This document shows positions 1 to 64,000 of a stretch of 64,000 bases of DNA, one piece after another. Origin of the DNA: Lachnospiraceae bacterium (GTDB taxonomy: Bacteria; Bacillota; Clostridia; Lachnospirales; Lachnospiraceae); the NCBI GenBank assembly GCA_028693165.1, contig JAQUVX010000002.1, forward strand, positions 154,173 to 218,172, in the 5' to 3' direction. How positions within the stretch are numbered: position 1 is the first letter of the stretch; each line of letters starts with the position of its first letter. The notes under the pieces were generated by a model that ran no database searches, was not told the origin of the DNA, and was given only the letters and a program-made list of their open reading frames with translations. The translations under genes were made by a program, and so were the position numbers.

Positions 1-636
1 GGTTTTGTCGTGACTCTGAAGGTAGCGCTGGCAGGACTCCTGCTGGCGCTGGCCCTCGGGGTCATCTTTGGTATGTTATCCACAACGAAAATTAAAATTT
101 GCCGGTTCATAGCAAGGGTATACGTGGAATTCTTCCAGAATACGCCTCTGGTCGTGCAGGTCTTCTTCTATTATGCATGCCTGCCATACGTCATTGGCGG
201 CAGAGTTCCCAAGTTCGTACTGGGTGTGATCGGTGTCGGCATTTATCATGGTGCCTACATTTCCGAGGTCATCCGTACCGGTATCGAGGCCGTGCCGAAG
301 GGTCAGTTTGAGGCCGCTTATTCTCAGGGATTTAACTATCTTCAAACCATGTGGTACATTATCCTGCCGCAGACCATGAAGATGATTCTCCCGCCGCTGA
401 CCAATCAGGCGCTGAATCTGGTCAAGAACACTTCCGTTCTCGCCATGATCGCCGGCATGGATCTGATGTATCATGCAGATTCCTGGGGTAGCGACCGCGG
501 ATATTTCGTACAGGCTTATCTGCCCTGCGCGCTGCTGTATTTCCTGATCTGTTTCCCGCTGGCGCGACTTGCCAGATATTTGGAGATTCGTGCAAAGCGC
601 ACTCCGGTTCCAAAGAAACCAAAGGGGGTGGCGTAA
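1..636 (+). CDS. Amino-acid ABC transporter permease (5'-truncated by window)
   Basis: This is an inner-membrane permease of a polar amino-acid ABC importer (HisM/GltJ type). The reading frame is already open at base 1 (GFVVTLK...), so the true start lies upstream and a few transmembrane residues are missing. The conserved cytoplasmic EAA loop is clear (EVIRTGIEAVPKGQFEAA, about residues 86-103 counted from the GTG at base 10), followed by the LPQ signature. The C-terminus is basic, as is usual for a cytoplasmic tail. The stop codon is one base before the ATG of a second, homologous permease. The two therefore probably form a heterodimer, as in GltJ/GltK. The solute-binding protein and ATPase should lie upstream, because a terminator follows the second permease. 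The substrate cannot be told from the sequence; glutamate, aspartate, glutamine or cystine are all possible. Confidence 0.92.
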   Translation, partial: GFVVTLKVALAGLLLALALGVIFGMLSTTKIKICRFIARVYVEFFQNTPLVVQVFFYYACLPYVIGGRVPKFVLGVIGVGIYHGAYISEVIRTGIEAVPKGQFEAAYSQGFNYLQTMWYIILPQTMKMILPPLTNQALNLVKNTSVLAMIAGMDLMYHADSWGSDRGYFVQAYLPCALLYFLICFPLARLARYLEIRAKRTPVPKKPKGVA

Positions 637-637
637 G

Positions 638-1300
638 ATGGCAGAGGTACTCGGAACAATCTTTACCAAAGCAAATATCGGTTTTATGATGCAGGGCCTT
701 CTGATGACGCTTGTCATCGCCGCAGCGACCATTGCTTTGAGCCTGTTCTTCGGAACGGCAGTCGCCATGATCCGGCATTTCTGCATCGGCAGGATGGTAT
801 GGTTATCCTGGCTTGCCGGTGCATACATCGAATTCTTCCGCTGCACGCCGAACATCCTGTGGATTCTGTGGATCCGCTTCACGATGCAGGGCGATCCGAC
901 CGTGAAGGCCATCTTCGCCTGCACCCTGTTTACCACAGCTGTGGTGGCCGAGATCGTCCGCGGCGGCTTAAACGGTATTCCGAAAGGACAGTTTGAGGGA
1001 GCTGCTTCCCAGGGCTTCAGCTTCTGGCAGACGCTCCGCTACATCGTCCTTCCGCAGACCTTCAAGAGCATTGTCCCGGCGCTGCTCTCGCAGGTGATCA
1101 CCATTATCAAGGATACTTCCTTCTTAAAAGCGGTCGATATCGCAGAGTTCATGCGAAACAGCTCCATCGTCATGGGCCAGCTTCGCACCCCGGCACAGAT
1201 TATTACGCTGTATGGTTTCATCGCGCTGTGCTACTTTGTGATCTGCTTCTCCTTGTCCTGTACGGTGAGATATTACCAGAAACGTACGAAAATTGCATAA
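638..1300 (+). CDS. Amino-acid ABC transporter permease, second subunit
   Basis: Second membrane subunit of the same polar amino-acid ABC importer, 220 residues. I place the start at 638 because an AAGGGGGTGG ribosome-binding site formed by the end of the preceding gene sits just upstream. An earlier in-frame ATG at 569 lies deep inside that gene. The protein has several hydrophobic segments and the EAA loop (EIVRGGLNGIPKGQFEGAAS), then LPQ. The partner gene ends at 636, so translation is likely coupled. A strong hairpin terminator at 1339-1368 follows, making this the last gene of the operon; no ATPase follows. Family assignment is secure, substrate unknown. Confidence 0.93.
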   Translation: MAEVLGTIFTKANIGFMMQGLLMTLVIAAATIALSLFFGTAVAMIRHFCIGRMVWLSWLAGAYIEFFRCTPNILWILWIRFTMQGDPTVKAIFACTLFTTAVVAEIVRGGLNGIPKGQFEGAASQGFSFWQTLRYIVLPQTFKSIVPALLSQVITIIKDTSFLKAVDIAEFMRNSSIVMGQLRTPAQIITLYGFIALCYFVICFSLSCTVRYYQKRTKIA

Positions 1301-1338
1301 ACTGTGTGTGCTGCGGTTGTGTGGCATACAAGCTAAGG

Positions 1339-1368
1339 GAGCCCGGCTTGCGCCGGGCTCTTGTTTTG
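1339..1368 (+). terminator. Rho-independent terminator of the amino-acid transporter operon
   Basis: A perfect 9-bp GC-rich stem (GAGCCCGGC at 1339-1347, GCCGGGCTC at 1352-1360) with a TTGC loop is followed by TTGTTTTGT. It lies 38 bp after the permease stop. Confidence 0.85.
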
Positions 1369-1375
1369 TGGGATG

Positions 1376-1570
1376 GCTTGTGGTGCTTGCCTTGGGGCTG
1401 GTTTGGCGCTTGCTTTGGGGCTGGCTTGCCTTGGCGCTGGCTTGCCTTGTGGTTGGCTTGTCTTGGAGCTGGCTTGACCCTTGCCCTTGGACGCTTGCCT
1501 TGGGGCTTGCCCTGGTGCTTGCCTTGACGCTTGCTTTGCCCCTTGCTTTACCCCTTGCTTTGCCCTCCCG
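1376..1570. repeat. A-poor degenerate minisatellite
   Basis: About 190 bp of imperfect tandem repetition built from units like GCTTGCCTTGGGGCTGG, with a spacing near 15-16 bp that drifts. The plus strand here is almost devoid of A (about six in the stretch), so the two strands have extreme G+T versus A+C skew in places. Open frames crossing it on either strand give low-complexity K/A/S/Q-rich or L/W/A-rich strings and no recognisable protein, so I treat it as non-coding. It lies between the operon terminator and the promoter of the PF06541 gene. Confidence 0.7.
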
Positions 1571-1639
1571 ACACCGCGCCGCCGGTTGACATAAGAAATT
1601 TTCTGCTCCATTTTGTAATTTCGACATTTCTAAGTGGCA

Positions 1640-1784
1640 AATTACCAAAAGAAAAGCATTTTTTTGGCAGCCAGGCATTTCGGAAGCTTCAAATTACCAA
1701 AAACGCACATTTTTCGCATTTTTTCATGCACTTTGCGAACCTTTTTTGGTAATATCAATTCAACATCCGCTGTAATTACCAAAA
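1640..1784. promoter_or_regulatory. Cluster of AATTACCAAAA boxes
   Basis: The 11-mer AATTACCAAAA occurs at 1640-1650, 1692-1702 and 1774-1784, and an inverted partial copy (TTTTTTGGTAAT) lies at about 1742-1753. They occupy the non-coding stretch upstream of the promoter at 1839-1866. Such spacing suits a DNA-binding regulator, but the regulator is unknown. The rest of the 1301-1916 gap holds the terminator and the minisatellite. Confidence 0.4.
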
Positions 1785-1804
1785 TCGAGTAATTTGGCAT
1801 TTAG

Positions 1805-1825
1805 CTAGAATTCAACTAGAATTCA
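1805..1825. repeat. Two CTAGAATTCA direct repeats
   Basis: CTAGAATTCA at 1805-1814 is repeated exactly at 1816-1825, an 11-bp period close to one helical turn. The pair lies immediately upstream of the -35 element at 1839, the usual place for an activator. Confidence 0.45.
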
Positions 1826-1838
1826 TTTCATGACAGCA

Positions 1839-1866
1839 TTGTTTTGCCAGAATTTTGTGTTATAAT
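1839..1866 (+). promoter_or_regulatory. Sigma-A-type promoter of the PF06541 gene
   Basis: TTGTTT at 1839-1844, a 16-bp spacer and a perfect TATAAT at 1861-1866. Transcription would begin about 45 bp before the ATG at 1917. Confidence 0.6.
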
Positions 1867-1916
1867 GTAGAAACCGCATCAAACAATTCCGCATTGCCTG
1901 CCAAAGAAAGGATCAC

Positions 1917-2804
1917 ATGATGTATCCATATGCCTGGTATCACTGGCTCAGCTTCTTTTATATTTACTGCTTTTTTGGCTGGATCTTCGAATCCGCCTAT
2001 GTTTCCTTCGAGGAAAAGAAATTCGTCAACCGCGGCTTCCTGCGCATCCCTATGCTGCCTCTCTACGGCACCGGAGCCATCCTGATGCTGTGGCTCTGCC
2101 TCCCCTTTGAGAGCAATCCGGCCATGGAATACATCGTCGGCGTCGTTGGTGCGACGGCCCTGGAATATAGTACCGGGGTTGGGATGGAAATGCTGTTCAA
2201 GGTTCGATACTGGGATTACAGCCGCAAGAAATTCAACCTCAACGGTTACATCTGCCTCAGTTCTTCGCTTGCCTGGGGATTTCTGACGCTTTTTATGACA
2301 GATGTCATCCATCATCCGATTGCCCGCTTTGTTCTTCAGCTTCCAGTGGCAACGGAAGCATGGATTCTGGTGCTTATCAGCGCTGCGTTCCTGTATGATA
2401 CCATTTACGCTACCAGAGAAGCGCTCAACCTTGCAAAAATGCTGGCTACCATTACGCGTCTGCGCGCTGAGCTGGACGAACTGCAGGTCAAGCTGGCTCT
2501 GATGAAATCAGAGGCTGCACAGAATGTCGATGTATTCAAGGAAAATGTCAAAGGAACCGTATCCGGATCTCTTGCCGCCTACAAAGCTGCACAGGAAACA
2601 AAGCAGGAGGCCAAGAAGGAATCCCGCGAGGCTCTTATTGCCGCCCTTTCCGATGGGCTGAATGAAAAGCGCGAACTGCTGCAGCACTACATGAGCATGC
2701 ACCGTCCGCCGATCCTGCGCCGAAATCCAGATGCGGCATCCCGCTCCTTTGCCAAGGCATTAAAAGACCTGCGCACCGCCTGGGAGGCACGCAGGTCTGA
2801 GTAA
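1917..2804 (+). CDS. PF06541-type (putative ABC-transporter type IV) membrane protein
   Basis: A 295-residue membrane protein of the family annotated as putative ABC-transporter type IV (PF06541, CmpB-like). The N-terminal half has about five hydrophobic segments and the family features WHWLSFFYIYCFFGWIFE-like opening, GFLRIPMLPLYGTGA and ALEYSTGVGMEMLF. From about residue 185 the protein turns soluble and strongly charged, probably a cytoplasmic coiled-coil tail. The start follows an AGAAAGGA ribosome-binding site; a second ATG directly follows and could be used. The gene has its own promoter and stands alone. No ATPase is near, and a transport role for the family is not proven. The function is therefore unknown beyond membrane location. 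Confidence 0.8.
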   Translation: MMYPYAWYHWLSFFYIYCFFGWIFESAYVSFEEKKFVNRGFLRIPMLPLYGTGAILMLWLCLPFESNPAMEYIVGVVGATALEYSTGVGMEMLFKVRYWDYSRKKFNLNGYICLSSSLAWGFLTLFMTDVIHHPIARFVLQLPVATEAWILVLISAAFLYDTIYATREALNLAKMLATITRLRAELDELQVKLALMKSEAAQNVDVFKENVKGTVSGSLAAYKAAQETKQEAKKESREALIAALSDGLNEKRELLQHYMSMHRPPILRRNPDAASRSFAKALKDLRTAWEARRSE

Positions 2805-2812
2805 CCCAACAA

Positions 2813-2850
2813 GAAACCGGTGTCAGAGTTTGTACTCGTCCACCGGTTTC
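2813..2850. terminator. Bidirectional hairpin between convergent genes
   Basis: GAAACCGGTG (2813-2822) pairs perfectly with CACCGGTTTC (2841-2850) between two convergent genes. The T-runs on either side are weak (TTGTTGGG on the minus strand), so termination efficiency is uncertain. Confidence 0.55.
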
Positions 2851-2878
2851 TCACTGTAATCACAAATCTATCTTTCCC

Positions 2879-4615
2879 TTACATCAGCTTGTCCACCATC
2901 GCCATCAGCTTTTCGCCCAGCTCTGCGGACTTAGCCTCGGCATCCGCCAGGGAGGTTCCCTTCACGCCGTAGTAGAACTTGATCTTCGGCTCGGTGCCGG
3001 ACGGGCGAACGCACAGCCATGCATTGTCATTCATGTCATAGTAGAGCACGTTGGAGGACGGAAGGCCGGTCGGGGTAACCGCGCCGGTTGCCATATCCTT
3101 TACGGTGTCCAGCTTGTAATCCCGCGCAGACAGAACCTTGTAAGCTCCAACCGCAGTCGGCGGGTCATTGCGGAATGCTTCCATGATAGACTGGATCTTG
3201 GCCAGACCTTCGATACCGGAGAGGCCGATGGATTTGACCGCATCCTTGTAGTAACCATATTTCTCGTACATAGCCACCATGGCATCCCACAGCGTCATGT
3301 TCTTCGTCTTGTAATAAGCGGCGGCCTCACACAGTGCCACGGTTGCGGAAACTGCATCCTTATCACGCGCATAGGTGCCGATCAGACAGCCGTAGCTCTC
3401 TTCCATACCGAACATATAATGGCCGATGCCGGTGTTCTCTTCCTTCAGAATCTGCTGGCCGATCCATTTGAAGCCAGTCAGACATTCTACTAATTTACAG
3501 TCGTACGCTGCCGCTACCGCATCGATCAGGTTCGTGCTCACGATCGATTTGACCACTTCGCCGTCAGCCGGGATCGCCTTCTGTGCGGCCTTCTGACTCA
3601 ACACATACTCACACAGCAGAGAGCCGGACATGTTGCCGGTCAGGGAGATGTACCCGCCGGACTTCGTATCCTTCACGTACACGCCGAGACGGTCTGCATC
3701 CGGGTCGGTTGCCAGAATCAGATCTGCGTCCTTCTCCTTCGCCAGCTTAAGCCCCAGTGCAAATGCCTCTTCCGCTTCCGGGTTCGGGTAGCTGACCGTC
3801 GGGAAATCTCCGTCCGGCAATTCCTGCTCCGGCACCACGTAAACGTGTTCAAAGCCGATCTCTTTCAGCACTCTGCGGACCGGAATGTTGCCGGTGCCAT
3901 GCAGTGGTGTGTATACAATCTTGATGCTGTCCTGCATCTGGTCAATGGCATCCTGATTGACAACCTGCGCTTTCACACAGGCGATGTATTTGTCGTCGAT
4001 CTCTTTTCCGATGACCTCATAGAGACCTGCCGCCATGGCATCCTCCGCGCTCATGGTCTTCACGGTGGACAGATCCTCGATCGCCATAACCTCCTCGGTC
4101 ACGCCTTTGTCATGAGGCGGTGTGAACTGTGCGCCGTCCTCCCAGTATACCTTGTAGCCGTTATAGGCCGGCGGGTTGTGGCTTGCAGTCACGTTGATGC
4201 CGGCGATACAGCCCAGCTCGCGCACCGCGAAGGACAGCTCCGGAGTCGGCCGCAGGGACTCAAACTTGTAGGCCTTGATTCCGTTCGCCGCCAGTGTGCG
4301 TGCCGCCTCGTCTGCGAATTCCGGTGACATATGGCGGGAATCGTAGGCGATGGCAACGCCCTTGGCCGCACCGCCCTGTTTGATAATGTAATTCGCCAGG
4401 CCCTGAGTCGCACGGCGCACCACATAAATATTCATACGGTTGATACCCGCACCGATGATTCCGCGCAGGCCGGCAGTACCAAATTCCAGATCCATATAGA
4501 AGCGTTCTTTCACATCATTCTCATCCTGCTCAATCGCTTTCAGCTCCGCCTTGGTCTCGTCATCAAAATACGGATTCGAAAGCCATTCCTGATAAATTTT
4601 CATGTAGTCCTTCAT
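2879..4615 (-). CDS. pgcA: Phosphoglucomutase/phosphomannomutase
   Basis: Cytoplasmic alpha-D-phosphohexomutase, 578 residues, interconverting glucose-1-phosphate and glucose-6-phosphate (and probably the mannose forms) for cell-wall precursor and glycogen metabolism. All four active-site elements are present: the phosphoserine loop TASHNP (Ser145), the metal-binding loop DPDADR (304-309), the sugar-binding loop GMEESYG (403-409) and the phosphate-binding loop RPSGTEPK (about 537-544). The length and the early FGTAGLRG motif match the PgcA-type group of Firmicutes. The start at 4615 has a GAGGAGGGG ribosome-binding site. A perfect TATAAT on the minus strand (4665-4670) could be its -10 element. 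The gene follows the cotS-like and CCA genes on the same strand but about 100 bp away, so separate transcription is likely. Confidence 0.95.
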   Translation of the reverse strand: MKDYMKIYQEWLSNPYFDDETKAELKAIEQDENDVKERFYMDLEFGTAGLRGIIGAGINRMNIYVVRRATQGLANYIIKQGGAAKGVAIAYDSRHMSPEFADEAARTLAANGIKAYKFESLRPTPELSFAVRELGCIAGINVTASHNPPAYNGYKVYWEDGAQFTPPHDKGVTEEVMAIEDLSTVKTMSAEDAMAAGLYEVIGKEIDDKYIACVKAQVVNQDAIDQMQDSIKIVYTPLHGTGNIPVRRVLKEIGFEHVYVVPEQELPDGDFPTVSYPNPEAEEAFALGLKLAKEKDADLILATDPDADRLGVYVKDTKSGGYISLTGNMSGSLLCEYVLSQKAAQKAIPADGEVVKSIVSTNLIDAVAAAYDCKLVECLTGFKWIGQQILKEENTGIGHYMFGMEESYGCLIGTYARDKDAVSATVALCEAAAYYKTKNMTLWDAMVAMYEKYGYYKDAVKSIGLSGIEGLAKIQSIMEAFRNDPPTAVGAYKVLSARDYKLDTVKDMATGAVTPTGLPSSNVLYYDMNDNAWLCVRPSGTEPKIKFYYGVKGTSLADAEAKSAELGEKLMAMVDKLM

Positions 4616-4714
4616 AAATTAATACCCCTCCTCTAAATTCTTCTGCCACGCAGTTGCTACCTTAATTATAGCTCAATTTGTCAGAAAAAGGAAGAAGAAC
4701 CACACAGAAATGAG

Positions 4715-5698
4715 TTATTTTATTTTCGACAAGAATCGATTTCGTTCTTCCTGCTGAAGCTCCAGATTTTTCAGTTTTTCCACGCTTTTTGCCGGAATCC
4801 ACGCTTTATTTGCATTGTAATAATAATTCAGCTGCTTCCAATACTTTTCCGGGTACAAAAACAGGTAATACAGATACGCCCGATCCGTCTGACTGATGGG
4901 CATCGCCCGCTCGTACGCCTCCATCATGGCTGCCCCCAGCCGCTCATTCCACGCGTGCTTCTCCATGACCTTGCGCATGAACCGGTACAGATCCGTCATC
5001 TGATCCCCACAGTGCATCTGATTGAATTCAATGAAATCCACGCCGTCATACCGCATCAGAATGTGATGCTGGTCCAGATCTCCGTGACACAAAAAGAGCC
5101 GGTCCTCACTCTGGTTTGCTCCAAGTAGTTCCAGCCCCTCCTGTGCCTCCAGCGCCTGTGCCATAAAGACATCAAAATGCTGCATAACGCAGAGTTCAAA
5201 TTCGCTTTTTTTCCGTTTGCTGCTGATAAAATTCCGCACGCGCTTCATCTCACGGGTGTGGCGTTTCATTTCCTCTCCCATGCCCGGCGGAAGCATCGAG
5301 CCAAGGTTCCACGGTTCCTGCCAGGGGATCTTGCGAAATGCCCGGTGAAGCCCGGCAATGTGACTGACCGCAGTCAGAATCTCACCGGTATCCTTTAAGT
5401 TGCATTCCCGGTCCAAAAACCAGTCCTTCAAAACATATTTTGTCCCATCCTCCGCAGTGGTAAGCAGACTGTCCTCCTGATTGCGGACATACTGATCCAC
5501 CGCCCATGCCCCCTGCTCCTGCAGCTTTTGGAGCACGGTCTCCTCAAACTCCAACCGTTTCAACGTGCCGCGATATTCCTTGAGAAGCTTGATTCCGTTC
5601 GACCGCTCACAGATCCAGGCCCCGCGCCCGCGCCGGACATTCACGGTCTCTCCTTCGTACTGCTGCAAAACCTCCAGATAACTGTCGTTCACGCTCAC
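4715..5698 (-). CDS. CotS-family spore coat / kinase-fold protein
   Basis: A 327-residue protein of the CotS/YutH family, a kinase-fold (aminoglycoside-phosphotransferase-like) group found in spore formers. The catalytic-loop motif is visible as LCHGDLDQHHILM (around residue 206). The position normally holding the metal-binding Asp reads FIEFNQMHCGDQMTDL, with Asn in the DFD-like triad, so catalytic activity is uncertain. The region YLYYLFLYPEKYWKQLNYYY is typical of the clostridial members. It lies 65 bp downstream of the CCA-adding enzyme gene on the same strand and may share its transcript. In known members the protein sits in the spore coat. Family confident, biochemical activity unknown. 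Confidence 0.85.
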   Translation of the reverse strand: MSVNDSYLEVLQQYEGETVNVRRGRGAWICERSNGIKLLKEYRGTLKRLEFEETVLQKLQEQGAWAVDQYVRNQEDSLLTTAEDGTKYVLKDWFLDRECNLKDTGEILTAVSHIAGLHRAFRKIPWQEPWNLGSMLPPGMGEEMKRHTREMKRVRNFISSKRKKSEFELCVMQHFDVFMAQALEAQEGLELLGANQSEDRLFLCHGDLDQHHILMRYDGVDFIEFNQMHCGDQMTDLYRFMRKVMEKHAWNERLGAAMMEAYERAMPISQTDRAYLYYLFLYPEKYWKQLNYYYNANKAWIPAKSVEKLKNLELQQEERNRFLSKIK

Positions 5699-5763
5699 CC
5701 CTCCACTTTCGCCGCTTACCAGCTATTTCAGAGTATGAATCTGTGAGCGCAAATATACACATT

Positions 5764-6933
5764 TTATTGTCCGCAGAATTTTTCCAACAGGACTTCCTTC
5801 TGATTGTCTCCGGGATATGCAAGCACATGATCCAGCATCCGTTCCAAAATTTCGCCCAGCGCTCTCCCCGGCTTTACCCCGGCTTCAATCAGATCCTTCC
5901 CCTTCACCGCCAGATCCTTCAGCAAAAGGCAGTCCCCCGCCGCGCGAATCTGCGCCGTGAGCGCACGGATCGCCGCATCGTAACCATTCAGCTCCACCAG
6001 TGCATCCCACACCTCCGGCTCCATCTGACTCATGGCGCGGCGCACCGCCTCCGCCTCCGCCGCAAGCTCCCGCCCGGACCAGCCAACCAGCGTCCGCACC
6101 CTTGCAATCGTGTCATTATCAAGCTTCAAATCTTTCAGAATGCGCACCGCCTGCTCCGGGCGGACCAGACGCAGAAACGCCGCCCACCGCACATATTTCA
6201 CGGCCGGAAGATCCGCCGGAATATCGGTCTTACGCCACGGCACGGCTGCAAAGCCCTCCGAGATAAAGGGGCTGATTCCCGTCTCATATACCTGCCGGAT
6301 CTGCTCCGGATGCGCCGATACCAGCAGCTTCGAAAGCTCCATCTGAATCCGCTCTTTGCTGACCCGCGCAATATTGGGCGCAATCACCGCGATCGCCTCC
6401 TGCGTCTCCTGCTCGATCGTAAAATCAAGCTGTGCGGAAAAACGGATGGCCCGCAGAATCCGCAGCGCGTCCTCCGTAAACCGTTCCATCGCGTTGCCCA
6501 CACAGCGGATGGTCCGCCGTTTTAAGTCCTGCATCCCGTCAAAGGCATCCACGATTCCCGTCTCTTCGCTGTAAGCCATGGCATTGATGGTAAAATCTCT
6601 CCGGCGCAGATCCTCCAGCAGATCTGAGGTAAACGCCACCTCCTTGGGATGCCGCCCATCCTCATAGGTCCCGTCGATCCGATAGGTCGTGACCTCATAG
6701 CCGGTTCGCCCCACCATAATCGTCACCGTCCCATGCTGAATTCCCGTATCGACCGTCCGCCGAAACAGCGCCTTCACCTGCAGCGGCAGCGCCGAGGTCG
6801 TGATATCCCAGTCCTCCGGCTCCCGCCCAAGCAAAGTGTCCCGCACACAGCCGCCCACAGCGTACGCCTCATAACCGTTCTGATTCAGTTTTTGAATAAT
6901 CTCTCTCACCTGCTCCGGAATCTGTATCTGCAT
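5764..6933 (-). CDS. cca: CCA tRNA nucleotidyltransferase
   Basis: Adds or repairs the 3'-terminal CCA of tRNAs; cytoplasmic, class II nucleotidyltransferase, 389 residues. The head domain has the GGCVRD motif (27-32), the catalytic carboxylates in EPEDWDITT (Asp41 and Asp43), RRDFTINAMAY (about 108-118) and the body-domain signature ERFTEDALRILRAIRFSAQL. The protein is shorter than the roughly 450-residue HD-domain versions, and no HD motif is visible, so it is the simple CCA-adding form. The start at 6933 is preceded by GAGAGGG. A promoter (TTTACA-17-TAAAAT) lies upstream at 6989-7017. The cotS-like gene follows at 65 bp. Confidence 0.95.
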   Translation of the reverse strand: MQIQIPEQVREIIQKLNQNGYEAYAVGGCVRDTLLGREPEDWDITTSALPLQVKALFRRTVDTGIQHGTVTIMVGRTGYEVTTYRIDGTYEDGRHPKEVAFTSDLLEDLRRRDFTINAMAYSEETGIVDAFDGMQDLKRRTIRCVGNAMERFTEDALRILRAIRFSAQLDFTIEQETQEAIAVIAPNIARVSKERIQMELSKLLVSAHPEQIRQVYETGISPFISEGFAAVPWRKTDIPADLPAVKYVRWAAFLRLVRPEQAVRILKDLKLDNDTIARVRTLVGWSGRELAAEAEAVRRAMSQMEPEVWDALVELNGYDAAIRALTAQIRAAGDCLLLKDLAVKGKDLIEAGVKPGRALGEILERMLDHVLAYPGDNQKEVLLEKFCGQ

Positions 6934-6988
6934 GGTCTTTGCCCTCTCATTTCCTGATGCCTTTGCTTCTCAGCTTTCTCAAGTCTAT

Positions 6989-7017
6989 ATTTTATCATAG
7001 TAAAATTCTGATGTAAA
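6989..7017 (-). promoter_or_regulatory. Promoter of cca
   Basis: On the minus strand TTTACA (7012-7017), a 17-bp spacer and TAAAAT (6989-6994), about 55 bp upstream of the start codon. Confidence 0.55.
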
Positions 7018-7043
7018 CCCGTTCCCAAGCCGAAAAAAGGCCG

Positions 7044-7086
7044 GAAAAAAGCACCCGGGCCCCTTCTCCCGGACCCGGGTGTTTTT
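7044..7086 (-). terminator. Terminator of the glucuronidase operon
   Basis: CACCCGGG (7052-7059) pairs with CCCGGGTG (7074-7081); on the minus strand the stem is followed by TTTTTTCC. It lies two bases past the HAD gene stop. T-runs on both sides make it potentially bidirectional. Confidence 0.85.
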
Positions 7087-7087
7087 C

Positions 7088-7930
7088 TCAGCTCAAATTC
7101 TCTTCAAATTCCTGTATCAATTTCTCCTGATAGGCTCCGGCATAAATTTCGCCGAGGAACGTATACATTCCCTCCTCGACAAGCCGGTTCCAGGATTCCT
7201 TCTCTCGCCTGACCAGAATCGGAAAGTAGAGGGCACCGTTTGAAAAGGCGGCATCCCGGTCTCCCGGCGCATCGCCGACCATCAGCACATGCGAATCCGC
7301 ATATCCCTTTTCCATCAGCCGTTTGATGCAGTAGGCCTTTGTTCCTGCATCCTGCGAAAGCACAATCGCCGTGTGGTCCAAAAGCCCGTATTTCTCCCAC
7401 TCCTCCATGATCGCCTGCTGATTTGCAGACGAAACGATCGCCACATCCGCAACCTGGGAAATCACCCGAAGCGCCTCCTTCGCGCCCGCGAAGGGAAGCT
7501 TTCCGCTTTCCGGAAGCGCATTCACCTCGCGGTTTACCTCCTCCGACCAGCGCAGCACCTTTTGAAAAATCGCATGATCCTGTTCTTCCATGCAGCGCAT
7601 CAGACTCTTGTTGGAGAGTTCCTCTGCCGACTGCACCCAATGCTCCAGGGCTTCCAGCCCCTCGATCTTTTTGTATTTCCGGTCGACCTCCTTAAGCGTG
7701 ATCGCCAGACCGGCAAACCGGTTGATTCCTCTGGTCATCGTATAAAGATTGATTTCATTCCACAGTGTTAAGATCGGCTGCTGCCACAGTTCCAGCCCCC
7801 ATTCACGAATCATGCACGGACCGAAGCATTGAAAATGCTTGATGTTCATGGTGTCCATTACACAGCCGTCCGAATCGATACAGACCAGATAATCCTTCTT
7901 TTTCTGATACGTTTCAAATACATCTGTCAT
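7088..7930 (-). CDS. HAD-superfamily phosphatase
   Basis: A 280-residue cytoplasmic haloacid-dehalogenase-like hydrolase, probably a sugar-phosphate phosphatase or phosphonatase-like enzyme. Motif I is DSDGCVMD (Asp19 nucleophile, Asp21), with Cys and Val where Thr and Leu are usual. Motif II is in AIVSSANQQ and motif IV in GDAPGDRDAA. A helical cap of about 120 residues sits between motifs I and II. It is the last gene of the LacI-controlled glycan operon, 22 bp after the beta-glucuronidase and before a strong terminator. It may therefore dephosphorylate a side product of that pathway. The substrate cannot be inferred from sequence. Confidence 0.82.
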   Translation of the reverse strand: MTDVFETYQKKKDYLVCIDSDGCVMDTMNIKHFQCFGPCMIREWGLELWQQPILTLWNEINLYTMTRGINRFAGLAITLKEVDRKYKKIEGLEALEHWVQSAEELSNKSLMRCMEEQDHAIFQKVLRWSEEVNREVNALPESGKLPFAGAKEALRVISQVADVAIVSSANQQAIMEEWEKYGLLDHTAIVLSQDAGTKAYCIKRLMEKGYADSHVLMVGDAPGDRDAAFSNGALYFPILVRREKESWNRLVEEGMYTFLGEIYAGAYQEKLIQEFEENLS

Positions 7931-7952
7931 ATCTGTCTTTCCTCTCCCTGCA

Positions 7953-9719
7953 TCAGTTGCATTTTCCCGATGCTACCGCATCGCGATTCCACCGGTTCCG
8001 AAGGAAATGTGCTGCCATCTTGGGATTTCTGTCTCTGGTAAAGACTCCCTTTTTATTGCCGTTGACCCGCTTGATATTTTCCGCCGTCGCAAAGTCTGCA
8101 AAATTCCAGACGTGCTCACCGGTAATATAATCCAGCGCGTCAAACACCTCGCCGTATGCTTTCAAAAATGCGGTCTGGTATTCTTCGCTGAACAGCCGCT
8201 CATTCAAGTCATGAAGGCCGGCGATCGTATCGGCGCCGTATTCCCCCAGCATGATCGGCTTGTCCGGGCAGCGCCTGTGAAAGCGCTCCAGCTCATCCTT
8301 TAAAAGTGCCGCCGCCCCCGAAAGATTGCCTTCCGTATCATACCAGCCGCGATACCGGTTGAGTATGAGAACATCGCACAGCTCCGCCACCTTACAGGAT
8401 TCCGGACTGGAGCCCTCATAGGTGACCAGTGTGACCGGGCGGTTCTGCTCATCCAGTTCCTTTACCAGCTCGATCAGCGGCGCAAAATATTCCTTTGCCC
8501 CCTCTTCCTCACTGGCCGGCTCATTGGCTACACTCCACAGGATCACGCACGGATGATTCTTGTCCCGCGCCACCATCTCGCGAAGTACCTGGCGGTGATG
8601 CTCTGCCGTCTTTAACAGCTCCCAGGTTCCGGTCGCAGTGCCGCCCAGCATTCCGGTTGCGCTGAAGTTCGAATGAAGTCCCACCGCCGGTGCCTCATCG
8701 ATGATCAGAATCCCCTCCCGGTCGCAGAGCTGCATCATTTCCTCACAATAAGGATAATGGCTGGTCCGGAAGGAATTGGCGCCGATCCATTTCAGCAGTG
8801 CAATATCCTTCACATTGTAAACCATATCAAAGCCGCGCCCATGAATCGGCGTGTCCTCGTGCTTTCCAAAGCCTTTCAGATAGATCGGCTTTCCGTTCAG
8901 CTGCAAATGGCAGTCCCGGATTCCGACCGTGCGGAAGCCAAACACTTCCTCATAGACATCTTCCGATCCATCTGTCCCGGATAACGTCACCGCCAGCCGG
9001 TACAGCGCCGGGCTGCCCGGCTCCCACAGTCTGACCGCCGCCACCTGGCCGCTTCCCGCTTCTCCGGCTCCGGCAAATACTTCCCGCCCCTCCGGGTCAA
9101 GCAGCGTTACCGCAACCGCACCCTCTCCGGCCGTCTTTACCTTCCAGAAGAATGTTCCCTCCATGTCCCCGTGCACCGTAATGTCCTCAATATAGGAAAC
9201 CGGGGTCGTATACAGGCAGACCGGCCTCATGATTCCGCTGTAATTATAAAAATCAAAATTCGGAAGATTATGTACTTCTTCCTTTTTTCCTGGAAACTGC
9301 TGTGTCACCAGGCGGCCCGCCGGAAGTGTCGTGTGATCCACGATATTATTCACAAGGACGCGAAGTTCGTTTTTTCCAGCCCGTGCCAGCGCGGTAATCT
9401 CGAACTGGAACGGCAGAAATCCTCCCTCATGCGTGCCGAGGCACACCTCATTGACCCAAACCTGGGCCTTATGCGTCACACTTCCGAAGCGGAGCCACAG
9501 ACGCTGCGTGAGCATCTGCGGCGTCACCGTAAAGTCCCGCCGGTACAGCATATCCCCCACATAATCCGCAAACGCTCTTCCCACATAAATGTCGTTGTAG
9601 GAAGAGGGAACCGGCATGGGAATCCAGGGATTCTCCGCTTCTGTTCCCAGAAGCTTAAAATCCCATACCCCATTTAAGTCAAAGGTCATGCGGCTTGTTG
9701 TCATCGCCGGATAGAGCAT
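7953..9719 (-). CDS. uidA: Beta-glucuronidase (GH2)
   Basis: Cytoplasmic glycoside hydrolase family 2 enzyme, 588 residues, that releases glucuronic acid from beta-glucuronides. The domains run in the usual order: sugar-binding jelly roll (about 10-175), immunoglobulin-like domain (175-265), TIM barrel (265-580). The acid/base is Glu400 in WSVANEP and the nucleophile Glu493 in LGEYGADT. The N-x-K signature that reads the C6 carboxylate is present as Asn555 and Lys557 in GNKKGVFTRDR, which separates glucuronidases from beta-galactosidases. The active-site loop after AVGL (349-372) is about five residues shorter than my recollection of the E. coli enzyme. No signal peptide. Its ATG overlaps the stop of the solute-binding-protein gene (TAATG), implying coupled translation with the sugar importer. 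Confidence 0.93.
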   Translation of the reverse strand: MLYPAMTTSRMTFDLNGVWDFKLLGTEAENPWIPMPVPSSYNDIYVGRAFADYVGDMLYRRDFTVTPQMLTQRLWLRFGSVTHKAQVWVNEVCLGTHEGGFLPFQFEITALARAGKNELRVLVNNIVDHTTLPAGRLVTQQFPGKKEEVHNLPNFDFYNYSGIMRPVCLYTTPVSYIEDITVHGDMEGTFFWKVKTAGEGAVAVTLLDPEGREVFAGAGEAGSGQVAAVRLWEPGSPALYRLAVTLSGTDGSEDVYEEVFGFRTVGIRDCHLQLNGKPIYLKGFGKHEDTPIHGRGFDMVYNVKDIALLKWIGANSFRTSHYPYCEEMMQLCDREGILIIDEAPAVGLHSNFSATGMLGGTATGTWELLKTAEHHRQVLREMVARDKNHPCVILWSVANEPASEEEGAKEYFAPLIELVKELDEQNRPVTLVTYEGSSPESCKVAELCDVLILNRYRGWYDTEGNLSGAAALLKDELERFHRRCPDKPIMLGEYGADTIAGLHDLNERLFSEEYQTAFLKAYGEVFDALDYITGEHVWNFADFATAENIKRVNGNKKGVFTRDRNPKMAAHFLRNRWNRDAVASGKCN

Positions 9720-11086
9720 TATTTTCCTCCCTTATCCTTCATCAGCTGGGTTCCTCTGGTCATCATGGAATTCACGGTATTGTCCAGTGAATCTGTACCC
9801 AGCAGGAATTTTGCACATTCCTCCACCATCATCTGGGACATTTCCTTGTTGTAGGTCGGCACGTTCTGATATACATTATCCTTCCATGCCGGGTTGTTCA
9901 TGACCTTTTCGAGCGCTTCCACGTCCACATATTTCGGCTCATCGATCTGCATGTTCATGAACTCCATCTTGTCTGCATTCTTCTCAGCAGAAACGCTGAC
10001 GCCGCGGATCTTCATGCCTTCCGTCGTATAGAAACGGATGAAATCATAGGCTTCCTGCGGATGCTTGGAAGTCTTGCTGATGGAATAGAAATGGGACTCT
10101 GTATAGGTTGTTCCCGCTTCTGCATCCTTCCATGCCGGAATCGGAGCAAAGGTGGTCACAAAATCATGCGGGTATTTCTCCTGGTCATCCAGCTCCGGCA
10201 CGATGAAGTTTCCGATCGGCAGCATCGCAATCTGTCCGTTGAAGAATTTGTCACGATAGTTCATGTTCATGGAGGTCATATCTGCGTAAGGAACCTGGCT
10301 CTTGTCCTCCTGCTCCAGATCATGACGGAACTGCAGCCATTCCTTGTACATCGGATGATCGAAGTTCACCGCACTCAGATCCGCCTTGAACATGGGGTTG
10401 TCCGGGTAATTGGACCACATTCCCATGTAATCGTAGTGATCCCAGGTATGGAAATAGCTTCCGTAGCGTTTGTTCGCGCCATCGCCCTCTGTCAGCTTTT
10501 TGGCATATTCACGGTAATCATCCCAGGTCCAGTCAAGCTCTGGAACCGGCAGACCCGCTGCATCCAGATAGTCCTTGTTCAGCAGGACAAACCAGGATTT
10601 CAAATCGCCTGGAACTCCGTACATCGTTCCGTTGATTCTCTGTACAATGGAGTACGCATCCTCCGGTTTGATCCCTTCCTTCTCAAAATATTCATCCAAT
10701 GGCAGGTACGCACCCGATCCGGCACGCTGTGCATGCTCCGGGAATGCGGAGGTCATCAGAATGTCCATCTCCTCGCCGCCCATGATCATCAGATCGACTT
10801 TTTTGTAATACTCCGTAGCCGTCATATCTCCGTAATAATCAAACGTAATATTGATGTCCGGGTGATCTGCCATATAGGCTGCCGCTACCTTTTCGTTGAG
10901 TTCCTTCTGCGCCGTTAGCCAGGATACGAAGCGAAGATTCACCTTCTCGCCTGCTGCCGCCTGTGTCTGTGCGCCGTCCGCTGCTGCGGTTGTCTCCTTC
11001 GCCGCTCCGCCGCCACACCCGGTCAGTGCCGATGCTGCCAGCACCACTGCCATTGCTGCTGCCATAACGTTGTTTCTTTTTTTCAT
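9719..11086 (-). CDS. Sugar ABC transporter substrate-binding lipoprotein
   Basis: Extracellular solute-binding protein family 1, 455 residues, lipid-anchored on the outer face of the membrane. The N-terminus is a lipoprotein signal peptide (MKKRNNVMAAAMAVVLAAS) with lipobox LTGC, followed by a Gly/Ala/Thr linker. The mature region shows the family pattern (VNLRFVSWLTA, then DYYGDMTATEYYKKVDLMI). It is encoded after the two permeases and overlaps the glucuronidase start, so it very likely captures a glucuronidated or glycosaminoglycan-derived oligosaccharide. No ATPase gene is in this operon; a shared MsmK/MsiK-type ATPase encoded elsewhere is the usual arrangement in Firmicutes. Confidence 0.93.
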   Translation of the reverse strand: MKKRNNVMAAAMAVVLAASALTGCGGGAAKETTAAADGAQTQAAAGEKVNLRFVSWLTAQKELNEKVAAAYMADHPDINITFDYYGDMTATEYYKKVDLMIMGGEEMDILMTSAFPEHAQRAGSGAYLPLDEYFEKEGIKPEDAYSIVQRINGTMYGVPGDLKSWFVLLNKDYLDAAGLPVPELDWTWDDYREYAKKLTEGDGANKRYGSYFHTWDHYDYMGMWSNYPDNPMFKADLSAVNFDHPMYKEWLQFRHDLEQEDKSQVPYADMTSMNMNYRDKFFNGQIAMLPIGNFIVPELDDQEKYPHDFVTTFAPIPAWKDAEAGTTYTESHFYSISKTSKHPQEAYDFIRFYTTEGMKIRGVSVSAEKNADKMEFMNMQIDEPKYVDVEALEKVMNNPAWKDNVYQNVPTYNKEMSQMMVEECAKFLLGTDSLDNTVNSMMTRGTQLMKDKGGK

Positions 11087-11109
11087 TGTAATACCCTCCT
11101 TTTATATGG

Positions 11110-11940
11110 TTATCCTTTTACTGCTCCTGATGCGATTCCGTCAACCACGAACCGCTGACAGAATAAGAATACGATGACTAACGGCAGAATCGCCGATACG
11201 GCGGCTGCCATAATCAGGGAATAGTAGCTTCCCGATTCCGATGCAAACTGCTTCATTCCCAGCTGAATCGTGTACAGATGTCGACTGTTTAAAAATACCA
11301 GCGGAGCCTGATAATCGTTCCAGGTCCAGACGAATTTCAGTGTCGCAAGCGTTGCAAGCGACGGTTTGATCATCGGTAATATAATGTGGAAAAATATGGT
11401 CGGGTGTCCCGCGCCGTCAATCTTTGCTGACTCTGACAGAGATTCCGGTATCGCCATCATCGCCTGTCTCAGCAGGAATACGCCGTATACACTGAACGCC
11501 AGCATCATGATCAGTCCGAAATGCGTGTTATACAGGCCAATGTTTCGCATAATGATGAACTGCGATACGATCGTAACCTGCGGCGGAATCATCATGGTTG
11601 CCAGATACGCCAGGAAGATCTTGTCGCGGCCCGGGAATTTTACTTTGGAAAATCCGTAGGCACCCAGCGCAGACACAAATACCTGAAAGAACGTGGCAAG
11701 GAGCGTCACCTTGATTGAGTTCAGATAATACAGTCCAAAGTTGTATTGTCCGCCCCATACCTCCTTCATGTTTTCCACCAGATTCCATCTCGGCGGAATC
11801 CACTGAATCGGGAAATTGAAGACGTCCGCCTCCACCTTACAGGCCGTGGAGATCATCCACACAAGCGGGAGCAGCATGGTCAGTCCGATTCCCCAGAACA
11901 GGACCGTCAAAATGATCTTTGTAATCTTTTTCTTTTCCAT
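11110..11940 (-). CDS. Sugar ABC transporter permease (MalG type)
   Basis: A 276-residue permease of a carbohydrate (CUT1) importer with about six transmembrane segments. The EAA loop is present as LRQAMMAIPESLSESAKIDGAG, followed by a LPMIKPSLATLA-type segment. The C-terminus FVVDGIASGAVKG is the standard ending of MalG-type subunits. It sits 10 bp after the MalF-type permease and 23 bp before the solute-binding protein. The two permeases and the lipoprotein make up the membrane and capture parts of one importer. Confidence 0.93.
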   Translation of the reverse strand: MEKKKITKIILTVLFWGIGLTMLLPLVWMISTACKVEADVFNFPIQWIPPRWNLVENMKEVWGGQYNFGLYYLNSIKVTLLATFFQVFVSALGAYGFSKVKFPGRDKIFLAYLATMMIPPQVTIVSQFIIMRNIGLYNTHFGLIMMLAFSVYGVFLLRQAMMAIPESLSESAKIDGAGHPTIFFHIILPMIKPSLATLATLKFVWTWNDYQAPLVFLNSRHLYTIQLGMKQFASESGSYYSLIMAAAVSAILPLVIVFLFCQRFVVDGIASGAVKG

Positions 11941-11950
11941 CGGTCTCCTC

Positions 11951-12850
11951 CTATTCCAATGAGAACTTGTCCTGCAGCTTCCACTGAACCAGCGTTACCA
12001 CAAATACCAGTGCAAACAGTGCCCAGGCCAGCGTGTTCGCGTAGCCCATATCAAAATACTCAAATGCGGTGCGGTATACATAATATGCCATAACCGAACT
12101 GGAGCTTCCCGGTCCGCCCTGGGTCAGAACGCTGATCTGATCGAACACCTTGAAGGAGCCGATGATACCCATGATCGTCAGGAAAAACGTGGTCGGCGAG
12201 ATCAGCGGAATCGTGATGGAGAAGAACTGCCGCACGGAAGATGCTCCGTCCACGCGCGCCGCCTCATACACATCCTCCGGAATCCCCTTTAAGCCGGACA
12301 GGAATACAATCGCGTAATACCCCACCTGCTGCCATACATAGATCACCATGATGGACGGCAGGGACCACTTAAAATCAGCAAGCCAGCCTGGCGGATTCTT
12401 GACCCCGATCAGGCGGAGAAACTGGTTGACCGGTCCGTAGCTTGGCTGCAGCATGACCATCCAAACCGCGCAGACCGCAACGACACTGGCGATGTAGGGA
12501 ATGAAGATCATCGTGCGGACCACGCCGCCTCCCCAGATATACTTGTTCATAATGTTCGCCATGACCAGGCCAAGTGCGATCAGCACCGGCACGGTAACCG
12601 CGGTAAAAATAATGTTATTTTTGTACGAGTTGATAAACCAGTCGTCCGTAAACAGTCTGATATAATTGCTCAGTCCGGTAAATTTGATTGCGCCCCAGCC
12701 CTCCATAAAGTTCCACTGCGTGAAGCTCAGGCACAGGGAAATAACGACCGGAATAAAGGTAAATACCAGAAATCCGCACAGACTTGGCAGGATAAATCCC
12801 ATACCGACGAGAAATTCCTTGCTCACTCGTTTCTTTGACTTTTTGTTCAT
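11951..12850 (-). CDS. Sugar ABC transporter permease (MalF/LacF type)
   Basis: A 299-residue permease of the CUT1 class. The opening LVGMGFILPSLCGFLVFTFIP is the family's first membrane segment. The EAA loop reads LKGIPEDVYEAARVDGASSVRQFF, followed by ITIPLISPT. It pairs with the MalG-type subunit encoded 10 bp downstream. It follows the GH3 enzyme gene by 42 bp, so the operon order is regulator, GH3, permeases, binding protein, glucuronidase, phosphatase. Confidence 0.93.
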   Translation of the reverse strand: MNKKSKKRVSKEFLVGMGFILPSLCGFLVFTFIPVVISLCLSFTQWNFMEGWGAIKFTGLSNYIRLFTDDWFINSYKNNIIFTAVTVPVLIALGLVMANIMNKYIWGGGVVRTMIFIPYIASVVAVCAVWMVMLQPSYGPVNQFLRLIGVKNPPGWLADFKWSLPSIMVIYVWQQVGYYAIVFLSGLKGIPEDVYEAARVDGASSVRQFFSITIPLISPTTFFLTIMGIIGSFKVFDQISVLTQGGPGSSSSVMAYYVYRTAFEYFDMGYANTLAWALFALVFVVTLVQWKLQDKFSLE

Positions 12851-12892
12851 CTGCTGCCTCCTTTTTGTAGTTTGTCTTCTACGTTGATCTTG

Positions 12893-14638
12893 TTACAACC
12901 GGGTATCCCAGCGCCCACAGAATACGTTCTCATCGCAGGTTCCCTCAAAAGCTTCTTCGCCTGCTGCTTTCCTGAGCGTCCGGGCAATCACCTCCCTCGT
13001 CGGCGCATAGGCATTGATGAACGTCTTGGCCATCGGCACATCCAGAAGATGATTCGTATAGTTCAGGGATACGAATACCGTCGGAAGCTCCTTCACATAC
13101 CATGGGATTTCCACAGAATGTCCGATCGACCATTCCAGGCGCACATTATTCTGCTGTGCATAGCCCTTCATATTGATAAACACAAACACGCAGTCATAGT
13201 TCTTCTTAAATGCCTCGACCTTGCCGATGACCACGGTCTTTAACTCTTCTTCGATGCCGACGGTCCCCTGTTTCAGTGATACATCATAAAAGCTGTCATG
13301 CATGGTTACCTCATAGCCATAGCGCTCCATCTCCTCCCGCACCAGCTTTTTGGCCGGATCCGGCTTGTTGCCGCGGGAGATCGGCGGGCTGCTGATCACA
13401 TACACATACGCCCGCTTGTGCGTCGCCGGCTTGACCGGCAGATTGTGCTGCGTATCCTTTACCAGCGTAATACTCTTTTTCGCGGCCTCCGCCGCCATCT
13501 CAAGATGCTCTTTGCAGCCGACCACGGAAAGTCCTTCTTTTGGCGGAATCAGTGTTCCGGCTTTCTGCTTTTCGGGGAGCTTTAAAAACGCTTTCAGTCC
13601 CAGAATCCGCGTTACCGCGTCGTCAAGGCGCTCCGGTGTCAGGATTCCAGACCGGTAGCCTTCCAGCATATAGCCAAAATCCTCCTCGATGTCATTGAAA
13701 AACAGGAACATATCGCACCCGGCAGCGATGGCCGTCGGCACCTGAAGGCGGCGCGGCAAAGCGCTGGTCATCCCCGCCATATGGGAGGCATCCGTCAGAA
13801 GCAGGCCATTGAAGCCCAGCTTTCCACGCAGAAGATCCTGTAGAAGCTCCGGTGCCAGTGTGGCCGGGCGGATCTCCTGATCCGTGATACCCGGCTTTAA
13901 CGCTCTGGAATATTCCGGCAGTGCGATGTGCCCCACCATGATGCTCGGAATGCCGCTGTCAATCAGTTCCCGGTACACCCGCCCGAAGCTCTCGTCCCAC
14001 TGGGCACAGGTCATGGTGTTGACCCCCATCACCAGATGCTGATCCAGTTCTTCCACGCCGTCTCCCGGAAAATGCTTGCAGCACACGGCCATATCGCTCT
14101 CCTGCACTCCGCAGATATACGCCTTGCAGTTCTCGATGACCCGCTCCGGATTTCTCCCGTAAGCGCGTGTATTGACGATGGTATTTCTCCAGTTAAACAG
14201 AAGATCGCAGACCGGACCAAAGTCCCAGTTGCAGCCCACTGCTGTTCCTTCCCTCCCGCTCACGTAGCCGGTGTTCCGGGCCGTCGTATCATCCGCCGTC
14301 GCCCCGCACGCCGCAGCCGTGGCAATGTGGGTTCCGTCCGAGCAGGCTCCGCTTCCGCCGTTGTCGCAGTTGCAGGCAATCAGAAGCGGAATCTTGCTGT
14401 GCTCCTGATAGAAGCGATTCTGCTCATAGATCTTTTCCGCCGGTTCATTTTGGTAACGGCAGCCGCCGATCCGGTAATCTTCGATCAGCTTTCTCGCTTC
14501 TTCCCGGTCTTTCTTTCGATCCAGCATGATGAAAAGCTGCCCGATCTTTTCCTCCAGCGACATCCCCACAAGGGTCTGCTCCACCCAGGCAATCTGCTCA
14601 CTGGTCAGGTAAAACGGTTTCTTAGTCAAATCTACCAT
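12893..14638 (-). CDS. Glycoside hydrolase family 3 (beta-N-acetylhexosaminidase type)
   Basis: Cytoplasmic GH3 enzyme of 581 residues, likely removing beta-linked N-acetylglucosamine (NagZ-type) or a related sugar. The catalytic barrel has KHFPGDGVEELDQHL (188-202), where Asp199 and His201 form the Asp-His general acid/base pair of the NagZ group. The usual GHG is GDG here. The nucleophile is Asp283 in LLLTDASHMAGM. A second alpha/beta domain follows from about residue 390 (SITLVKDTQHNLPV). No signal peptide, so it acts on imported oligosaccharides. With the glucuronidase in the same operon, the pair could dismantle GlcA-GlcNAc fragments such as those from hyaluronan. The specificity is inferred, and a beta-glucosidase activity is not excluded. 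Confidence 0.85.
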   Translation of the reverse strand: MVDLTKKPFYLTSEQIAWVEQTLVGMSLEEKIGQLFIMLDRKKDREEARKLIEDYRIGGCRYQNEPAEKIYEQNRFYQEHSKIPLLIACNCDNGGSGACSDGTHIATAAACGATADDTTARNTGYVSGREGTAVGCNWDFGPVCDLLFNWRNTIVNTRAYGRNPERVIENCKAYICGVQESDMAVCCKHFPGDGVEELDQHLVMGVNTMTCAQWDESFGRVYRELIDSGIPSIMVGHIALPEYSRALKPGITDQEIRPATLAPELLQDLLRGKLGFNGLLLTDASHMAGMTSALPRRLQVPTAIAAGCDMFLFFNDIEEDFGYMLEGYRSGILTPERLDDAVTRILGLKAFLKLPEKQKAGTLIPPKEGLSVVGCKEHLEMAAEAAKKSITLVKDTQHNLPVKPATHKRAYVYVISSPPISRGNKPDPAKKLVREEMERYGYEVTMHDSFYDVSLKQGTVGIEEELKTVVIGKVEAFKKNYDCVFVFINMKGYAQQNNVRLEWSIGHSVEIPWYVKELPTVFVSLNYTNHLLDVPMAKTFINAYAPTREVIARTLRKAAGEEAFEGTCDENVFCGRWDTRL

Positions 14639-14650
14639 TCTTTTTCCTCC

Positions 14651-15688
14651 TTATGATGTGTGGATTTTGCAGGAATCCCGCTCAATCAGCTCCGGCTTTA
14701 AAAATACGTGTCCCTCTTCCCTCTTGAGCGAGATTCCGCTCTGCATCCGAATCAGCATTTCGATGGCCCGCTTTACATGCAGGCTGTGGGAGATGGACAC
14801 CGTGGTGAGGCTGATCGTCGGAAGATCCGCATTGATGTTGTCAAAACCGATCAGGGACAATTCCTCCGGGATCGATATATTTCGCTCCACGCACGCCTTA
14901 ATCACGCCGTTTGCCGTCGCATCGCTGGCAGCGATGACCGCCTCCGGCAGCTTCGTTTTCTGTTCCAGAAATTCGCCAAACTGGCGATACCCCCGCTCAA
15001 AACTGCTTTTATACTGCCGCTCCGTCTCAAAGATCCGTCCCGCGACACCAGCCTGCTTCGTCACTCCCTGAAAACTCTCCACGCGCTTTCGGTGCGCCAT
15101 TCTGCGCGCATCATATCCAATAAACAGCATATCCCGAAATCCACATTCGATCAGATACCGCGCCGCGATCTCGCCGCTCTTCGCCTCATCGGTGCATACA
15201 TAGGGAATCGGATTGCCCTCCGGCATCTGGTTTAATGCCACGATCGGTACATACCGCATGAAATGATAGAGATTCTTGGCACTCTGTTCCCCGACCGGGA
15301 AAAACAAAATCCCCTCCACCTGATTACCGATCAGCAGCTTGAAGTAATCCTCCTCCATCTCATAGTTTCGGAAGCTGTTGCAGAAAAGAACCTGATAACC
15401 GAGAAGCTTGGCCTCTCCCGCCGCCAGTTCCATCAGCTTGGCATAAAACGGACTGGTGATATCCGGTATCACAATCCCGATCGTCTGCGTATGCTGCATG
15501 ACCAGTCCCCGCGCCAGGGAGTTCGGCACATAGGCCATGCGCTCGCACACCCCAAGCACATACTCTCTGGTCTCCTCGCTCATCCCCCCCAGACCATTTA
15601 ACGCCCGTGAGACGGTGGCGACCGAAACACCCGCTTCCCTGGCTACATCCTTGATTGTCGTCACTTTGACTCCCTGCTTTGCTTTCAT
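14651..15688 (-). CDS. LacI-family transcriptional regulator of the glucuronidase operon
   Basis: A LacI/GalR repressor of about 345 residues. The helix-turn-helix is at the N-terminus (TTIKDVAREAGVSVATVSRA, then LNG), followed by the hinge helix (YVPNSLARGL) and a periplasmic-binding-protein-like effector domain (IGIVIPDITSPFYAKL... LIGFDNI). An in-frame ATG at 15694 touches the AGAGG ribosome-binding site, so I prefer the ATG six bases later (15688). It is the first gene of the operon. A perfect 12-bp palindrome with a central CG (15710-15721) lies over its probable transcription start, the classical form of a LacI-family operator. It therefore probably represses itself and the whole operon until an imported sugar binds. 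Confidence 0.93.
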   Translation of the reverse strand: MKAKQGVKVTTIKDVAREAGVSVATVSRALNGLGGMSEETREYVLGVCERMAYVPNSLARGLVMQHTQTIGIVIPDITSPFYAKLMELAAGEAKLLGYQVLFCNSFRNYEMEEDYFKLLIGNQVEGILFFPVGEQSAKNLYHFMRYVPIVALNQMPEGNPIPYVCTDEAKSGEIAARYLIECGFRDMLFIGYDARRMAHRKRVESFQGVTKQAGVAGRIFETERQYKSSFERGYRQFGEFLEQKTKLPEAVIAASDATANGVIKACVERNISIPEELSLIGFDNINADLPTISLTTVSISHSLHVKRAIEMLIRMQSGISLKREEGHVFLKPELIERDSCKIHTS

Positions 15689-15709
15689 TTTCATCCTCTC
15701 AAGGGCTTC

Positions 15710-15736
15710 GTAAACGTTTACTATAAACGGATTATA
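15710..15736 (-). promoter_or_regulatory. LacI-type operator overlapping operon promoter
   Basis: The perfect palindrome GTAAACGTTTAC lies at 15710-15721 and a perfect TATAAT (minus strand) at 15731-15736. The palindrome thus covers the expected +1 region, where a bound repressor would block transcription. A CcpA (catabolite repression) site is an alternative, as both share a central CG. No convincing -35 hexamer was found. Confidence 0.7.
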
Positions 15737-15849
15737 ACATATTCATTTTGCACAAACCATCCGCGTAACAAACGATACAAATCGAGTAAACTTGTACATT
15801 TTTCACAATTTAGCAACAATAATTTTGTTAATTTTTTATCTTTTAAGGC

Positions 15850-15887
15850 ACAAAAAGACAGGGATGTTTGACTTTTCCATTCCTGTC
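15850..15887 (-). terminator. Terminator after the PTS-associated DeoR gene
   Basis: A 10-bp stem with one G-U pair (15857-15866 with 15878-15887) is followed on the minus strand by TTTTTGTG. It ends the EIIA-deoR transcript before the lacI promoter region. Confidence 0.8.
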
Positions 15888-15936
15888 TCTCTCTTCGGTA
15901 TCGTTTTGTTTTATTCCAGTCGGGTTTGTTCCTGTT

Positions 15937-16698
15937 CTAAAAATCTCCTCTTTTAACCTGATAAACTAAAATCCCTTTTTTTCGAATCTGCTCCAGCGCC
16001 TCCTCCGGTGCCTTTTCATCCGTGATCAGCATCTTCACCTTCTCGATCGGACTGCTGATAAAGCTGCTCTTTTTGCCGATCTTCGTATGGTCTGCAAGGA
16101 CGTATACCCCCTGCGTCGCATGATCGAACATCAGCTCATTGATGCTGACCTCGTGAAACAGCTCCGTCGTCACCCCCTTGTCCGCGCAGATTCCGGAACA
16201 GCCCAGAAACGCTTTCTTTGCATAGATCGGCTGTAGATTTCGAAGTGCAAACTCCCCGACCATCGCATTTTTCGGATGTCGAAGCTCTCCGCCTGTAAGC
16301 ACCACGCTGATGCTCTGGGAATAGTTGCAGCTGATTGCCTTTCCATTGTTGGTAATGATCGTGATGTTGCTGCCCTGGATATATTCCAGCATCTGTAGTG
16401 CATTGCGGCTGGTATTGATGAACAGACTGTCATTGGGATGCACCAGCGTCGCCGCATACTGTGCGATCAGCTTCCGGTAAATCTGAACATCATCTTCCCG
16501 CTCCTCTGACGCGACGGCCCCGCCGTAAACACGCTTTAGCTTCTTTTTATCTTCGAGGAACTGAAGATCCCTGCGAACGGTAATCAACGATACGTTCAGC
16601 CTGTTTGCCAGGTCTTCCACCCGCACTTCCGGATTGGTCCGCAGAATTTCCAGAATTTCCTTTCTTCGGTTATCTACATAGATCCGTTCTCTTTTCAT
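15937..16698 (-). CDS. DeoR-family transcriptional regulator (PTS locus)
   Basis: A 253-residue DeoR-type sugar regulator. The N-terminal winged helix-turn-helix reads EILEILRTNPEVRVEDLANRL then NVSLITVRRDLQFLEDKK, the family signature. The C-terminal sugar-phosphate sensor domain has NTSRNALQMLEYI, ITNNGKAISC and HTKIGKKS. DeoR proteins usually sense a phosphorylated sugar, which fits the PTS genes around it. It follows the EIIA gene by 12 bp, in one transcript from the promoter at 17303-17331. Two 13-bp repeats around that promoter are candidate binding sites, suggesting autoregulation. A strong terminator follows. Confidence 0.92.
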   Translation of the reverse strand: MKRERIYVDNRRKEILEILRTNPEVRVEDLANRLNVSLITVRRDLQFLEDKKKLKRVYGGAVASEEREDDVQIYRKLIAQYAATLVHPNDSLFINTSRNALQMLEYIQGSNITIITNNGKAISCNYSQSISVVLTGGELRHPKNAMVGEFALRNLQPIYAKKAFLGCSGICADKGVTTELFHEVSINELMFDHATQGVYVLADHTKIGKKSSFISSPIEKVKMLITDEKAPEEALEQIRKKGILVYQVKRGDF

Positions 16699-16710
16699 GT
16701 CTGCACCTCA

Positions 16711-17169
16711 TCAATGATCCAGGCAGGTCTCCTGAATACGCAAAAGATCTTCCGGTCCGTCTGCTTCCATAAGTTTTTCCACCACAGCTTCATTCATCAG
16801 CACCTCGGAAAGCTTCATCATGTTCTCCAGATGCTGATCGGAATCACAGGAAGCCAGGGTAAAGAACAGCTTTGCATTCTTCTCCGGATTGCCCTCCTCG
16901 AAACTGACCGGCTCGTCCAACTTCATAAAGCTGATCGTCGTCCTGTGGACTCCATGGGCTCCCTCCTGACAGTGCGGCATCGCCACATCCGGCATGATCA
17001 CGATATAGGGTCCGAACTTCTCAATACTCGCTATGATCTGTTCCTTGTAATCTGCTTCCACCGAGCCGTCTGCCTCCAGCGGTTCGCAGCACATGCGGAT
17101 CGCATCCCGCCAGTCCGTGGCTTTTTTTGCAAATTTATAATGATTTAACTGTACGAACTCTCGCAACAT
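16711..17169 (-). CDS. PTS EIIA component (fructose/mannitol-type domain)
   Basis: A 152-residue cytoplasmic phosphocarrier of the PTS_EIIA type 2 fold. The phosphorylated histidine is His66 in MPDVAMPHCQEGA. The start at 17169 follows AAGAGGAC; a longer in-frame opening would add 22 unconserved residues. It is the only EIIA gene in the 15.9-26.4 kb locus. It probably feeds phosphate to both IIB proteins encoded upstream (20405-20695 and 23881-24192). It is separated from the sulfotransferase gene by a terminator and has its own promoter, so its expression can be set independently. Confidence 0.9.
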   Translation of the reverse strand: MLREFVQLNHYKFAKKATDWRDAIRMCCEPLEADGSVEADYKEQIIASIEKFGPYIVIMPDVAMPHCQEGAHGVHRTTISFMKLDEPVSFEEGNPEKNAKLFFTLASCDSDQHLENMMKLSEVLMNEAVVEKLMEADGPEDLLRIQETCLDH

Positions 17170-17274
17170 AACATCGTCCTCTTTTCTTCTTCCGCATCCC
17201 GTATCGCTACGGTTCCCGGTTTTCACCAAACTCACTCGCTTCGCTTATCTGGATTTTCTTTTTATGATTGTATT

Positions 17275-17371
17275 TATGTTCGTTTTGTTCTTTACATCTT
17301 ATATAATACCACTTTTATATGCCGTTTTCAAGATTTTTATAGGATTGATTTGCATTTATATGTTCGTTTTG
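17275..17371 (-). promoter_or_regulatory. Promoter with two 13-bp operator-like repeats
   Basis: On the minus strand TTGAAA (17326-17331), a 17-bp spacer and TATTAT (17303-17308) form a good promoter for the EIIA-deoR genes. The 13-mer TATGTTCGTTTTG occurs exactly at 17275-17287 and 17359-17371, 84 bp (about eight helical turns) apart, one on each side of the promoter. This suits looping by the DeoR protein encoded downstream. Confidence 0.6.
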
Positions 17372-17387
17372 AGTTTGGTCAATCAAA

Positions 17388-17446
17388 CTTAAAAGAGTCC
17401 GGCAAGCCGGACTCGCGCGCTGTCGTGCGACTGCTTCCACAGCCAT
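17388..17446 (-). repeat. Dispersed palindromic element, copy A (also a terminator)
   Basis: GAGTCCGGC (17395-17403) and GCCGGACTC (17406-17414) form a hairpin followed on the minus strand by TTTTAAG, so it can end the sulfotransferase transcript. The 55 bp at 17392-17446 align without gaps to 27919-27973 (43 of 55 identical by my count), so this is a dispersed repeat family. Confidence 0.7.
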
Positions 17447-17488
17447 CTTGCAGGCAGCTTCCTATTCTCTCTTTACGCTCTCCGTAGT

Positions 17489-19357
17489 CTAACAGACAAT
17501 CCGGATTCCGGTTTCATATTTTTTGTCATCCACGATCATGCGCAGATTATAGGTTCCGCTCAGTCCCTGCTTGTTCACGCTCAGGGACACATTGCGCGGA
17601 TCCTTCTCAATGAACGTTCCGCAGCAGAGCGCTGTAAATTTGTTTTTGGAGGTTGAGATAAAATAACCATGCTCCTCCGCTTCATTCTCCAGCATCAGCA
17701 TCACCAGCTGGCCTCCCTCGAATACGGCCTTGAAGGTAAAGCGGTCTTCCTCCTCCACAAGCTTCGCCTCATAGCGATACGGCAGCATCTCACCGCAGGA
17801 CTCCATCGGAATCAGAGTGTCAGACTGCGGAGTCACACCCATCTGCCCCACAACGACTCCGGCTCCGATCGGGAGATTGTCCTGATCGTGATAGAGTCTC
17901 AGTTTCTCTGCCCGGTAGTAATTGCCCTTCAGCTTCAGCTCCATCATCTTCTGATCATGCAGAAGCTCCACCGTAATGCTCTCTGCCCGCACATCCGGAT
18001 CTCCCTGCATCAAAGCGGCCGGATGCTCGGAAGCCTCCTCCTTGTAATACTGGATTCCCCCGGAATGGACCATGTAATGTCCTTCCTGGTAGCATTCCAC
18101 ATTTCCGATATAAGAAGAAAAGAATTCCTGTCCCCGTTCTTTTCCGTACTGCCACACCTGTTTCACAGTTCCGTCTTCCCGATTGATGTGATAGCGCACG
18201 CCTCTGGAGAAGTTGTCCTTGTTCAGGCGAAACTCTTCTCTGAGCTTGGAGCGGTAGTGACCGTTGTCAAAGCACATCACATCCCCGTCCGTCGTAACCA
18301 TGCAGGCATGCTGCTCATAATGCCAGTCAAATTCCTGATGCGGATCCGGTTTAAAGAAATACTTCTGCTTCTCCTTCGGCCAGTTTCTGGGATCTCCCAT
18401 GATCCAGTTTAACTGCCCGGTCTCATAATCGATATTCACGATGCCGTCCACATGGCGGCCGCTCAGTGTCATGGTATGATTCTTCTCGTCATACCAGATT
18501 GCGTTGTTGTGGAACCAGTCCCGGTCGGTATATCCGCCGGAAGGCCCCTCTCCCGGAGTCAGAATCTTCTTCAGATCCCAGCTTCGAAGCACCGCACCGG
18601 TCTCACGATCCAGAAGCACCACCACATCCTCCACAGTCTCAAATGTCTCATCCTCACTCAAGACCAGGAGATTTCCGTCTTCCATCTCCCAGGTATCATG
18701 ATGATAACCGCCCGGAATCTTGTATTCCTTCACAATCTTCCCAACCATGGACATCTCATATAACCCGGACATGTAATAAGGCATTTTCAGCACGCGCTCG
18801 GTTCCAATCAGGATATTGCCGTTCTTCAGCCGTTTCAGATCGAACACCAGCGGCACATTGAAATGCCACCGGATATCTCCCCGATAGTCAAATGCAGCCG
18901 CCAGTGCATTCAGTGACGGTGTCACAAAGATCATCTGATCCCGCATATATTCCGGAGTCGTTTCCATGTAGCAAAGCTGAGGAGCATCCTCCCGCAGCGC
19001 CTCCGTCTCGATCTCCAGCTTCACCGTCCTTCCCTCGTACAAGGTCAGCTCCACCTTGTTTTGGCAGCCCGGATATAAGCCCAGCACCGGCAAAATGTGT
19101 TTCCTGGAAGCAGGAAATGTGTGTACGATATCTCCGGCTGCCTCCTTCCCGCATACGCGCAGTGTTACCGCACGCTCCTGCGGTGTCTCAAACAGAATAA
19201 CCGCCGCAAGCGGATTGATCAGATACGGGTTCCTTCTGACCAGTGGTCTGTCAATGGTATAGGCTCCCTGCTCAAACTCCTTAAGCATTTCGCGCTCTGC
19301 CTCTGTCTGCCTCTCAATCAGACTCGTTTCATATCTATATTGTATCGCTTCCTTCAT
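17489..19357 (-). CDS. Arylsulfate sulfotransferase (ASST family), no signal peptide
   Basis: A 622-residue protein of the arylsulfotransferase family, which moves sulfate from a phenolic sulfate ester to another phenol through a sulfo-histidine intermediate. An immunoglobulin-like N-terminal region (about 40-115) precedes a six-bladed propeller. His-containing propeller motifs are GGYHHDTWEMEDGN, DWFHNNAIWYDEK, LSGRHVDGIVNIDYETG and DWHYEQHACMV. The start at 19357 has AGAGGGG before it; an upstream in-frame ATG overlaps the regulator gene. Unlike the periplasmic Gram-negative enzymes, no signal peptide is visible, implying a cytoplasmic role. It follows the SorC regulator by 13 bp inside a PTS/sulfatase locus, so it may handle sulfate esters imported there. 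Confidence 0.87.
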   Translation of the reverse strand: MKEAIQYRYETSLIERQTEAEREMLKEFEQGAYTIDRPLVRRNPYLINPLAAVILFETPQERAVTLRVCGKEAAGDIVHTFPASRKHILPVLGLYPGCQNKVELTLYEGRTVKLEIETEALREDAPQLCYMETTPEYMRDQMIFVTPSLNALAAAFDYRGDIRWHFNVPLVFDLKRLKNGNILIGTERVLKMPYYMSGLYEMSMVGKIVKEYKIPGGYHHDTWEMEDGNLLVLSEDETFETVEDVVVLLDRETGAVLRSWDLKKILTPGEGPSGGYTDRDWFHNNAIWYDEKNHTMTLSGRHVDGIVNIDYETGQLNWIMGDPRNWPKEKQKYFFKPDPHQEFDWHYEQHACMVTTDGDVMCFDNGHYRSKLREEFRLNKDNFSRGVRYHINREDGTVKQVWQYGKERGQEFFSSYIGNVECYQEGHYMVHSGGIQYYKEEASEHPAALMQGDPDVRAESITVELLHDQKMMELKLKGNYYRAEKLRLYHDQDNLPIGAGVVVGQMGVTPQSDTLIPMESCGEMLPYRYEAKLVEEEDRFTFKAVFEGGQLVMLMLENEAEEHGYFISTSKNKFTALCCGTFIEKDPRNVSLSVNKQGLSGTYNLRMIVDDKKYETGIRIVC

Positions 19358-19370
19358 TATGGATTCCCCT

Positions 19371-20348
19371 CTAACGACCAACATCAGCCATGGATAAAAG
19401 CTTTTCTGCAATTCGGCTGTCCGTGATCAGACAATTAATCAGTTTCCCTTTGATTGCAGCGTAAATTGCATTTGTCTTGTCGATTCCTCCCGCCACAGCA
19501 ATGACATTCGGTACACGCAGAATTTCATCAAACTGAATTCCCACAATTCGGTCATTGATACGGTCATTCAGTTTACAGCCGTCTTTATCGAAGAAATAAC
19601 CGCACATGTAACCGACGGCACCTTTTCGGATCAGCTCCTGCTTTTTATGCTCAGATAAAAAGCCCATCCAGGTAACCACGCGTTCGTGTGAATAGACATC
19701 TGCAATACCCGTCACAATATAATTCACAGAGCGCCCTTTTTCCAGCGTACTCTGGATAATGCGCTCCTTCATCAGTTCTTTTCGTACGATATCATTTTCA
19801 ATATACATCGGTGCATAGAGAAGGGCATAGGAACCCCCATAGATCTTTGCCATCTCCTGAACAAGCGTAGGCGTATCGCGCTCGGTTGCATATGTCTCGG
19901 TCGAATTGCCGACCAGCTGCACCACCTGGATCCGTTTGGACTGTTTGGGTTTCATCTGACTCACCAGAATATGCATGGTATGGCCCCAGGAAAGTCCAAC
20001 CCGATCCCCATCCTTTAACACCCGGTCCAGATAGGAGGCTCCGATCTCGCCAATTCGCTTGATGGACACTTCCGCGTTTTCATTGTCATAAAGATCCGTC
20101 ACCACGACCGCATCCACCAGATCGAATTTTCGTTTCAGTTCCACCTCAAGAAGCGTTGACTGCTTCAGCGGGTAATTGATCTGAAACTCTACGATCTTCT
20201 GCTCTCTGGCAATGCGCAAAGCTCTGGAGACCTTCGCCTTGGAAAAGAACAGCAAATGCGCAATCTCCAGCTGGGACAGCCCCTCCACATAATACATGCG
20301 TGCAATCTCAGCGATGACGGACAACTCATTGTCTTCATACTGTCTCAT
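19371..20348 (-). CDS. SorC-family sugar-binding transcriptional regulator
   Basis: A 325-residue SorC/DeoR-type regulator. The N-terminal helix-turn-helix reads IAEIARMYYVEGLSQLEIAH then LLFFSKAKVSRALRIAREQK, and the rest is the sugar-binding domain (GLSWGHTMHILVSQM, VVQLVGNSTETYATE, VAGGIDKTNAIYAAIKGKLI). I chose the ATG at 20348 because GGAGGTGG sits just before it; an earlier ATG lacks a site and overlaps the IIB gene. It is encoded between the IIB gene and the sulfotransferase and very likely controls the promoter at 22208-22235 in response to a phosphorylated sugar. This is the third sugar regulator of the locus. Confidence 0.9.
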   Translation of the reverse strand: MRQYEDNELSVIAEIARMYYVEGLSQLEIAHLLFFSKAKVSRALRIAREQKIVEFQINYPLKQSTLLEVELKRKFDLVDAVVVTDLYDNENAEVSIKRIGEIGASYLDRVLKDGDRVGLSWGHTMHILVSQMKPKQSKRIQVVQLVGNSTETYATERDTPTLVQEMAKIYGGSYALLYAPMYIENDIVRKELMKERIIQSTLEKGRSVNYIVTGIADVYSHERVVTWMGFLSEHKKQELIRKGAVGYMCGYFFDKDGCKLNDRINDRIVGIQFDEILRVPNVIAVAGGIDKTNAIYAAIKGKLINCLITDSRIAEKLLSMADVGR

Positions 20349-20404
20349 ATTCCACCTCCGGTTTCCAGAGCTTCCCGCTTCCTTCTTCTGGTTACTTCTT
20401 CTGG

Positions 20405-20695
20405 TTACTGCTGCTGGTCGAGGCCACATTCCTGCAATTTGCTCTCCAGCTCTTTTTTGTTCATGAGATTTTTCAGGCCCAGAACGACGGTTCCCGCTTT
20501 CGGCTTAAAGCTCTTCACGAAATTCTCGCCTACGACAACCAGATCGTAATCATACGCGATCGTTTTTGCCTCATCAATACTGGTATGATACACCGTATTC
20601 TCGATACCCATTTTTTTCAGCACTGCCATGCAGTTCTGTTTGATCAGCTGGGAACTTCCCATTCCGCAGCCACATGCAACCAATACTTTTATCAT
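20405..20695 (-). CDS. PTS EIIB component (lactose/galactitol/ascorbate type)
   Basis: A 96-residue cytoplasmic IIB protein. The phosphorylated cysteine is Cys8 in VACGCGMGSSQLI, the P-loop typical of galactitol/ascorbate IIB proteins. Its ATG overlaps the IIC stop (ATGA at 20692-20695), so IIC and IIB are made together. The phosphate donor is probably the EIIA encoded at 16711-17169, because no closer EIIA exists. Confidence 0.92.
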   Translation of the reverse strand: MIKVLVACGCGMGSSQLIKQNCMAVLKKMGIENTVYHTSIDEAKTIAYDYDLVVVGENFVKSFKPKAGTVVLGLKNLMNKKELESKLQECGLDQQQ

Positions 20696-22134
20696 TCGTC
20701 ATCCTCCATTGCGAGATCAAAATAAATCTCTTTGTTATTGCGATACTGAAGCTGCGGGATACACAGCATACCCACGATGCAGAGAATCATGCCCGGCACG
20801 GTCAGATATTTGATCACGACACCCATAACCGGCCACAGTGTAGCCCAATCCAGGTTGCCCACATAGCCGCCGAAGGGGGCCATCTGGAACAGCACAATCG
20901 CCACCGCACTTCCCAGTACCTGAAGCACACCGGAACCGACGCAGCAGATAATCAAGGCCTTGATGCCGCCCCGAAGATTTGCAAACAATCCGATTGTCGC
21001 ATTATCGTAGAACAGCGGAACGAATCCCGGAATGATCATGATCGGGGATTTGAAAATCAGCAGTCCCGCAATTGCAATGACCTGACCTGCCGCACCAAAC
21101 AAAAATCCAAGTGTAACCGCATTCGGATCGCCAAAGGAGTAGGTTGCCGCACAGTCCACCGCCGGAAGGCTTCCCTTTAAGATCGAATTGGAGATTCCGT
21201 TAAAGGACTCTACCATCTCGCCTACAAACATACGAATACCGGTTCTGAGAATGACCAGATCCACCGCAAACGATGCACAGCGCTGGAAAATATAAACCGG
21301 GAAAGACAATCCTTTGCCGAAGTTTCCTGCATCCAGCTCTCGGAGCAGATCCTGTCCCAGGATGACCATGATCGCACCAAAGAACAGAAGCATCAGCAGC
21401 GTCGTGGAAACTACATAATCGTCCAGAATCTTAAGGGCTCCGCTCAAGTTCAATGCCTTCTTTTCTTCTTTCCCGTCCTTCTTCGCGAACAGCCCTCCAA
21501 ACTTATAGGCAAACCAAACACCCAGCATCTGCTGATGTCCTACCGCAAAGCCGGATCCCTCTGTCAGCTCCTGCGTTGCCTCTACGGTCAGATTGGAAAA
21601 TACCGACCAGTAAGTACCGATCAGAAGACCAACCAGTACGATACCGCCGAAATTGCGCAGACTCGGAATCAGAAGGAACACGATCCAGGTTGCCACAGCT
21701 GACTGTTTTACCATAATGTGTCCCGTCGTAAATAGCGTACGCACTTTGGTATATTTTCTAAAAAACACAAGTGTAATGTTCCAGATAAAGGCAATCAGCA
21801 GCGTAATCATTGCAAAGGAAGTCGTGATTCCGATACTTTCCAGTGCACTGTTTGCTGCGGTAAATCCAAAGTTCGGGTCAATGACAACCGCATCGATAGA
21901 CCATTTCTTCGAAACCCCATCGAGCAACGGCGACACCGTGTTTTTCAACAGCCCGGCTCCCGCCTGCAGAATCATATAACCGACCACCGTGCGAATAAAA
22001 CCTGCAACCACCTCATACCATTTCCGCTTCAATAGAATATATCCCGTCACAACAATAAGGCCGATAAAAATAGCCGGCTGAGACAGTATATTATTGAATA
22101 AAATATTCCATACATATGTAATTCCTGCTAACAT
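20692..22134 (-). CDS. PTS EIIC permease (UlaA/ascorbate type)
   Basis: A 480-residue polytopic membrane permease of the UlaA (PF03611, galactitol/ascorbate) class, with about ten hydrophobic segments. Family features include ILSQPAIFIGLIVVTGYILL at the start, EGSGFAVGHQQMLGVWFAY, and NAVTLGFLFGAAGQ. The ATG at 22134 is preceded by GAAGGAGGT; the longer frame adds 17 residues without a site. A good promoter lies 74 bp upstream. It phosphorylates its sugar during entry via the IIB gene that overlaps its 3' end. The substrate is unknown. The sulfatase and sulfotransferase next door suggest a sulfated or acidic sugar, since UlaA-class permeases can take acidic substrates. Confidence 0.92.
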   Translation of the reverse strand: MLAGITYVWNILFNNILSQPAIFIGLIVVTGYILLKRKWYEVVAGFIRTVVGYMILQAGAGLLKNTVSPLLDGVSKKWSIDAVVIDPNFGFTAANSALESIGITTSFAMITLLIAFIWNITLVFFRKYTKVRTLFTTGHIMVKQSAVATWIVFLLIPSLRNFGGIVLVGLLIGTYWSVFSNLTVEATQELTEGSGFAVGHQQMLGVWFAYKFGGLFAKKDGKEEKKALNLSGALKILDDYVVSTTLLMLLFFGAIMVILGQDLLRELDAGNFGKGLSFPVYIFQRCASFAVDLVILRTGIRMFVGEMVESFNGISNSILKGSLPAVDCAATYSFGDPNAVTLGFLFGAAGQVIAIAGLLIFKSPIMIIPGFVPLFYDNATIGLFANLRGGIKALIICCVGSGVLQVLGSAVAIVLFQMAPFGGYVGNLDWATLWPVMGVVIKYLTVPGMILCIVGMLCIPQLQYRNNKEIYFDLAMEDDE

Positions 22135-22207
22135 CCACGTACCTCCTTCAATACCTTTTCCTATGTCCCACTGGTTTCCCCTCATATATTGCGCGCTCTA
22201 TAGTTCC

Positions 22208-22235
22208 ATTATAGGTTGTTGCGAAACTTAGTCAA
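22208..22235 (-). promoter_or_regulatory. Promoter of the IIC-IIB-sorC-sulfotransferase operon
   Basis: On the minus strand TTGACT (22230-22235), a 16-bp spacer and a perfect TATAAT (22208-22213), 74 bp before the IIC start and downstream of the sulfatase terminator. Confidence 0.75.
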
Positions 22236-22350
22236 TGATCCAGGCTATTTTTGAAATTAATTTCACTTTTTCGCATTCTGTTTGTGATATTTATTTACAT
22301 ACGTCAAGTATTATCCATTTTTTTATACATTTTCACCATAATTCAAGCAT

Positions 22351-22386
22351 AAAAAAAAAGAAAGGCCGGCATCAACCGGACCTTTC
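22351..22386 (-). terminator. Terminator of the first PTS-sulfatase operon
   Basis: GAAAGGCCGG (22360-22369) pairs with CCGGACCTTTC (22376-22386, one bulge); on the minus strand a run of nine T follows. The hairpin overlaps the last codons of the sulfatase gene. Confidence 0.88.
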
Positions 22387-23871
22387 CTCTTCATTCAAGC
22401 CGAGACGCCAGAACTGCTCCTTCGGACTGTCATTCTCCACCATACAGCGTTTCATCGCTTCCATCATGCGCTGCTCCACCGCAGTGTCCTGGATGGGATT
22501 GGTCTGCCCCGGATCCTTTTCCAGATCATACAGCAGCGTTCCAAACCCGCATACCGGATATTTTTCCCTGGTTTTGATCTTCAGAACCGGACATCCCTTG
22601 GTAAAGGAAAACGGTTCCCGCAAGACAGCCTGTGCCAGTTCTTCCGGTCCAAACCGCGTATTCATGTGCGTCGTCATCAGTGTATAGTTATGGACATCAT
22701 GTTCTCTGCCCGGAACTGCCGCCCGCATGTATGTGTAATGTCCATCCGTAAGATTGACATGTCCGCTGAACACGCCATACATGGCATACTCTCTCACAGA
22801 GCGATCCGACCGAATCGTCTCCTCCAGATTATGCCCCTGCATATCCTTCGGAATTTCCGAATGAAAATAGCTCAAAAGCGTCGGTGCCCAGTCAATCAGC
22901 TGCGTGAGTGCTTTCCGGCGCTCCCCTTTTACCTGGCTTCGCGGATCCCAGATAAAGAGCGGCGTATTGGCAATCTCGTTGAAGTACGGCATCTGGTTCT
23001 TGCCCCAGTAACCGTGCTCCGAGAGCAGGAAGCCGTGGTCGGTTCCCACAATCAGCATGGTATCCTTCCACAGATCATACCGGTCCATCTGATCCAGAAT
23101 CCGCCCCAGATTATAGTCACACATGCTTACCAGCGCCTTGTACTGCCGCACGCAGTGGGCGATTTCATCCTCCTTCTCCTGCACCTTTCCTCTCGGCCAG
23201 TCGAAATGTTTTCCCGTGTAGTCCTCCGGATACAGATCCAGATATTTCTGTGGTACATAAAACGGCTCATGGGGATCAAAGGTCTCCAAATGAAGCAGCC
23301 AGTTGTCGGAATCATGGTTCTTGTCGATAAATTCACAGCCCAGATCAAAACATTTTGTCTGCGGAAAATCGCTCTCCTCCACGACATACTTGCGGTTTAC
23401 CCAGTCGTGCTTCCACAGGCCGGATTCACCGCCCCCCGTCTGCTTCTGCGGAACCCGCACCACCGGCGGAATCTGGGGCCGCTCCTTCTCCCCTTTCCAG
23501 TGGTCGCCTTCCTGTCCCCGGACAATCTCCCAGGAGGAGTAGCGGGGGTGATACGTCGCCCCGCCATCTTCCCAATAATGCAGATGATCACTGATCAAAT
23601 GCGTGTAAACTCCGTCCTGCTTTAGCAGCTCCGGCATGGAATCATCAAACGGTTCCAGCGGTCCCCACTCACGGTGCAGGAAATTATACCGACCGGTATG
23701 AAGCTCCCGCCGCGCCGGAATACATGGCATACTTCCGACATAATTGTTGTCAAATACCGCTGTATGCTGTTCCAGACGACTAAAATTCGGAGCAATGGTA
23801 TCGCAGTTTGGATTGTAGGTCGGCAAAAACTGCTTGTTCATCGTGTCGTAAAATACAACAATCGCTCTCAT
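22372..23871 (-). CDS. Type I (formylglycine) sulfatase, cytoplasmic
   Basis: A 499-residue sulfatase of the alkaline-phosphatase superfamily. The modification site is Cys50 in MPCIPARRELHTG (C-x-P-x-R-4x-T-G), which must be converted to formylglycine by an anaerobic maturase encoded outside the window. Other active-site motifs are VFYDTMN near the N-terminus, ETFDPHEPFYVP and the metal site TDHGFLLSEHGYWGKN. No signal peptide, so it works on substrates already in the cytoplasm. It is the third gene after a PTS IIC-IIB pair, with 9 bp to the IIB gene. The natural reading is that a sulfated sugar enters by the PTS and is then desulfated. The ribosome-binding site is weak (GTGAGA). The exact sulfate ester is unknown. 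Confidence 0.92.
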   Translation of the reverse strand: MRAIVVFYDTMNKQFLPTYNPNCDTIAPNFSRLEQHTAVFDNNYVGSMPCIPARRELHTGRYNFLHREWGPLEPFDDSMPELLKQDGVYTHLISDHLHYWEDGGATYHPRYSSWEIVRGQEGDHWKGEKERPQIPPVVRVPQKQTGGGESGLWKHDWVNRKYVVEESDFPQTKCFDLGCEFIDKNHDSDNWLLHLETFDPHEPFYVPQKYLDLYPEDYTGKHFDWPRGKVQEKEDEIAHCVRQYKALVSMCDYNLGRILDQMDRYDLWKDTMLIVGTDHGFLLSEHGYWGKNQMPYFNEIANTPLFIWDPRSQVKGERRKALTQLIDWAPTLLSYFHSEIPKDMQGHNLEETIRSDRSVREYAMYGVFSGHVNLTDGHYTYMRAAVPGREHDVHNYTLMTTHMNTRFGPEELAQAVLREPFSFTKGCPVLKIKTREKYPVCGFGTLLYDLEKDPGQTNPIQDTAVEQRMMEAMKRCMVENDSPKEQFWRLGLNEEERSG

Positions 23872-23880
23872 AAATCAATC

Positions 23881-24192
23881 TCACTTTCTGGCTTCCGGGT
23901 AATATTCGTCAACAATACCTCCGATTTTTTCTGCGATTCCTGCCCCATCCATGATGTTAACCAGCGGAATTACATGCTCCTCCGGCTTAAATTCCACGCC
24001 TTCCAGAAATTTCTTCAAAATACAGATGATATCCGCCCAATCGCGCATGGAACCCATTTCACCCAGAGACGTATGCTTTACCTCTGCACTGATCCCCTTT
24101 GCCTTCAGGCTTTTGTTGACCATCAGCTCCGCCATGGTACTGGTTCCCATCCCGTAGCCACATACAAACAATACATTTACGGAATCTTTCAT
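23881..24192 (-). CDS. PTS EIIB component (second ascorbate-type system)
   Basis: A 103-residue IIB protein with the phosphocysteine Cys11 in LFVCGYGMGTSTM. It follows its IIC gene by 15 bp and precedes the sulfatase gene by 9 bp, in one transcript from the promoter at 25610-25639. It has an AAGGAG ribosome-binding site. No dedicated EIIA is present in this sub-operon. Confidence 0.9.
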   Translation of the reverse strand: MKDSVNVLFVCGYGMGTSTMAELMVNKSLKAKGISAEVKHTSLGEMGSMRDWADIICILKKFLEGVEFKPEEHVIPLVNIMDGAGIAEKIGGIVDEYYPEARK

Positions 24193-24207
24193 TGTCCCGC
24201 TCCTTTC

Positions 24208-25509
24208 TTAGTGAAGAATACCACCAATCCATTTCATAACTTCAGTTACCGCCGGCCAGAAGGTCGAGAAGTCAAACATACCAGACCAGCCTGCACCTGC
24301 CGGATACTGCATCAGGTCAATTGCCCATACCGTTCCAAAGGACTGAATCATGCCAAGCAGCAGACAGCAGACGATCACGGCCCGGATACCGCCCTTTTTG
24401 TTGGCTACCACACCGATCGGACCACCCGAGAAGAGAAGCGGCGTTGATCCCGGCAGCACCAGCACCGGACTTCCAATCAGCAGCAGAATTCCAATACTGA
24501 TCGCAGTTCCGATGGTACAGAAAACAAATCCCAGCGTTGCCGCGTTCGGAGAAAACGGCAGCAGCGCTGCCACGTCGATCGCCGGAATCGCGTTTGGCAC
24601 AATCTTTTCCTGAATGCCCTTGAATGCTGCGGTCATCTCGGAACACATCATTCTCACACCGGTCAGCAAAATTACCATATCCATCGAAAAATTAATACCA
24701 ACCATAATAATATAATTGATCCAGTTTGATCCGCCTGCCAGCTCCTTGATTCCGCCGATTCCCAGAGGAATCATAAATGCGCCTGTAAAAATCCACATGA
24801 TGACGCAGACTGCGGTGGTACTGTTGTTAAAAATTGCAAGGATTCCCGGCAGTTTTAAGTTCTCCGCATCCTGTTTCTTGTCTCCAAACAGATGCGCGAT
24901 TTTCCCGAAGAACCAGATACCGAGCTGCTGGTTGTGGCCTACGGTAAAGCCGCCGCCCTCCGTCACATCGTCAATCACCCCGGATGCCAGCGTGGTCGAA
25001 AATGCCCAGTAGATTCCAACCAGAATACCGGAAATAATGACTGCCGTCGTGCTTTTTACCATAAGGTTTGCAATGACCAGCCAAAGCACCGCCTGTGCAT
25101 GTGCCGTTCCCGCATTACCGGTCAGGAATACACCTCTGCATTTGGTATATTTTCCAAAATACACCAGAATAATATTGACCGCGAATGCAATCAGGAACAC
25201 GTAGCCCATAAATGCAAAATTATCACCGAGTGCTTCCTGGCTCGTCGCCTTCATTGCATATGAGTCCATGATATAACCCTGAATTCCTGTTGCGGCACTG
25301 ACTGCCGCCGCAATCGGCTTAAAGGTGCTGGTAAACTGTGCTCCCCCGAACAATACCATCTGAATGCCGACCATCGCGCTGATAGTGCCTGTGATTACCT
25401 TTGTTGATTTTTCTTTTTGCAGTATATATCCGATACCGATCAATAGCCCGATCAGTATAACCGGCTGCGTCAAAAAATCTTTTAAAATGATGTTTGCTAC
25501 ATTACCCAT
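24208..25509 (-). CDS. PTS EIIC permease (second UlaA-type system)
   Basis: A 433-residue UlaA-class membrane permease homologous to the one at 20692-22134 but clearly diverged. Shared features are FLTQPVILIGLLIGIGYILQ, EGGGFTVGHNQQLGIWFFG and NAATLGFVFCTIGTAIS. The start at 25509 follows CAGGAGGG; the longer frame would run back into the promoter. It is the first gene of the IIC-IIB-sulfatase operon. Having two related permeases in one locus suggests two related substrates, for instance differently sulfated sugars. Confidence 0.92.
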   Translation of the reverse strand: MGNVANIILKDFLTQPVILIGLLIGIGYILQKEKSTKVITGTISAMVGIQMVLFGGAQFTSTFKPIAAAVSAATGIQGYIMDSYAMKATSQEALGDNFAFMGYVFLIAFAVNIILVYFGKYTKCRGVFLTGNAGTAHAQAVLWLVIANLMVKSTTAVIISGILVGIYWAFSTTLASGVIDDVTEGGGFTVGHNQQLGIWFFGKIAHLFGDKKQDAENLKLPGILAIFNNSTTAVCVIMWIFTGAFMIPLGIGGIKELAGGSNWINYIIMVGINFSMDMVILLTGVRMMCSEMTAAFKGIQEKIVPNAIPAIDVAALLPFSPNAATLGFVFCTIGTAISIGILLLIGSPVLVLPGSTPLLFSGGPIGVVANKKGGIRAVIVCCLLLGMIQSFGTVWAIDLMQYPAGAGWSGMFDFSTFWPAVTEVMKWIGGILH

Positions 25510-25609
25510 TTTCGTTTTCCCTCCTGAATTTTTGACCTTTGCATACAAAAAAATGAGGATATCCTTTTCCATAACCGTATTGTGCGGCACGTTCAAATTT
25601 GATATCCTC

Positions 25610-25672
25610 ATTATAGGTAATTGACTTTGTTTCTGTCAACGAATTTGATTGATTTGATTGATTTTTGATTGA
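25610..25672 (-). promoter_or_regulatory. Promoter with tandem TTTGATTGA operator-like repeats
   Basis: On the minus strand a perfect TTGACA (25634-25639), an 18-bp spacer and a perfect TATAAT (25610-25615). Just upstream are three copies of TTTGATTGA (plus-strand reading) at 25644-25652, 25653-25661 and 25664-25672. They reach the end of the deoR gene encoded before it, whose product is the obvious candidate binder. Confidence 0.7.
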
Positions 25673-25673
25673 T

Positions 25674-26429
25674 TTAACCAATTCTGGTCGTATAGCCTCT
25701 CGAAGCTGTTTTCCAGGTCCGGTCTTCGCTCATGGGCTTGTTGGTGATCAGGATCGCCCGTTTCGTCGCCGAAGCCGGAATCGTGTACATCGCAGTCCGG
25801 TTAAACTTCCGCTCCCCGGCAAGAATATAGCTCTGCTTCGAGTTGCGGATGGCAATCTTCTTGATGTCATGTTCATACTCATCTGCCGACAAAAGACCAT
25901 ATCCCTCATCCAGTCCATTGACTCCGAGAAAGGCCTTGTCGAACCGAAACTCCCGCAGCATATCAAGCGTCTGGCGCCCCACAACCGCTCTGGAATATTC
26001 TTTCAGAAACCCGCACAGCAAAAGGGCATTGATTCCCTTCTGCTTCAGGCTCTCAAGCTGTGGAATTCCATTCGTCACAACGGTAAGCTTCGTCGTCTGA
26101 ATGTAGTCGATCATTGTCAACGTCGTCAGGCCGGAACCGATAAAAATCATCTCCTGATCCTGCACCAGACCACCTGCAATCTCCCCGATAATCCGGAGAT
26201 TTTCTGTGATCACGCCATCCATGATACTCCGGGTACGAACCGGCGCATGATGATTGCGCTGCGCTCCGCCCCAATACCGCTCGACCGCATTCTCCTTCTC
26301 CAGAAAGACAAGATCGCGGCGAATGGTAGCCTGGGAGACATCCAGCGATTCCGCAAGCTGCGTGTAGGACATCTTTCCATTGATGTCCAGAAGTTCCAGT
26401 ATCTTTGTTCTTCGTTTATTGTACTTCAT
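25674..26429 (-). CDS. DeoR-family transcriptional regulator (upstream of PTS-sulfatase operon)
   Basis: A 251-residue DeoR-type regulator. The helix-turn-helix reads ILELLDINGKMSYTQLAESL then DVSQATIRRDLVFLEKEN. The sensor domain has IGSGLTTLTMIDYI, VVTNGIPQLESL and FLGVNGLD. It starts four bases after the proS stop with no clear ribosome-binding site, so it may be translated by re-initiation from proS. Its stop lies immediately upstream of the promoter of the IIC-IIB-sulfatase operon, where three TTTGATTGA repeats are candidate operators. It is distinct from the DeoR protein at 15937-16698 and probably controls the other half of the locus. Confidence 0.9.
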   Translation of the reverse strand: MKYNKRRTKILELLDINGKMSYTQLAESLDVSQATIRRDLVFLEKENAVERYWGGAQRNHHAPVRTRSIMDGVITENLRIIGEIAGGLVQDQEMIFIGSGLTTLTMIDYIQTTKLTVVTNGIPQLESLKQKGINALLLCGFLKEYSRAVVGRQTLDMLREFRFDKAFLGVNGLDEGYGLLSADEYEHDIKKIAIRNSKQSYILAGERKFNRTAMYTIPASATKRAILITNKPMSEDRTWKTASRGYTTRIG

Positions 26430-26432
26430 CGC

Positions 26433-27866
26433 TTAGTACGCTCTGCCCCAGTACACCATCTTCTTCGCCGGTTTGCCGCAGCAGATACATTTATCTGAAA
26501 TCTGCTCCTGAGCAAATGGCATGCAACGGGAGGTTGCCGCGGTGTCTTCCTTGATCTTGTCCTCACAGGCCTGATCGCCGCACCACATGGCCTTCACGAA
26601 GCCCGGCTTCTCGTTGATGATCTTTACAAAGGTATCGTAATCAGCCGCCTGATAGGTATGTGCATCCCGGTGTTTTCTTGCCTTCTCAAGCATATCCTGC
26701 TGTATGGTATCCAGCAGTTCGCCAACCTTTGCCGCCAGCTCATCCATGGAAACCGTCAGCTTCTCATGGGTGTCACGGCGCACCAGAACTGCTTCGTTGT
26801 TCTCAATATCTCTCGGTCCGATCTCCACGCGTACCGGAATGCCACGCATCTCAGACTCGCTGAATTTCCAGCCCGGACTCTTGTCCGAATCATCCACCTT
26901 CACGCGGAAGCCAGACAGTACCTCACGCAGTGCAAATGCCTTATCCAGCACGCCTTCCTTCTGCTGCTGAATCGGCACGATCATCACCTGCGTCGGTGCG
27001 ATGCGAGGCGGTAGCACCAGTCCGTTGTCGTCGCCGTGTACCATGATGATGGCACCGATCATACGGGTCGTCATGCCCCAGGAGGTCTGGTGCACATACT
27101 GAAGGGAATTGTCCTTTGCTGCATACTGAATCCCGAACGCCTTTGCAAAACCGTCGCCGAAGTTGTGGCTGGTGCCGGACTGCAATGCCTTGCCGTCATG
27201 CATCAGAGACTCGATCGTGTAGGTCGCCTCCGCACCGGCGAATTTCTCCTTGTCGGTCTTCTGACCGCGGATCACCGGAATCGCCAGAACCTCCTCGCAG
27301 AAATCCGTATACAGATTCAGCATCTGGATGGTTCTCTCCTCAGCTTCCTCTGCGGTAGCATGTGCGGTATGACCCTCCTGCCACAGGAATTCTCTGGAGC
27401 GCAGGAACGGACGGGTCGTCTTCTCCCAGCGCACAACGGAACACCACTGGTTGTACACCTTTGGCAGATCGCGGTAAGAATGAATGTCCTTCGCATAGAA
27501 ATCACAGAACAACGTCTCGGACGTCGGGCGCACGCACAGACGCTCCTGAAGCGGCTCCAGACCGCCGTGGGTCACCCAGGCAACCTCCGGCGCAAATCCC
27601 TCTACGTGGTCTTTCTCCTTTTCCAGCAGACTCTCCGGAATAAACAGCGGCATGTAAACGTTCTCCACGCCCGTCTCCTTAAAGCGGCGGTCCAGCTCAT
27701 GCTGAATATTCTCCCAGATCGCATACCCCGCCGGCTTGATCACCATGCAGCCCTTCACGCTTGCGTAATCGCACAGCTCCGCCTTCTTTACCACATCCGT
27801 ATACCACTGCGCAAAATCTACGTCCATCGATGTGATCGATTCCACTAATTTCTTATCCTTCGCCAT
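26433..27866 (-). CDS. proS: Prolyl-tRNA synthetase, archaeal/eukaryotic type
   Basis: Class II aminoacyl-tRNA synthetase of 477 residues that charges tRNA-Pro. The short type without the bacterial editing insert is recognised by length and by [25 protein letters not shown]. Motif 2 appears in [20 protein letters not shown] and then EGHTAHAT, with the proline-binding region before it ([12 protein letters not shown]). The C-terminal zinc-binding extension (CGDQACEDK... CICCGKPA) ends in a conserved Tyr. It has an AAGGAG ribosome-binding site. Control is by a T-box leader at 28041-28340 that senses uncharged tRNA-Pro. A dispersed palindromic element lies between the leader's terminator and the start codon. 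The deoR gene follows at three bases. Confidence 0.97.
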
Positions 27867-27900
27867 GATTGTTTTACTCCTTCTTTATTTTCATTGTTGT

Positions 27901-28039
27901 CAATTCCTGTGATTTAACAAAGAGTCCGGCTTGCCGGACTCGCGCGCCGGAGCGCGGTCGCTTCAGCGGCCATATTTCCTTAGCGCGGAGTGCGCATCCC
28001 CCGGAGGGTTTGTATCACAGGACGCAATTCCCTGTGATA
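27901..28039. repeat. Dispersed palindromic element, copy B, with flanking direct repeats
   Basis: Hairpin GAGTCCGGC/GCCGGACTC (27922-27941) continuing into GC-rich sequence that matches copy A at 17392-17446 for 55 bp. The unit is bounded by CAATTCCTGTGAT (27901-27913) and CAATTCCCTGTGAT (28025-28038), which look like a target-site duplication. At the right end TATCACAGG/CCTGTGATA (28013-28039) forms an inverted repeat. It lies in the proS 5' leader. Confidence 0.6.
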
Positions 28040-28040
28040 T

Positions 28041-28340
28041 AAAAAAAGATCATCTGATCCCCTGTCATCACACAAGGGACCAAATGACCATATCATTCGG
28101 CGGTACCACCCTGATTAGCACGGCACTGCTTCTCCCGATTCATCGGAAGCACATCGCCCATACTCTCTCAAACTCCGTTAACGCCGGAAATCACGCTGTA
28201 GTTCACTACAGAACTCCAAGGCCGGTTCAGCTTCCCTCGACATGACGATCTCACACCTGATGACCGTCTCTCTGAACATGTATGTCCGCTTACTAATCCT
28301 CTTCTCAGTTCGTTTCTTTATGACAGAACAACGTCTGTAT
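28041..28340 (-). promoter_or_regulatory. T-box riboswitch controlling proS
   Basis: A tRNA-sensing leader on the minus strand. The T-box bulge sequence is present (AGGGTGGTACCGCC, complement of about 28098-28111). Stem I carries an AGTA motif, and a candidate specifier reads GAA-CCG-GCCTTGG, with CCG a proline codon. The terminator is a 14-15 bp stem with G-U pairs (28048-28062 with 28076-28089) followed by seven T (28041-28047). Binding of uncharged tRNA-Pro should favour the antiterminator and allow proS transcription. Specifier choice is by eye. Confidence 0.88.
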
Positions 28341-28345
28341 GCTCG

Positions 28346-28374
28346 ATTCTACGTCAATTCGTGAGGTTTGTCAA
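28346..28374 (-). promoter_or_regulatory. Promoter of the proS T-box transcript
   Basis: On the minus strand a perfect TTGACA (28369-28374), a 17-bp spacer and TAGAAT (28346-28351), immediately upstream of the T-box leader. Confidence 0.8.
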
Positions 28375-28410
28375 GTGCAAACCCGGGTGTTTATTGATGT
28401 TTATTGCTGC

Positions 28411-29373
28411 TTATTGATGCTGCCAGTATTGCTCCACGTATTTTTCTGCATCATCCTTATTCAGGGAACACTTGCGCATGAGCTTTTCGCGTGTCTCTTC
28501 TTTTGTCGCCCCAAATTCCTGACAGGTTTCCACCAGCGCCTTGATGCCTTCCAGCTTTTCTTCCAGCCGGCCATCCATGATCATTTCCTGTAATGCCTGA
28601 CACATATCAACCCTCTCCTCTCTGTCTGCCTGATCCAGATACCGATCCATTTCATGAACATTGCCCAACACGGAAATTGCCTGAAGGGTCTCTGTTGTTA
28701 CCTCACGAAGCATCGCTTCATTCTTTTCTACAAATTCCTGCAGAAGCGCTTTATCTCTCTGGTATTTTACAAAACCAAGAACCATCCTAAGCTCACCGTC
28801 GTATGCATCCAGATTCTCGATCGCGCGAACCTCCATCAGATTCATTTTGTAATCATTGATACTACCTTTATAGTGAGCCAAAACGGGCGGAATGTCAAGC
28901 ATCTCGTGCAGACTTTTCGGGCCGTCCCAGGGTTTGCTCCCCCAATATACGACCATCGTCAATACCGGCATCAGCCGATCGGTCTTTGCGATACCGCTCA
29001 CGTACTCTGCTCCCCGAAGATCCCGCTTTTTCTTGTGCCGATCCTCGATTGTCTTTCGCTGTTCTTCATACCGCATCACATCATACAACATTTGCCGAAG
29101 CGGCATGGCATAATGAATATCCTCCTGATTTTCTATCCCCATGATCATCAGAACCATCCTGTCGTCATAGACCCGAATGGTGTCACGATACTTTTTGAGA
29201 ATTTCCAGCTCGGAAGCATGAATGCCGCTGACCATCAGCTCCACGGAATCAATGCTTCGCAGATATTCTGGCCGGATCACCTGCCTCCCTCCAAATCCAT
29301 TGTTGTTCCAGATTTGCGCAAAGCGCTCACTGTTGTTTAAATACCTCGTTGAAACAGCATCTTTTTTACCCAT
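28411..29373 (-). CDS. Rpn-family (YhgA-like) recombination-promoting nuclease/putative transposase
   Basis: A 320-residue protein of the YhgA-like/Rpn group with a PD-(D/E)xK nuclease fold, common as multiple copies in Lachnospiraceae. Visible features are VMLMIMGIENQEDIHYAMPL-like core, VLTMVVYWGSKPWDGPKSLHEML, and a charged C-terminal segment with MIMDGRLEEKLEGIKALVE. I start at 29373 (MGKKDAV) after GAGGAG; a longer frame adds eight residues. It stands alone between the T-box promoter and an orphan hicB, and no terminal inverted repeats were seen, so it is not part of an intact insertion sequence. Members elsewhere have DNA endonuclease activity; a role here is unproven. Confidence 0.8.
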   Translation of the reverse strand: MGKKDAVSTRYLNNSERFAQIWNNNGFGGRQVIRPEYLRSIDSVELMVSGIHASELEILKKYRDTIRVYDDRMVLMIMGIENQEDIHYAMPLRQMLYDVMRYEEQRKTIEDRHKKKRDLRGAEYVSGIAKTDRLMPVLTMVVYWGSKPWDGPKSLHEMLDIPPVLAHYKGSINDYKMNLMEVRAIENLDAYDGELRMVLGFVKYQRDKALLQEFVEKNEAMLREVTTETLQAISVLGNVHEMDRYLDQADREERVDMCQALQEMIMDGRLEEKLEGIKALVETCQEFGATKEETREKLMRKCSLNKDDAEKYVEQYWQHQ

Positions 29374-29537
29374 GCAGTGCTCTCCTCTTCCTGTCAAGTT
29401 TAATACGTTTCATTCATCGTGGAATGTTGGGGCAGATTGTCCCCAGGACTTATTCGGTCAGACAACCGAACGAAGTGTAGTTAGAGCATAGCACTGCAGA
29501 GCTGCTCCGTCAAGAGCATTGTTGTTCTCCGTTATTT

Positions 29538-29813
29538 TTAGTCATTATCCGGCAGAAGCTTCACGCGGATCATGATTTTTCTCACAAAACTGCCCTCCGG
29601 CAGCTCCATATCCTCATGATGGGTCTGTGCCGGCAGATCTCCGCCCTCTTCCATCTCCAGCATGATCCAGTTGTAGGCCGCCTCGCGCGCCTCGTCCATG
29701 GCATCCTCCAGATCCGGTCCGTCCGCCTCACAGCACTCCAGATCCGGGAACACGGCATGATAGCCTTTATCTTCTTTATGCGGTATAAACACCGCCGGGT
29801 AAGTAAATGTCAT
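29538..29813 (-). CDS. HicB-family antitoxin-like protein, orphan
   Basis: A 91-residue protein with the partial RNase-H-like HicB fold: YPAVFIPHKEDKGYHAVFPDLECCEADGPDLEDAMDEAREAA matches the family opening, in which substrate-mimic strands precede a helix. TAGGAGA precedes the ATG. No hicA-like toxin gene is adjacent (the neighbour encodes a lipoprotein), so it may be a solitary regulator or a leftover of a toxin-antitoxin pair. It ends nine bases after the upstream lipoprotein gene begins its downstream flank, suggesting co-transcription with it. Confidence 0.75.
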   Translation of the reverse strand: MTFTYPAVFIPHKEDKGYHAVFPDLECCEADGPDLEDAMDEAREAAYNWIMLEMEEGGDLPAQTHHEDMELPEGSFVRKIMIRVKLLPDND

Positions 29814-29822
29814 AATAATCTC

Positions 29823-30341
29823 CTATTCTTCGAATTTAAACTCTGCATATATCTCGTTATTACCGGCAAAAATAACCAACCGGCATGTTCCATCTTCTAT
29901 CCCATTCAAAATAGACTGTGGATAAAACACACCATTACAGGAATACGGTATTTCTTTATTTCCTTCAATTCCACATATATCCCACCTTCCTATTTCCTGA
30001 TAATAGTCCGGTGGATAATAGGCAAGCCGAACCCACTCATCTTTATCGTAATATTCTATATATGGGATTGAAAAATAATAAAATCCTTTACCAGCATTAT
30101 TGTTTGTAATAGTGTAAACAATTTTTTCTGTACCTTTTGGATATACCGACAGTTCTGTCTTAACCATAATATTACTATAATCCGTCTCCATTTCAAAGTC
30201 TAAGGGTACTGATTCGGTTATGTCTATTGGTTCCGGATTAACATTTACTTCATGCTCCTTACTCTCCGTTTTTATGCATCCGGATATTAATACTAATACA
30301 GAGAGTATTAAGAATACAATGATACATTTTTGCTTTTTCAA
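29823..30341 (-). CDS. Lipoprotein with bacterial Ig-like domain
   Basis: A secreted, lipid-anchored protein of about 172 residues. The signal segment KKQKCIIVFLILSVLVLISGC ends in a lipobox. The mature part resembles the Ig-like fold found in many clostridial lipoproteins (KTELSVYPKGTEKIVYTIT, then NNNAGKGFYYFSIPYIEYY, and a final CRLVIFAGNNEIYAEFKF strand). The longest frame opens with a GTG that is part of a ribosome-binding site. A TTG at 30341 placed nine bases after AATAGGAGG gives a clean signal peptide and is my preferred start. The gene is AT-rich compared with its flanks, suggesting acquisition. Function unknown. Confidence 0.65.
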   Translation of the reverse strand: MKKQKCIIVFLILSVLVLISGCIKTESKEHEVNVNPEPIDITESVPLDFEMETDYSNIMVKTELSVYPKGTEKIVYTITNNNAGKGFYYFSIPYIEYYDKDEWVRLAYYPPDYYQEIGRWDICGIEGNKEIPYSCNGVFYPQSILNGIEDGTCRLVIFAGNNEIYAEFKFEE

Positions 30342-30533
30342 ATAAGATAGCCTCCTATTCCCGTCCATCTTTCGGCTATATATCCTCTTTGATTTTTCTG
30401 CTGATAGCCGTTGGTAAATCACCTCCCTTTAGCAATTATGTGAGTATCTATAAATCGTGATTCCTGCCAATTTTGTCAAATCCCCAATCTGGGCTTTGCT
30501 ACATACATTGGGAAACAAACTTAGTACAGTCGT

Positions 30534-31436
30534 TTACCTCTTCTGCAAATAATGTATTGTAATTGCGACACTGTCGCCTGCTTTATCTTCCGGTTCGTCT
30601 TCACTTACCGCTGGTCCTTTTGAATTATTTTCTGAGTTTGCCTTTATATCATTTAAAATATCCTGTTCTAAGGTATCTTTAGATACTTTTGCACCTTTAG
30701 ATAAATAGTTTCTTGTGATTTTGTTTTGCAACATTTCAAATATATAATCCTGAATCCACAGCTTTAATAACTTCGGACCATCTTCAGAATCAGCAACATG
30801 AGCCAGGAACCAGGTTCCTCCATTTTCGTTTCCATCATTAGTATGAAGTGTTCTTTCCAAATAAAACAGAATCTCATCAACGCCATCTGCAATTGGAATA
30901 ATTTCTGTTATATTTAGAGTTGAATCAATTGATTCAACTTTATTGGATTTCACGGCTGCGTTCTGGTATGCAAAGGACTCCACCAACAATTTGCTTTCTT
31001 GCCTTGCCTTACTGGAAAGATCATAATATTGGTCAAACTCTGGCATAGCTTTGGTCAAGTAAACATTCATATAAGCATCCATAAAATCTGTCAGGAACTC
31101 ATAAGTAGCTCTATCAATCGTAACTGTACGTCTGTTAAGATTATTAAGGGCTGCCGATACCTTTTTACTGTTCTCCTCAAAAAGTGTCGCAGGATTCTCC
31201 GATAACAAATCGCTTTCAAATGCATATTTGTCCGCGACACTGTTTTCTGCCTTTCTGCCAACATTGCCTTCCTCAATAACAACCTTGACCGGTGCCTCTG
31301 TTTCCACATCACCAATCATGTACAGTTTCTCTGATTCCTGTGCTTCATCACTGTCTGCAAATGCCATTACAGTCGGTGTCAGCATAAGCGCACTGGCAAG
31401 CATAATTCCCATAAATCCGTTTTTCTTCAATTTCAT
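30534..31436 (-). CDS. Secreted protein of unknown function
   Basis: A 300-residue protein with a Sec signal peptide (MKLKKNGFMGIMLASALML then TPTVMAFA, cleavage before Asp-Ser-Asp). The mature region is acidic and mostly helical, with no motif I recognise; it ends in a Ser/Asn/Glu-rich stretch and a short AITIHYLQKR strand. The ribosome-binding site GAGAGGA is good. Base composition is AT-rich like the Ig-like lipoprotein gene downstream, and both are secreted, so they may be one acquired unit. Divergent from nudC. Confidence 0.7.
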   Translation of the reverse strand: MKLKKNGFMGIMLASALMLTPTVMAFADSDEAQESEKLYMIGDVETEAPVKVVIEEGNVGRKAENSVADKYAFESDLLSENPATLFEENSKKVSAALNNLNRRTVTIDRATYEFLTDFMDAYMNVYLTKAMPEFDQYYDLSSKARQESKLLVESFAYQNAAVKSNKVESIDSTLNITEIIPIADGVDEILFYLERTLHTNDGNENGGTWFLAHVADSEDGPKLLKLWIQDYIFEMLQNKITRNYLSKGAKVSKDTLEQDILNDIKANSENNSKGPAVSEDEPEDKAGDSVAITIHYLQKR

Positions 31437-31536
31437 TATAATCCTCTCGAATTCTATACCTGTCTATTATAACGTCCCCTCCGCAAAAATACAACTCACA
31501 AAACCGTACAAACGGAAATACAAGCCAATCTCCTGC

Positions 31537-31565
31537 TTGCGCCCCTGCACGGTTCGTACTATAAT
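31537..31565 (+). promoter_or_regulatory. Promoter of nudC
   Basis: TTGCGC (31537-31542), a 17-bp spacer and a perfect TATAAT (31560-31565), about 30 bp before the ATG. Confidence 0.7.
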
Positions 31566-31601
31566 CGAACTAATTCATTCAGAAAGCCGAGGTTCACACG
31601 C

Positions 31602-32441
31602 ATGATACAGGATATTGCCCCGCATATTTATGACAACGCCTATCGCCCGGAGGCACCGGGCGCTGACAGTTATGCTTTATATTATGAGGATCACACCGCT
31701 CTCATTTCTCGAAGCGGAGAAGCGGAGTTTGATTTCCCGCGGTTTCAGGATCTGGAAGGCTGCAACGATGATATTTACCAGAACTGTACCTATCTGTTCT
31801 CGATCGACCATCAGCGCTTCTATCTGGTGGAACACATCACCATCCCCGCGCCGTCCGCATTTTCCATGGAGAATACGCTGTTCTTCCGCGTCGGCACCCC
31901 CGGCTATCTCGCATTTGCCGGGATCACCGGATATCAGCTGTTTACCTGGTACCGCAGCCATCACTACTGCGGCCGCTGCGGTGCACCGCTGCGCCACGAT
32001 GAAAAGGAGCGGATGATGTTCTGCGCTTCCTGTCATCAGATGGAATTTCCCAAGATCTCCCCGGCCGTCATCATCGGCGTGACCGATGGCAACAAGCTAT
32101 TGCTTTCCAAATACGCGGGACGCACCTACAAAAAATATGCGCTTCTCGCCGGCTTTACCGAGATCGGGGAGACGCTGGAGGAGACCGTCAAGCGTGAGGT
32201 CATGGAAGAGGTCGGCTTAAAGGTGACCAACATCCGCTATTACAAGAATCAGCCCTGGTCCTTCTCGGACAGCCTGCTGGTCGGCTTCTTCTGCGACCTC
32301 GCCGAGCCTGGCGACATAAGGCTTGACCAGGACGAGCTGGCACTTGCCAAATGGTTTGAGCGGGAAGACCTGCCGACGGACGACGATGAGCAGATCAGTC
32401 TGACCCGCGAGATGATCCAGTTCTTCCACGACCAGACCTGA
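31602..32441 (+). CDS. nudC: NAD(+) diphosphatase / RNA deNADding enzyme
   Basis: A 279-residue Nudix hydrolase that cleaves NADH to NMNH and AMP and can remove NAD caps from RNA. An N-terminal domain is followed by a four-cysteine zinc ribbon (CGRCGAPLRHDEK... FCASC, about 124-146). Next comes the Nudix box GFTEIGETLEETVKREVMEE, then VGL (about 180-202), with all catalytic Glu residues present. The SQPWSFS-like segment of NudC proteins appears as NQPWSFSDSLLVGFF. Single gene with its own promoter; its stop lies five bases from the stop of the convergent permease gene, with no room for a terminator between them. Confidence 0.95.
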   Translation: MIQDIAPHIYDNAYRPEAPGADSYALYYEDHTALISRSGEAEFDFPRFQDLEGCNDDIYQNCTYLFSIDHQRFYLVEHITIPAPSAFSMENTLFFRVGTPGYLAFAGITGYQLFTWYRSHHYCGRCGAPLRHDEKERMMFCASCHQMEFPKISPAVIIGVTDGNKLLLSKYAGRTYKKYALLAGFTEIGETLEETVKREVMEEVGLKVTNIRYYKNQPWSFSDSLLVGFFCDLAEPGDIRLDQDELALAKWFEREDLPTDDDEQISLTREMIQFFHDQT

Positions 32442-32445
32442 TCCG

Positions 32446-33516
32446 TCAGTCGTTCGATTCTGTACACGCTTCCACCAGATCTTCGATCAGAAGAAGGCCG
32501 ATGGACCCCAGCAAAAATCCGGGGATTCCGAACAGACGGAGTCCCACATACATGGCAATCAGCGTTTCCAGGGGAGAGAGTCCAACTCGGCTCCCCATCA
32601 TTTTTGCCTCCAGAATCTGCCGCAGGAAATAGCAGATCACATACAAAAGCAGCAGTACCACCGCCGGGACGAACCGCCGCCCGAACAGATACACCAACGC
32701 CCAGGGGATCAGCACCGTCCCCGTCCCAAAGACCGGCAGCGCGTCCAGCAGTCCGATCCCGACTCCCAGCAGAATATAATAAGGATTTCCCAGCAGCCAC
32801 AGTCCAGCCGTACAGATGACCGCAGTCAGCAGCATGATCCCGCCCTGTGTTTTCAGATACGCGTGAAACACCAGGGACAGCCTGCGCGCAATCAGCGCAT
32901 ACTCCCGCTGGAACTGTGAGCGCTCACATCTTGCCTTCCACTGTTCCATCTCCTGCAATGCCATTCCGGTTCCCACCGTGACCAGCACAAGAAACACCAC
33001 ACTCTCCACGCCAAGCCGAACCGCCACAACCGAATTTGCCATGAGAAACGGCATCGCAGCCTGCCGTGTGCTCTCCATCAGACCGCGCAGCATTTCCCGC
33101 ATCAGGTAGACCAGCCGGTTGCTTCGCATGCAAAAAAAGGACTCCATGTCGTGGCAGACCGCCGTCAGCCAATGATCCAGCTGCGCGATCCACCCCGGAA
33201 TCCGGCTGGCAAGCAGGCAGGCTTCCAGACACAGTCTGCGCCCTCCCACACAGACAAGCGCCAACAGGATCAAGGAAAGCACCAGCAGCTGCACCACTCC
33301 GATGGCCCCGATCGGAATCCCAAACTCCCTGCCCCGCAGGCGAAACCGGAGCCGGTTTGCAAGCCAGCGCGATGACGGGCGCAGCAAAAGCGCCAGCCCC
33401 CAGGAAAACAAAAAGGGAATCACAAGCGGCAGCAGGTAACGAAAGCTCCCGTACACTGCGCCTGTAATTCCCATTATAAATAATATTTTCTTCAGTTTCT
33501 TGATCGGTTTACCCAT
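32446..33516 (-). CDS. AI-2E/YtvI-family membrane permease
   Basis: A 356-residue integral membrane protein of the AI-2E transporter superfamily (PerM), closest in feel to the YtvI sporulation branch. About seven or eight hydrophobic segments are visible, with the family pattern GLLDALPVFGTGTVLIPWALV and GLSPLETLIAMYVGLRLFG, then IPGFLLGSIGLLL. The start is preceded by AGGTGAG. A TTGTAC/GTACAA inverted repeat (33536-33554) lies 20 bp upstream and may be an operator. What it transports is unknown. Confidence 0.85.
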   Translation of the reverse strand: MGKPIKKLKKILFIMGITGAVYGSFRYLLPLVIPFLFSWGLALLLRPSSRWLANRLRFRLRGREFGIPIGAIGVVQLLVLSLILLALVCVGGRRLCLEACLLASRIPGWIAQLDHWLTAVCHDMESFFCMRSNRLVYLMREMLRGLMESTRQAAMPFLMANSVVAVRLGVESVVFLVLVTVGTGMALQEMEQWKARCERSQFQREYALIARRLSLVFHAYLKTQGGIMLLTAVICTAGLWLLGNPYYILLGVGIGLLDALPVFGTGTVLIPWALVYLFGRRFVPAVVLLLLYVICYFLRQILEAKMMGSRVGLSPLETLIAMYVGLRLFGIPGFLLGSIGLLLIEDLVEACTESND

Positions 33517-33535
33517 GGACTCACCTGTTTCTGAT

Positions 33536-33554
33536 TTGTACTTCCTTTGTACAA
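33536..33554. promoter_or_regulatory. TTGTAC inverted repeat upstream of the permease gene
   Basis: TTGTAC (33536-33541) and GTACAA (33549-33554) with a 7-bp spacer, 20 bp before the start codon. A possible operator; no promoter hexamers were convincing. Confidence 0.3.
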
Positions 33555-33618
33555 TCTCTATTGTGTCCTGAGCCGTCCGAAATATGTGACCAATCCGCCT
33601 GTTTTTAACGGAATTTTT

Positions 33619-35181
33619 TTACAACATCAGTGCTGCGCCTGGTCCAAGCGGCAATGCGAAGGTCATCCACACGATCAGCAGCAGCGACCAGCCGATCAGG
33701 AAGAAAATGCTGTACGGAATCATGGTGGAAATCAGCGTTCCAATTCCGGAATCTTCATCGTATTTTTTCGCAAACACGACAATCATGGCAAAATACGTCA
33801 TGAGCGGTGTAATCAGGTTCGTGCAGGAATCTCCAATACGGTATGCTACCTGCGTCAGCTCCGGAGAATAGCCCAGCAGCATGAACATCGGCACAAACAC
33901 GGGTGCCAGAATCGTCCACTTCGCCGAAGCCGAACCCATGACCAGATTGATCAGCGCCGAGAACAGGATGAAGCAGATCATCAGCACCGGACCGCCCACG
34001 CCTGCCTGTTCCAGGAAAAATGCGCCCTTGAGGGCCAGCACCGATCCCAGCTTTGTATAGTTGAAATAGCTGATAAATTGCGCCGCCACAAACGCCAGCG
34101 CGATATAGCTGCCCATGGAAGACATGTTGCTGCTCAGCTGATTGCAGACGTCCTTCTCATTCTTATAATTTCCTGATACACGTCCATATACCACGGACGG
34201 CAGAAAAAACAAAAGTGCAATCAGCACGATCAGTCCCTGGATCAGCGGAGAGCCGGACATCAGACTCCCGGTCTCCGGATTTCTCAAAAAGGAATTGGCC
34301 GGAGCGGCAAGGGCGATGACTGCAATGATAAAAGCAAACAACGTCAGGTTTGCCAGGCGAAGCGCCTTTCTCTCCTGTCCGGTCAGCGCCGTGGCGCTCG
34401 CCACATCCTCATCCGTATGACGGTGCGCCGACAGCCGCGGCTCCACGATGCGGTCTGTCACGAAGGTTCCGATCGCCACGATAAGCAGCGTGGACACCAT
34501 CATGAAAAACCAGTTTGCGGTCGGCTCCACCACATAAGAAGGATCCACCATCCGCGCCGCCTCCGTGCTGATTCCGGCCAGCATCGGATCCAATGTGCCG
34601 ATCAGCAGATTGGCCGAAAAGCCGCCGGATACGCCCGCAAAGGCTGCCGCAAGACCGGCCAGCGGATGACGGCCATATGCCATAAATACCACCGCGCCGA
34701 TCGGAATCAGCACCACATAGCCGATATCAGATGCCACATTGGACATTACGCCCAGAAATACCAGCATCGGTGTCACAATCATCGCCGGTGTCACGGACAC
34801 CGCTTTTTTCATCAGTGCGGACAAATAACCACTTCCCTCCGCACAGCCCACGCCAAGCATGGTCACCAGCACCACGCCAAGCGGCGCGAAGCCTGTAAAA
34901 TTGCTGACTGCGTGTGTCAGCATATACGCCAGACCCTCCCGGTTCATCAGGCTGATTACCCGAATAGTCTGTTCCGATACTTCCATTGTCTTTGCATCAA
35001 TCATTTCTCCGGTGGCAGATACTCCCAGTGCCGCGCACAGTCCAGAGATCAATACGATTGCCACCGCGAGGATGGCAAACATGGTAATCGGATGGGGGAG
35101 TCGGTTGCCTGCAGTTTCCACTACATTTAAGAATCTGGCAAACCATGTCAGTTTTTCTTTTTTTGCTGCTTTGTTGTTCAT
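33619..35181 (-). CDS. AbgT-family transporter
   Basis: A 520-residue membrane protein of the AbgT family, whose members import p-aminobenzoyl-glutamate or export sulfonamides and related antimetabolites. Characteristic features are NRLPHPITMFAILAVAIVL near the N-terminus, MLGVGCAEGSGYLSALMKK, SNVASDIGYVVLIPIGAVVF and GGFSANLLIGTLDPMLAGIS, and a C-terminal TPLMTYFAMIVVFAKKYDED segment. About eleven hydrophobic segments are visible. No peptidase (AbgA/AbgB) gene is adjacent. A good promoter with an unusual inverted repeat lies upstream. Confidence 0.93.
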   Translation of the reverse strand: MNNKAAKKEKLTWFARFLNVVETAGNRLPHPITMFAILAVAIVLISGLCAALGVSATGEMIDAKTMEVSEQTIRVISLMNREGLAYMLTHAVSNFTGFAPLGVVLVTMLGVGCAEGSGYLSALMKKAVSVTPAMIVTPMLVFLGVMSNVASDIGYVVLIPIGAVVFMAYGRHPLAGLAAAFAGVSGGFSANLLIGTLDPMLAGISTEAARMVDPSYVVEPTANWFFMMVSTLLIVAIGTFVTDRIVEPRLSAHRHTDEDVASATALTGQERKALRLANLTLFAFIIAVIALAAPANSFLRNPETGSLMSGSPLIQGLIVLIALLFFLPSVVYGRVSGNYKNEKDVCNQLSSNMSSMGSYIALAFVAAQFISYFNYTKLGSVLALKGAFFLEQAGVGGPVLMICFILFSALINLVMGSASAKWTILAPVFVPMFMLLGYSPELTQVAYRIGDSCTNLITPLMTYFAMIVVFAKKYDEDSGIGTLISTMIPYSIFFLIGWSLLLIVWMTFALPLGPGAALML

Positions 35182-35190
35182 TCCTTACCT

Positions 35191-35250
35191 CCATCTGTTT
35201 TTTGCTTCAATAGCCTACCTATTATATCGGTAAAACAGATGGTACGTCAA
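35191..35250 (-). promoter_or_regulatory. Promoter of the AbgT-type gene bracketed by an 11-bp inverted repeat
   Basis: On the minus strand TTGACG (35245-35250), an 18-bp spacer and a perfect TATAAT (35221-35226). CCATCTGTTTT (35191-35201) and AAAACAGATGG (35232-35242) are perfect inverted repeats, one arm in the -35/-10 spacer, the other next to the ribosome-binding site. Confidence 0.7.
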
Positions 35251-35264
35251 CCTTTATCCGGGTT

Positions 35265-36050
35265 CTAACAGGGATTCCCAGTTTGGAACCTTCGGAATAT
35301 GGCTCCGTCAGGGAGCCGCTCAAACGTCATGGGCCTGCCGGTAACCGGATGAAAAAACGTAAGCTGAAAGGCTGACAGCGCCACATTCTCACAGGAAACT
35401 GCCGTGGTCCGCCCGCGCCCACCTTTGTCGTCCGCACCATCCTTGGCACCACGGACACCACGGGCACCGCAGGTTCCGCCAAACATCGGATTGTAGCGGT
35501 TGTCACCCCAGAGTGGTGTCCCGTGCCCGGCCATCTGCACCCGGATCTGGTGATGGCGGCCCGTTTTCAGCTCGATTTCCGCAAGCGTCAGACAGCCGTA
35601 GGGTTCCACTTCCTGCGATTCCAGTACCCGACAGATTAGCTCGGCCCGCTTCGCTCCATTTATCCCCTTATCCACAATCCGGGAAACATTTTCTTTCTCG
35701 TCTTTCAACAAATAATCCACCAGGTTTTCCACATTATCCACAGGTTTTCCACAAAGCACTGCCCGATATTTCTTTGTCATCTGATGCTCCTGAACCTGTT
35801 TGCTTAAGGCCGCAGCGGCCTTTTTCTCCTTCGCATACACCATGACTCCACTCACCGGCTTGTCCAGCCTGTGGATAACTCCCACATAGGGCGCACCGGA
35901 TCTTGGGGATACCCTGTGGATATCTTTGTGGATATGTTTCTGGATTTCGCTGACCATGTCTGCCGCAAATCCGCGGCTGGACTGTGATTCCATGCCGACC
36001 GGTTTCCAGACTACGATTACTGCATCGTCTTCATATAAAATTGTCATCAT
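35265..36050 (-). CDS. RluA-family pseudouridine synthase
   Basis: A 261-residue RNA pseudouridine synthase of the RluA/YlyB family. The catalytic motif is HRLDKPVSGVMVYAKEK (Asp in HRLD), and GRHHQIRVQMAGHG is the second family signature. There is no S4 domain. Between the barrel strands lies a Gly/Arg/Asp-rich insert (GTCGARGVRGAKDGADDKGG) absent from typical members. The target, in rRNA or tRNA, cannot be inferred. Two ATGs lie together at the start; either may be used. Confidence 0.92.
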   Translation of the reverse strand: MMTILYEDDAVIVVWKPVGMESQSSRGFAADMVSEIQKHIHKDIHRVSPRSGAPYVGVIHRLDKPVSGVMVYAKEKKAAAALSKQVQEHQMTKKYRAVLCGKPVDNVENLVDYLLKDEKENVSRIVDKGINGAKRAELICRVLESQEVEPYGCLTLAEIELKTGRHHQIRVQMAGHGTPLWGDNRYNPMFGGTCGARGVRGAKDGADDKGGRGRTTAVSCENVALSAFQLTFFHPVTGRPMTFERLPDGAIFRRFQTGNPC

Positions 36051-36093
36051 TCGGATGCTCCTCCTAATTTTCTAAGGTATTCCAAAAAAGATA

Positions 36094-36187
36094 TTGCATT
36101 TTTCTTCCGCAAAGTGTATAGTATATTAAGCAGCTACACGTAGTTTTGATTACTGCATATGATAGTTATCTGAACATATAATAGTTA
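36094..36187 (+). promoter_or_regulatory. Promoter and repeated boxes upstream of the hemolysin III-type gene
   Basis: TTGCAT (36094-36099), a 17-bp spacer and TATAGT (36117-36122). Downstream, CATATGATAGTTA (36156-36168) and CATATAATAGTTA (36175-36187) are 13-bp direct repeats with one mismatch in the 5' untranslated region, the second touching the AAGGAGGG ribosome-binding site. Confidence 0.5.
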
Positions 36188-36200
36188 AGGAGGGATTGTT

Positions 36201-36851
36201 ATGAAATTCAAAATCAAAGATCCGGGCAGTGCCCTGACCCACTTTATCGCCATGCTGCTGGCCCTGTCTGCCACCGCACCGCTGATCATCAAGGCGGCAC
36301 ACGAACCGGGGTATACGCATGTGCTGGCGCTCTCCATCTTCATCACCAGCATGATCCTGCTCTATGCGGCAAGCACCACGTACCACGCCCTGGACATCTC
36401 TCCGAAGGTCAACCAGATTCTGCGGAAGGTGGATCACATGATGATCTTTATCCTCATCGCAGGCACCTACACTCCGGTCTGCATGCTCGTCCTGGGCGAC
36501 AGCACCGGCTGGAAGATGCTGGCACTCGTGTGGGGCATCGCCATCGTTGGCATGATCATCAATGCCCTGTGGATTACCTGCCCGAAATGGTTCTCTTCCC
36601 TGATCTACATCGCCATGGGCTGGATCTGCGTTCTGGCATTCGGCAAGATCACCGCGGCGCTTCCTGCAAGTGCCTTTGGCTGGCTGCTGGCAGGCGGCAT
36701 CATTTACACCGTCGGAGGTGTCATCTATGCGCTGAAACTGCCGATCTTCAACAATCGTTTTAAGAATTTCGGCTCCCACGAGATCTTCCACCTGTTTGTC
36801 ATGGGCGGAAGCCTCTGCCATTACATTATGATGTATGCCTTTGTCGCATAA
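36201..36851 (+). CDS. Hemolysin III / PAQR-family membrane protein
   Basis: A 216-residue, seven-transmembrane protein of the hemolysin III (YqfA, PAQR) family. The family's metal-site residues are visible: Ser-Thr-Thr-Tyr-His in AASTTYHALD (about 53-62), Asp in KVDHMMIFILIAGTYTP, and the C-terminal SHEIFHLFVMGGSLCHYIMM with paired His. AAGGAGGG precedes the ATG. It stands alone and ends at a strong hairpin. Despite the family name, hemolytic activity is not implied; homologues are probably ceramidase-like hydrolases or membrane-stress proteins. Confidence 0.92.
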   Translation: MKFKIKDPGSALTHFIAMLLALSATAPLIIKAAHEPGYTHVLALSIFITSMILLYAASTTYHALDISPKVNQILRKVDHMMIFILIAGTYTPVCMLVLGDSTGWKMLALVWGIAIVGMIINALWITCPKWFSSLIYIAMGWICVLAFGKITAALPASAFGWLLAGGIIYTVGGVIYALKLPIFNNRFKNFGSHEIFHLFVMGGSLCHYIMMYAFVA

Positions 36852-36886
36852 CATACGCTCATAAGCTCCTAATGCATATCCATAAA

Positions 36887-36930
36887 GATAGCCTGACAGC
36901 AACCTGCGCTGCCAGGCTATCCTTGTTTAT
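36887..36930. terminator. Bidirectional terminator
   Basis: GATAGCCTG-ACAGC (36887-36900) pairs with GCTGC-CAGGCTATC (36908-36921), flanked by TTGTTT on one strand and TTTATGG on the other. It lies between convergent genes. Confidence 0.75.
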
Positions 36931-38081
36931 CGGTTCAAATTTTCAAAAATCCGCACGATCAGCTTGCCGATATCCTTCACGCCCTTCCCGTCCAGACTGC
37001 CGCCAAGCCCCTTCACATAATTTCCCGCCAGCTTGCCAAATTCATTTTCAGCAAACTTCTTCATCCAGTCCAAATCATCCACCGAAACCTCACCCGAGTC
37101 AACCCGTTCCATGATGGTCGCCGCAACCTGTCCCACGATCGCCGTGATAGTGCCGGCCACCGCCGCATTGAGCACATCCGCGGCGATGTTGATCCCCGGC
37201 ACCGCTTTCAGCCCGGACAGCAGCGTCTTTGCCCCCACCGAAACCATGCCGCTTTGAATGACCAGCTCCGCGATATTCTTGATTCCGGAATCGTCTTTTT
37301 TCACGCCGTAGGTTCGCGCAATCCCAAACACAAGCCCCGACTGCAGCGGAACTAAAAGCGCCGAGTCGGCGATCGGAATCGGAATGGCACCGATCAGGGT
37401 CGCGCTGACCGTGGCCGCCGCCGTAAGGGCATTGGCATTGCCACGTTTGATGCGCCGTTCAAAATCCGTCACGGCGTGCTCGCTCAGCCGCAGTGCCTCC
37501 GGCACCACGTTGTTGGTCTCACCGATCAGCTCCTCCAACCCCATGGGCGGGACAATGACCGCTTCATTAATCTGATAGGGCTGCGCCACCACCGATACGA
37601 TCGCCTTCACATTCAGGCTGTTCTTCATATAATTGTCGATCGCGGCCCGGATCATCGCCTCATTCTCCAGCCGCTCCGTCTGAGAATACGACTTGGTCAG
37701 CACCACAATGATCGGAATATCCTTCCACAGCTTGCTGACCTGCTTAAGCGTCTCCAGGTTTTTCTTGAAAATCCGCTTGGAGGTACCGTCCAGACAATAC
37801 CAGATCAGATGAATGTAGCGTTCCTCATTATGCGCCTTCACGCTCTCCTTCGACCATTTCCGGATCGCATTCTTCGTCTTCATCTGCTCCAGCAGACCGT
37901 ATTCCAGTCCTCTGGTATCAATCGCGCGAAACGGAATCTGCTCGCTCTCATAGATTGCCATCTCCCGCGTGACCGCCGGTCCTCCCCCGGTCTTTGCCCG
38001 GTCAAATTTGAACACTGCATTGATCAGCGTACTCTTTCCCGTACCGGAATTTCCCATAACCAGAACATTCGCTTTCTCCAT
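36927..38081 (-). CDS. GTPase with DUF697-like membrane-associated domain
   Basis: A 384-residue Era-like GTPase. G1 is GNSGTGKST (10-18 from the ATG at 38081), G3 is AIDTRGLE, and G4 is VVLTKSYSQ. The C-terminal half (about 200-384) is rich in Ala/Ile/Gly segments such as ALTAAATVSATLIGAIPIPI, then ADSALLVPLQ, typical of the DUF697 membrane-associating region. The longer frame adds nine residues and has a poorer site; AGGAAGGATAGG serves the ATG at 38081. Its start lies five bases after the GIY-YIG gene stop. Homologues occur in phage or plasmid and chromosomal settings; the cellular role is unknown. Confidence 0.83.
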   Translation of the reverse strand: MEKANVLVMGNSGTGKSTLINAVFKFDRAKTGGGPAVTREMAIYESEQIPFRAIDTRGLEYGLLEQMKTKNAIRKWSKESVKAHNEERYIHLIWYCLDGTSKRIFKKNLETLKQVSKLWKDIPIIVVLTKSYSQTERLENEAMIRAAIDNYMKNSLNVKAIVSVVAQPYQINEAVIVPPMGLEELIGETNNVVPEALRLSEHAVTDFERRIKRGNANALTAAATVSATLIGAIPIPIADSALLVPLQSGLVFGIARTYGVKKDDSGIKNIAELVIQSGMVSVGAKTLLSGLKAVPGINIAADVLNAAVAGTITAIVGQVAATIMERVDSGEVSVDDLDWMKKFAENEFGKLAGNYVKGLGGSLDGKGVKDIGKLIVRIFENLNR

Positions 38082-38086
38082 CGTAC

Positions 38087-38344
38087 CTATCCTTCCTGCT
38101 GCCCCCAACCGGCCACCAGCTTCTGTTTCTCTTTACGGTTCAGCCGCTTCACTTCCCACTCCCGCCGCATCGCCTCCTGTTTCGTGGCAAACGCTTCATA
38201 ATACACCAACGCCACCGGCCGCCTGCTCTTCGTGTACTTCGCGCCCCGGCCTGCATTGTGTGCCTCAATTCGCTCTTCCAGATGATTGGTCCAGCCGCAG
38301 TACAGCGTGCCGTCCGCACATTCCACCAAGTATGTATAATTCAT
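38087..38344 (-). CDS. GIY-YIG nuclease-family protein (YhbQ/UPF0213 type)
   Basis: An 85-residue single-domain GIY-YIG protein. The motif is NYTYLVECADGTLYCGWTNH (Y4 and the YCGWT strand replacing the second YIG), followed by the conserved Arg-His helix (LEERIEAHNAG), KYTKSRRPVALVYYE and a catalytic Glu in EAFATKQEAMRREWEVK. It sits between the epimerase-like and GTPase genes, with spacings of 6 and 5 bp, so the three form one transcript. Function of the family is uncertain, possibly DNA or RNA processing. Confidence 0.92.
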   Translation of the reverse strand: MNYTYLVECADGTLYCGWTNHLEERIEAHNAGRGAKYTKSRRPVALVYYEAFATKQEAMRREWEVKRLNRKEKQKLVAGWGQQEG

Positions 38345-38350
38345 GTTTCC

Positions 38351-39670
38351 TCATTCTCCTGCGCACTGCCAGATGCGAATCAGCGCATCCAGCGTCGGCG
38401 TAAATTGAATCCCAAATCTTCTGGCTTTGGAACCATCCATCGCCATATTCCGCGGATTGCCCTGAAATGCCTGGGTGTTGGGCCTCACCGCGGCCTCATC
38501 CATACCGACTGCGCGAAACAGGTTTCTCACCAGTTCACAGGTGCACAGCGTATTCTCTGCACCGTAATTGTACACGCCGCCCGGCAGCGCAAAAACCTTC
38601 GGCAAATATTCGAGGATTTCTCCCACATAGGTGACGCCCCGCGTGTCATGGATGGGGAAGGTGCAGAATCCATCCTTTTGCAGCGCCGCCTGCACATTCA
38701 CATAGAAATTCCCATGCTCCTGCTCCCGGAGCCTGACCGTATCGTACAGCCAGCTCAGACGCAGACACACCGCATCCGGGCACAGGGCCAGCGTTCTTTG
38801 CTCCGCCTCAAGCTTTTGCCGGCCATAGGTGTTGCACGGCCTGACCGGCTCGTCCTCTGTGTGGGCTTCTGTGTGCGGTTCCGCGGCAAAGTAAATCTGA
38901 TCCGAACTGCAAAAAATCATCTTTGTCCCACAGGCCTTGCAGGCTTTCGCCAGATTCTCCACACCGGTCACATTGATCGCATAGGATTTTTCCACATCCA
39001 GATCACAGGCACCCACATCGGAAATTGCGGCACAGTGAATCAGAATATCCGGCTTCTCCGCCTCAAACAGCGCCTGTACCTGCGCCAAATTCGTGATGTC
39101 CAACTGATGATGGGATGGTGCCAGGACACGATACCCGGCCTGACACGGCCCGTGAGACACCGCCTGCCGGAAGTACGCACAAACCCGGCTGCCCAGAAAT
39201 CCGGTGGAACCGGTCACCAGGATGGAGGTTCCCGGCAGTGCCCCTACCCGTCCAAACACCACATACAGGTAGCTGGCACCAAAGGTTTTCAGCTTCTTCG
39301 GACCGGAAATCGACTCCCCTGCCCGGATCATCTCACAGGCGTTTCGAAACGCCAGCATCACCGTGGCCTTTGTGATCGACTTTTCCTTCCTGCTGACAAA
39401 CATCTCATTTCCCTTGAGCGTATAGGAAAACGGCAGACCCTTCATCGTCTGAAAAGCATCTCCCTCAAACGCCGCCAGCGCCTCCCACAGAAGCATTTCC
39501 CCCTCTTCCACGGCCTGTTCCATGATCTGCGTCTGTTCCACACTGTCATGATCGCTCACAGATGTCCGCTGCCGCTCCGTCCATGCCCGAAGCCGGCTGA
39601 CCGCGGCTTCCCGGCGCGAATGCAAAGCGTCATCGCTGTCCTCATCTGATCCGTATTTCGTTTCCGGCAT
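38351..39670 (-). CDS. RmlD-like NAD-dependent sugar epimerase/reductase with extra N-terminal domain
   Basis: A 439-residue two-part protein. The C-terminal 290 residues are an extended short-chain dehydrogenase of the RmlD (dTDP-4-dehydrorhamnose reductase) type. They contain the NAD loop TGSTGFLG (about 153-160), LDITNLAQVQALFEAEKPDI and the catalytic Tyr-x3-Lys in YGRQKLEAEQR. Residues 1-145 form a separate module with an acidic linker, then FEGDAFQTMKGLPFSYTLKG and NEMFVSRKEKSITKATVMLA, and it ends in GPKKLKTFGASYLYVVFGRVG. I cannot name that module but believe it also occurs as a stand-alone clostridial protein, so this is probably a gene fusion. AAGGAGG precedes the start. The sugar substrate is unknown. 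Confidence 0.8.
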   Translation of the reverse strand: MPETKYGSDEDSDDALHSRREAAVSRLRAWTERQRTSVSDHDSVEQTQIMEQAVEEGEMLLWEALAAFEGDAFQTMKGLPFSYTLKGNEMFVSRKEKSITKATVMLAFRNACEMIRAGESISGPKKLKTFGASYLYVVFGRVGALPGTSILVTGSTGFLGSRVCAYFRQAVSHGPCQAGYRVLAPSHHQLDITNLAQVQALFEAEKPDILIHCAAISDVGACDLDVEKSYAINVTGVENLAKACKACGTKMIFCSSDQIYFAAEPHTEAHTEDEPVRPCNTYGRQKLEAEQRTLALCPDAVCLRLSWLYDTVRLREQEHGNFYVNVQAALQKDGFCTFPIHDTRGVTYVGEILEYLPKVFALPGGVYNYGAENTLCTCELVRNLFRAVGMDEAAVRPNTQAFQGNPRNMAMDGSKARRFGIQFTPTLDALIRIWQCAGE

Positions 39671-39736
39671 TTTTTGCCTCCTTGGATTCCATTCTCTGTA
39701 TAGTATAACATTTAATTGTCCTGTTTTCCATTGCCA

Positions 39737-39847
39737 TTATACAGATTCCAGGCAATAATATTTCCACGCTATGTAGGCGGCCCAGGTGCTTGCAAGCACA
39801 CCCAGACCGCCCAGGTTTCCCTGATCTATTGAAAGCACCAGCTGCAT
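39737..39847 (-). CDS. Possible 36-residue small membrane protein or gene remnant
   Basis: In the gap between the epimerase-like gene and the DUF3794 gene, a 36-codon frame reads MQLVLSIDQGNLGGLGVLAS followed by TWAAYIAWKYYCLESV. The centre is hydrophobic enough for one membrane span. There is no good ribosome-binding site, and the frame is open for only six more codons upstream. It could be a real small protein, or the tail of a decayed gene. The rest of the 39671-39926 gap shows nothing else. Confidence 0.3.
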   Translation of the reverse strand: MQLVLSIDQGNLGGLGVLASTWAAYIAWKYYCLESV

Positions 39848-39926
39848 GCGGGCTGTCAAATGGATCTAATATACTCTATCCTATTCTAGCTTCTGCGATT
39901 CTGTGCTTTTTATCCGCGCAAATCCG

Positions 39927-41501
39927 TTATTCTTCTGCGATCTCTTTGACCAGAATCAGACAATTTCCGGGATGCATTGTCTCAGAAACAAGGCCATTGG
40001 TCGTCATAATATTGTCCACCGTCGTATGGAATCGTTTTGCGATATCCCACAGCGTGTCGCCCTCCTGAATCAGATATCCGACGATCCCCGGTATCTGCTG
40101 GAGCTTCGCCGTATCAAGCGGCGCTGTGTCCGCCCGCAGGATCACCTGCTGGCAGATCGGCTGAAACACCAGCATATCCAGTGCCACCACCGCTTTGACC
40201 TCCACCATATCCCCGCCGACCATCACAGCCGTCAGCTGCTCCACGCTGCTGTCCAGATACCAGATGCTCTCGGAATTGATTCCGGGAACCTCCGCCTCAT
40301 AATGAAACGGGAACAGCTCCGTCGCCGACTGAACCGGACGGTCATCATTATCCGTCAGATAAAGCAGCTTCACCTCCAGCACCCCGTCAATGGCAAGATT
40401 ATTGTCCCTTGCCTCCACCTCATCCAACTTTACCATGCCGCTGCTGTGACAGATCTGCAAGACGCGCTGTCCGCTGCCAAGCTCCGTCTTCTCGGCAATC
40501 TTGCACCTGCCGATATTGCGTGCCAGAATCTGGTCAAAGCAGACCTCGCCGGTCTCCAGAGTCAGTTCGCGGTTGGTGGAATAGAGATCCGTCAGGACTT
40601 CCAGCTCCTGTTCCTCATACAGCCGAACATCCAGCTCCATCACCGCATCGATATCCAGCTCCCGCATCTCCCCGTCATAATCCGGTTTTTCCTCGATGCC
40701 CCTGTGAATCAGCCGGACTTCGATCGCCGGAATCATCTCCTCGACCGCACCCTGCATCTCGATCTCCCCAGAAAAAGGAATGCTCTCCTCCAGCCACTGA
40801 ACGGGGCCGCTCTCGCCCTCGCCTTCATAGATGACAAAGACCATCAGCGTCCCTTCCAGATGAATCTTACCGTCCAGCGGACGCGTGGTCGTGCCGCCCA
40901 GGCGCATTTCCGTCCAGAGAACCCGATCGATGGCGGGCTTGCTCCCGGACAAGGTTACCTCTTCCTTCAGGCGATAGGTGTCCTTGCGCCGCAGTGCAAT
41001 GGCCGCCACGTCCAGCTTCTCCCTGCGCTGCTCAATCCGTGGATTGCCCTCCTCCCGAATCTCGCCAAGGCTGACCGCCGCTTCCGTGTCAAACAGAGTT
41101 TCCACCTTGACTTCCAGCGTCACGATCGCCTTGATGCTCAGCTTTCTGGAATTAATCATGCCGGCGTCCAGATCCTCCAGCTTCCAACTGACACTGACGT
41201 AGTCCTTTTCCTGAAGGCCCGGCACATTGATGGTCTCCTCAAAGGGAATCAGGCCGCCCAGCGTCTGCAAACCGCCCTCCTCCTTGCGGTACAACACATG
41301 GAAATCCAGTTTGCCGTGAACTTGTACCTTCTCACTCTGGATTTTAACCGGCTCCAGCTGAATCTCTCCCGCATCCAGAATAACCTGCGCAATATCGCTC
41401 ATGGTGTCCGGCACGATGAAATCATCATCCAGCGTAATCTGCGTGTTGACCTGATTTTTCCAACGATTCATATGTATGTTCTGTTTCATCAGCTCCAGCA
41501 T
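39927..41501 (-). CDS. DUF3794 and LysM domain protein, spore-coat type
   Basis: A 524-residue protein with three or more DUF3794 repeats and a C-terminal LysM domain (GYLIQEGDTLWDIAKRFHTT, then VDNIMTTNGLVSETMHPG, about 470-515). The opening MKQNIHMNRWKNQVNTQITLD is highly characteristic of the clostridial group. DUF3794-LysM proteins are found in spore formers and are thought to sit in the spore envelope, with LysM binding cortex or wall peptidoglycan. No signal peptide, as expected for a protein loaded from the mother cell. The ATG at 41501 lies directly against the T-run of the preceding terminator, so translation may instead start at the ATG at 41489 (preceded by GGAG). Confidence 0.9.
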   Translation of the reverse strand: MLELMKQNIHMNRWKNQVNTQITLDDDFIVPDTMSDIAQVILDAGEIQLEPVKIQSEKVQVHGKLDFHVLYRKEEGGLQTLGGLIPFEETINVPGLQEKDYVSVSWKLEDLDAGMINSRKLSIKAIVTLEVKVETLFDTEAAVSLGEIREEGNPRIEQRREKLDVAAIALRRKDTYRLKEEVTLSGSKPAIDRVLWTEMRLGGTTTRPLDGKIHLEGTLMVFVIYEGEGESGPVQWLEESIPFSGEIEMQGAVEEMIPAIEVRLIHRGIEEKPDYDGEMRELDIDAVMELDVRLYEEQELEVLTDLYSTNRELTLETGEVCFDQILARNIGRCKIAEKTELGSGQRVLQICHSSGMVKLDEVEARDNNLAIDGVLEVKLLYLTDNDDRPVQSATELFPFHYEAEVPGINSESIWYLDSSVEQLTAVMVGGDMVEVKAVVALDMLVFQPICQQVILRADTAPLDTAKLQQIPGIVGYLIQEGDTLWDIAKRFHTTVDNIMTTNGLVSETMHPGNCLILVKEIAEE

Positions 41502-41564
41502 AAAAAAGCACCCACCTAACTTTCCAGATTTGAAATCATCTTCATAGAAAGTTTATGTGGGTGC
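41502..41564 (-). terminator. Long-stem terminator after ttcA-like gene, abutting the next start codon
   Basis: GCACCCACCTAACTTTC (41509-41525) pairs with GAAAGTTTATGTGGGTGC (41547-41564, one unpaired base and a mismatch); the minus-strand T-run TTTTTT is at 41502-41507, directly against the DUF3794 ATG. Confidence 0.8.
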
Positions 41565-41579
41565 CGGACATTTTATGTG

Positions 41580-42458
41580 TTATTCATCGGACCTGGCCGG
41601 GGGATTGTCATCGTATTCTTCCAGAAAATGATGCCGCTCGCCATCCTTGACATAGCCGATGCAGGCATCTAAATTGATATTCTCCACGCTCTTGAAAATA
41701 TTGGTGTCAATGTGGGGATTGATCAGACGGAAACGGCTGATCAGCTCCTTCATCTCCTGCCGTTTGGAGCTGTGTACTTCCTCCTCCGCCGCCTTTTCCT
41801 GCGCGATCTTCTCGGTGAAACGGCAGGCGCACTGCAAAAAGCGCAGGCCATTATAATCCTTCCACGCCAGAATATCCTGCTCCTTCACCAGATAGAGCGG
41901 ACGGATCAGCTCCATCCCCTCAAAATTGGTGCTGTGCAGCTTCGGCATCATGGTATTGACCTGGGCGCCGTAGAGCATACTCATGAGAATGGTCTCGATC
42001 ACATCGTCAAAATGGTGTCCCAATGCAATCTTATTGCAGCCCAGCGCCTTCGCATTGGCATAGAGATTGCCGCGCCGCATGCGGGCGCAGAGATAACAGG
42101 GCGAGCCGCCCGCGTCCACCACGGTCTCGAAAATGTCGGACTCGAAAATATGGACCGGAATACCCATGAGAGCAGCGTTTTCCTCGATCAACTGACGGTT
42201 GGCCGGATGATATCCCGGATCCATCACGATGAACTTCAGGCCAAATTCCATTTTGCCGTGCCGCAGAATCTCCTGCATACACTTGGCAAGCAGCATGGAA
42301 TCCTTGCCGCCGGAAATACAGACGGCGATGTTGTCGCCCTCCTGAATCATGTCGTACTCATTCAGAGCCTTCACAAAAGGCCTCCAGATCTCCTTGCGGA
42401 ACCGTTTGATGATGCTCCGCTCGATGGTCTGCTGGTTGTGCTCGGTATCCTGACTCAT
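41580..42458 (-). CDS. ttcA: TtcA-type tRNA 2-thiocytidine synthetase family protein
   Basis: A 292-residue PP-loop ATPase of the TtcA/TtuA family that thiolates tRNA using an iron-sulfur cluster. The PP-loop is CISGGKDSMLL (SGGKDS at 49-54). Cluster-binding Cys appear in GGSPCYLCARMRRG, and the family motif KIALGHHFDDVIETILMSML follows; a further Cys lies in RFLQCACRF. Its ATG overlaps the cysE stop (ATGA). A long-stem terminator follows. Target position C32 is inferred from the family name. Confidence 0.9.
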   Translation of the reverse strand: MSQDTEHNQQTIERSIIKRFRKEIWRPFVKALNEYDMIQEGDNIAVCISGGKDSMLLAKCMQEILRHGKMEFGLKFIVMDPGYHPANRQLIEENAALMGIPVHIFESDIFETVVDAGGSPCYLCARMRRGNLYANAKALGCNKIALGHHFDDVIETILMSMLYGAQVNTMMPKLHSTNFEGMELIRPLYLVKEQDILAWKDYNGLRFLQCACRFTEKIAQEKAAEEEVHSSKRQEMKELISRFRLINPHIDTNIFKSVENINLDACIGYVKDGERHHFLEEYDDNPPARSDE

Positions 42459-43186
42459 GTGGTGTGTTCCTTTCCTGATGCTTCGTCCGCTGCCTCCGGC
42501 GCTGTCGCTGGTGCTGGATCTGCTGCCACTGGGCCTGCTGCCTCCGGCGCTGCTCCTGCTGTCTCCGCGCGCATACGGGCAAGTTCCGCCTCCAGCTCGG
42601 CGAGCCGGGCTTCCATCTTATCATAATGATCCATTGTAATATGTTTGTGTACTTTTGGGATCGGCACCCCACCTACCTTGACCGGACGCGCCGGGATTCC
42701 CACCGCGGTCGTATCATTTTCCAACTGCTTCAGGAGAACCGCATTGGCTGCGATGGTGCAGTTGTCGCCCACCTCAAATGCGCCCAGGATCTTGGCACCC
42801 GCACCCACGGTTACATTATTGCCAAGGGTCGGGTGACGCTTTCCTTTGTTTAGGCCGACACCGCCCAGCGTCACGCCCTGGTAGATCGTGCAGTTGTCAC
42901 CTACCACCGTCGTCTCGCCAATGACCACACCGCAGCCGTGATCGATCAGTATGCCGTGTCCCATCTGCGCCCCCGGATGAATCTCAATCAGCGTAAAGAA
43001 CCGCGAAAGCTGAGAAAGCAGCCGCGCGATAAAAAACATGTGATACCTGTAAAACCAGTGTGCAAAACGATGCCAGATCAGAGCATGCACTCCCTGATAC
43101 AGTAAAAGTACCTCCAGCGCGTTGCGTGCCGCCGGATCCCGCTCCTGAACCGCCTTCACGTCCAGCCATATATCTTTTAAGATCAT
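42455..43186 (-). CDS. cysE: Serine O-acetyltransferase with Ala/Glu/Pro-rich tail
   Basis: A 243-residue enzyme making O-acetylserine for cysteine synthesis. The left-handed beta-helix hexapeptide repeats run through HPGAQMGHGILIDHGCGVVI, GDNCTIYQGVTLGGVG and NVTVGAGAKILGAFEVGDNC; catalytic His and Asp are in the first of these. The start at 43186 follows GAGGAAG; a longer frame adds 45 residues that look like non-coding sequence. After GIPARPVKVGG, where such enzymes normally end soon, the protein carries about 60 extra residues. These form a charged helix, then an Ala/Pro/Glu repeat-like tail. The gene overlaps ttcA by four bases; no T-box was seen upstream. Confidence 0.93.
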   Translation of the reverse strand: MILKDIWLDVKAVQERDPAARNALEVLLLYQGVHALIWHRFAHWFYRYHMFFIARLLSQLSRFFTLIEIHPGAQMGHGILIDHGCGVVIGETTVVGDNCTIYQGVTLGGVGLNKGKRHPTLGNNVTVGAGAKILGAFEVGDNCTIAANAVLLKQLENDTTAVGIPARPVKVGGVPIPKVHKHITMDHYDKMEARLAELEAELARMRAETAGAAPEAAGPVAADPAPATAPEAADEASGKEHTT

Positions 43187-43295
43187 CCTGACTTCCTCGT
43201 TTCTATTTTGCGAATTTTGTCCTTTATCATAGCATATGTGGGGTAGGAAATGCAAGTGAGGAATGCATGAAACAAAAAGAAAAAAGACACAAAAA

Positions 43296-43334
43296 AGCAG
43301 GGTGCTCATTTTTTCAAACAAACACTCTGCCTTG
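43296..43334 (-). terminator. Terminator after the PrcB-type gene
   Basis: On the minus strand GCAGAGTG and CACCCTGC form an 8-bp stem with one mismatch, followed by TTTTTTGTG. Confidence 0.6.
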
Positions 43335-43338
43335 ATCT

Positions 43339-43770
43339 TTACTGGAAAATCACCGGATTCTCCAAATACTCCGTCTGCACGACTATGTACGGATACGATT
43401 TCTCCACACCGACCTCCTCGCCCTTTTGCGGACCCTTCAGCTCCGTATCCAGCACGATGGAATTATCCGTCAGGTAAAGTTCGTTGACGGCAATGCTGTA
43501 GCCGCCGGTCGGCTGTTCCCCGTAACCGACTGCGATGTAGAGCCCTGTATCATTGCTGTAGGTCAGCTTAAACGGTGCATTTTGTTTCTCTGCCACCAGA
43601 TTTTTGAGTTCCTGGGGCAGCTCCGCTTCTCCCACCACCGTAAAGTCAAGATCCCGGACTTTGTCCTGCGCCTCCTTCGCCACGCTGCAGCCGGTAAGCA
43701 TACGCACCATCAACGTCCAAAGCAGCAGCGCCGCCATCAACAGAATCTTCCCGTTCAGTTTTTTTCGCAT
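43339..43770 (-). CDS. PrcB-type (protease complex inhibitor-like) lipoprotein
   Basis: A 143-residue lipoprotein with a signal peptide and lipobox MLTGC at about residues 24-28. The C-terminal 70 residues match the PrcB_C fold: LYIAVGYGEQPTGGYSIAVN, then KSYPYIVVQTEYLENPVIF. In PrcB this domain regulates a cell-surface protease; here no protease gene is adjacent. It lies just downstream of spoIIID on the same strand, so mother-cell expression is possible but not shown. Confidence 0.82.
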   Translation of the reverse strand: MRKKLNGKILLMAALLLWTLMVRMLTGCSVAKEAQDKVRDLDFTVVGEAELPQELKNLVAEKQNAPFKLTYSNDTGLYIAVGYGEQPTGGYSIAVNELYLTDNSIVLDTELKGPQKGEEVGVEKSYPYIVVQTEYLENPVIFQ

Positions 43771-43833
43771 AACAGCCTCCCCTGAATATTCGATTATAAT
43801 AGCTATTAATAATCTATTCAGGAATTGCGGGCG

Positions 43834-44112
43834 CTATGACTCCTTTTCTTTGCTGCAGATTGCCAGACGATGCTGATACTTCTCCCGCGTGGCCAACCCG
43901 CCGCGGATATGACGCTCCGATTTATTGATATCCAGCACGACCCTCGCCTTGGCGGCAAGAGACGGATTAATATGCTCCAGTCGGTCTGTCACGTCCTTGT
44001 GCACCGTACTTTTGCTGATCCCAAACTTTTTCGCGGTCTGCCGCACGGTCGCATTGTGGTCAATGATGTAATTTGCTATGGCTACGGCCCGTTCTTCAAT
44101 ATAATCCTTCAA
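43834..44112 (-). CDS. spoIIID: Sporulation transcription factor SpoIIID
   Basis: A mother-cell DNA-binding regulator, 92 residues from the TTG at 44112. The sequence KDYIEERAVAIANYIIDHNA, TVRQTAKKFGISKSTVHKDV, INPSLAAKARVVLDINKSE and RHIRGGLATREKY is diagnostic. Known homologues start MKDYIEERA, which matches the TTG, placed six bases after a GGGGG ribosome-binding site. An in-frame ATG at 44127 would add RGISL, and lies inside the same hairpin. The ribosome-binding site is one arm of an inverted repeat (CCCCGCAT... ATGCGGGG, 44120-44154), so translation may be gated. The leader and first codons recur at 54819-54874. A decayed partial paralogue is at 45392-45490. Confidence 0.95.
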   Translation of the reverse strand: MKDYIEERAVAIANYIIDHNATVRQTAKKFGISKSTVHKDVTDRLEHINPSLAAKARVVLDINKSERHIRGGLATREKYQHRLAICSKEKES

Positions 44113-44154
44113 GGAAATCCCCCGCATCGGATGTTTTTTACAATCTATGCGGGG
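44100..44154 (-). repeat. 55-bp direct repeat, left copy (spoIIID leader and start codon)
   Basis: Identical to 54819-54874 except for one extra A in the right copy, and in the same orientation. It contains the SD-sequestering hairpin (arms 44120-44127 and 44147-44154), the TTG start and the first four codons of spoIIID. The 10.66 kb between the copies is AT-rich and accessory in content, so the pair looks like attachment-site or insertion-derived duplications. Confidence 0.75.
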
Positions 44155-44162
44155 AAGTTTTG

Positions 44163-44191
44163 AGTTATGCTTAGCCTTGAAAATATCTGAC
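44163..44191 (-). promoter_or_regulatory. Candidate sigma-E-type promoter of spoIIID
   Basis: Reading the minus strand, AGATATT then 12 bp then CATAACT resembles the mother-cell sigma-E consensus (ATATT and CATACAAT-like), just upstream of the leader hairpin. The spacing is slightly short, so this is tentative. Confidence 0.3.
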
Positions 44192-44276
44192 CATCCTGTA
44201 TTCAGTGCCTACAGCACATCAAACGCCTCTCTTTGAAACACTTTGCTTAGAACGTGCACCCGCTGGGCACACCACT

Positions 44277-44310
44277 CAAAAAGGGTGTTGAACCAAAACG
44301 CCCAACACCC
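44277..44310 (-). terminator. Terminator of the mntA-hepT-like operon
   Basis: GGGTGTTG (44283-44290) and CAACACCC (44303-44310) form a perfect stem followed on the minus strand by TTTTTGAG, six bases beyond the hepT-like stop. Confidence 0.85.
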
Positions 44311-44315
44311 ATACA

Positions 44316-44849
44316 CTATTTCGCTAAAATATTCTTCGTTTTGCAATAATCCCATATCAACTTCTGGATCTCTTCGTACTCATCCTGATAGTTCTGTATA
44401 TTCTCCAGAATTGTATCCATGTTGCTTCGATAATTCTCATATGCATGAACCACTTCGTTTCTGTCAGCGAAGGAAGTCACTGCATCATCAAGCATTCGCG
44501 ATTCACATTCAGCCTCAAATAGACTTTGGAATTCAGCAATCGCCCTGCGAATACTAATATCAGCATTCTTGTCCAACCTTCCTGTCAGCTTTATAATTGT
44601 AGCTATGATATCCTGAAATGCAATTACCATATATCCATATCGATTTGCCAAGCTGTCAATATAGTCGAACTGATCTTCGCCATCTGCTGAAAGATACTTG
44701 GTGTGAATTCTTCTGAGTGCTGCCACATGTTCCTTCATCTCATACAACTTCATTTCGAGGGTAAATGCTCCAGCTGTCTTTTTATCATACCCCGCAGAAG
44801 ATGTTGGGGTGATTCCGGCATTTTTCAATGCCTCACTAAAGCTCGTCAA
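44316..44849 (-). CDS. HEPN-domain toxin (HepT-like)
   Basis: A 177-residue HEPN protein with the ribonuclease/target motif R-x4-H-x-Y at Arg130, His135 and Tyr137 (DRNEVVHAYENY). The rest is helical. It follows a MNT-type nucleotidyltransferase gene and begins at a TTG one base after that gene's stop, nine bases after GGAGGTGG. This order and spacing are those of MntA-HepT toxin-antitoxin modules, where the nucleotidyltransferase AMPylates the Tyr of HepT to silence it. A terminator follows. Toxin activity is inferred from family and motif. Confidence 0.82.
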   Translation of the reverse strand: MTSFSEALKNAGITPTSSAGYDKKTAGAFTLEMKLYEMKEHVAALRRIHTKYLSADGEDQFDYIDSLANRYGYMVIAFQDIIATIIKLTGRLDKNADISIRRAIAEFQSLFEAECESRMLDDAVTSFADRNEVVHAYENYRSNMDTILENIQNYQDEYEEIQKLIWDYCKTKNILAK

Positions 44850-44850
44850 A

Positions 44851-45264
44851 TCATACCACCTCCAGTCGCATCTTTTTCACCATTTCAGCCTGTGGATTAT
44901 TACCATATTCCGCAAGCATCATTTTCACATAGTCAATTAACTCTGCAGGGCAATAATCTGTAACTGCATACTTTTGTTCCAATACAATCGGCAAATTGAT
45001 AAACTGAGAATTAAGTAATCGCATTCTAATCACATCATTCTCAATTCCTAACTGATCAAAATAATCTTTTGTAAAGGAATAAATTCGGAAACCCAGTGCA
45101 GGGCTCAAAGAGAATACGCCAAGATCAATGTCTGACCGTGACCTGTATCGATCCGTCAAAAAACTTCCAAACACCAGAATATTGTACTGATCAACCATCT
45201 GAAACTTCTGAGTCACTGCAGCTTTAAAGTCTTCCACAATCTTCAACCGTTCTGAATATGTCAT
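44851..45264 (-). CDS. MNT-domain nucleotidyltransferase antitoxin (MntA-like)
   Basis: A 137-residue minimal nucleotidyltransferase with the motif G-S-x10-D-x-D (Gly33, Ser34, Asp45, Asp47 in VFGSFLTDRYRSRSDIDLGV). It is the predicted antitoxin of the HEPN protein encoded next, which it would AMPylate. The start region has GAAAAGAGGATG-type context (AGAGG before the ATG). Both genes are AT-rich compared with the flanking core genes and lie at the left end of the accessory segment. Confidence 0.85.
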   Translation of the reverse strand: MTYSERLKIVEDFKAAVTQKFQMVDQYNILVFGSFLTDRYRSRSDIDLGVFSLSPALGFRIYSFTKDYFDQLGIENDVIRMRLLNSQFINLPIVLEQKYAVTDYCPAELIDYVKMMLAEYGNNPQAEMVKKMRLEVV

Positions 45265-45391
45265 CCTCTTCTCACCTCACGATCGCACGTATTTTATATT
45301 ATCTTATCACATGCAGTAGGTATTATTCAATGTACAAATTGATTTTCATCTTATAAATCCTCAAAGCCCCTGTAAAACCATATATCCATTT

Positions 45392-45490
45392 TGTTACGTC
45401 CTCGTGTACCGTGCTTTTCGGGATTCCAAACTTTTTTGCCACCTGCCTCACTGTGGTATTGTGGTCGATGACATAATTAGCGATGACTAC
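45392..45490 (-). pseudogene. Partial spoIIID paralogue (remnant)
   Basis: The frame VVIANYVIDHNTTVRQVAKK, FGIPKSTVHEDVTKW matches SpoIIID from about residue 11 to 42, covering the helix-turn-helix, then turns into unrelated sequence (IYGFTGALRIYKMK). Both the N-terminal codons and the C-terminal RHIRGGLA region are missing. It is diverged from the intact gene at the nucleotide level, so it is an old or foreign fragment. Confidence 0.75.
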
Positions 45491-45659
45491 CGTGAGAAGC
45501 TGACTTGTTTTCATCTGCTGCAAAACCAGTAATCACTCCATCGTATCCGTATTCGATAGTTTTGTCTATTCCGACAGCAAGCAGATGACCGCCAATTCCC
45601 AGACATTTGAGTATGCTCAGCCCTGAGAAATCATGGTAAACGTATCCCTTATATTTCAT
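45477..45659 (-). pseudogene. Fragment of an unidentified gene, fused to the spoIIID remnant
   Basis: The frame MKYKGYVYHDFSGLSILKCL, GIGGHLLAVGIDKTIEYGYD, GVITGFAADE looks like a piece of an acetyltransferase-like or similar protein (LGIGG...GIDK...GYDG), but it has no complete domain. It runs out of frame into the spoIIID remnant. Two broken pieces joined head to tail suggest repeated insertion and decay at this site. Confidence 0.5.
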
Positions 45660-45661
45660 TA

Positions 45662-46315
45662 CTAATCCGCACGCTCATATTCTTCCACATATGCAGACCA
45701 GCCGCTCTTACTCATCATAAAAGCAATCAGGCGACCCGTTTCTTCTTCCACATAATAGCGAAATGGTGTGTCAAAAACAGTTGCTGTCTCTGTCCAATAC
45801 GGATTCTCATAAGCCAGCATACTGCTGACAGAGGGGCGTCTGGCACTTCCTCTATAGCTTTCAACCTTAAGCTGATCTCCAGCACGCTGCACTACAATAT
45901 ATTTTTCCGCATTCTCTCCGGTAACTCCTGTGGTATTGTACTCCTCCACACGATGCCATCTTCCCAGAAGCTCTGCTCCCGCCTCTGAGGTTTCTCCTGA
46001 CTGTATCGTAGATGAAGCTGCAGGTTGCGACTGGGTCTGCACTACTCCATTCACCACCCATGCACCGGAAGCGTCCACATAATAACCGTCCGGCGTTGGT
46101 TCTGCAGAATTCATGTAGCAACGTCCGGCCTGGTCAAAATAGTAACATTTTCCGTCAATCCATTCCCAACCAGCCACCGCCCAGGTAGTGTCGTCGTTCT
46201 GATACATCCAGTCATTCCCTGTCTGATGCCATGTCCCTGCATAAGCCGCCATCGAAACTGCTGCCATGCTCAAAACCCCTGCCATTGCCATAGTTGTAAA
46301 CCATTTCCTTTTCAT
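45662..46315 (-). CDS. Secreted protein with cell-wall-binding (choline-binding-like) repeats
   Basis: A 217-residue secreted protein. A signal peptide (MKRKWFTTMAMAGVLSMAAV, SMAAYA) is followed by two or three cell-wall-binding type repeats (WHQTGNDWMYQND, GWEWIDGKCYYFDQAG, TPDGYYVDASGAWV) that normally hold proteins on wall teichoic acids. The last 100 residues (LLGRWHRVEEYNTTGVT onward) are an unrecognised domain. It probably is a small surface protein. The start has a GGGATATTGG context, weakly ribosome-binding-like. Confidence 0.78.
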   Translation of the reverse strand: MKRKWFTTMAMAGVLSMAAVSMAAYAGTWHQTGNDWMYQNDDTTWAVAGWEWIDGKCYYFDQAGRCYMNSAEPTPDGYYVDASGAWVVNGVVQTQSQPAASSTIQSGETSEAGAELLGRWHRVEEYNTTGVTGENAEKYIVVQRAGDQLKVESYRGSARRPSVSSMLAYENPYWTETATVFDTPFRYYVEEETGRLIAFMMSKSGWSAYVEEYERAD

Positions 46316-46420
46316 ACCAATATCCCCTTTTTATTTTCCAGCATAATCCGCTGACTTTTTTACGCACTACTATAGTACCAAAACACATCGTATTCTTCAA
46401 CACCATCCAACCAACACCGC

Positions 46421-46969
46421 TCAATAATATTTCATCATCTCATCCATTCGCTCCATATCTCCCTTCCGAAGTTGTCTGACCAAAAATTCCGCGTTCGTCA
46501 TATTTTCCTCAAATTGAAACAGCTTCTTCCCATGTACATCCGACACGACATACTCTCTGGCCTTTAAGGCCGTCTTCATATCCACCGTTGTTTTCGTCTG
46601 CATTCTGAGTTTGGACAGCTGGTATACCTTACGGCTTCTCCATAAATTCTGACAGGTCACCGTACCATGATCAAACATAATTTTCCGATTCATATATGCC
46701 AGCAGAAATGCGATGCCCGGCAGTCCGATCATCAGCCAAAGCGCTGCCAGCATCAGTAAACTCGTGGAATCCATCGACTTGCGATCTGCATATGCAAGCC
46801 CTGATAAAAATACGACCAGCAAAATCCCAACAGCTCCGATCCCAAATGCCCTGCGCCCCTCATGAACCGTAAAACACGCTTCATCAACTGCCTTGCTGCG
46901 CTTCCCTGGAATCATGCAAAACCCAAGTAAAACCATTGTCAGCAGCACACTGATTCCCGCATCCATCAT
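46421..46969 (-). CDS. Membrane protein of unknown function
   Basis: A 182-residue protein with three hydrophobic segments (about 5-20, 42-60 and 70-92: FGIGAVGILLVVFLSGLAYA and LLMLAALWLMIGLPGIAFLL are clear) and a cytoplasmic C-terminal part that looks like a small beta-sheet domain (KIMFDHGTVTCQNLWRSRKV). Similar small proteins are frequent in Lachnospiraceae, but I do not recognise a named family with confidence. It lies 105 bp upstream of the wall-binding protein gene on the same strand. Confidence 0.65.
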   Translation of the reverse strand: MMDAGISVLLTMVLLGFCMIPGKRSKAVDEACFTVHEGRRAFGIGAVGILLVVFLSGLAYADRKSMDSTSLLMLAALWLMIGLPGIAFLLAYMNRKIMFDHGTVTCQNLWRSRKVYQLSKLRMQTKTTVDMKTALKAREYVVSDVHGKKLFQFEENMTNAEFLVRQLRKGDMERMDEMMKYY

Positions 46970-47033
46970 AATGTCATTCTCCTTGTCTGAAGTTTTCCTC
47001 CATAACCTGATATGGCTCCGCCGAAATTACCAG

Positions 47034-47489
47034 TCAATCCCTAGTCCAATTCCTTCCGCGCCATCTTCACCCTGACCTGCTTGCGGAAGAAGCCGATTCC
47101 AATGCTTTTACATAATTGATCTTGCTCCACGGATTATAGACTTCGGAATTACCAAAGAGATACCCATCATACCAGGTCTTTACAATATCCATCTTGTCTT
47201 CCCTGTGATAATATGCAAACATCTTTTTGACTTCTTCTTTTGCAAATCCAAAATGCTCATCGTAACTTTTGCTCAGGATTGATATAATCTCCAGATTATT
47301 CAGCCCGGTAAAAATCGATTCCTTACTAATCCGCAGGCCTCCGGTAATCACTGCAAATTTCAGATATTCGTTGGTCTTAAGTGCCGATTCAAAGAGAGAA
47401 CGGATAAAATTAACCATCTGTGCATAGAACTTTTTATAATATGCATTCTCCAATGCACCTATTATATACGATACATTTGGAAAATACAA
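47034..47489 (-). pseudogene. Remnant of an AAA-ATPase-like / PD-(D/E)xK gene
   Basis: A 140-residue frame contains the middle of the AAA-ATPase-like family abundant in Lachnospiraceae (FAVITGGLRISKESIFTGLN, NLEIISILSKSYDEHFGFAK and TWYDGYLFGNSEVYNPWS). Both the N-terminal Walker motifs and the C-terminal nuclease domain are missing. After KAL the frame shifts into ESASSASRSG; the next frame reads GFFRKQVRVKMARKELD and then a stop, apparently the tail of another gene. So this is a chimera of two broken genes. Confidence 0.75.
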
Positions 47490-47562
47490 TTATGAACGGA
47501 AATGGTTATCGATGGTTATCGCTATGCTTTCAGTTCAGGTAAACTCCCGTTGGTTTGCACGC

Positions 47563-47611
47563 AAAAAGGCTGTCACTACATGATTTTTCAATCACATTGA
47601 AGCGACAGCCT
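47563..47611 (-). terminator. Terminator of the fructose-type PTS/aldolase operon
   Basis: AGGCTGTC (47567-47574) and GACAGCCT (47604-47611) form the stem; on the minus strand TTTTTGC follows. It lies 31 bp after the aldolase stop. Confidence 0.75.
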
Positions 47612-47642
47612 CTTTCTATACCATATTTTTCAACACAATTTT

Positions 47643-48527
47643 TTAATCAAATTCTCTTGTGCGCGATGATTCAAAATAATATTTTCCACTTGAACCTATC
47701 ATCCTCATATAATCCTTAATAAACAATTTCATTGCATTTTGTCCTGCAATTTGGAAGTCCATATAGTCAATTTCTAGTTTTTCAGCCGCTGCCTCCACCA
47801 TAGCCTTCCTTCCACACTGAAACAAGTCTGTGCATACGTTAATTTTATTGATTCCACATGCAACCGCCCGTTTGATGTTTTCTTCTCCGGCACCAGAACC
47901 TCCATGAAGAACCAATGGCATTTGCAAAATATCCTTTAGCTCTTTCAGCCTCTGAAAATCTAACCTCGGTGTCATGTTGTGAGGGTAATTTCCATGGGCT
48001 GTTCCAATAGCAACTGCCAGGCAGTCAATATTGGTTCTCTGTACAAAATCCTTCGCCTGTTCCGGATTCGTATACAAATCTAATTTCTCACTATCGCCCT
48101 CTACCGCGGAGCCCACGTGGCCTAATTCGCCTTCAACAGATAATCCATTTTCATGAGCGATTGATGCAATTAACCTGGTTCTGTTGATGTTCTCCTCATA
48201 TTCGCATGCCGACGCGTCAATCATCACGCTGGTAAATCCTGCTTTTATTACTCTGATAACATCATCATACTCCTGCCCATGATCAAGATTCAATGCAACC
48301 GGAACATTCACACCCTCTGCCATTTTTGCTACCATAGGCGCAATAATTTCCGGCGTACCATGAGTTTTCATCTGCCTTGGGGAAATATTGATAATGACAG
48401 GTGAATGCTCTTCCTGAGCTGCTGATATAATGGCCATTGCCTGTTCCATGTTCACACAATTAATTGCCATCACAGCATATTTGCGTTTATCTGCATCAAA
48501 AAGCATATTTTTCATTGATTGAAACAT
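47643..48527 (-). CDS. Class II ketose-bisphosphate aldolase (Fba/GatY type)
   Basis: A 294-residue zinc-dependent aldolase that splits a ketose bisphosphate to dihydroxyacetone phosphate and an aldehyde. Zinc ligands are in NLDHGQEYDD and GTAHGNY, and LVLHGGSGAGEENIKRAV is the phosphate-binding segment. I prefer the ATG at 48527, two bases after the IIC stop and ten after AGGAGG; the ATG at 48536 touches that site. It is the last gene of the PTS operon, so its likely substrate is the phosphorylated product of that PTS. Fructose-, tagatose- or another ketose-bisphosphate cannot be distinguished. Confidence 0.9.
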   Translation of the reverse strand: MFQSMKNMLFDADKRKYAVMAINCVNMEQAMAIISAAQEEHSPVIINISPRQMKTHGTPEIIAPMVAKMAEGVNVPVALNLDHGQEYDDVIRVIKAGFTSVMIDASACEYEENINRTRLIASIAHENGLSVEGELGHVGSAVEGDSEKLDLYTNPEQAKDFVQRTNIDCLAVAIGTAHGNYPHNMTPRLDFQRLKELKDILQMPLVLHGGSGAGEENIKRAVACGINKINVCTDLFQCGRKAMVEAAAEKLEIDYMDFQIAGQNAMKLFIKDYMRMIGSSGKYYFESSRTREFD

Positions 48528-48529
48528 TC

Positions 48530-49624
48530 CTAGCATCCCTCCTGACTAAGCTGTTTCTTGGAAAAATCCTGTTCCGATACAGGAAGCGGCTTTTTAATAA
48601 TTGCGTAAATGACTGATGACAACAAGATATTGCATCCTAATGCCAGCAAGAACATCAACGGTTTATTCATTAACGGTATAGCAAAAATTCCTCCGTGAAG
48701 AGCTGGTGACTCCACACCAAAAAGCATACTTAGACCACCACCAAGTGCGCAGCCCGGAATCGTCGACATCCAGACGCGTACCGGATCATTCAAAAAGAAT
48801 GGCAACGCACCCTCTGTAATATAAAAACATCCAAGAACAACTCCTACTTTCGCATTTTCAACATCTGCTTTTTTGAATTTTCTTTTTTGTAAAAATGTTG
48901 CCACAGCCATTGAAATTGGCGGTGCCATACCCGCCGCCATTTTAACCGCGGACGGTGCAAAGACCCCTTCTGCGTTCAACGCATTCGCCACCGATGCAGC
49001 TGTCTGCGTAAACGGTCCTCCAAAATCAATTCCCCAAAACAGCCCCATGATTGCGCCAAATACAAATCTTGAGCTTCCCTGAAGTGAGGTCAGCCATCCT
49101 TTCATAACATCCATTCCCCATGCAATTGGCGTTCCTACTACATAAAACAGCAACATGCCTACTGCGAATGATGTTGAAAGTGGTACAACAATAAGATTCA
49201 TTGGTCCTGCAAACCAACTTGGTACTTTCAGCTTTTTTAAATAAAATACCATCATACCGCAGGCTACACCGCCGATTACGCCGCCGACAAATCCTGATGA
49301 AATTACCTGACTGGATAAATATCCAACCGCCAGTCCCGGTGCAATTGCCGGTTTATCACCGATTGCCCACGCAATTGCTGCCGATAGAACCGGAATTGTT
49401 AAAACCATAGCTCCTGCGCCAAGCCGTGCCAGGTTGTAAGCAAAGGTTCCTACCATCTCCGGATTTGATGCTACATCATAACCACCAATTGCTTTTGCAA
49501 TCGCCTGTAGAAATCCTGCTACTACAAGGACGGGAATCATATGAGAAGTGCCTGTCAAGAAAATCGACTTTGCTTTTGCTGCTTTACTTACCTTTTTTTC
49601 CTTTTTTCTTTCGATTTTTGCCAT
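48530..49624 (-). CDS. PTS fructose-type EIIC permease
   Basis: A 364-residue membrane permease of the fructose-specific IIC class with about nine hydrophobic segments. Family features are SIFLTGTSHMIPVLVVAGFL, QAIAKAIGG, PAIAPGLAVGYLSS and FYITEGALPFFLNDPVR. The start overlaps the IIB stop by one base. IIA, IIB and IIC are separate genes here, unlike the fused FruA. The sugar is unknown. Confidence 0.93.
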   Translation of the reverse strand: MAKIERKKEKKVSKAAKAKSIFLTGTSHMIPVLVVAGFLQAIAKAIGGYDVASNPEMVGTFAYNLARLGAGAMVLTIPVLSAAIAWAIGDKPAIAPGLAVGYLSSQVISSGFVGGVIGGVACGMMVFYLKKLKVPSWFAGPMNLIVVPLSTSFAVGMLLFYVVGTPIAWGMDVMKGWLTSLQGSSRFVFGAIMGLFWGIDFGGPFTQTAASVANALNAEGVFAPSAVKMAAGMAPPISMAVATFLQKRKFKKADVENAKVGVVLGCFYITEGALPFFLNDPVRVWMSTIPGCALGGGLSMLFGVESPALHGGIFAIPLMNKPLMFLLALGCNILLSSVIYAIIKKPLPVSEQDFSKKQLSQEGC

Positions 49625-49932
49625 TATCCAATCGCCTCCAGCAGTTCTTTCACTAAGTTTTCAGGTTCATCGCATGCTTCATATACACTGCACTCCAAGG
49701 TTGGAAGATCATCAAATCTTTCAGGATTTCTCACCTTTGCGTCACATGCAAGGATACAGGCATCCGCACGTCTGATATCATCTTCCGTTATCACATTCTG
49801 CATACCGTTTGCACCCTGAGTTTCTATTTTTGCCTCATGTCCCGCCGCTTCAATCGCTCTCTGAAGACCTTCTGCTCCCATAAAAGTATGGGCAATTCCT
49901 ACTGGACAACTTGTCACCCCTAAAATAAACAT
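49624..49932 (-). CDS. PTS fructose-type EIIB component
   Basis: A 102-residue phosphocarrier with the active cysteine Cys9 in GVTSCPVGIAHTFMGAEGL, the fructose IIB signature. GAGGAG precedes the ATG. It lies between the EIIA and EIIC genes of the PRD-controlled operon. Confidence 0.95.
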   Translation of the reverse strand: MFILGVTSCPVGIAHTFMGAEGLQRAIEAAGHEAKIETQGANGMQNVITEDDIRRADACILACDAKVRNPERFDDLPTLECSVYEACDEPENLVKELLEAIG

Positions 49933-49946
49933 AACTTCTCCTCCTG

Positions 49947-50390
49947 TTAATTAAAAATTTTTTTAATATCATCAATGGATTTTGCATTCAGCAGGGAACT
50001 GCGAAATTCACTATCCATTAATCTTCTTGCCAATGCTGCCAAAATATCAATATGTACATTATCCTCGCCATCAGGCGCCGCCAGCATAATCACATAATTT
50101 ACTGGTGCCCCGTCCATTGCTCCCCACTCGATTGGATGATTCAGATGTACCAATGTAAACGCCGCCTGTTTTACGCACTTCCGCTTGCAATGTGGGATAG
50201 CGATTCCATTTCCAATCCCGGTTTCAAACTCTGCTTCTCGTTCCAAAAGGCCTTCCACATATTCTTTTTCATCACTAACTTTTTCTGATTCAAACACCAT
50301 GTGGGCTATTTTCTTTATTGCGTCCGCCTTGTCTTCCACTGAAAAATCAAATGCAATCAGCCTTTCATCAATCATACTTCCTATATTCAT
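49947..50390 (-). CDS. PTS fructose-type EIIA component
   Basis: A 147-residue phosphocarrier of the type 2 EIIA fold with active His67 in GNGIAIPHCKRKCV. Its first 23 bases overlap the end of the PRD regulator gene in another frame, so the two are translationally tied. It passes phosphate from HPr to the IIB protein encoded next. Confidence 0.93.
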   Translation of the reverse strand: MNIGSMIDERLIAFDFSVEDKADAIKKIAHMVFESEKVSDEKEYVEGLLEREAEFETGIGNGIAIPHCKRKCVKQAAFTLVHLNHPIEWGAMDGAPVNYVIMLAAPDGEDNVHIDILAALARRLMDSEFRSSLLNAKSIDDIKKIFN

Positions 50391-52347
50391 ATCTACAGCC
50401 TCCTACACTTTTTAAATCCTTAAACGTCTTTAATTTTAAGAATTTATCGATATCTTTCATATCCCTTGTCAAATTATAAATTGCCTTAAATATTTTTTGA
50501 AATTTTTCATTATCTGTTTTAGAATCCAACGCAAGCATAAAGATAATTCTTGCCTGTCCCTCTCCCCATGGAACCGGATTCTTTAGTGTAAGCATACCTA
50601 CTCCCTGTTTACGCACATGCCCGGTAAAGGAATGAGGTATTGCAATCATACCGCTCATGTAAGTATCTGAAATCTTTTCTCTTTCCAACACCGATTCAAC
50701 GTATCCTGCATCCGCATATCCTTCACCGATCATTCGATTTCCAAGAAGTAAAATTGCTTCTTCTCTTGATTTCAAATCGCATTGTAATATCGAAATCTCC
50801 TCATGTAAAAATTCCTTTAAACATGCATAAATTTCTTTCTGATCCTGTTCCGTTTTATCCATTCGGTCGATTTGCTTTTGAATATGCTTCACATCCTGAT
50901 CGTTCAATACTACAGAAACCTGTACAACATCAATATTATCTAACAGCAGTGGAACCGTCGTAATTACAAAATCCTGCTCCTTGTCTTCCAAGTTTCTGGC
51001 CATGCTCTCAGAAATAATCTGATTGACAATAATATTCGGAAACAGGCGTTTCAGTTTTATCGAGATAAATTGTGAAGTTCCCATACCTGTCATACAGACA
51101 ATTGTTACTGAATATCTTCTTTGTTGCTGCTGTGCCAGGCGTTCCAGATACGCCCCCACCCAGAACGTAACATATCCGATCTCGTCATCTGTAATTTCTG
51201 TCCCATACTTCTCACTGAATTTGCTCACAATATAAGATGCAATTTCATATTCATACGGCATTTCGTTTTTTACTGATTCCATAAGCGGATTTTCCAGATA
51301 CATCTCACCCTTAATCCGGTGAATCATAGCTTCCAGATGGTTAAACAGTAAGTTCACCCATTCTTCATCACCCGATAAACTCAATAAATATTTGGCATCT
51401 GCTTCCCCAAGCACCTCCATCATATATTGGAACATCTCTGATGACTGAATACTCAGACCTTCTCTTTGTTTTCCTGCTTCCAGGGCTTCTTGATAGCGCA
51501 GCCCCTTTAGACTTCCTGCGAGTTCCTGCATATCTGTTTCTGAAAGCAGACAGTTCTCTTCGAAAGCAATCTTTTCCTGGATGTATCGGCTGACCTGCCA
51601 TTCCTTTCTTGCGTCATCATGCTTTGCCGGAGTAGGCAATTCGGCACTCCGGCATCCTTTCTTAATTCTTTGAACCATAATCCCTATCTGAATCAGTAAT
51701 TCATCAAATGAAATATCGGTAAATACAAAATCAAACTTTTTTTCGGACATTCTGATTATTTCTTCCAGCTTATGCAGATCAACATCATTATACAGAATCT
51801 GCAGTTTATCAATCGTACTCCCCAGTGAATACTCAATAATCTTTTTTTGAAGTCTGAACAATACTTTCCTTATTTTCACTTCTGAGCCATCTGTCCTTAC
51901 GCCATACTTCACTTTTTTTATAAAGATAATATCGTTGGTTCTCCAAAACGGCTCTAACTTCTTCAAATCATTCAAAACAGTGGCTTTGCTGACATAGAAT
52001 CGGTTTGCCAATATTTCCATCGGCACATAGTCAGCATAGTTCAAAAGCTCTGACGCAATATAATACTTTCTGATTTCAGCTGGAATATCTACACCCTGCT
52101 TTTCATAAAGGAGTGCTTTTAAATATGCCTCTCCTTTCTGGTCACTGTCAATCCATATTCCCACCCCTCTTTTTGTTTTAATACAACAAGATTGTTTTTC
52201 TAATTCATTGTTGATATTTCTGACATCTGCCTTTACGGTTCTGATACTAACCTGTAACTCAGCTGCAATTTGAGCAACTGTTAAGCTTTTTCCGTTTCTG
52301 TTTTTCAAAAGCATAGCTAGTATTTTCTTCTCTCTCTGTAAAAACAT
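50368..52347 (-). CDS. PRD-containing transcriptional regulator with EIIB- and EIIA-like domains (MtlR/LicR type)
   Basis: A 659-residue activator of the BglG/MtlR class. Two helix-turn-helix segments lie near the N-terminus (KSLTVAQIAAELQVSIRTVK and EILANRFYVSKATVLNDLKK). Then come PRD domains (His in EEIIRMSEKK region and IGYVTFWVGAYLERL), a galactitol-type IIB-like domain (VCMTGMGTSQFISI, about 420) and a C-terminal EIIA domain with His in SGMIAIPHSFTGHV. It is the first gene of the operon and very likely activates it when its PTS is busy. Phosphorylation by HPr or the PTS is the expected control. Confidence 0.92.
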   Translation of the reverse strand: MFLQREKKILAMLLKNRNGKSLTVAQIAAELQVSIRTVKADVRNINNELEKQSCCIKTKRGVGIWIDSDQKGEAYLKALLYEKQGVDIPAEIRKYYIASELLNYADYVPMEILANRFYVSKATVLNDLKKLEPFWRTNDIIFIKKVKYGVRTDGSEVKIRKVLFRLQKKIIEYSLGSTIDKLQILYNDVDLHKLEEIIRMSEKKFDFVFTDISFDELLIQIGIMVQRIKKGCRSAELPTPAKHDDARKEWQVSRYIQEKIAFEENCLLSETDMQELAGSLKGLRYQEALEAGKQREGLSIQSSEMFQYMMEVLGEADAKYLLSLSGDEEWVNLLFNHLEAMIHRIKGEMYLENPLMESVKNEMPYEYEIASYIVSKFSEKYGTEITDDEIGYVTFWVGAYLERLAQQQQRRYSVTIVCMTGMGTSQFISIKLKRLFPNIIVNQIISESMARNLEDKEQDFVITTVPLLLDNIDVVQVSVVLNDQDVKHIQKQIDRMDKTEQDQKEIYACLKEFLHEEISILQCDLKSREEAILLLGNRMIGEGYADAGYVESVLEREKISDTYMSGMIAIPHSFTGHVRKQGVGMLTLKNPVPWGEGQARIIFMLALDSKTDNEKFQKIFKAIYNLTRDMKDIDKFLKLKTFKDLKSVGGCRYEYRKYD

Positions 52348-52681
52348 TTCATCACCTTTCCTTGCTGTCTGACTCGATTATAGTTTCCAAATGTTCTTCT
52401 TTCAAATGAATCATTATCACCATTCTACTCCGTAATGGTGCAATTTGTTATTTTTTAATACAGTTTCGCTCATTTTTTTGATCAAAATAAACACTTTTTC
52501 TATTTTTATCAATTTTTCCTCTCACAATAAGGCAGCTTTCCTGTTTTAATCACTTATTTTCTATTTTTTCACTATCGGTGTTTGAATAGTGTATTTTTTT
52601 AATTATTGGTTTTCAAATATTGGTTTTATAATAGAATTGTTTCATTCAATTCTATCCAATAACGAGTAGGGAGGTTTTATC
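52348..52681. promoter_or_regulatory. AT-rich divergent control region
   Basis: A 334-bp gap between the PRD regulator and the alcohol dehydrogenase. It holds a perfect TATAAT for the plus-strand gene (52627-52632, two ATTGGTTTT copies just before it) and an inverted repeat AGAATTG/CAATTCT (52633-52653) directly on the expected transcription start. A second inverted repeat, CACTAT/ATAGTG, lies near 52571-52591. No small gene was seen. Confidence 0.5.
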
Positions 52682-53860
52682 ATGATTAATTTTGAATTTT
52701 GTAACACTACCAAAGTCATTTTCGGCAAAGGGGCCGAAATGGATGCCGGCAAAGAAATCAAAGCATTCGGAGGCCACAAAGTGCTTGTACACTATAGTGG
52801 CACATTTCTTCAAGAAAACGGAACCTTGGATCGTATTCATAAAGGACTTGAAGATGCAGGTTTAGAGTATGTGGATTTGGGTGGCGTTATTCCTAATCCA
52901 AGACTGCAGCTCGTAAAAGACGGAATTCAATTATGCAAAACAGAACACGTTGATTTTCTTCTTCCGGTAGGCGGCGGAAGTGTTATTGACTCTGCTAAAG
53001 CCATTGCTTATGGACTTGCAAATGATTTTCCAGTAGAAGATTTACTGCTTGGCCGCACAACAACAAATAAGATTGCTCCGGTCGGATGTATTTCAACAAT
53101 TGCAGCCACTGGTTCTGAGACAAGCAATTCTATGGTTATCACCATTGAAGACGGTATGTTAAAACGCGCCTATAACAACGACTGCGCCCGTCCCAAATTT
53201 GCAATTTTAAATCCTGAACTTACTACTACACTTCCTGTCTATCAGACGGCAAGCGGAGCTGCAGACATTATGATGCATACCATGGAACGCTATTTCACCA
53301 ACACAACTGACGTTGACCTGATCGATCGCATCAGCGAAGGACTTCTCACCGCTGTCCGCGATGCCACACCTGTAGCCGTGAAAAAACCGGATAATTATGA
53401 AGCGCGTGCTACGCTGATGTGGGCCGGAAGCCTGTCACACAACGGACTTACCGGAACCGGCCGGATCAGCGATTTTGCATCTCACAAGATAGAGCATGAA
53501 CTCGGTGGCATGTTTGATGTTGCACATGGGGCTGGTCTGTGTGCTATATGGGGCAGTTGGGCAAGATATGTTTATAAAACAAATCCAGCAAGATTTGCTC
53601 AGTTTGCTGTCCGTGTATTTAATATACCGGAAAACTTTTTCGACCTGGAAAAAACTGCTCTGAAAGGCATTGAAGCCTGGGAAGATTGGTGTCATAAGAT
53701 CGGCATGCCAACCTCACTTCGCGAACTCGGCCTTACCCCATCCGACGAACAGATTGAAGAAATGGCTGAAAAATGCGTAGCCACTGGTGATGGGGATGTA
53801 GGTTTTTTCAAAACTCTTTATAAAGATGATGTTGTTAAAATCTACCATATGTCAAAATAA
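52682..53860 (+). CDS. Iron-containing alcohol dehydrogenase (butanol dehydrogenase/YqhD type)
   Basis: A 392-residue NAD(P)H-dependent alcohol/aldehyde oxidoreductase of group III. The nucleotide site is PVGGGSVIDSAKAIAYG, and the metal ligands lie in GAADIMMHTMERYF (Asp and His) and HKIEHELGGMFDVAHGAGLC (two His). The first residues MINFEFCNTTKVIFGKG are typical. TAGGGAGG precedes the ATG. It is divergent from the PTS/aldolase operon and may reduce the aldehyde produced there (lactaldehyde or glycolaldehyde, for example). An MBL hydrolase gene follows at 24 bp. Confidence 0.93.
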   Translation: MINFEFCNTTKVIFGKGAEMDAGKEIKAFGGHKVLVHYSGTFLQENGTLDRIHKGLEDAGLEYVDLGGVIPNPRLQLVKDGIQLCKTEHVDFLLPVGGGSVIDSAKAIAYGLANDFPVEDLLLGRTTTNKIAPVGCISTIAATGSETSNSMVITIEDGMLKRAYNNDCARPKFAILNPELTTTLPVYQTASGAADIMMHTMERYFTNTTDVDLIDRISEGLLTAVRDATPVAVKKPDNYEARATLMWAGSLSHNGLTGTGRISDFASHKIEHELGGMFDVAHGAGLCAIWGSWARYVYKTNPARFAQFAVRVFNIPENFFDLEKTALKGIEAWEDWCHKIGMPTSLRELGLTPSDEQIEEMAEKCVATGDGDVGFFKTLYKDDVVKIYHMSK

Positions 53861-53883
53861 TCTCAGTGAAAGAAGGACTCTTC

Positions 53884-54654
53884 ATGAAAATAAACGTACT
53901 CTATCTCGGTCGGCTTGACTGCAAAAAATTTCATTTAATTGAATGCCGGGATGAACAGACTGATATTTTATCTCCCGTATCAGCTATTTTAATTCAGCAT
54001 CCTGATTTAGGCAATATTCTTTATGATACCGGTAATAGTCCTCTATACCACAAAGCCTACTCTGAAGAAATGCTACGCACATACCCCGTTGGGGAATTCA
54101 TTTCAATTGAATCTGCGCTCTCTGAATACGGCTTATCGGTAGATGATATTGACATGATTATTTTATCCCATCTTCACTTCGACCACGCTGGCGGACTTTG
54201 CTATTTTAAAGGTACAAAGGCCATAAAAAACATCATTGTTTCAGAGACCGAATTAAAGAATGCGTATTGGAAGGTAATGACAAATCAGGGCGGGGCCTAC
54301 ATAAAAGAATTATTTGATATCAAAGGTGCCGTATATAAAACGATTGCTCAAGATACTGACCTTGCCCCGGATCTCCAGCTTTTTATTCAGAATTCACATA
54401 CTCCCGGGGTTCTTGGCCTGGTTCTTTCTACGCAGACAAAAGGCAATATTATCGTAACCAGTGACACGGTGTATACTCGGGAGAATTTTAATTCCGAGCT
54501 TCCACCTGGTGGAAAAATCAATAAAACCAAGAAGGAATTTTACGACAATCTCAAGCTCATCCAGGAAAAATCAAAAACATATAATGCCGAGCTTTTATTC
54601 GGGCATGACTACGAGCAGATTGTCGAATGGGCTGGTGCAAAAGAAATATTCTGA
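53884..54654 (+). CDS. MBL-fold metallo-hydrolase (lactonase-like)
   Basis: A 256-residue metallo-beta-lactamase-fold hydrolase. The metal motif HxHxDH is at His96, His98, Asp100 and His101 (ILSHLHFDHAGGL), with later ligands in QNSHTPGVLG, VTSDTVY and LFGHDYEQ. The arrangement resembles N-acyl-homoserine-lactone lactonases and other lactonases of this group. The ATG at 53884 follows AAGGA; a GTG 18 bases earlier is less likely. It shares a transcript with the alcohol dehydrogenase, so a sugar-acid lactone is as plausible a substrate as a signal molecule. Confidence 0.87.
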   Translation: MKINVLYLGRLDCKKFHLIECRDEQTDILSPVSAILIQHPDLGNILYDTGNSPLYHKAYSEEMLRTYPVGEFISIESALSEYGLSVDDIDMIILSHLHFDHAGGLCYFKGTKAIKNIIVSETELKNAYWKVMTNQGGAYIKELFDIKGAVYKTIAQDTDLAPDLQLFIQNSHTPGVLGLVLSTQTKGNIIVTSDTVYTRENFNSELPPGGKINKTKKEFYDNLKLIQEKSKTYNAELLFGHDYEQIVEWAGAKEIF

Positions 54655-54969
54655 TATTTGAAAACATATTTTCACCATGCATTTTATAGCACAAAAGCAG
54701 TTTGAATTATCTTCAATAGAAGGTACCTGGTGATTCCTCTTGACATTTTCATAAAAAATCACCAAAATATTGATAATAAATAGAGTAGAGAAATAACTGC
54801 AAGAGTTATCTCCCTTCCTATAATCCTTCAAGGAAAATCCCCCGCATCGGATGTTTTTTACAATCTATGCGGGGGGATTGAGGGAATATGTCTCCCTGCC
54901 TCTGGTATCAATCGCCTCCATAAATCTGTGCTATGATACTCTGCATTTAGTAAAGCCAGGCGATAACCG
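54655..54969. other. Intergenic region at the right edge of the accessory segment
   Basis: A 315-bp gap. It contains an imperfect hairpin GGTGATT/AATCACC (54729-54763) without a T-run, a small hairpin ATAACT/AGTTAT (54793-54809), and the right copy of the 55-bp direct repeat. No gene was seen. Confidence 0.6.
54819..54874 (-). repeat. 55-bp direct repeat, right copy (orphan spoIIID leader)
   Basis: Matches 44100-44154 base for base apart from one extra A. It keeps the hairpin arms, the GGGGG ribosome-binding site, the TTG and AAG GAT TAT codons, then diverges into GGAAGGGAG with no open frame. It is an orphan leader with no spoIIID body. Confidence 0.75.
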
Positions 54970-56169
54970 TTAATAGCTTTCACTTAACAGGAAATCCGCA
55001 AGGTGCATGATTTTGACCCCATTGACATTCCCGGCCGCCAGTTCATCCAGCGTTACCACACACTTGGGATAATGGTCTTTGATTTCCAGCAGATTTGCAA
55101 CCTCCCGGTCTGACTCCTCCGGCAGTCTGAGGCACACCTGCACATAAATCCGTTCGTCACGCTGCATCGCCACAAAGTCCACCTCTTTGGTTTCGTTTTT
55201 GCCCACATACACCTCATAGCCTTTTCTGCGCAGTTCAAAATACACGAGGTTTTCCAGCATGGCCGCAATCGACTTGGGATTGAAGCCCATCATACAGTAT
55301 TTTAAAGAAGCATCCGCCAGATAAAATTTCTCCTGTGTTTTCAGCACTGACTTGCCCTGCAAATCATATCGGGAACAGCGGTAGATGACAAACGCCTTTT
55401 CCAGCCACTCCAAATAATTGTACACCGTTTCAACGGACAAAGCACGCCCTTCACTTTTTAGGAATTTCACGATTGCATTGGCGGAAAAGGTCTTGCCCAC
55501 GTTCTCTACGATGTACTTCACCACACGGTTAAACAAATCGAAATTCTTTACCTGATGCCGCTTTGTAATATCACTGATAACCACAGAATTATAAATTCCC
55601 TCCACAATTTGATAGGAGGATCGCTCGTCAAAATTGCCCAGCGCAACAATGGGGAAGCCACCCATGCGAATATATTCATTTAGCAGTTCTTTTTCAGAAA
55701 GGTTCCTGTCTTTTTTAAACTCCAAATACTCGGCAAAAGACAACGTATAAACAGGAATAGAAATATATCGTCCGGTCAAATAGGTGGATATTTCGCCAGA
55801 CATCAGCTTGGAATTGGAGCCGGTCACATAAATATCCGTGTTAGCATCCTCCAGCAGGCTGTTGACCGCTTTTTCCCACCCCTCTATCTCCTGCACCTCA
55901 TCTAACAGCAGGTAATAGCGGTCAGTATCTTTGATCTTCTCTTTAATTCCCTGGTACATTTCCTTTGAGGTCATACCATCCTCAAAGTTTTCCGAGGTAT
56001 ACCGCATACTGATGATGTGATCCTCGGCAATGCCGCTGCTCACCAGCTCGTTTGCCAGCATCTCCAAAATGGTGGATTTGCCGCAGCGTCTGATTCCGGC
56101 AAGTATTTTTACCAGCGGAACATCACGATAGGTTCTCAGAAGCTCTAAATAATGTGGTCTTGCTATCAT
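54970..56169 (-). CDS. AAA_14/DUF4143 ATPase
   Basis: A 399-residue ATPase of the AAA_14-DUF4143 group, widespread in gut bacteria and often in accessory regions. Walker A is AGIRRCGKSTIL (25-33), Walker B YYLLLDEVQEIEGWEKAV and the sensor VTGSNSKLM. The C-terminal DUF4143 part shows VYNYLEWLEKAFVIYRCSRY, YFELRRKGYEVYVGK and a Glu-Val-Asp-Phe (KEVDFVAMQ) PD-(D/E)xK-like strand. The ATG at 56169 follows AAAAGGATGG. Function unknown; proposed roles are in DNA metabolism or defence. It lies directly outside the right direct repeat. Confidence 0.88.
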   Translation of the reverse strand: MIARPHYLELLRTYRDVPLVKILAGIRRCGKSTILEMLANELVSSGIAEDHIISMRYTSENFEDGMTSKEMYQGIKEKIKDTDRYYLLLDEVQEIEGWEKAVNSLLEDANTDIYVTGSNSKLMSGEISTYLTGRYISIPVYTLSFAEYLEFKKDRNLSEKELLNEYIRMGGFPIVALGNFDERSSYQIVEGIYNSVVISDITKRHQVKNFDLFNRVVKYIVENVGKTFSANAIVKFLKSEGRALSVETVYNYLEWLEKAFVIYRCSRYDLQGKSVLKTQEKFYLADASLKYCMMGFNPKSIAAMLENLVYFELRRKGYEVYVGKNETKEVDFVAMQRDERIYVQVCLRLPEESDREVANLLEIKDHYPKCVVTLDELAAGNVNGVKIMHLADFLLSESY

Positions 56170-56279
56170 ATTGCCACCATCCTTTTCTAATTGACATGAA
56201 AAACTCAATAATTATTTGTAATTTTTACTCAAAGCAAGCAAAAACTCTCTTATAATTACAAGTATATGTTTATTCTATG

Positions 56280-56320
56280 AAAAAAGCAAGGGAATTATGT
56301 AGATAATCCCCTTGCTTTTT
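56280..56320 (-). terminator. Terminator after the ROK regulator
   Basis: GCAAGGGAATTAT (56287-56299) and ATAATCCCCTTGC (56304-56316) form a long stem (one G-U or mismatch), with TTTTTT following on the minus strand and TTTTTGC on the plus strand. Confidence 0.85.
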
Positions 56321-56397
56321 GCAATTATAAAATTAAAATAGTACAAGACAATCCGAAACCTCTATTTACCTCTATCCAAAAACGTTCTATATAGTAA

Positions 56398-57639
56398 CTA
56401 CCGCATGAACCCGCTTTCTTCTATTTCAAAGCACGATATTCTCTTCTCGTTATGCAGCACCTTTTCCAGCAACATAGCCCCTGCACCTACCGTTAATGCA
56501 TTCTGAAACTCATCTCCCCTATCAAAAGATACGTTCTGGAATCCCCCAAAGGCCAGTCGCTTCTTTGCACTATCCACAACGGATTCGTAGTATATTCTGG
56601 ATTTTGCTGATAAAAGTCCTGAGATAATCACCTTATCCGGACAAATCAGATTAATCTGGTTTGCGATGGCGATACCAAGCATATAACCGGCAGATGTGAT
56701 AGCCTGACTGCACAGACTATCTCCCTGTTTTGCACATTCGCAGATAGCAGAGATATTGATTCGGTCCGGATCACCGCTCAGCATGCTCGTCTGTCCCTGT
56801 TTGATGGCCGCCTGTACAGATGATACAATGGCCGGAATCGAAGCATAACAATTCAGGCATCCGTACTGTCCGCACTGGCACTTCTTTCCATCATAATCAA
56901 TGGTCATATGTCCGATGGCATCTTCGTAAAAAGGGGAATTTCTCTGTATACTTCCATGTAGAATCATGGCTGATCTTACATTCATGGCCGAAAGAATGTA
57001 TATAATTTTCTCACAGTCGCGGGCTTTACCGTAATTGTATTCCAGCATGGCAGCAGAATTGATTCCCTTATCCAGGTAAACTGTCAGCTTCAGTGCTTTC
57101 TCCAGTGCCACAGCAAATGGATAATCCAACCAGTCCTCTGATAAATATTGGATGATCGGATGATACAGCTCGCCCTCTTCGTTTTTCACCGCATTGAACA
57201 CACTGACCCCTGCTCCCAGGAAATCTTCCTGTTTGAGATTCTCCTTGCGCTTTTGATTCTCAAATATAGACTGAATCTGAAGAATAACGTCACTTGGCAT
57301 TGTATGCCGATTCACAGAAAAGGATTCAATCTGAAGTACATTCAGTCCCAGATCAATGATTGCCACCTCACAATATATAGTGGAAATATTGATGCAGCAA
57401 ATATAATATCGATGCGTACTGACTGAATACAAAACCGGTTTTCGTCCACCGGAGGAATCTGCCAGTCCATCCTCCAATATGAGACCTGTCTCATCCAGTT
57501 CCATGAGATAACGGCTGATAGAGGAAATCCCTTTATTTAAGAGGTGACAGAGATCAGCTTTGGTCATTACTTTATTCTTAAGAATCAAGTCAAATGTCAG
57601 ACATGCCCCCTCCGATAGCTTCATGACTCCCTGCTTCAT
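56398..57639 (-). CDS. ROK-family transcriptional regulator
   Basis: A 413-residue ROK (NagC/XylR type) regulator. The N-terminal winged helix is FDLILKNKVMTKADLCHLLN, KGISSISRYLMELDETGLI. The ROK domain includes the zinc-binding CQCGQYGCLNCYAS and GYMLGIAIANQINLICPDKV. The catalytic DGHG motif of sugar kinases is not obvious (AIGHMTIDYDG), consistent with a regulator. The ATG at 57639 follows GAGGAGGAG. It lies downstream of the sulfatase of the TctCBA operon and probably controls it. Confidence 0.88.
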   Translation of the reverse strand: MKQGVMKLSEGACLTFDLILKNKVMTKADLCHLLNKGISSISRYLMELDETGLILEDGLADSSGGRKPVLYSVSTHRYYICCINISTIYCEVAIIDLGLNVLQIESFSVNRHTMPSDVILQIQSIFENQKRKENLKQEDFLGAGVSVFNAVKNEEGELYHPIIQYLSEDWLDYPFAVALEKALKLTVYLDKGINSAAMLEYNYGKARDCEKIIYILSAMNVRSAMILHGSIQRNSPFYEDAIGHMTIDYDGKKCQCGQYGCLNCYASIPAIVSSVQAAIKQGQTSMLSGDPDRINISAICECAKQGDSLCSQAITSAGYMLGIAIANQINLICPDKVIISGLLSAKSRIYYESVVDSAKKRLAFGGFQNVSFDRGDEFQNALTVGAGAMLLEKVLHNEKRISCFEIEESGFMR

Positions 57640-57681
57640 CTGTCTCCTCCTCGTGTACATTCATCTATTCTCAACTACCTA

Positions 57682-59157
57682 TTACCACTTTGGAATTGGC
57701 GAAAAGAGACTGGGTTTGAAATTTTCCAAAAATTCTTCCCGACCGCCGAACCGATTCAACAGTTCTTCCTGAGCTTTTCTGGCATCTGCCTCAGTCTTTT
57801 CCGGATCTGTGACCTTCTTCAGTTCGCTTATCATATCACATAAAACATCCTGATATGCTTCGTCTTCAGCCAGATTTACCGTTTCCTCCGTACCCTTTGA
57901 AAGATCAAAAAGCATAGGCCTTTCATTTACAAAATACATCAGCTTGTACTGGTTTTTTCGTATCATATATTCTCCGGTATAGATTCCAAAAGAAAGGTAT
58001 TCCGAATATACGGCACGGTCAGGAATGGATGCTCCCTCTGCCAGTGGAATCAAGGATGTCCCAGGAAGTGCACGGTCATAGTCATCCGCCACTGCACCCA
58101 CGCAATCCATTACCGTCGGATAGATATCAACCAAAGAAACGGATGTATCCCTTCTCTCTCCTTTTGGAATATCCGGTCCCGACAGGATCAATGGGATTCC
58201 TGCGCTGCCTTCATACATGGTCGATTTAAAAAACAGTCCATGATCCCCCATGCAGTCTCCATGATCGGTGCAGTAAATAATCCTTGTGTTTTCAGCCAGA
58301 CCATTATCTTTGATTGCCTGCAGCACTTTTCCAACCTGCTCATCCATAAAAGAACAAAGTCCGTAGTAAACACGGATTGCCCGTATGCCCTCTTCTCTGG
58401 TCAGATTTTCTGTGCAGCAGTACCGGCGATAATCATCTAAAACCGGATGATGCGGCCACTGCTCTCGTTCAAACTCTACCGGTATCCGGATCGATGATTC
58501 GTCTGGATACAGATCCAGATATTCTTTTGGTACGGTTAGTGGGAAATGGGGCGTAACAAAACCTGTTAATAGGGTAAATGGTTTCTCATGGTAGCCACCC
58601 TGCTCAACTTTTTCTGCCCTCTCTCCTTTTTCCTTTAAAAATTCCACGCTCTGTCTTGCGATTTCCCGATCATAGATAATATAATCCGTCGAGCCGTCCT
58701 TCGCATTTAATATTGCATTTCTAAACTGTGGTCTTGTGATTTCATGATCGCGAATTTCTCCATACACATCCCCCACTCCATCTTTAATGTGCAATGGAAT
58801 CCTCTGATCCCTAAATCCGGTTTCCGGTCCGGCATTTATAAAATGCAGCTTGCCAATCGTGGTAACATCATAATCCTGTTCTCCCAGGCGCCCTGCCCAA
58901 CTCTTAGCCCTGCCATCGTAACCATAAGCATTGTCCCAATACTGGTATCTGGAGCCGTAGTTACCGATAGCCATAGCAGCTCTTGCCGGAACACAGACCG
59001 GACAACTGGTATACGCCTGATCAAAGCACACGCCCTCCGCCGCCATAAGATCCAGATTGGGGGTTTTTACATAGGGATTTCCATAACAGCCCAGTACATT
59101 TTTACTATGCTGGTCTGTAAATATTATAACACAGTTCATTGCTTTCCTGCCCATCAT
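57682..59157 (-). CDS. Type I sulfatase encoded with the tripartite tricarboxylate transporter
   Basis: A 491-residue sulfatase. The formylglycine site is Cys55 in CPVCVPARAAMAIG (C-x-P-x-R; the later Thr of the consensus is Ile). Metal and sulfate-binding motifs are IIFTDQHSKN, TPHFPLTVP, CTDHGDCMGDHGLFFKS and MYEGSAGIPLI. The shape is that of choline-sulfatase/arylsulfatase subgroups. No signal peptide, so the substrate must be imported. Its ATG overlaps the tctA stop (ATGA), tying it to the TctCBA transporter. I infer that the transporter imports a sulfated organic anion which this enzyme hydrolyses. The maturase is not in the window. Confidence 0.92.
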   Translation of the reverse strand: MMGRKAMNCVIIFTDQHSKNVLGCYGNPYVKTPNLDLMAAEGVCFDQAYTSCPVCVPARAAMAIGNYGSRYQYWDNAYGYDGRAKSWAGRLGEQDYDVTTIGKLHFINAGPETGFRDQRIPLHIKDGVGDVYGEIRDHEITRPQFRNAILNAKDGSTDYIIYDREIARQSVEFLKEKGERAEKVEQGGYHEKPFTLLTGFVTPHFPLTVPKEYLDLYPDESSIRIPVEFEREQWPHHPVLDDYRRYCCTENLTREEGIRAIRVYYGLCSFMDEQVGKVLQAIKDNGLAENTRIIYCTDHGDCMGDHGLFFKSTMYEGSAGIPLILSGPDIPKGERRDTSVSLVDIYPTVMDCVGAVADDYDRALPGTSLIPLAEGASIPDRAVYSEYLSFGIYTGEYMIRKNQYKLMYFVNERPMLFDLSKGTEETVNLAEDEAYQDVLCDMISELKKVTDPEKTEADARKAQEELLNRFGGREEFLENFKPSLFSPIPKW

Positions 59158-60647
59158 GATCCTTTCTTTTCCATATTATTTCTAAACTTCCCAAATACCT
59201 GCACCACCAGAACCACAATAGTAATAACAAGTACGGTTCCCGCAATCGGTCTGGTAAAGAAATTGGCAAAATTTCCAAAGCTTGACATCATACCTCGTCT
59301 GAAGTTAAGTTCCAGAATCGGTCCCAGTACAAATCCAAGCACGATAGGTGCCGGTGGAAATTCGAAACGGCTTAACAAATATCCGATAATTGCAAAAAAC
59401 AGAATGGACCATACGTCAAAGATTCTGTTATTCATGGCAAATGCTCCCACACTGGCAAGTACCATGACCACGGGAAGAAGAATATTTCTCGGCACCATCA
59501 AAAGCTTAAGGAATGCCGGAAGTCCATAAATCTGAATCAGAAGCATCATAATATTTGATACAATCAGGATGGCAAACATCGCATAAATTGTATCTGAGTA
59601 GGTATCAAAAAGCAGGGGGCCGGGTGTGATTCCATGAAGCATAAATGCCGCAAGAAGCATGGTAGTACCCGCATCTCCCGGAATACCCATGGTCAAAAGA
59701 GGAATCAGGGCGCCACCGGACACGGCGTTATTGGCCGTTTCAGAAGCAATGAGTCCATCGATGCAGCCAGTTCCATACTGTTCCGGATGTTTGGACATCT
59801 TCTTGGAAACCGTATAAGCGATCAGGTTTGAAATCGCTGCACCAAGGCCTGGCAATATACCGATTCCAACGCCCAAGCCGGCAGAAACCACAAAGTTTTT
59901 AAACTGTTCTCTGAATTCCTTCCATGTTATACCTAATCCCTCGGATCTGTAGTTTAACGGTTTGTAACCCGCATTTTCCTTTGCGGCAGCAACTTTGATC
60001 ACTTCTGAAACTGCATAAACACCGATCATCAGGGGAAGCAGTTTGAAACCTCCATCCAAATTGGTAATTCCAAAGGTATACCGTCTCACGGTGTCAACCG
60101 GTGCCATTCCAACGGTGGTAAATATGATTCCGACCAGAGCGCTGATCATACCCTTGACCACTGATTTTCCGGACAGGCTGGAAATCAGCATAAGAGACAG
60201 CAATGCTATAGCAAAGTATTCTTCATAGCTGAATTTCAGCGCCCATTTCGCCAGAATTGGCGAAATTCCAAACAATGCGAGCAGGCTTACCATACCGCCG
60301 AGGAATGAGTACAGGGTACCCACTCTTACCGCTCGTCCCCCCTCTCCTCGAACAGCCATAGGATATCCGTCAAATGTTGTTGCTACAGAAGCCGGTGTTC
60401 CGGGAATATTGATCAGTATCGCTGTAATCAGTCCACCCGATATACTTCCGATATAGATACCAAGAAGCAATGACATTCCAGGCACAATTCCCATGCTGTA
60501 GGTTACCGGCAGTGCCAAAGCAATTCCCATCGAGGAAGTCATTCCCGGGCTTGCACCGAAAAAGATACCTAAGAATGTCCCTACAAAGCACAAAATCAGG
60601 CACAGAGGATTTGATATCTGCGAAAAACCGATTATAAAATTAGCCAT
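59154..60647 (-). CDS. tctA: Tripartite tricarboxylate transporter, large membrane subunit
   Basis: A 497-residue polytopic protein of the TctA family with about eleven or twelve hydrophobic segments. Signatures: FGASPGMTSSMGIALALPVT, YIGSISGGLITAILINIPGT, then PASVATTFDGYPMA and SALVGIIFTTVGMAPVDT. It is the main ion-coupled permease of the TctABC system, which uses an extracytoplasmic binding protein. It overlaps the sulfatase gene by four bases and follows tctB by 13 bp. Confidence 0.95.
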   Translation of the reverse strand: MANFIIGFSQISNPLCLILCFVGTFLGIFFGASPGMTSSMGIALALPVTYSMGIVPGMSLLLGIYIGSISGGLITAILINIPGTPASVATTFDGYPMAVRGEGGRAVRVGTLYSFLGGMVSLLALFGISPILAKWALKFSYEEYFAIALLSLMLISSLSGKSVVKGMISALVGIIFTTVGMAPVDTVRRYTFGITNLDGGFKLLPLMIGVYAVSEVIKVAAAKENAGYKPLNYRSEGLGITWKEFREQFKNFVVSAGLGVGIGILPGLGAAISNLIAYTVSKKMSKHPEQYGTGCIDGLIASETANNAVSGGALIPLLTMGIPGDAGTTMLLAAFMLHGITPGPLLFDTYSDTIYAMFAILIVSNIMMLLIQIYGLPAFLKLLMVPRNILLPVVMVLASVGAFAMNNRIFDVWSILFFAIIGYLLSRFEFPPAPIVLGFVLGPILELNFRRGMMSSFGNFANFFTRPIAGTVLVITIVVLVVQVFGKFRNNMEKKGS

Positions 60648-60660
60648 TGTTTTCCCCTCC

Positions 60661-61212
60661 TTAAAACCATGATGCCTTAGGCAAAATCAACGAGAAACCT
60701 TTGTAAAACAGCAAATATATTCCGATAGCAAATGCAGCTGACAGCAATGCATAAAATATAAGGCTCTTAGCTTCCGACTTCTTTCCGGCCATAAGCCACA
60801 TCTGGCTAAAAAGATAAAGTCCCGCTGCAATGGTAAAGCCAATCTTATCCAGAAGCCAGATAAAGATCGCATAGGAGACCAATACCAGAATCGTCTTATA
60901 AAAACCGACCATTGAGGTTTTTTCTGTGCTGGCATCCTTCACTTTTTTAGCTTGGGCAACCATATCTTCAGCATCTGCGGTCTGCTTGCGTTCTTCATCT
61001 GTCACAGCTCTGTTTCCACGAATTCCCCCGGCAATCAGCAGTATCGCAAGAAATGCCATGATAATTCCACAAATCTGTGGGAATTTTCTAGAACCAACAA
61101 TCTGATCAATGTAGGTCAGTTTGATGGAGCATGATAGCGCAAGGTAGCCGATAGAAAATAAAAGCAGGACTCCGCCAGCCAGAATATCCTGTTGAGATTT
61201 CTTTAACTTCAT
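60661..61212 (-). CDS. tctB: Tripartite tricarboxylate transporter, small membrane subunit
   Basis: A 183-residue TctB-family protein with four hydrophobic segments (DILAGGVLLLFSIGYLALS, ICGIIMAFLAILLIAGGI, TILVLVSYAIFIWLLDKIGF, FYALLSAAFAIGIYLLFYKG). A charged cytoplasmic loop of about 40 residues separates the second and third. It sits between tctC and tctA, with two hairpins in the 135-bp gap after tctC. Confidence 0.9.
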   Translation of the reverse strand: MKLKKSQQDILAGGVLLLFSIGYLALSCSIKLTYIDQIVGSRKFPQICGIIMAFLAILLIAGGIRGNRAVTDEERKQTADAEDMVAQAKKVKDASTEKTSMVGFYKTILVLVSYAIFIWLLDKIGFTIAAGLYLFSQMWLMAGKKSEAKSLIFYALLSAAFAIGIYLLFYKGFSLILPKASWF

Positions 61213-61273
61213 ATCTTTATGCCCCTCCTAATTCCAGGTTTTTGTTTAATTGTTTACTCTCCCTTTATGTAAA

Positions 61274-61325
61274 GGGGGCTTCACTGAGCCCCCCTCCATA
61301 CTGCATTTCAAAATCCATGTGGATT
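61274..61325 (-). promoter_or_regulatory. Two hairpins between tctC and tctB
   Basis: GGGGGCT/AGCCCCC (61274-61280, 61287-61293) is followed on the minus strand by TTTACAT. AAAATCC/GGATTTT (61308-61325) lies closer to tctC. They may partly stop transcription or protect the tctC message so that binding protein outnumbers permease. Confidence 0.5.
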
Positions 61326-61347
61326 TTGTTTCGTGATCAGGTTTCTT

Positions 61348-62391
61348 TTATTTTGCAAAATGATTTTCCAGTAAATTCTGGTACTCTACCAGCCTTACTT
61401 TACAGTTTTCGAAATAAGCCGGCATGTCTGCTGGTGTTACGTAATCTACTGCATAAGATACATTCTTTGCATCACTTAAAAATTCCGGATCTTTACAGAT
61501 TTCTTCCAGTGTTTTGGAGAATTTTTCGATGATAGCCGGGTCTGTATTCTTCGGGAAAAAGCATCCGAAATATTTATCCACGACAAAATCAACGCCTTCC
61601 TCTTTCATGGTCGGAACATCCGGATAGTCTTGGTTTCTCTCTTCATTAAAAAAAGCAAGAATCTTGAAATCGCCGGAAGCAACATAATCTTTTGCAAGAC
61701 CTACAGGTGCTTTCATGAAGTCAATGTGATTACCCATCATGGATGCAATCTGATCTGATACTGCACCTGCATCTACAAGCTGGAATTTCACATCTTCTTT
61801 TTCTTCCATCATAGCGATGATAGCGGTATCATTGGTTGCAAGTTCTGTTCCGAATTTTACAGTTGAAGGAGCTGCCTTTGCAGCTTCCGTCAATTCTTCT
61901 ATGGAGCTGTATTTTTTACTTAAAAGGCAGGTTGTATATACTTTAAAAGGAATACCGCCACAGTCAAATCCATCATAGTCAAAATCTGTGGTTCCGGAAA
62001 TTTTATTTGTAAGTAATGCCTCATGAGCAACCAGAAATGTTGATCCATCTGCTTTTGCATTTTTTACATCCGTAGCAGCGATGCTTCCTGCACCACCGGC
62101 TTCATTGGTTACTACAAAGGACTGTCCCAGGTATTTCTCCATATATTTTGCAATCAGGCGAGCTGCTGTGTCGATACCGCCGCCGGCATTTGCCCCAACA
62201 ATGATCTGAACCGGTTCCTCTGGCCATTTTGTATCGCTTACTGCTTCCTCTGCTTTTGTTTCTGCTGCCGATTCTGCCGATTCCTGTGTTGATGCTGCTG
62301 TAGTCTGTGTACTTCCCTGTGAAGAACATCCTGCAAGAGATACCATCGCCATAACTCCTGCTAACACCAAACTAACCAATCTTTTTTTCAT
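61348..62391 (-). CDS. tctC: Tripartite tricarboxylate transporter, substrate-binding lipoprotein
   Basis: A 347-residue Bug/TctC-family solute-binding protein. The lipoprotein signal MKKRLVSLVLAGVMAMVSLA ends in lipobox LAGC and is followed by a Ser/Thr linker. Family motifs are WPEEPVQIIVGANAGGGIDT, VTNEAGGAGSIAATDVKNAK and DVPTMKEEGVDF. The ATG at 62391 follows AAAGGAGAGG; the longer frame has no site. It is the first gene of the tctCBA-sulfatase operon and captures the substrate, most likely a carboxylated and, given the sulfatase, perhaps sulfated compound. Confidence 0.93.
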   Translation of the reverse strand: MKKRLVSLVLAGVMAMVSLAGCSSQGSTQTTAASTQESAESAAETKAEEAVSDTKWPEEPVQIIVGANAGGGIDTAARLIAKYMEKYLGQSFVVTNEAGGAGSIAATDVKNAKADGSTFLVAHEALLTNKISGTTDFDYDGFDCGGIPFKVYTTCLLSKKYSSIEELTEAAKAAPSTVKFGTELATNDTAIIAMMEEKEDVKFQLVDAGAVSDQIASMMGNHIDFMKAPVGLAKDYVASGDFKILAFFNEERNQDYPDVPTMKEEGVDFVVDKYFGCFFPKNTDPAIIEKFSKTLEEICKDPEFLSDAKNVSYAVDYVTPADMPAYFENCKVRLVEYQNLLENHFAK

Positions 62392-62736
62392 ACGCCTCTC
62401 CTTTTGTTTTTTGACCATTCCGCATTTGTACATTTTCACTATAAAGTTCAAATATACGTCTTATTTTTGTTGCAAATACATAGTATCATTTCATACTTCC
62501 GTTGTCTACGAACAAAAGTTGCTTTTTATTACCCCCTATTTCAAAGCATTTTTCATCTATTTCGCGTACTTTCACTTGTTGTGGGCAAAAGTTTTCAATA
62601 TAAAAAGATATGATCTTTTAATTATGCTCTTCTGGAAAAGACCGATCCGGAGCTTGCCGTGGAAATCCCCGAATTCTTTTTGAGGATAAAAACGCCATAG
62701 GATGCTTTACCCTATGGCGTGTATGCCTTATCTCGT
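62392..62736. other. Intergenic region upstream of tctC
   Basis: A 345-bp gap. The left part is AT-rich and must hold the tctC promoter, though no pair of hexamers convinced me. A short GC-richer patch at about 62625-62700 reads on the plus strand as LLEKTDPELAVEIPEFFLR, then IKTP and stop; it looks like the tail of a lost gene. The esterase terminator lies at the right end. Confidence 0.4.
62686..62719 (-). terminator. Terminator of the CE15-like esterase gene
   Basis: CGCCATAGG (62693-62701) and CCTATGGCG (62711-62719) form a perfect 9-bp stem with TTTTTAT following on the minus strand. Confidence 0.88.
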
Positions 62737-63906
62737 CTATTTTAAATGCCGATCCGTATAATCCATATACTGATCCCAGTCATAATCATCCATATTATGA
62801 TCACCGGTCTTATGATGGTGACCGATGCAGCCTTCATGCAGCGGCTGCTCCGGCAGCGGACGCTCTGTCTGCTGCAGTCCTTCCAGACCAAAGAGCTGAT
62901 AAACCGGGTTTACTTGAATGAGTGTCTCAAACTCAGATGCCGGGTCTGCCCATGCATCGTTTGTCTTCGTCGAGGTGTAAACCAGTCTCGGTGCCATCAG
63001 GGAAACCAGGAAATGCTGGTCAAACGGCATTTCATCCTCATGACCGATATACTTCTTATAATTACCTGCGAACCAGTATGGGAAGCGATCCAGGATCTGA
63101 CCGACGGTCTCACCGCTTTTGCCGCGGGTGATCGCATCACCGCTGTTGCCGGAACAGCTGCTGATCGCCAATGCAAAGCGCTCATCCAGTGCACCCGCCA
63201 GAAGGGAGGTCTTACCGCCGCGGGAATGTCCGACTACAGCCACCTTCTTCTCGTCGATCATCGGCTCCTGCTCAAAGAAATCCATGACACGGCTTGCCGC
63301 CCAGGCCCAAATAATCAGAGTGCCGTAAGCATCTGCCGGACGATTCTCGGAAATCTCCGGGAACAGACGATGGAAACCGGTCTGAAAGCCTTCTTCATAA
63401 TCCGGCGCAACCTCATGGGTGCGGAATGCCGCACATGCATAGCCTCTGGAAATAATCGTCTCCGCCGGATAGAAGGTGCTGAGCACCTCGCGGGCCGGGT
63501 CGCAGTTCATGGAGCCGCGGTTGCAGATCTCCACAAAGGCGGGAACCGGCTTCTTGGCATTCAGCGGGATAAACACATCAAAGGAAAAGATGAAATGACG
63601 GTCATTGCGCACCGACTCAACTTCAACGGTCTTGCGCACTGCACGGCCATTCATGATCTTTTCACCGCTGCGCTCTGCAACGACTTTCATCGTGATCCTG
63701 ACATCACTCATGTCCGGATAACGTCCATATTCTTCCCTGTGGAGGATCTCCAGGATCTCCGGTCTACGCCTGTTCATCCAGTCCTCCGCGCTTGTTACCT
63801 CGGTTCCATCGCTGCACACGAACAGAGACGGGATGTTTCGCTTATTCTCAGGAATTTCGATTTTCATGTTTAATCTTGTATGATGTTTATAGAAGTAAAA
63901 CACCAT
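62737..63906 (-). CDS. CE15-like alpha/beta hydrolase (glucuronoyl esterase / acetyl xylan esterase type)
   Basis: A 389-residue serine hydrolase. The nucleophile is Ser228 in VVGHSRGGKTSLLAGALDER, followed by FALAISSCSGNSGDA, FPYWFAGNYKKY, FDQHFLVSLMAPRLVYTSTK and DAWADPASEF; a His in HHHKTGDHN near the C-terminus completes the triad. The order resembles carbohydrate esterase family 15, whose members cleave esters of glucuronic acid; many of those have GCSR rather than GHSR. No signal peptide is visible, so it would act inside the cell. The ATG at 63906 follows GAAAGGAAG; the later MKIEIP ATG has no site. Its operon partners lie beyond the window. Confidence 0.78.
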   Translation of the reverse strand: MVFYFYKHHTRLNMKIEIPENKRNIPSLFVCSDGTEVTSAEDWMNRRRPEILEILHREEYGRYPDMSDVRITMKVVAERSGEKIMNGRAVRKTVEVESVRNDRHFIFSFDVFIPLNAKKPVPAFVEICNRGSMNCDPAREVLSTFYPAETIISRGYACAAFRTHEVAPDYEEGFQTGFHRLFPEISENRPADAYGTLIIWAWAASRVMDFFEQEPMIDEKKVAVVGHSRGGKTSLLAGALDERFALAISSCSGNSGDAITRGKSGETVGQILDRFPYWFAGNYKKYIGHEDEMPFDQHFLVSLMAPRLVYTSTKTNDAWADPASEFETLIQVNPVYQLFGLEGLQQTERPLPEQPLHEGCIGHHHKTGDHNMDDYDWDQYMDYTDRHLK

Positions 63907-64000
63907 AGCTTCCTTTCTTTTTAATATCGTGGTTCAATACATTCAGATACTGTGGACATTTGATGTTTTTTTGTAGCTTGACTACTCAACAGGAGTGTAT

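Follow-up and report, generated by a model that had tools for sequence, protein, structure and literature searches.

The window analyzed here is a stretch of 64,000 nucleotides from a Lachnospiraceae genome. Two UlaA-type EIIC-EIIB pairs, a sulfatase, an arylsulfate sulfotransferase (ASST), a SorC regulator, two DeoR regulators and one EIIA had been proposed to lie at positions 15937-26429, and this gene content is borne out by ten genes, all on the minus strand and every one of them above its Pfam cut-off:

25674..26429, minus strand: DeoR1, a DeoR/GlpR family regulator that opens the conserved block (Pfam DeoRC, 121.5 bits, plus HTH_DeoR).
24208..25611, minus strand: IIC1, a UlaA-type EIIC of the sulfatase-linked clade (EIIC-GAT, 313.3 bits; likely real start at 25509, after AGGAGGG).
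23881..24192, minus strand: IIB1, a PTS EIIB (PTS_IIB, 47.4 bits).
22372..23871, minus strand: predicted cytoplasmic Cys-type formylglycine sulfatase (Pfam Sulfatase, 109.6 bits; CIPAR motif).
20692..22185, minus strand: IIC2, a second UlaA-type EIIC (EIIC-GAT, 309.4 bits; likely real start at 22134).
20405..20695, minus strand: IIB2, a PTS EIIB (PTS_IIB, 60.5 bits).
19371..20429, minus strand: SorC-family regulator (Sugar-bind, 232.1 bits; likely real start at 20348).
17489..19411, minus strand: ASST (Arylsulfotrans, PF05935, 343.7 bits, plus the N-terminal domain; likely real start at 19357, after AGAGGGG).
17395..17414, minus strand: terminator-like palindrome 3' of the ASST gene (8-pair stem and T tail).
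16711..17235, minus strand: EIIA, UlaC-like (PTS_EIIA_2, 105.9 bits; likely real start at 17169).
15937..16698, minus strand: DeoR2, a UlaR-like regulator (DeoRC, 127.3 bits, plus HTH_DeoR).

The IIB1 gene lies 15 bases past IIC1 and 9 bases ahead of the sulfatase gene, the IIB2 and IIC2 genes overlap by 4 bases, and 186 bases separate the two halves of the block, between the sulfatase and IIC2 genes. All ten genes are present in the interval first proposed, but the conserved block spans only 17489-26429 and comprises eight of them, the EIIA and DeoR2 genes (15937-17235) being separated from it by the terminator-like palindrome. The EIIA gene probably belongs to a separate transcript; its product is 74 and 78% identical to the EIIA of ula operons in the congeners G172 and G412, and DeoR2 likewise resembles the ula-operon DeoR of these two genomes (69 and 76% identity). 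An Rfam search at gathering threshold returned nothing in 13000-30000, and the number of promoter-like sites (17, vs. 15.8 in shuffles) was not above the shuffled level. A second copy of the palindrome stem occurs at 27923-27940.

The full eight-gene block was found, with different flanks, in only one other genome (G412) among 23 congeners, which were screened with IIC2 as the query; IIC1 and the sulfatase were screened among congeners in G172 only. IIC2 and IIB2 are, respectively, 93 and 91% identical to their G412 counterparts, and both ASST and SorC are 81% identical to theirs. We count 13 clostridial-type loci with a core composed of IIC1, IIB1 and the sulfatase. Among complete E. coli genomes, 552 of 5,426 carry this core, and the E. 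coli operon has no annotated EIIA. IIC1 was detected in five of 397 family genomes, and in all five the sulfatase sits in the same cluster (three genes apart in G065). DeoR1 is found ahead of IIC1 in nine of the 12 other core loci (46-80% identity), and TauE- or ChrA-type exporter genes occur in eight of the 13 loci (with Pfam applied to three of them). The sulfatase shares 70-82% identity with those of the other 12 loci, except for that of L159 (53%), and 64% with its E. coli and Enterobacter counterparts. The co-conservation on which the earlier note had staked its proposal is thus found for the IIC-IIB-sulfatase set, in the 13 clostridial-type loci and in E. coli. With the ASST included it is found only in part, the full set recurring in G412 alone among the 23 congeners, while a distant ASST-family gene (24% identity), with no DNA match in the E. 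coli genomes, adjoins the core in a single Enterobacter (E. hormaechei) record.

IIC2 and ASST are absent from 11 of the 13 core loci, which, together with the 186 bases between the halves, would suit a locus that merely juxtaposes two systems, one made up of a PTS and the sulfatase, the other of the second PTS, the ASST and SorC and acting on some aryl sulfate or phenolic compound unrelated to the first. The company kept by ASST genes elsewhere points the same way. They accompany CitMHS transporter or sulfite reductase genes, and no relatives of the PTS genes of the window were found beside them in 17 family loci, searched for those PTS families, or in 11 congener loci other than G412; the ASST of E. 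raffinosus, likewise, has no adjoining gene annotated as a sulfatase or UlaA-type PTS component. Nevertheless, all eight genes stay together in G412 in spite of the different flanks, and an ASST-family gene, although only 24% identical, adjoins the core in E. hormaechei. We treat two independent systems as a possible but somewhat doubtful explanation.

The sulfatase carries the motif CIPAR, in which C50, P52, A53 and R54 are invariant in 28 of 28 aligned sequences, and its N-terminus shows no signal-peptide-like stretch by hydropathy. It conforms to the type I (S1) signature (of the C-x-P/A-x-R type), and the genome encodes an anaerobic sulfatase maturase (390.9 bits, cut-off 349.45); sulfatase activity is predicted, in agreement with the earlier assignment of a cytoplasmic formylglycine sulfatase, the location of which is judged from hydropathy. 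An AlphaFold2 model built from nine close homologues reached a mean pLDDT of 46.7, too low for a fold comparison. Against the ascorbate reading set out below, more distant sulfatases (46-55% identity) are common in other organisms, and the sole such locus inspected, in Paenibacillus, has no ula-annotated gene nearby, though there is an MBL-fold hydrolase 3 kb away. Some formylglycine enzymes of PF00884 act on phosphorus esters, and the matches include phosphonate monoester hydrolases as well as PehA, the latter scoring far under its cut-off. That the enzyme hydrolyzes phosphonate or phosphate esters rather than sulfates is nonetheless very unlikely, as sulfur oxyanions are indicated both by the TauE/ChrA-type genes of eight of the 13 loci and by the ASST-family genes adjoining the core in two lineages.

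The ASST, aligned with AssT, keeps the active-site positions HHD, HNN, SGRH and EQH. Its likeness to E. coli AssT (3elq, 4p04) encompasses the Arylsulfotrans domain and the aligned active-site His/Asn/Arg positions but, in contrast to the periplasmic AssT/DsbL type, the window enzyme adjoins a PTS and, from its likely start at 19357, has a hydrophilic N-terminus with no signal-peptide-like stretch. The earlier description of an ASST without a signal peptide is hence supported by hydropathy. The physiological roles of the family are called poorly understood in the portion of a 2026 review cited here (PMC13426309).

Both permeases are UlaA-related members of EIIC-GAT, scoring 295.4 (IIC1) and 288.1 bits (IIC2) against 4rp8. 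At the ascorbate-contact positions of the UlaA permease, as given in the part of PMC6048161 used here, IIC1 presents the changes S59G, H135N, I136A, Q139A and Q195N, and IIC2 the changes S59A, Y87N, Q139K, F362Y and M410N. Because contact residues are changed in both, neither is classed, on its sequence, as a plain ascorbate permease. All 14 IIC1-type permeases tabulated (11 clostridial and three from Enterobacteriaceae) present S59G, H135N, Q139A/S and Q195N while keeping H194, R288, D314 and F362. IIC2 and the EIIC of L119 also adjoin sulfatases, yet they lack the IIC1-type pocket.

A link to ascorbate metabolism is suggested by the distribution of UlaG, matches to which are present in 11 of the 13 core genomes, as opposed to six of 65 controls (2/22 congeners and 4/43 family controls; Fisher p = 1e-7 with no correction for kinship, the core genomes being partly related). 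The 13 loci fall into five groups when sulfatases sharing about 79% identity or more are placed together, and no group is without a genome that has UlaG. The two core genomes without a match are G420 and G422, the latter of only 1.6 Mb; the UlaG copy of G428 has four in-frame stops and that of G412 matches as two pieces lying in different frames. Furthermore, sulfatases of the window family lie inside UlaG clusters in three of the 20 UlaG loci scanned, and in none of the six from control genomes. The cluster of L062 reads TctA-UlaG-UlaF-epimerase-transketolases-UROD-c13-like-GntR-like-sulfatase (sulfatase 70% identical), and those of G253 and G427 read TctA...sulfatase-FGGY-like kinase-UlaG-c13-UlaE-UlaF (sulfatase 50-51% identical); in these two the sulfatase gene shares one base with the kinase gene. 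For the c13 protein (349 aa), neither Pfam nor NCBIfam gave a match, and nothing credible came up in the PDB. In the window genome, UlaG (602.4 bits to PRK11709, cut-off 306) is encoded with UlaE and UlaF, and without PTS genes, on contig C26, whereas the PTS block is on C42, and the two do not form one operon.

The same data bear on an alternative in which the cargo of the PTS is sulfated hexose or hexosamine of mucin or glycosaminoglycan origin, with the desulfated sugar phosphate entering glycolysis and the UlaG link reflecting lifestyle only. Beside the 13 cores there is no UlaG match (UlaG being the sole ula enzyme queried, within the stretches covered), the genome holds ten PF00884 matches, and several ascorbate-contact residues are lost in IIC1, all of which would fit such a role. 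We consider it unlikely, however, given the UlaG co-occurrence, the sulfatases within three UlaG clusters and the membership of both EIICs in the ascorbate family. It is possible that the association of sulfatases with UlaA-type permeases reflects lifestyle more generally, because three of eight non-core genomes with distant sulfatase relatives (G033, G110 and G148) carry a UlaA-type match, compared with 19 of the 397 genomes sampled overall. In E. coli, the ulaG-ulaA spacer and the DNA preceding the sulfatase operon agree at best over 15 of 18 bases, which does not exceed the level of shuffled sequence (13-16, 20 shuffles each); the stretches in common may be CRP sites.

Since UlaG co-occurs with the core, sulfatases lie in UlaG clusters and the permeases are UlaA-type, the sequences favor an ascorbate-like substrate, probably sulfated ascorbate or a close analogue. 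On balance, we are inclined to regard the block as a PTS-coupled intracellular desulfation system, most likely feeding the L-ascorbate (ula) pathway and with L-ascorbate 2-sulfate as its probable substrate. The genes present, their order, how far they are conserved, what they co-occur with and how the pockets differ are observed directly, and from them we infer the substrate, the order of the steps, the exporter function and the role of the ASST. IIC1, with its changed pocket, and IIB1 would import the sulfated ascorbate while phosphorylating it at O6, and the neighboring UlaC-like EIIA may serve both PTS pairs. The sulfatase, matured by the anaerobic maturase, would then remove the sulfate to yield ascorbate 6-phosphate, to be degraded by UlaG and the other ula enzymes; in many relatives, the freed sulfate may leave the cell through TauE- or ChrA-type proteins. 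As for the second PTS pair (IIC2-IIB2) and the ASST of the window block, their role may be to act on a related sulfated substrate, or else to transfer the sulfuryl group onto a phenolic acceptor. The route envisaged in the earlier note, PTS uptake followed by intracellular loss of sulfate, accordingly finds backing in gene order (five of five IIC1 genomes with a clustered sulfatase, exporter genes in eight of 13 loci), but its "sulfated sugars" are probably too broad a term. A more ambitious scheme, which we deem rather improbable as a whole, is an L-ascorbate 2-sulfate pathway with two designs converging on UlaG (PTS uptake and phosphorylation followed by desulfation, or TctA uptake, desulfation and phosphorylation by the FGGY kinase) and, in the window block, an intracellular ASST that sulfates phenols from imported ascorbate sulfate instead of releasing the sulfate.

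The sulfated form of vitamin C is a host metabolite. If the preferred reading is true, Clostridia of the gut type and roughly one in ten complete E. coli genomes carry a route for it. This would account for the sulfatase inside a PTS operon and provide a natural setting for a cytoplasmic ASST. The combination of PTS and sulfatase would then be no longer an oddity but a pathway testable in a model organism, by means of the shorter versions of the block that relatives and some E. coli carry.

No bacterial pathway for sulfated vitamin C was found in the literature searched. Cytoplasmic desulfation after uptake would be shared with the intracellular sulfatases of Bifidobacterium breve, which are coupled to ABC rather than PTS uptake, with a sugar sulfate as substrate and no phosphorylation in transport. 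The ula regulon (UlaA-UlaB-UlaC PTS, UlaG and UlaD/E/F) has its EIIC family in common with the block, which also has UlaC- and UlaR-like neighbors and, elsewhere in its genome, UlaG/E/F; the block differs from it in the cytoplasmic sulfatase and ASST, the changed IIC1 pocket and the separate contigs of PTS and ula enzymes. In streptococci, PTS uptake of hyaluronan disaccharides is described in the part of PMC9067506 cited here. The claim that no such system had been described holds only in part, as gene sets with PTS and sulfatase had already been noted, albeit with a lactose-type PTS or as insertions in a ula regulon. Thus, the cited part of PMC3219644 describes in Sebaldella termitidis a duplicated ula regulon in which a sulfatase and a Cof-like hydrolase are inserted; the sulfatase gene lies among ascorbate-type operon copies, as here, but the arrangement is presented as gene insertions, and the sulfatases are likened by description, not by clade. 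In turn, the portion of PMC3302838 cited here places a lactose-type PTS, a sulfatase, a maturase and TauE in one S. pneumoniae operon (SPH1922-SPH1930), naming no substrate and mentioning no ASST; PTS, sulfatase and TauE-family exporter are the shared elements, whereas its EIIC is of the lactose type and it has its own maturase, the window EIICs being EIIC-GAT.

All ten genes that the earlier note had listed here, two PTS EIIC-EIIB pairs, an EIIA, a sulfatase, an arylsulfate sulfotransferase (ASST), two DeoR regulators and a SorC regulator, are present on contig C42 of a 3.6-Mb genome, and every identity it assigned was right. Their arrangement is as follows.

17489-26429, minus strand: block of eight genes, DeoR1-IIC1-IIB1-sulfatase-IIC2-IIB2-SorC-ASST
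15937-17235: EIIA and DeoR2, adjoining the block

Among the 24 genomes of the genus, including the window's own, the eight-gene set recurs only in G412, with 80-94% identity and different flanking genes. The DNA similarity comes in four pieces, the outermost positions being 17490, in the stop codon of the ASST gene, and 26431, two bases upstream of the DeoR1 start. Since EIIA and DeoR2 do not adjoin the block in G412, and their relatives in G412 and in another congener, G172, are located in operons of the L-ascorbate (ula) pathway, we regard 15937-17235 as an ula-type neighbor and 17489-26429 as the block. Likely starts with good ribosome-binding sites were found for IIC1 (25509), IIC2 (22134), SorC (20348), ASST (19357) and EIIA (17169). 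Spacing is tight from IIC1 to IIB1 (15 bases), IIB1 to sulfatase (9 bases) and IIC2 to IIB2 (4-base overlap), and wider upstream of IIC2 (186 bases, measured to the longest frame) and from ASST to EIIA (253 bases); a terminator-like palindrome lies downstream of the ASST gene. The sulfatase motif is CIPAR, and the genome encodes a sulfatase maturase scoring above the cut-off. Hydropathy revealed no signal-peptide-like N-terminus on sulfatase or ASST, and in the latter the positions that line up with active-site residues of AssT are conserved. Two matching palindromic stems (17396-17413 and 27923-27940; 2 matches against 0.01 expected) flank the block together with a ProRS gene, and a further PF00884 sulfatase gene (129.5 bits) lies at 58096-59136, minus strand.

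The nearest relatives of the sulfatase belong to records named Lachnoclostridium, Clostridium, Lachnospiraceae, Merdimonas, Peptoniphilaceae and the like. A sulfatase scan yielded 11 named loci and, combined with genome searches, placed IIC1 and sulfatase together at 13: the window, G412, L054, L055 (a 3.2-kb contig, its sulfatase 99% identical to that of L054), L056, L057, L058, L059, L061, L063, L064, L159 and L160. This count leaves out L060, which ends at a contig edge, and L062, which has no PTS match. The L064 sulfatase (4399-5883) is interrupted by a stop, through assembly error or gene decay. Searching with IIC1 only, we found it at E 1e-100 in 5 of 397 family genomes, each time with the sulfatase in the same cluster. 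TauE- or ChrA-type genes, the two exporter types searched for, occur at eight of the 13 loci (L054, L055, L056, L057, L058, L059, L061 and L160; Pfam confirmation for L054, L058 and L040, the last on the same contig as L056), and were not found at L063, L064, L159 or either ASST-bearing locus. At L040 a gene for an LVIVD-repeat protein (6370-7530) lies between a ChrA pair and IIC1.

The core of IIC, IIB and sulfatase extends to E. coli and Enterobacter, with 64% sulfatase identity. In E. coli it is a three-gene operon flanked by rlmC and artJ, carried by 552 of 5,426 complete genomes, on the chromosome in every case. In a single E. hormaechei record the core adjoins a divergent ASST-family gene, found in no E. 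coli genome searched, and an anaerobic sulfatase maturase gene lies some kilobases away. With an identity of only 24% between this ASST and that of the window, an ASST-family gene probably joined the core on two occasions.

Of the 13 core genomes, 11 have a match to the lactonase UlaG (E 1e-80 or better), against 2 of 22 congeners (screened by IIC2 only, except G172) and 4 of 43 family genomes lacking IIC1 (Fisher p = 1.0e-7, kinship ignored and no tree used). The match is missing in the core genomes G420 and G422 (the latter of 1.6 Mb). Assembly error or gene decay may account for the breaks in the UlaG copies of G428 (L214 10044-11144, four in-frame stops) and G412 (L187 9758-10901, matched in two pieces in different frames). 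A sulfatase identity threshold of about 79% sorts the 13 loci into five groups, each with an UlaG-bearing genome. The window's genome carries UlaG, UlaE, UlaF, c13 and an FGGY-like kinase together on contig C26, where PTS genes are absent; two of its three EIIC-GAT genes lie within the block. Sulfatases of this family also occur within UlaG clusters, at 3 of the 20 UlaG loci scanned (called frames), none of them among the 6 loci of control genomes. At L062 a 70% identical sulfatase closes the run TctA-UlaG-UlaF-epimerase-transketolase-transketolase-UROD-c13-like-GntR-like (the GntR-like call read by eye), and in G253 and G427 sulfatases of 50-51% identity belong to the following clusters.

L210 5463-16143: TctA...sulfatase-FGGY-like kinase-UlaG-c13-UlaE-UlaF
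L217 3461-13181: the same arrangement

These clusters may represent a second design serving the same pathway without a PTS, which pairs a non-phosphorylating transporter with a kinase, whereas the PTS design needs no kinase. The c13 protein (L122 13294-14343 and relatives, about 350 aa) was found in many ula clusters examined; it has no Pfam or NCBIfam match and no credible PDB match, and might be a candidate replacement for UlaD.

Both IIC1 and IIC2 match UlaA structures. At positions that contact ascorbate in UlaA, according to PMC6048161, 14 of 14 IIC1-type rows have G59, N135, A139 or S139, and N195, each residue smaller than its UlaA counterpart. Eleven of these rows are clostridial, among them the window and G412, and three come from Enterobacteriaceae (two from E. 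coli). In UlaA-type EIICs beside UlaG (n = 14), H135, Q139 and Q195 are each kept in 13. The count excludes L037 (28%, a different type). Also absent from the table are L054 and L056, which share their contigs with L158 and L040, as well as the L055 fragment and L059, whose frame was hidden in ORF calling. The smaller side chains of IIC1 would fit a bulkier ligand. IIC2 deviates otherwise (N87, K139, N410), and these residues recur in an UlaA-type EIIC of G033 that is 50% identical to it.

L119 275-4009: this UlaA-type EIIC, adjoining another kind of sulfatase and a protein of 700 aa, part of which resembles EIIA

The simplest account of these gene associations is that the PTS would take up sulfated ascorbate as the 6-phosphate, the sulfatase would remove the sulfate in the cytoplasm and the desulfated product would enter the ula pathway. 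L-ascorbate 2-sulfate is presumably the natural substrate candidate. IIC2 and ASST may serve a second sulfated substrate, or get rid of the sulfuryl group by passing it to a phenol. The sulfatase family is widespread in other hosts at 46-55% identity; the single such context inspected has no ula-annotated genes, although it contains an MBL-fold hydrolase. An UlaA-type match is also present in three of the eight genomes outside the core set that carry a more distant relative of the sulfatase, compared with 19 of 397 overall; the association may therefore be confounded by lifestyle. Titles and abstract openings in the open-licence literature revealed no bacterial pathway for ascorbate 2-sulfate. 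Earlier reports list a PTS-sulfatase-TauE cluster in S. pneumoniae, in which the PTS is lactose-type (PMC3302838) and not UlaA-type as in the window, and describe as an insertion a sulfatase gene located within the ula duplicates of Sebaldella termitidis (PMC3219644).

ASST genes also occur elsewhere, in pairs between TrxR-like oxidoreductase and AsrABC-type sulfite reductase genes (L036, L135, L136, L139, L140 and L144), with a thioredoxin gene beside the oxidoreductase at all but L036.

L036 4554-15112, contig C2 of the window's own genome: ASST pair locus with AsrABC-type genes

These loci also carry a CitMHS transporter, several with a Crp-type regulator and siroheme genes, and could encode the conversion of organic sulfate esters into sulfite and sulfide. 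In each of four congeners (L174, L176, L182 and L183), the ASST closest to that of the block (63-64% identity) lies in back-to-back orientation to another ASST-TrxR-CitMHS set; thioredoxin was called in three of them.
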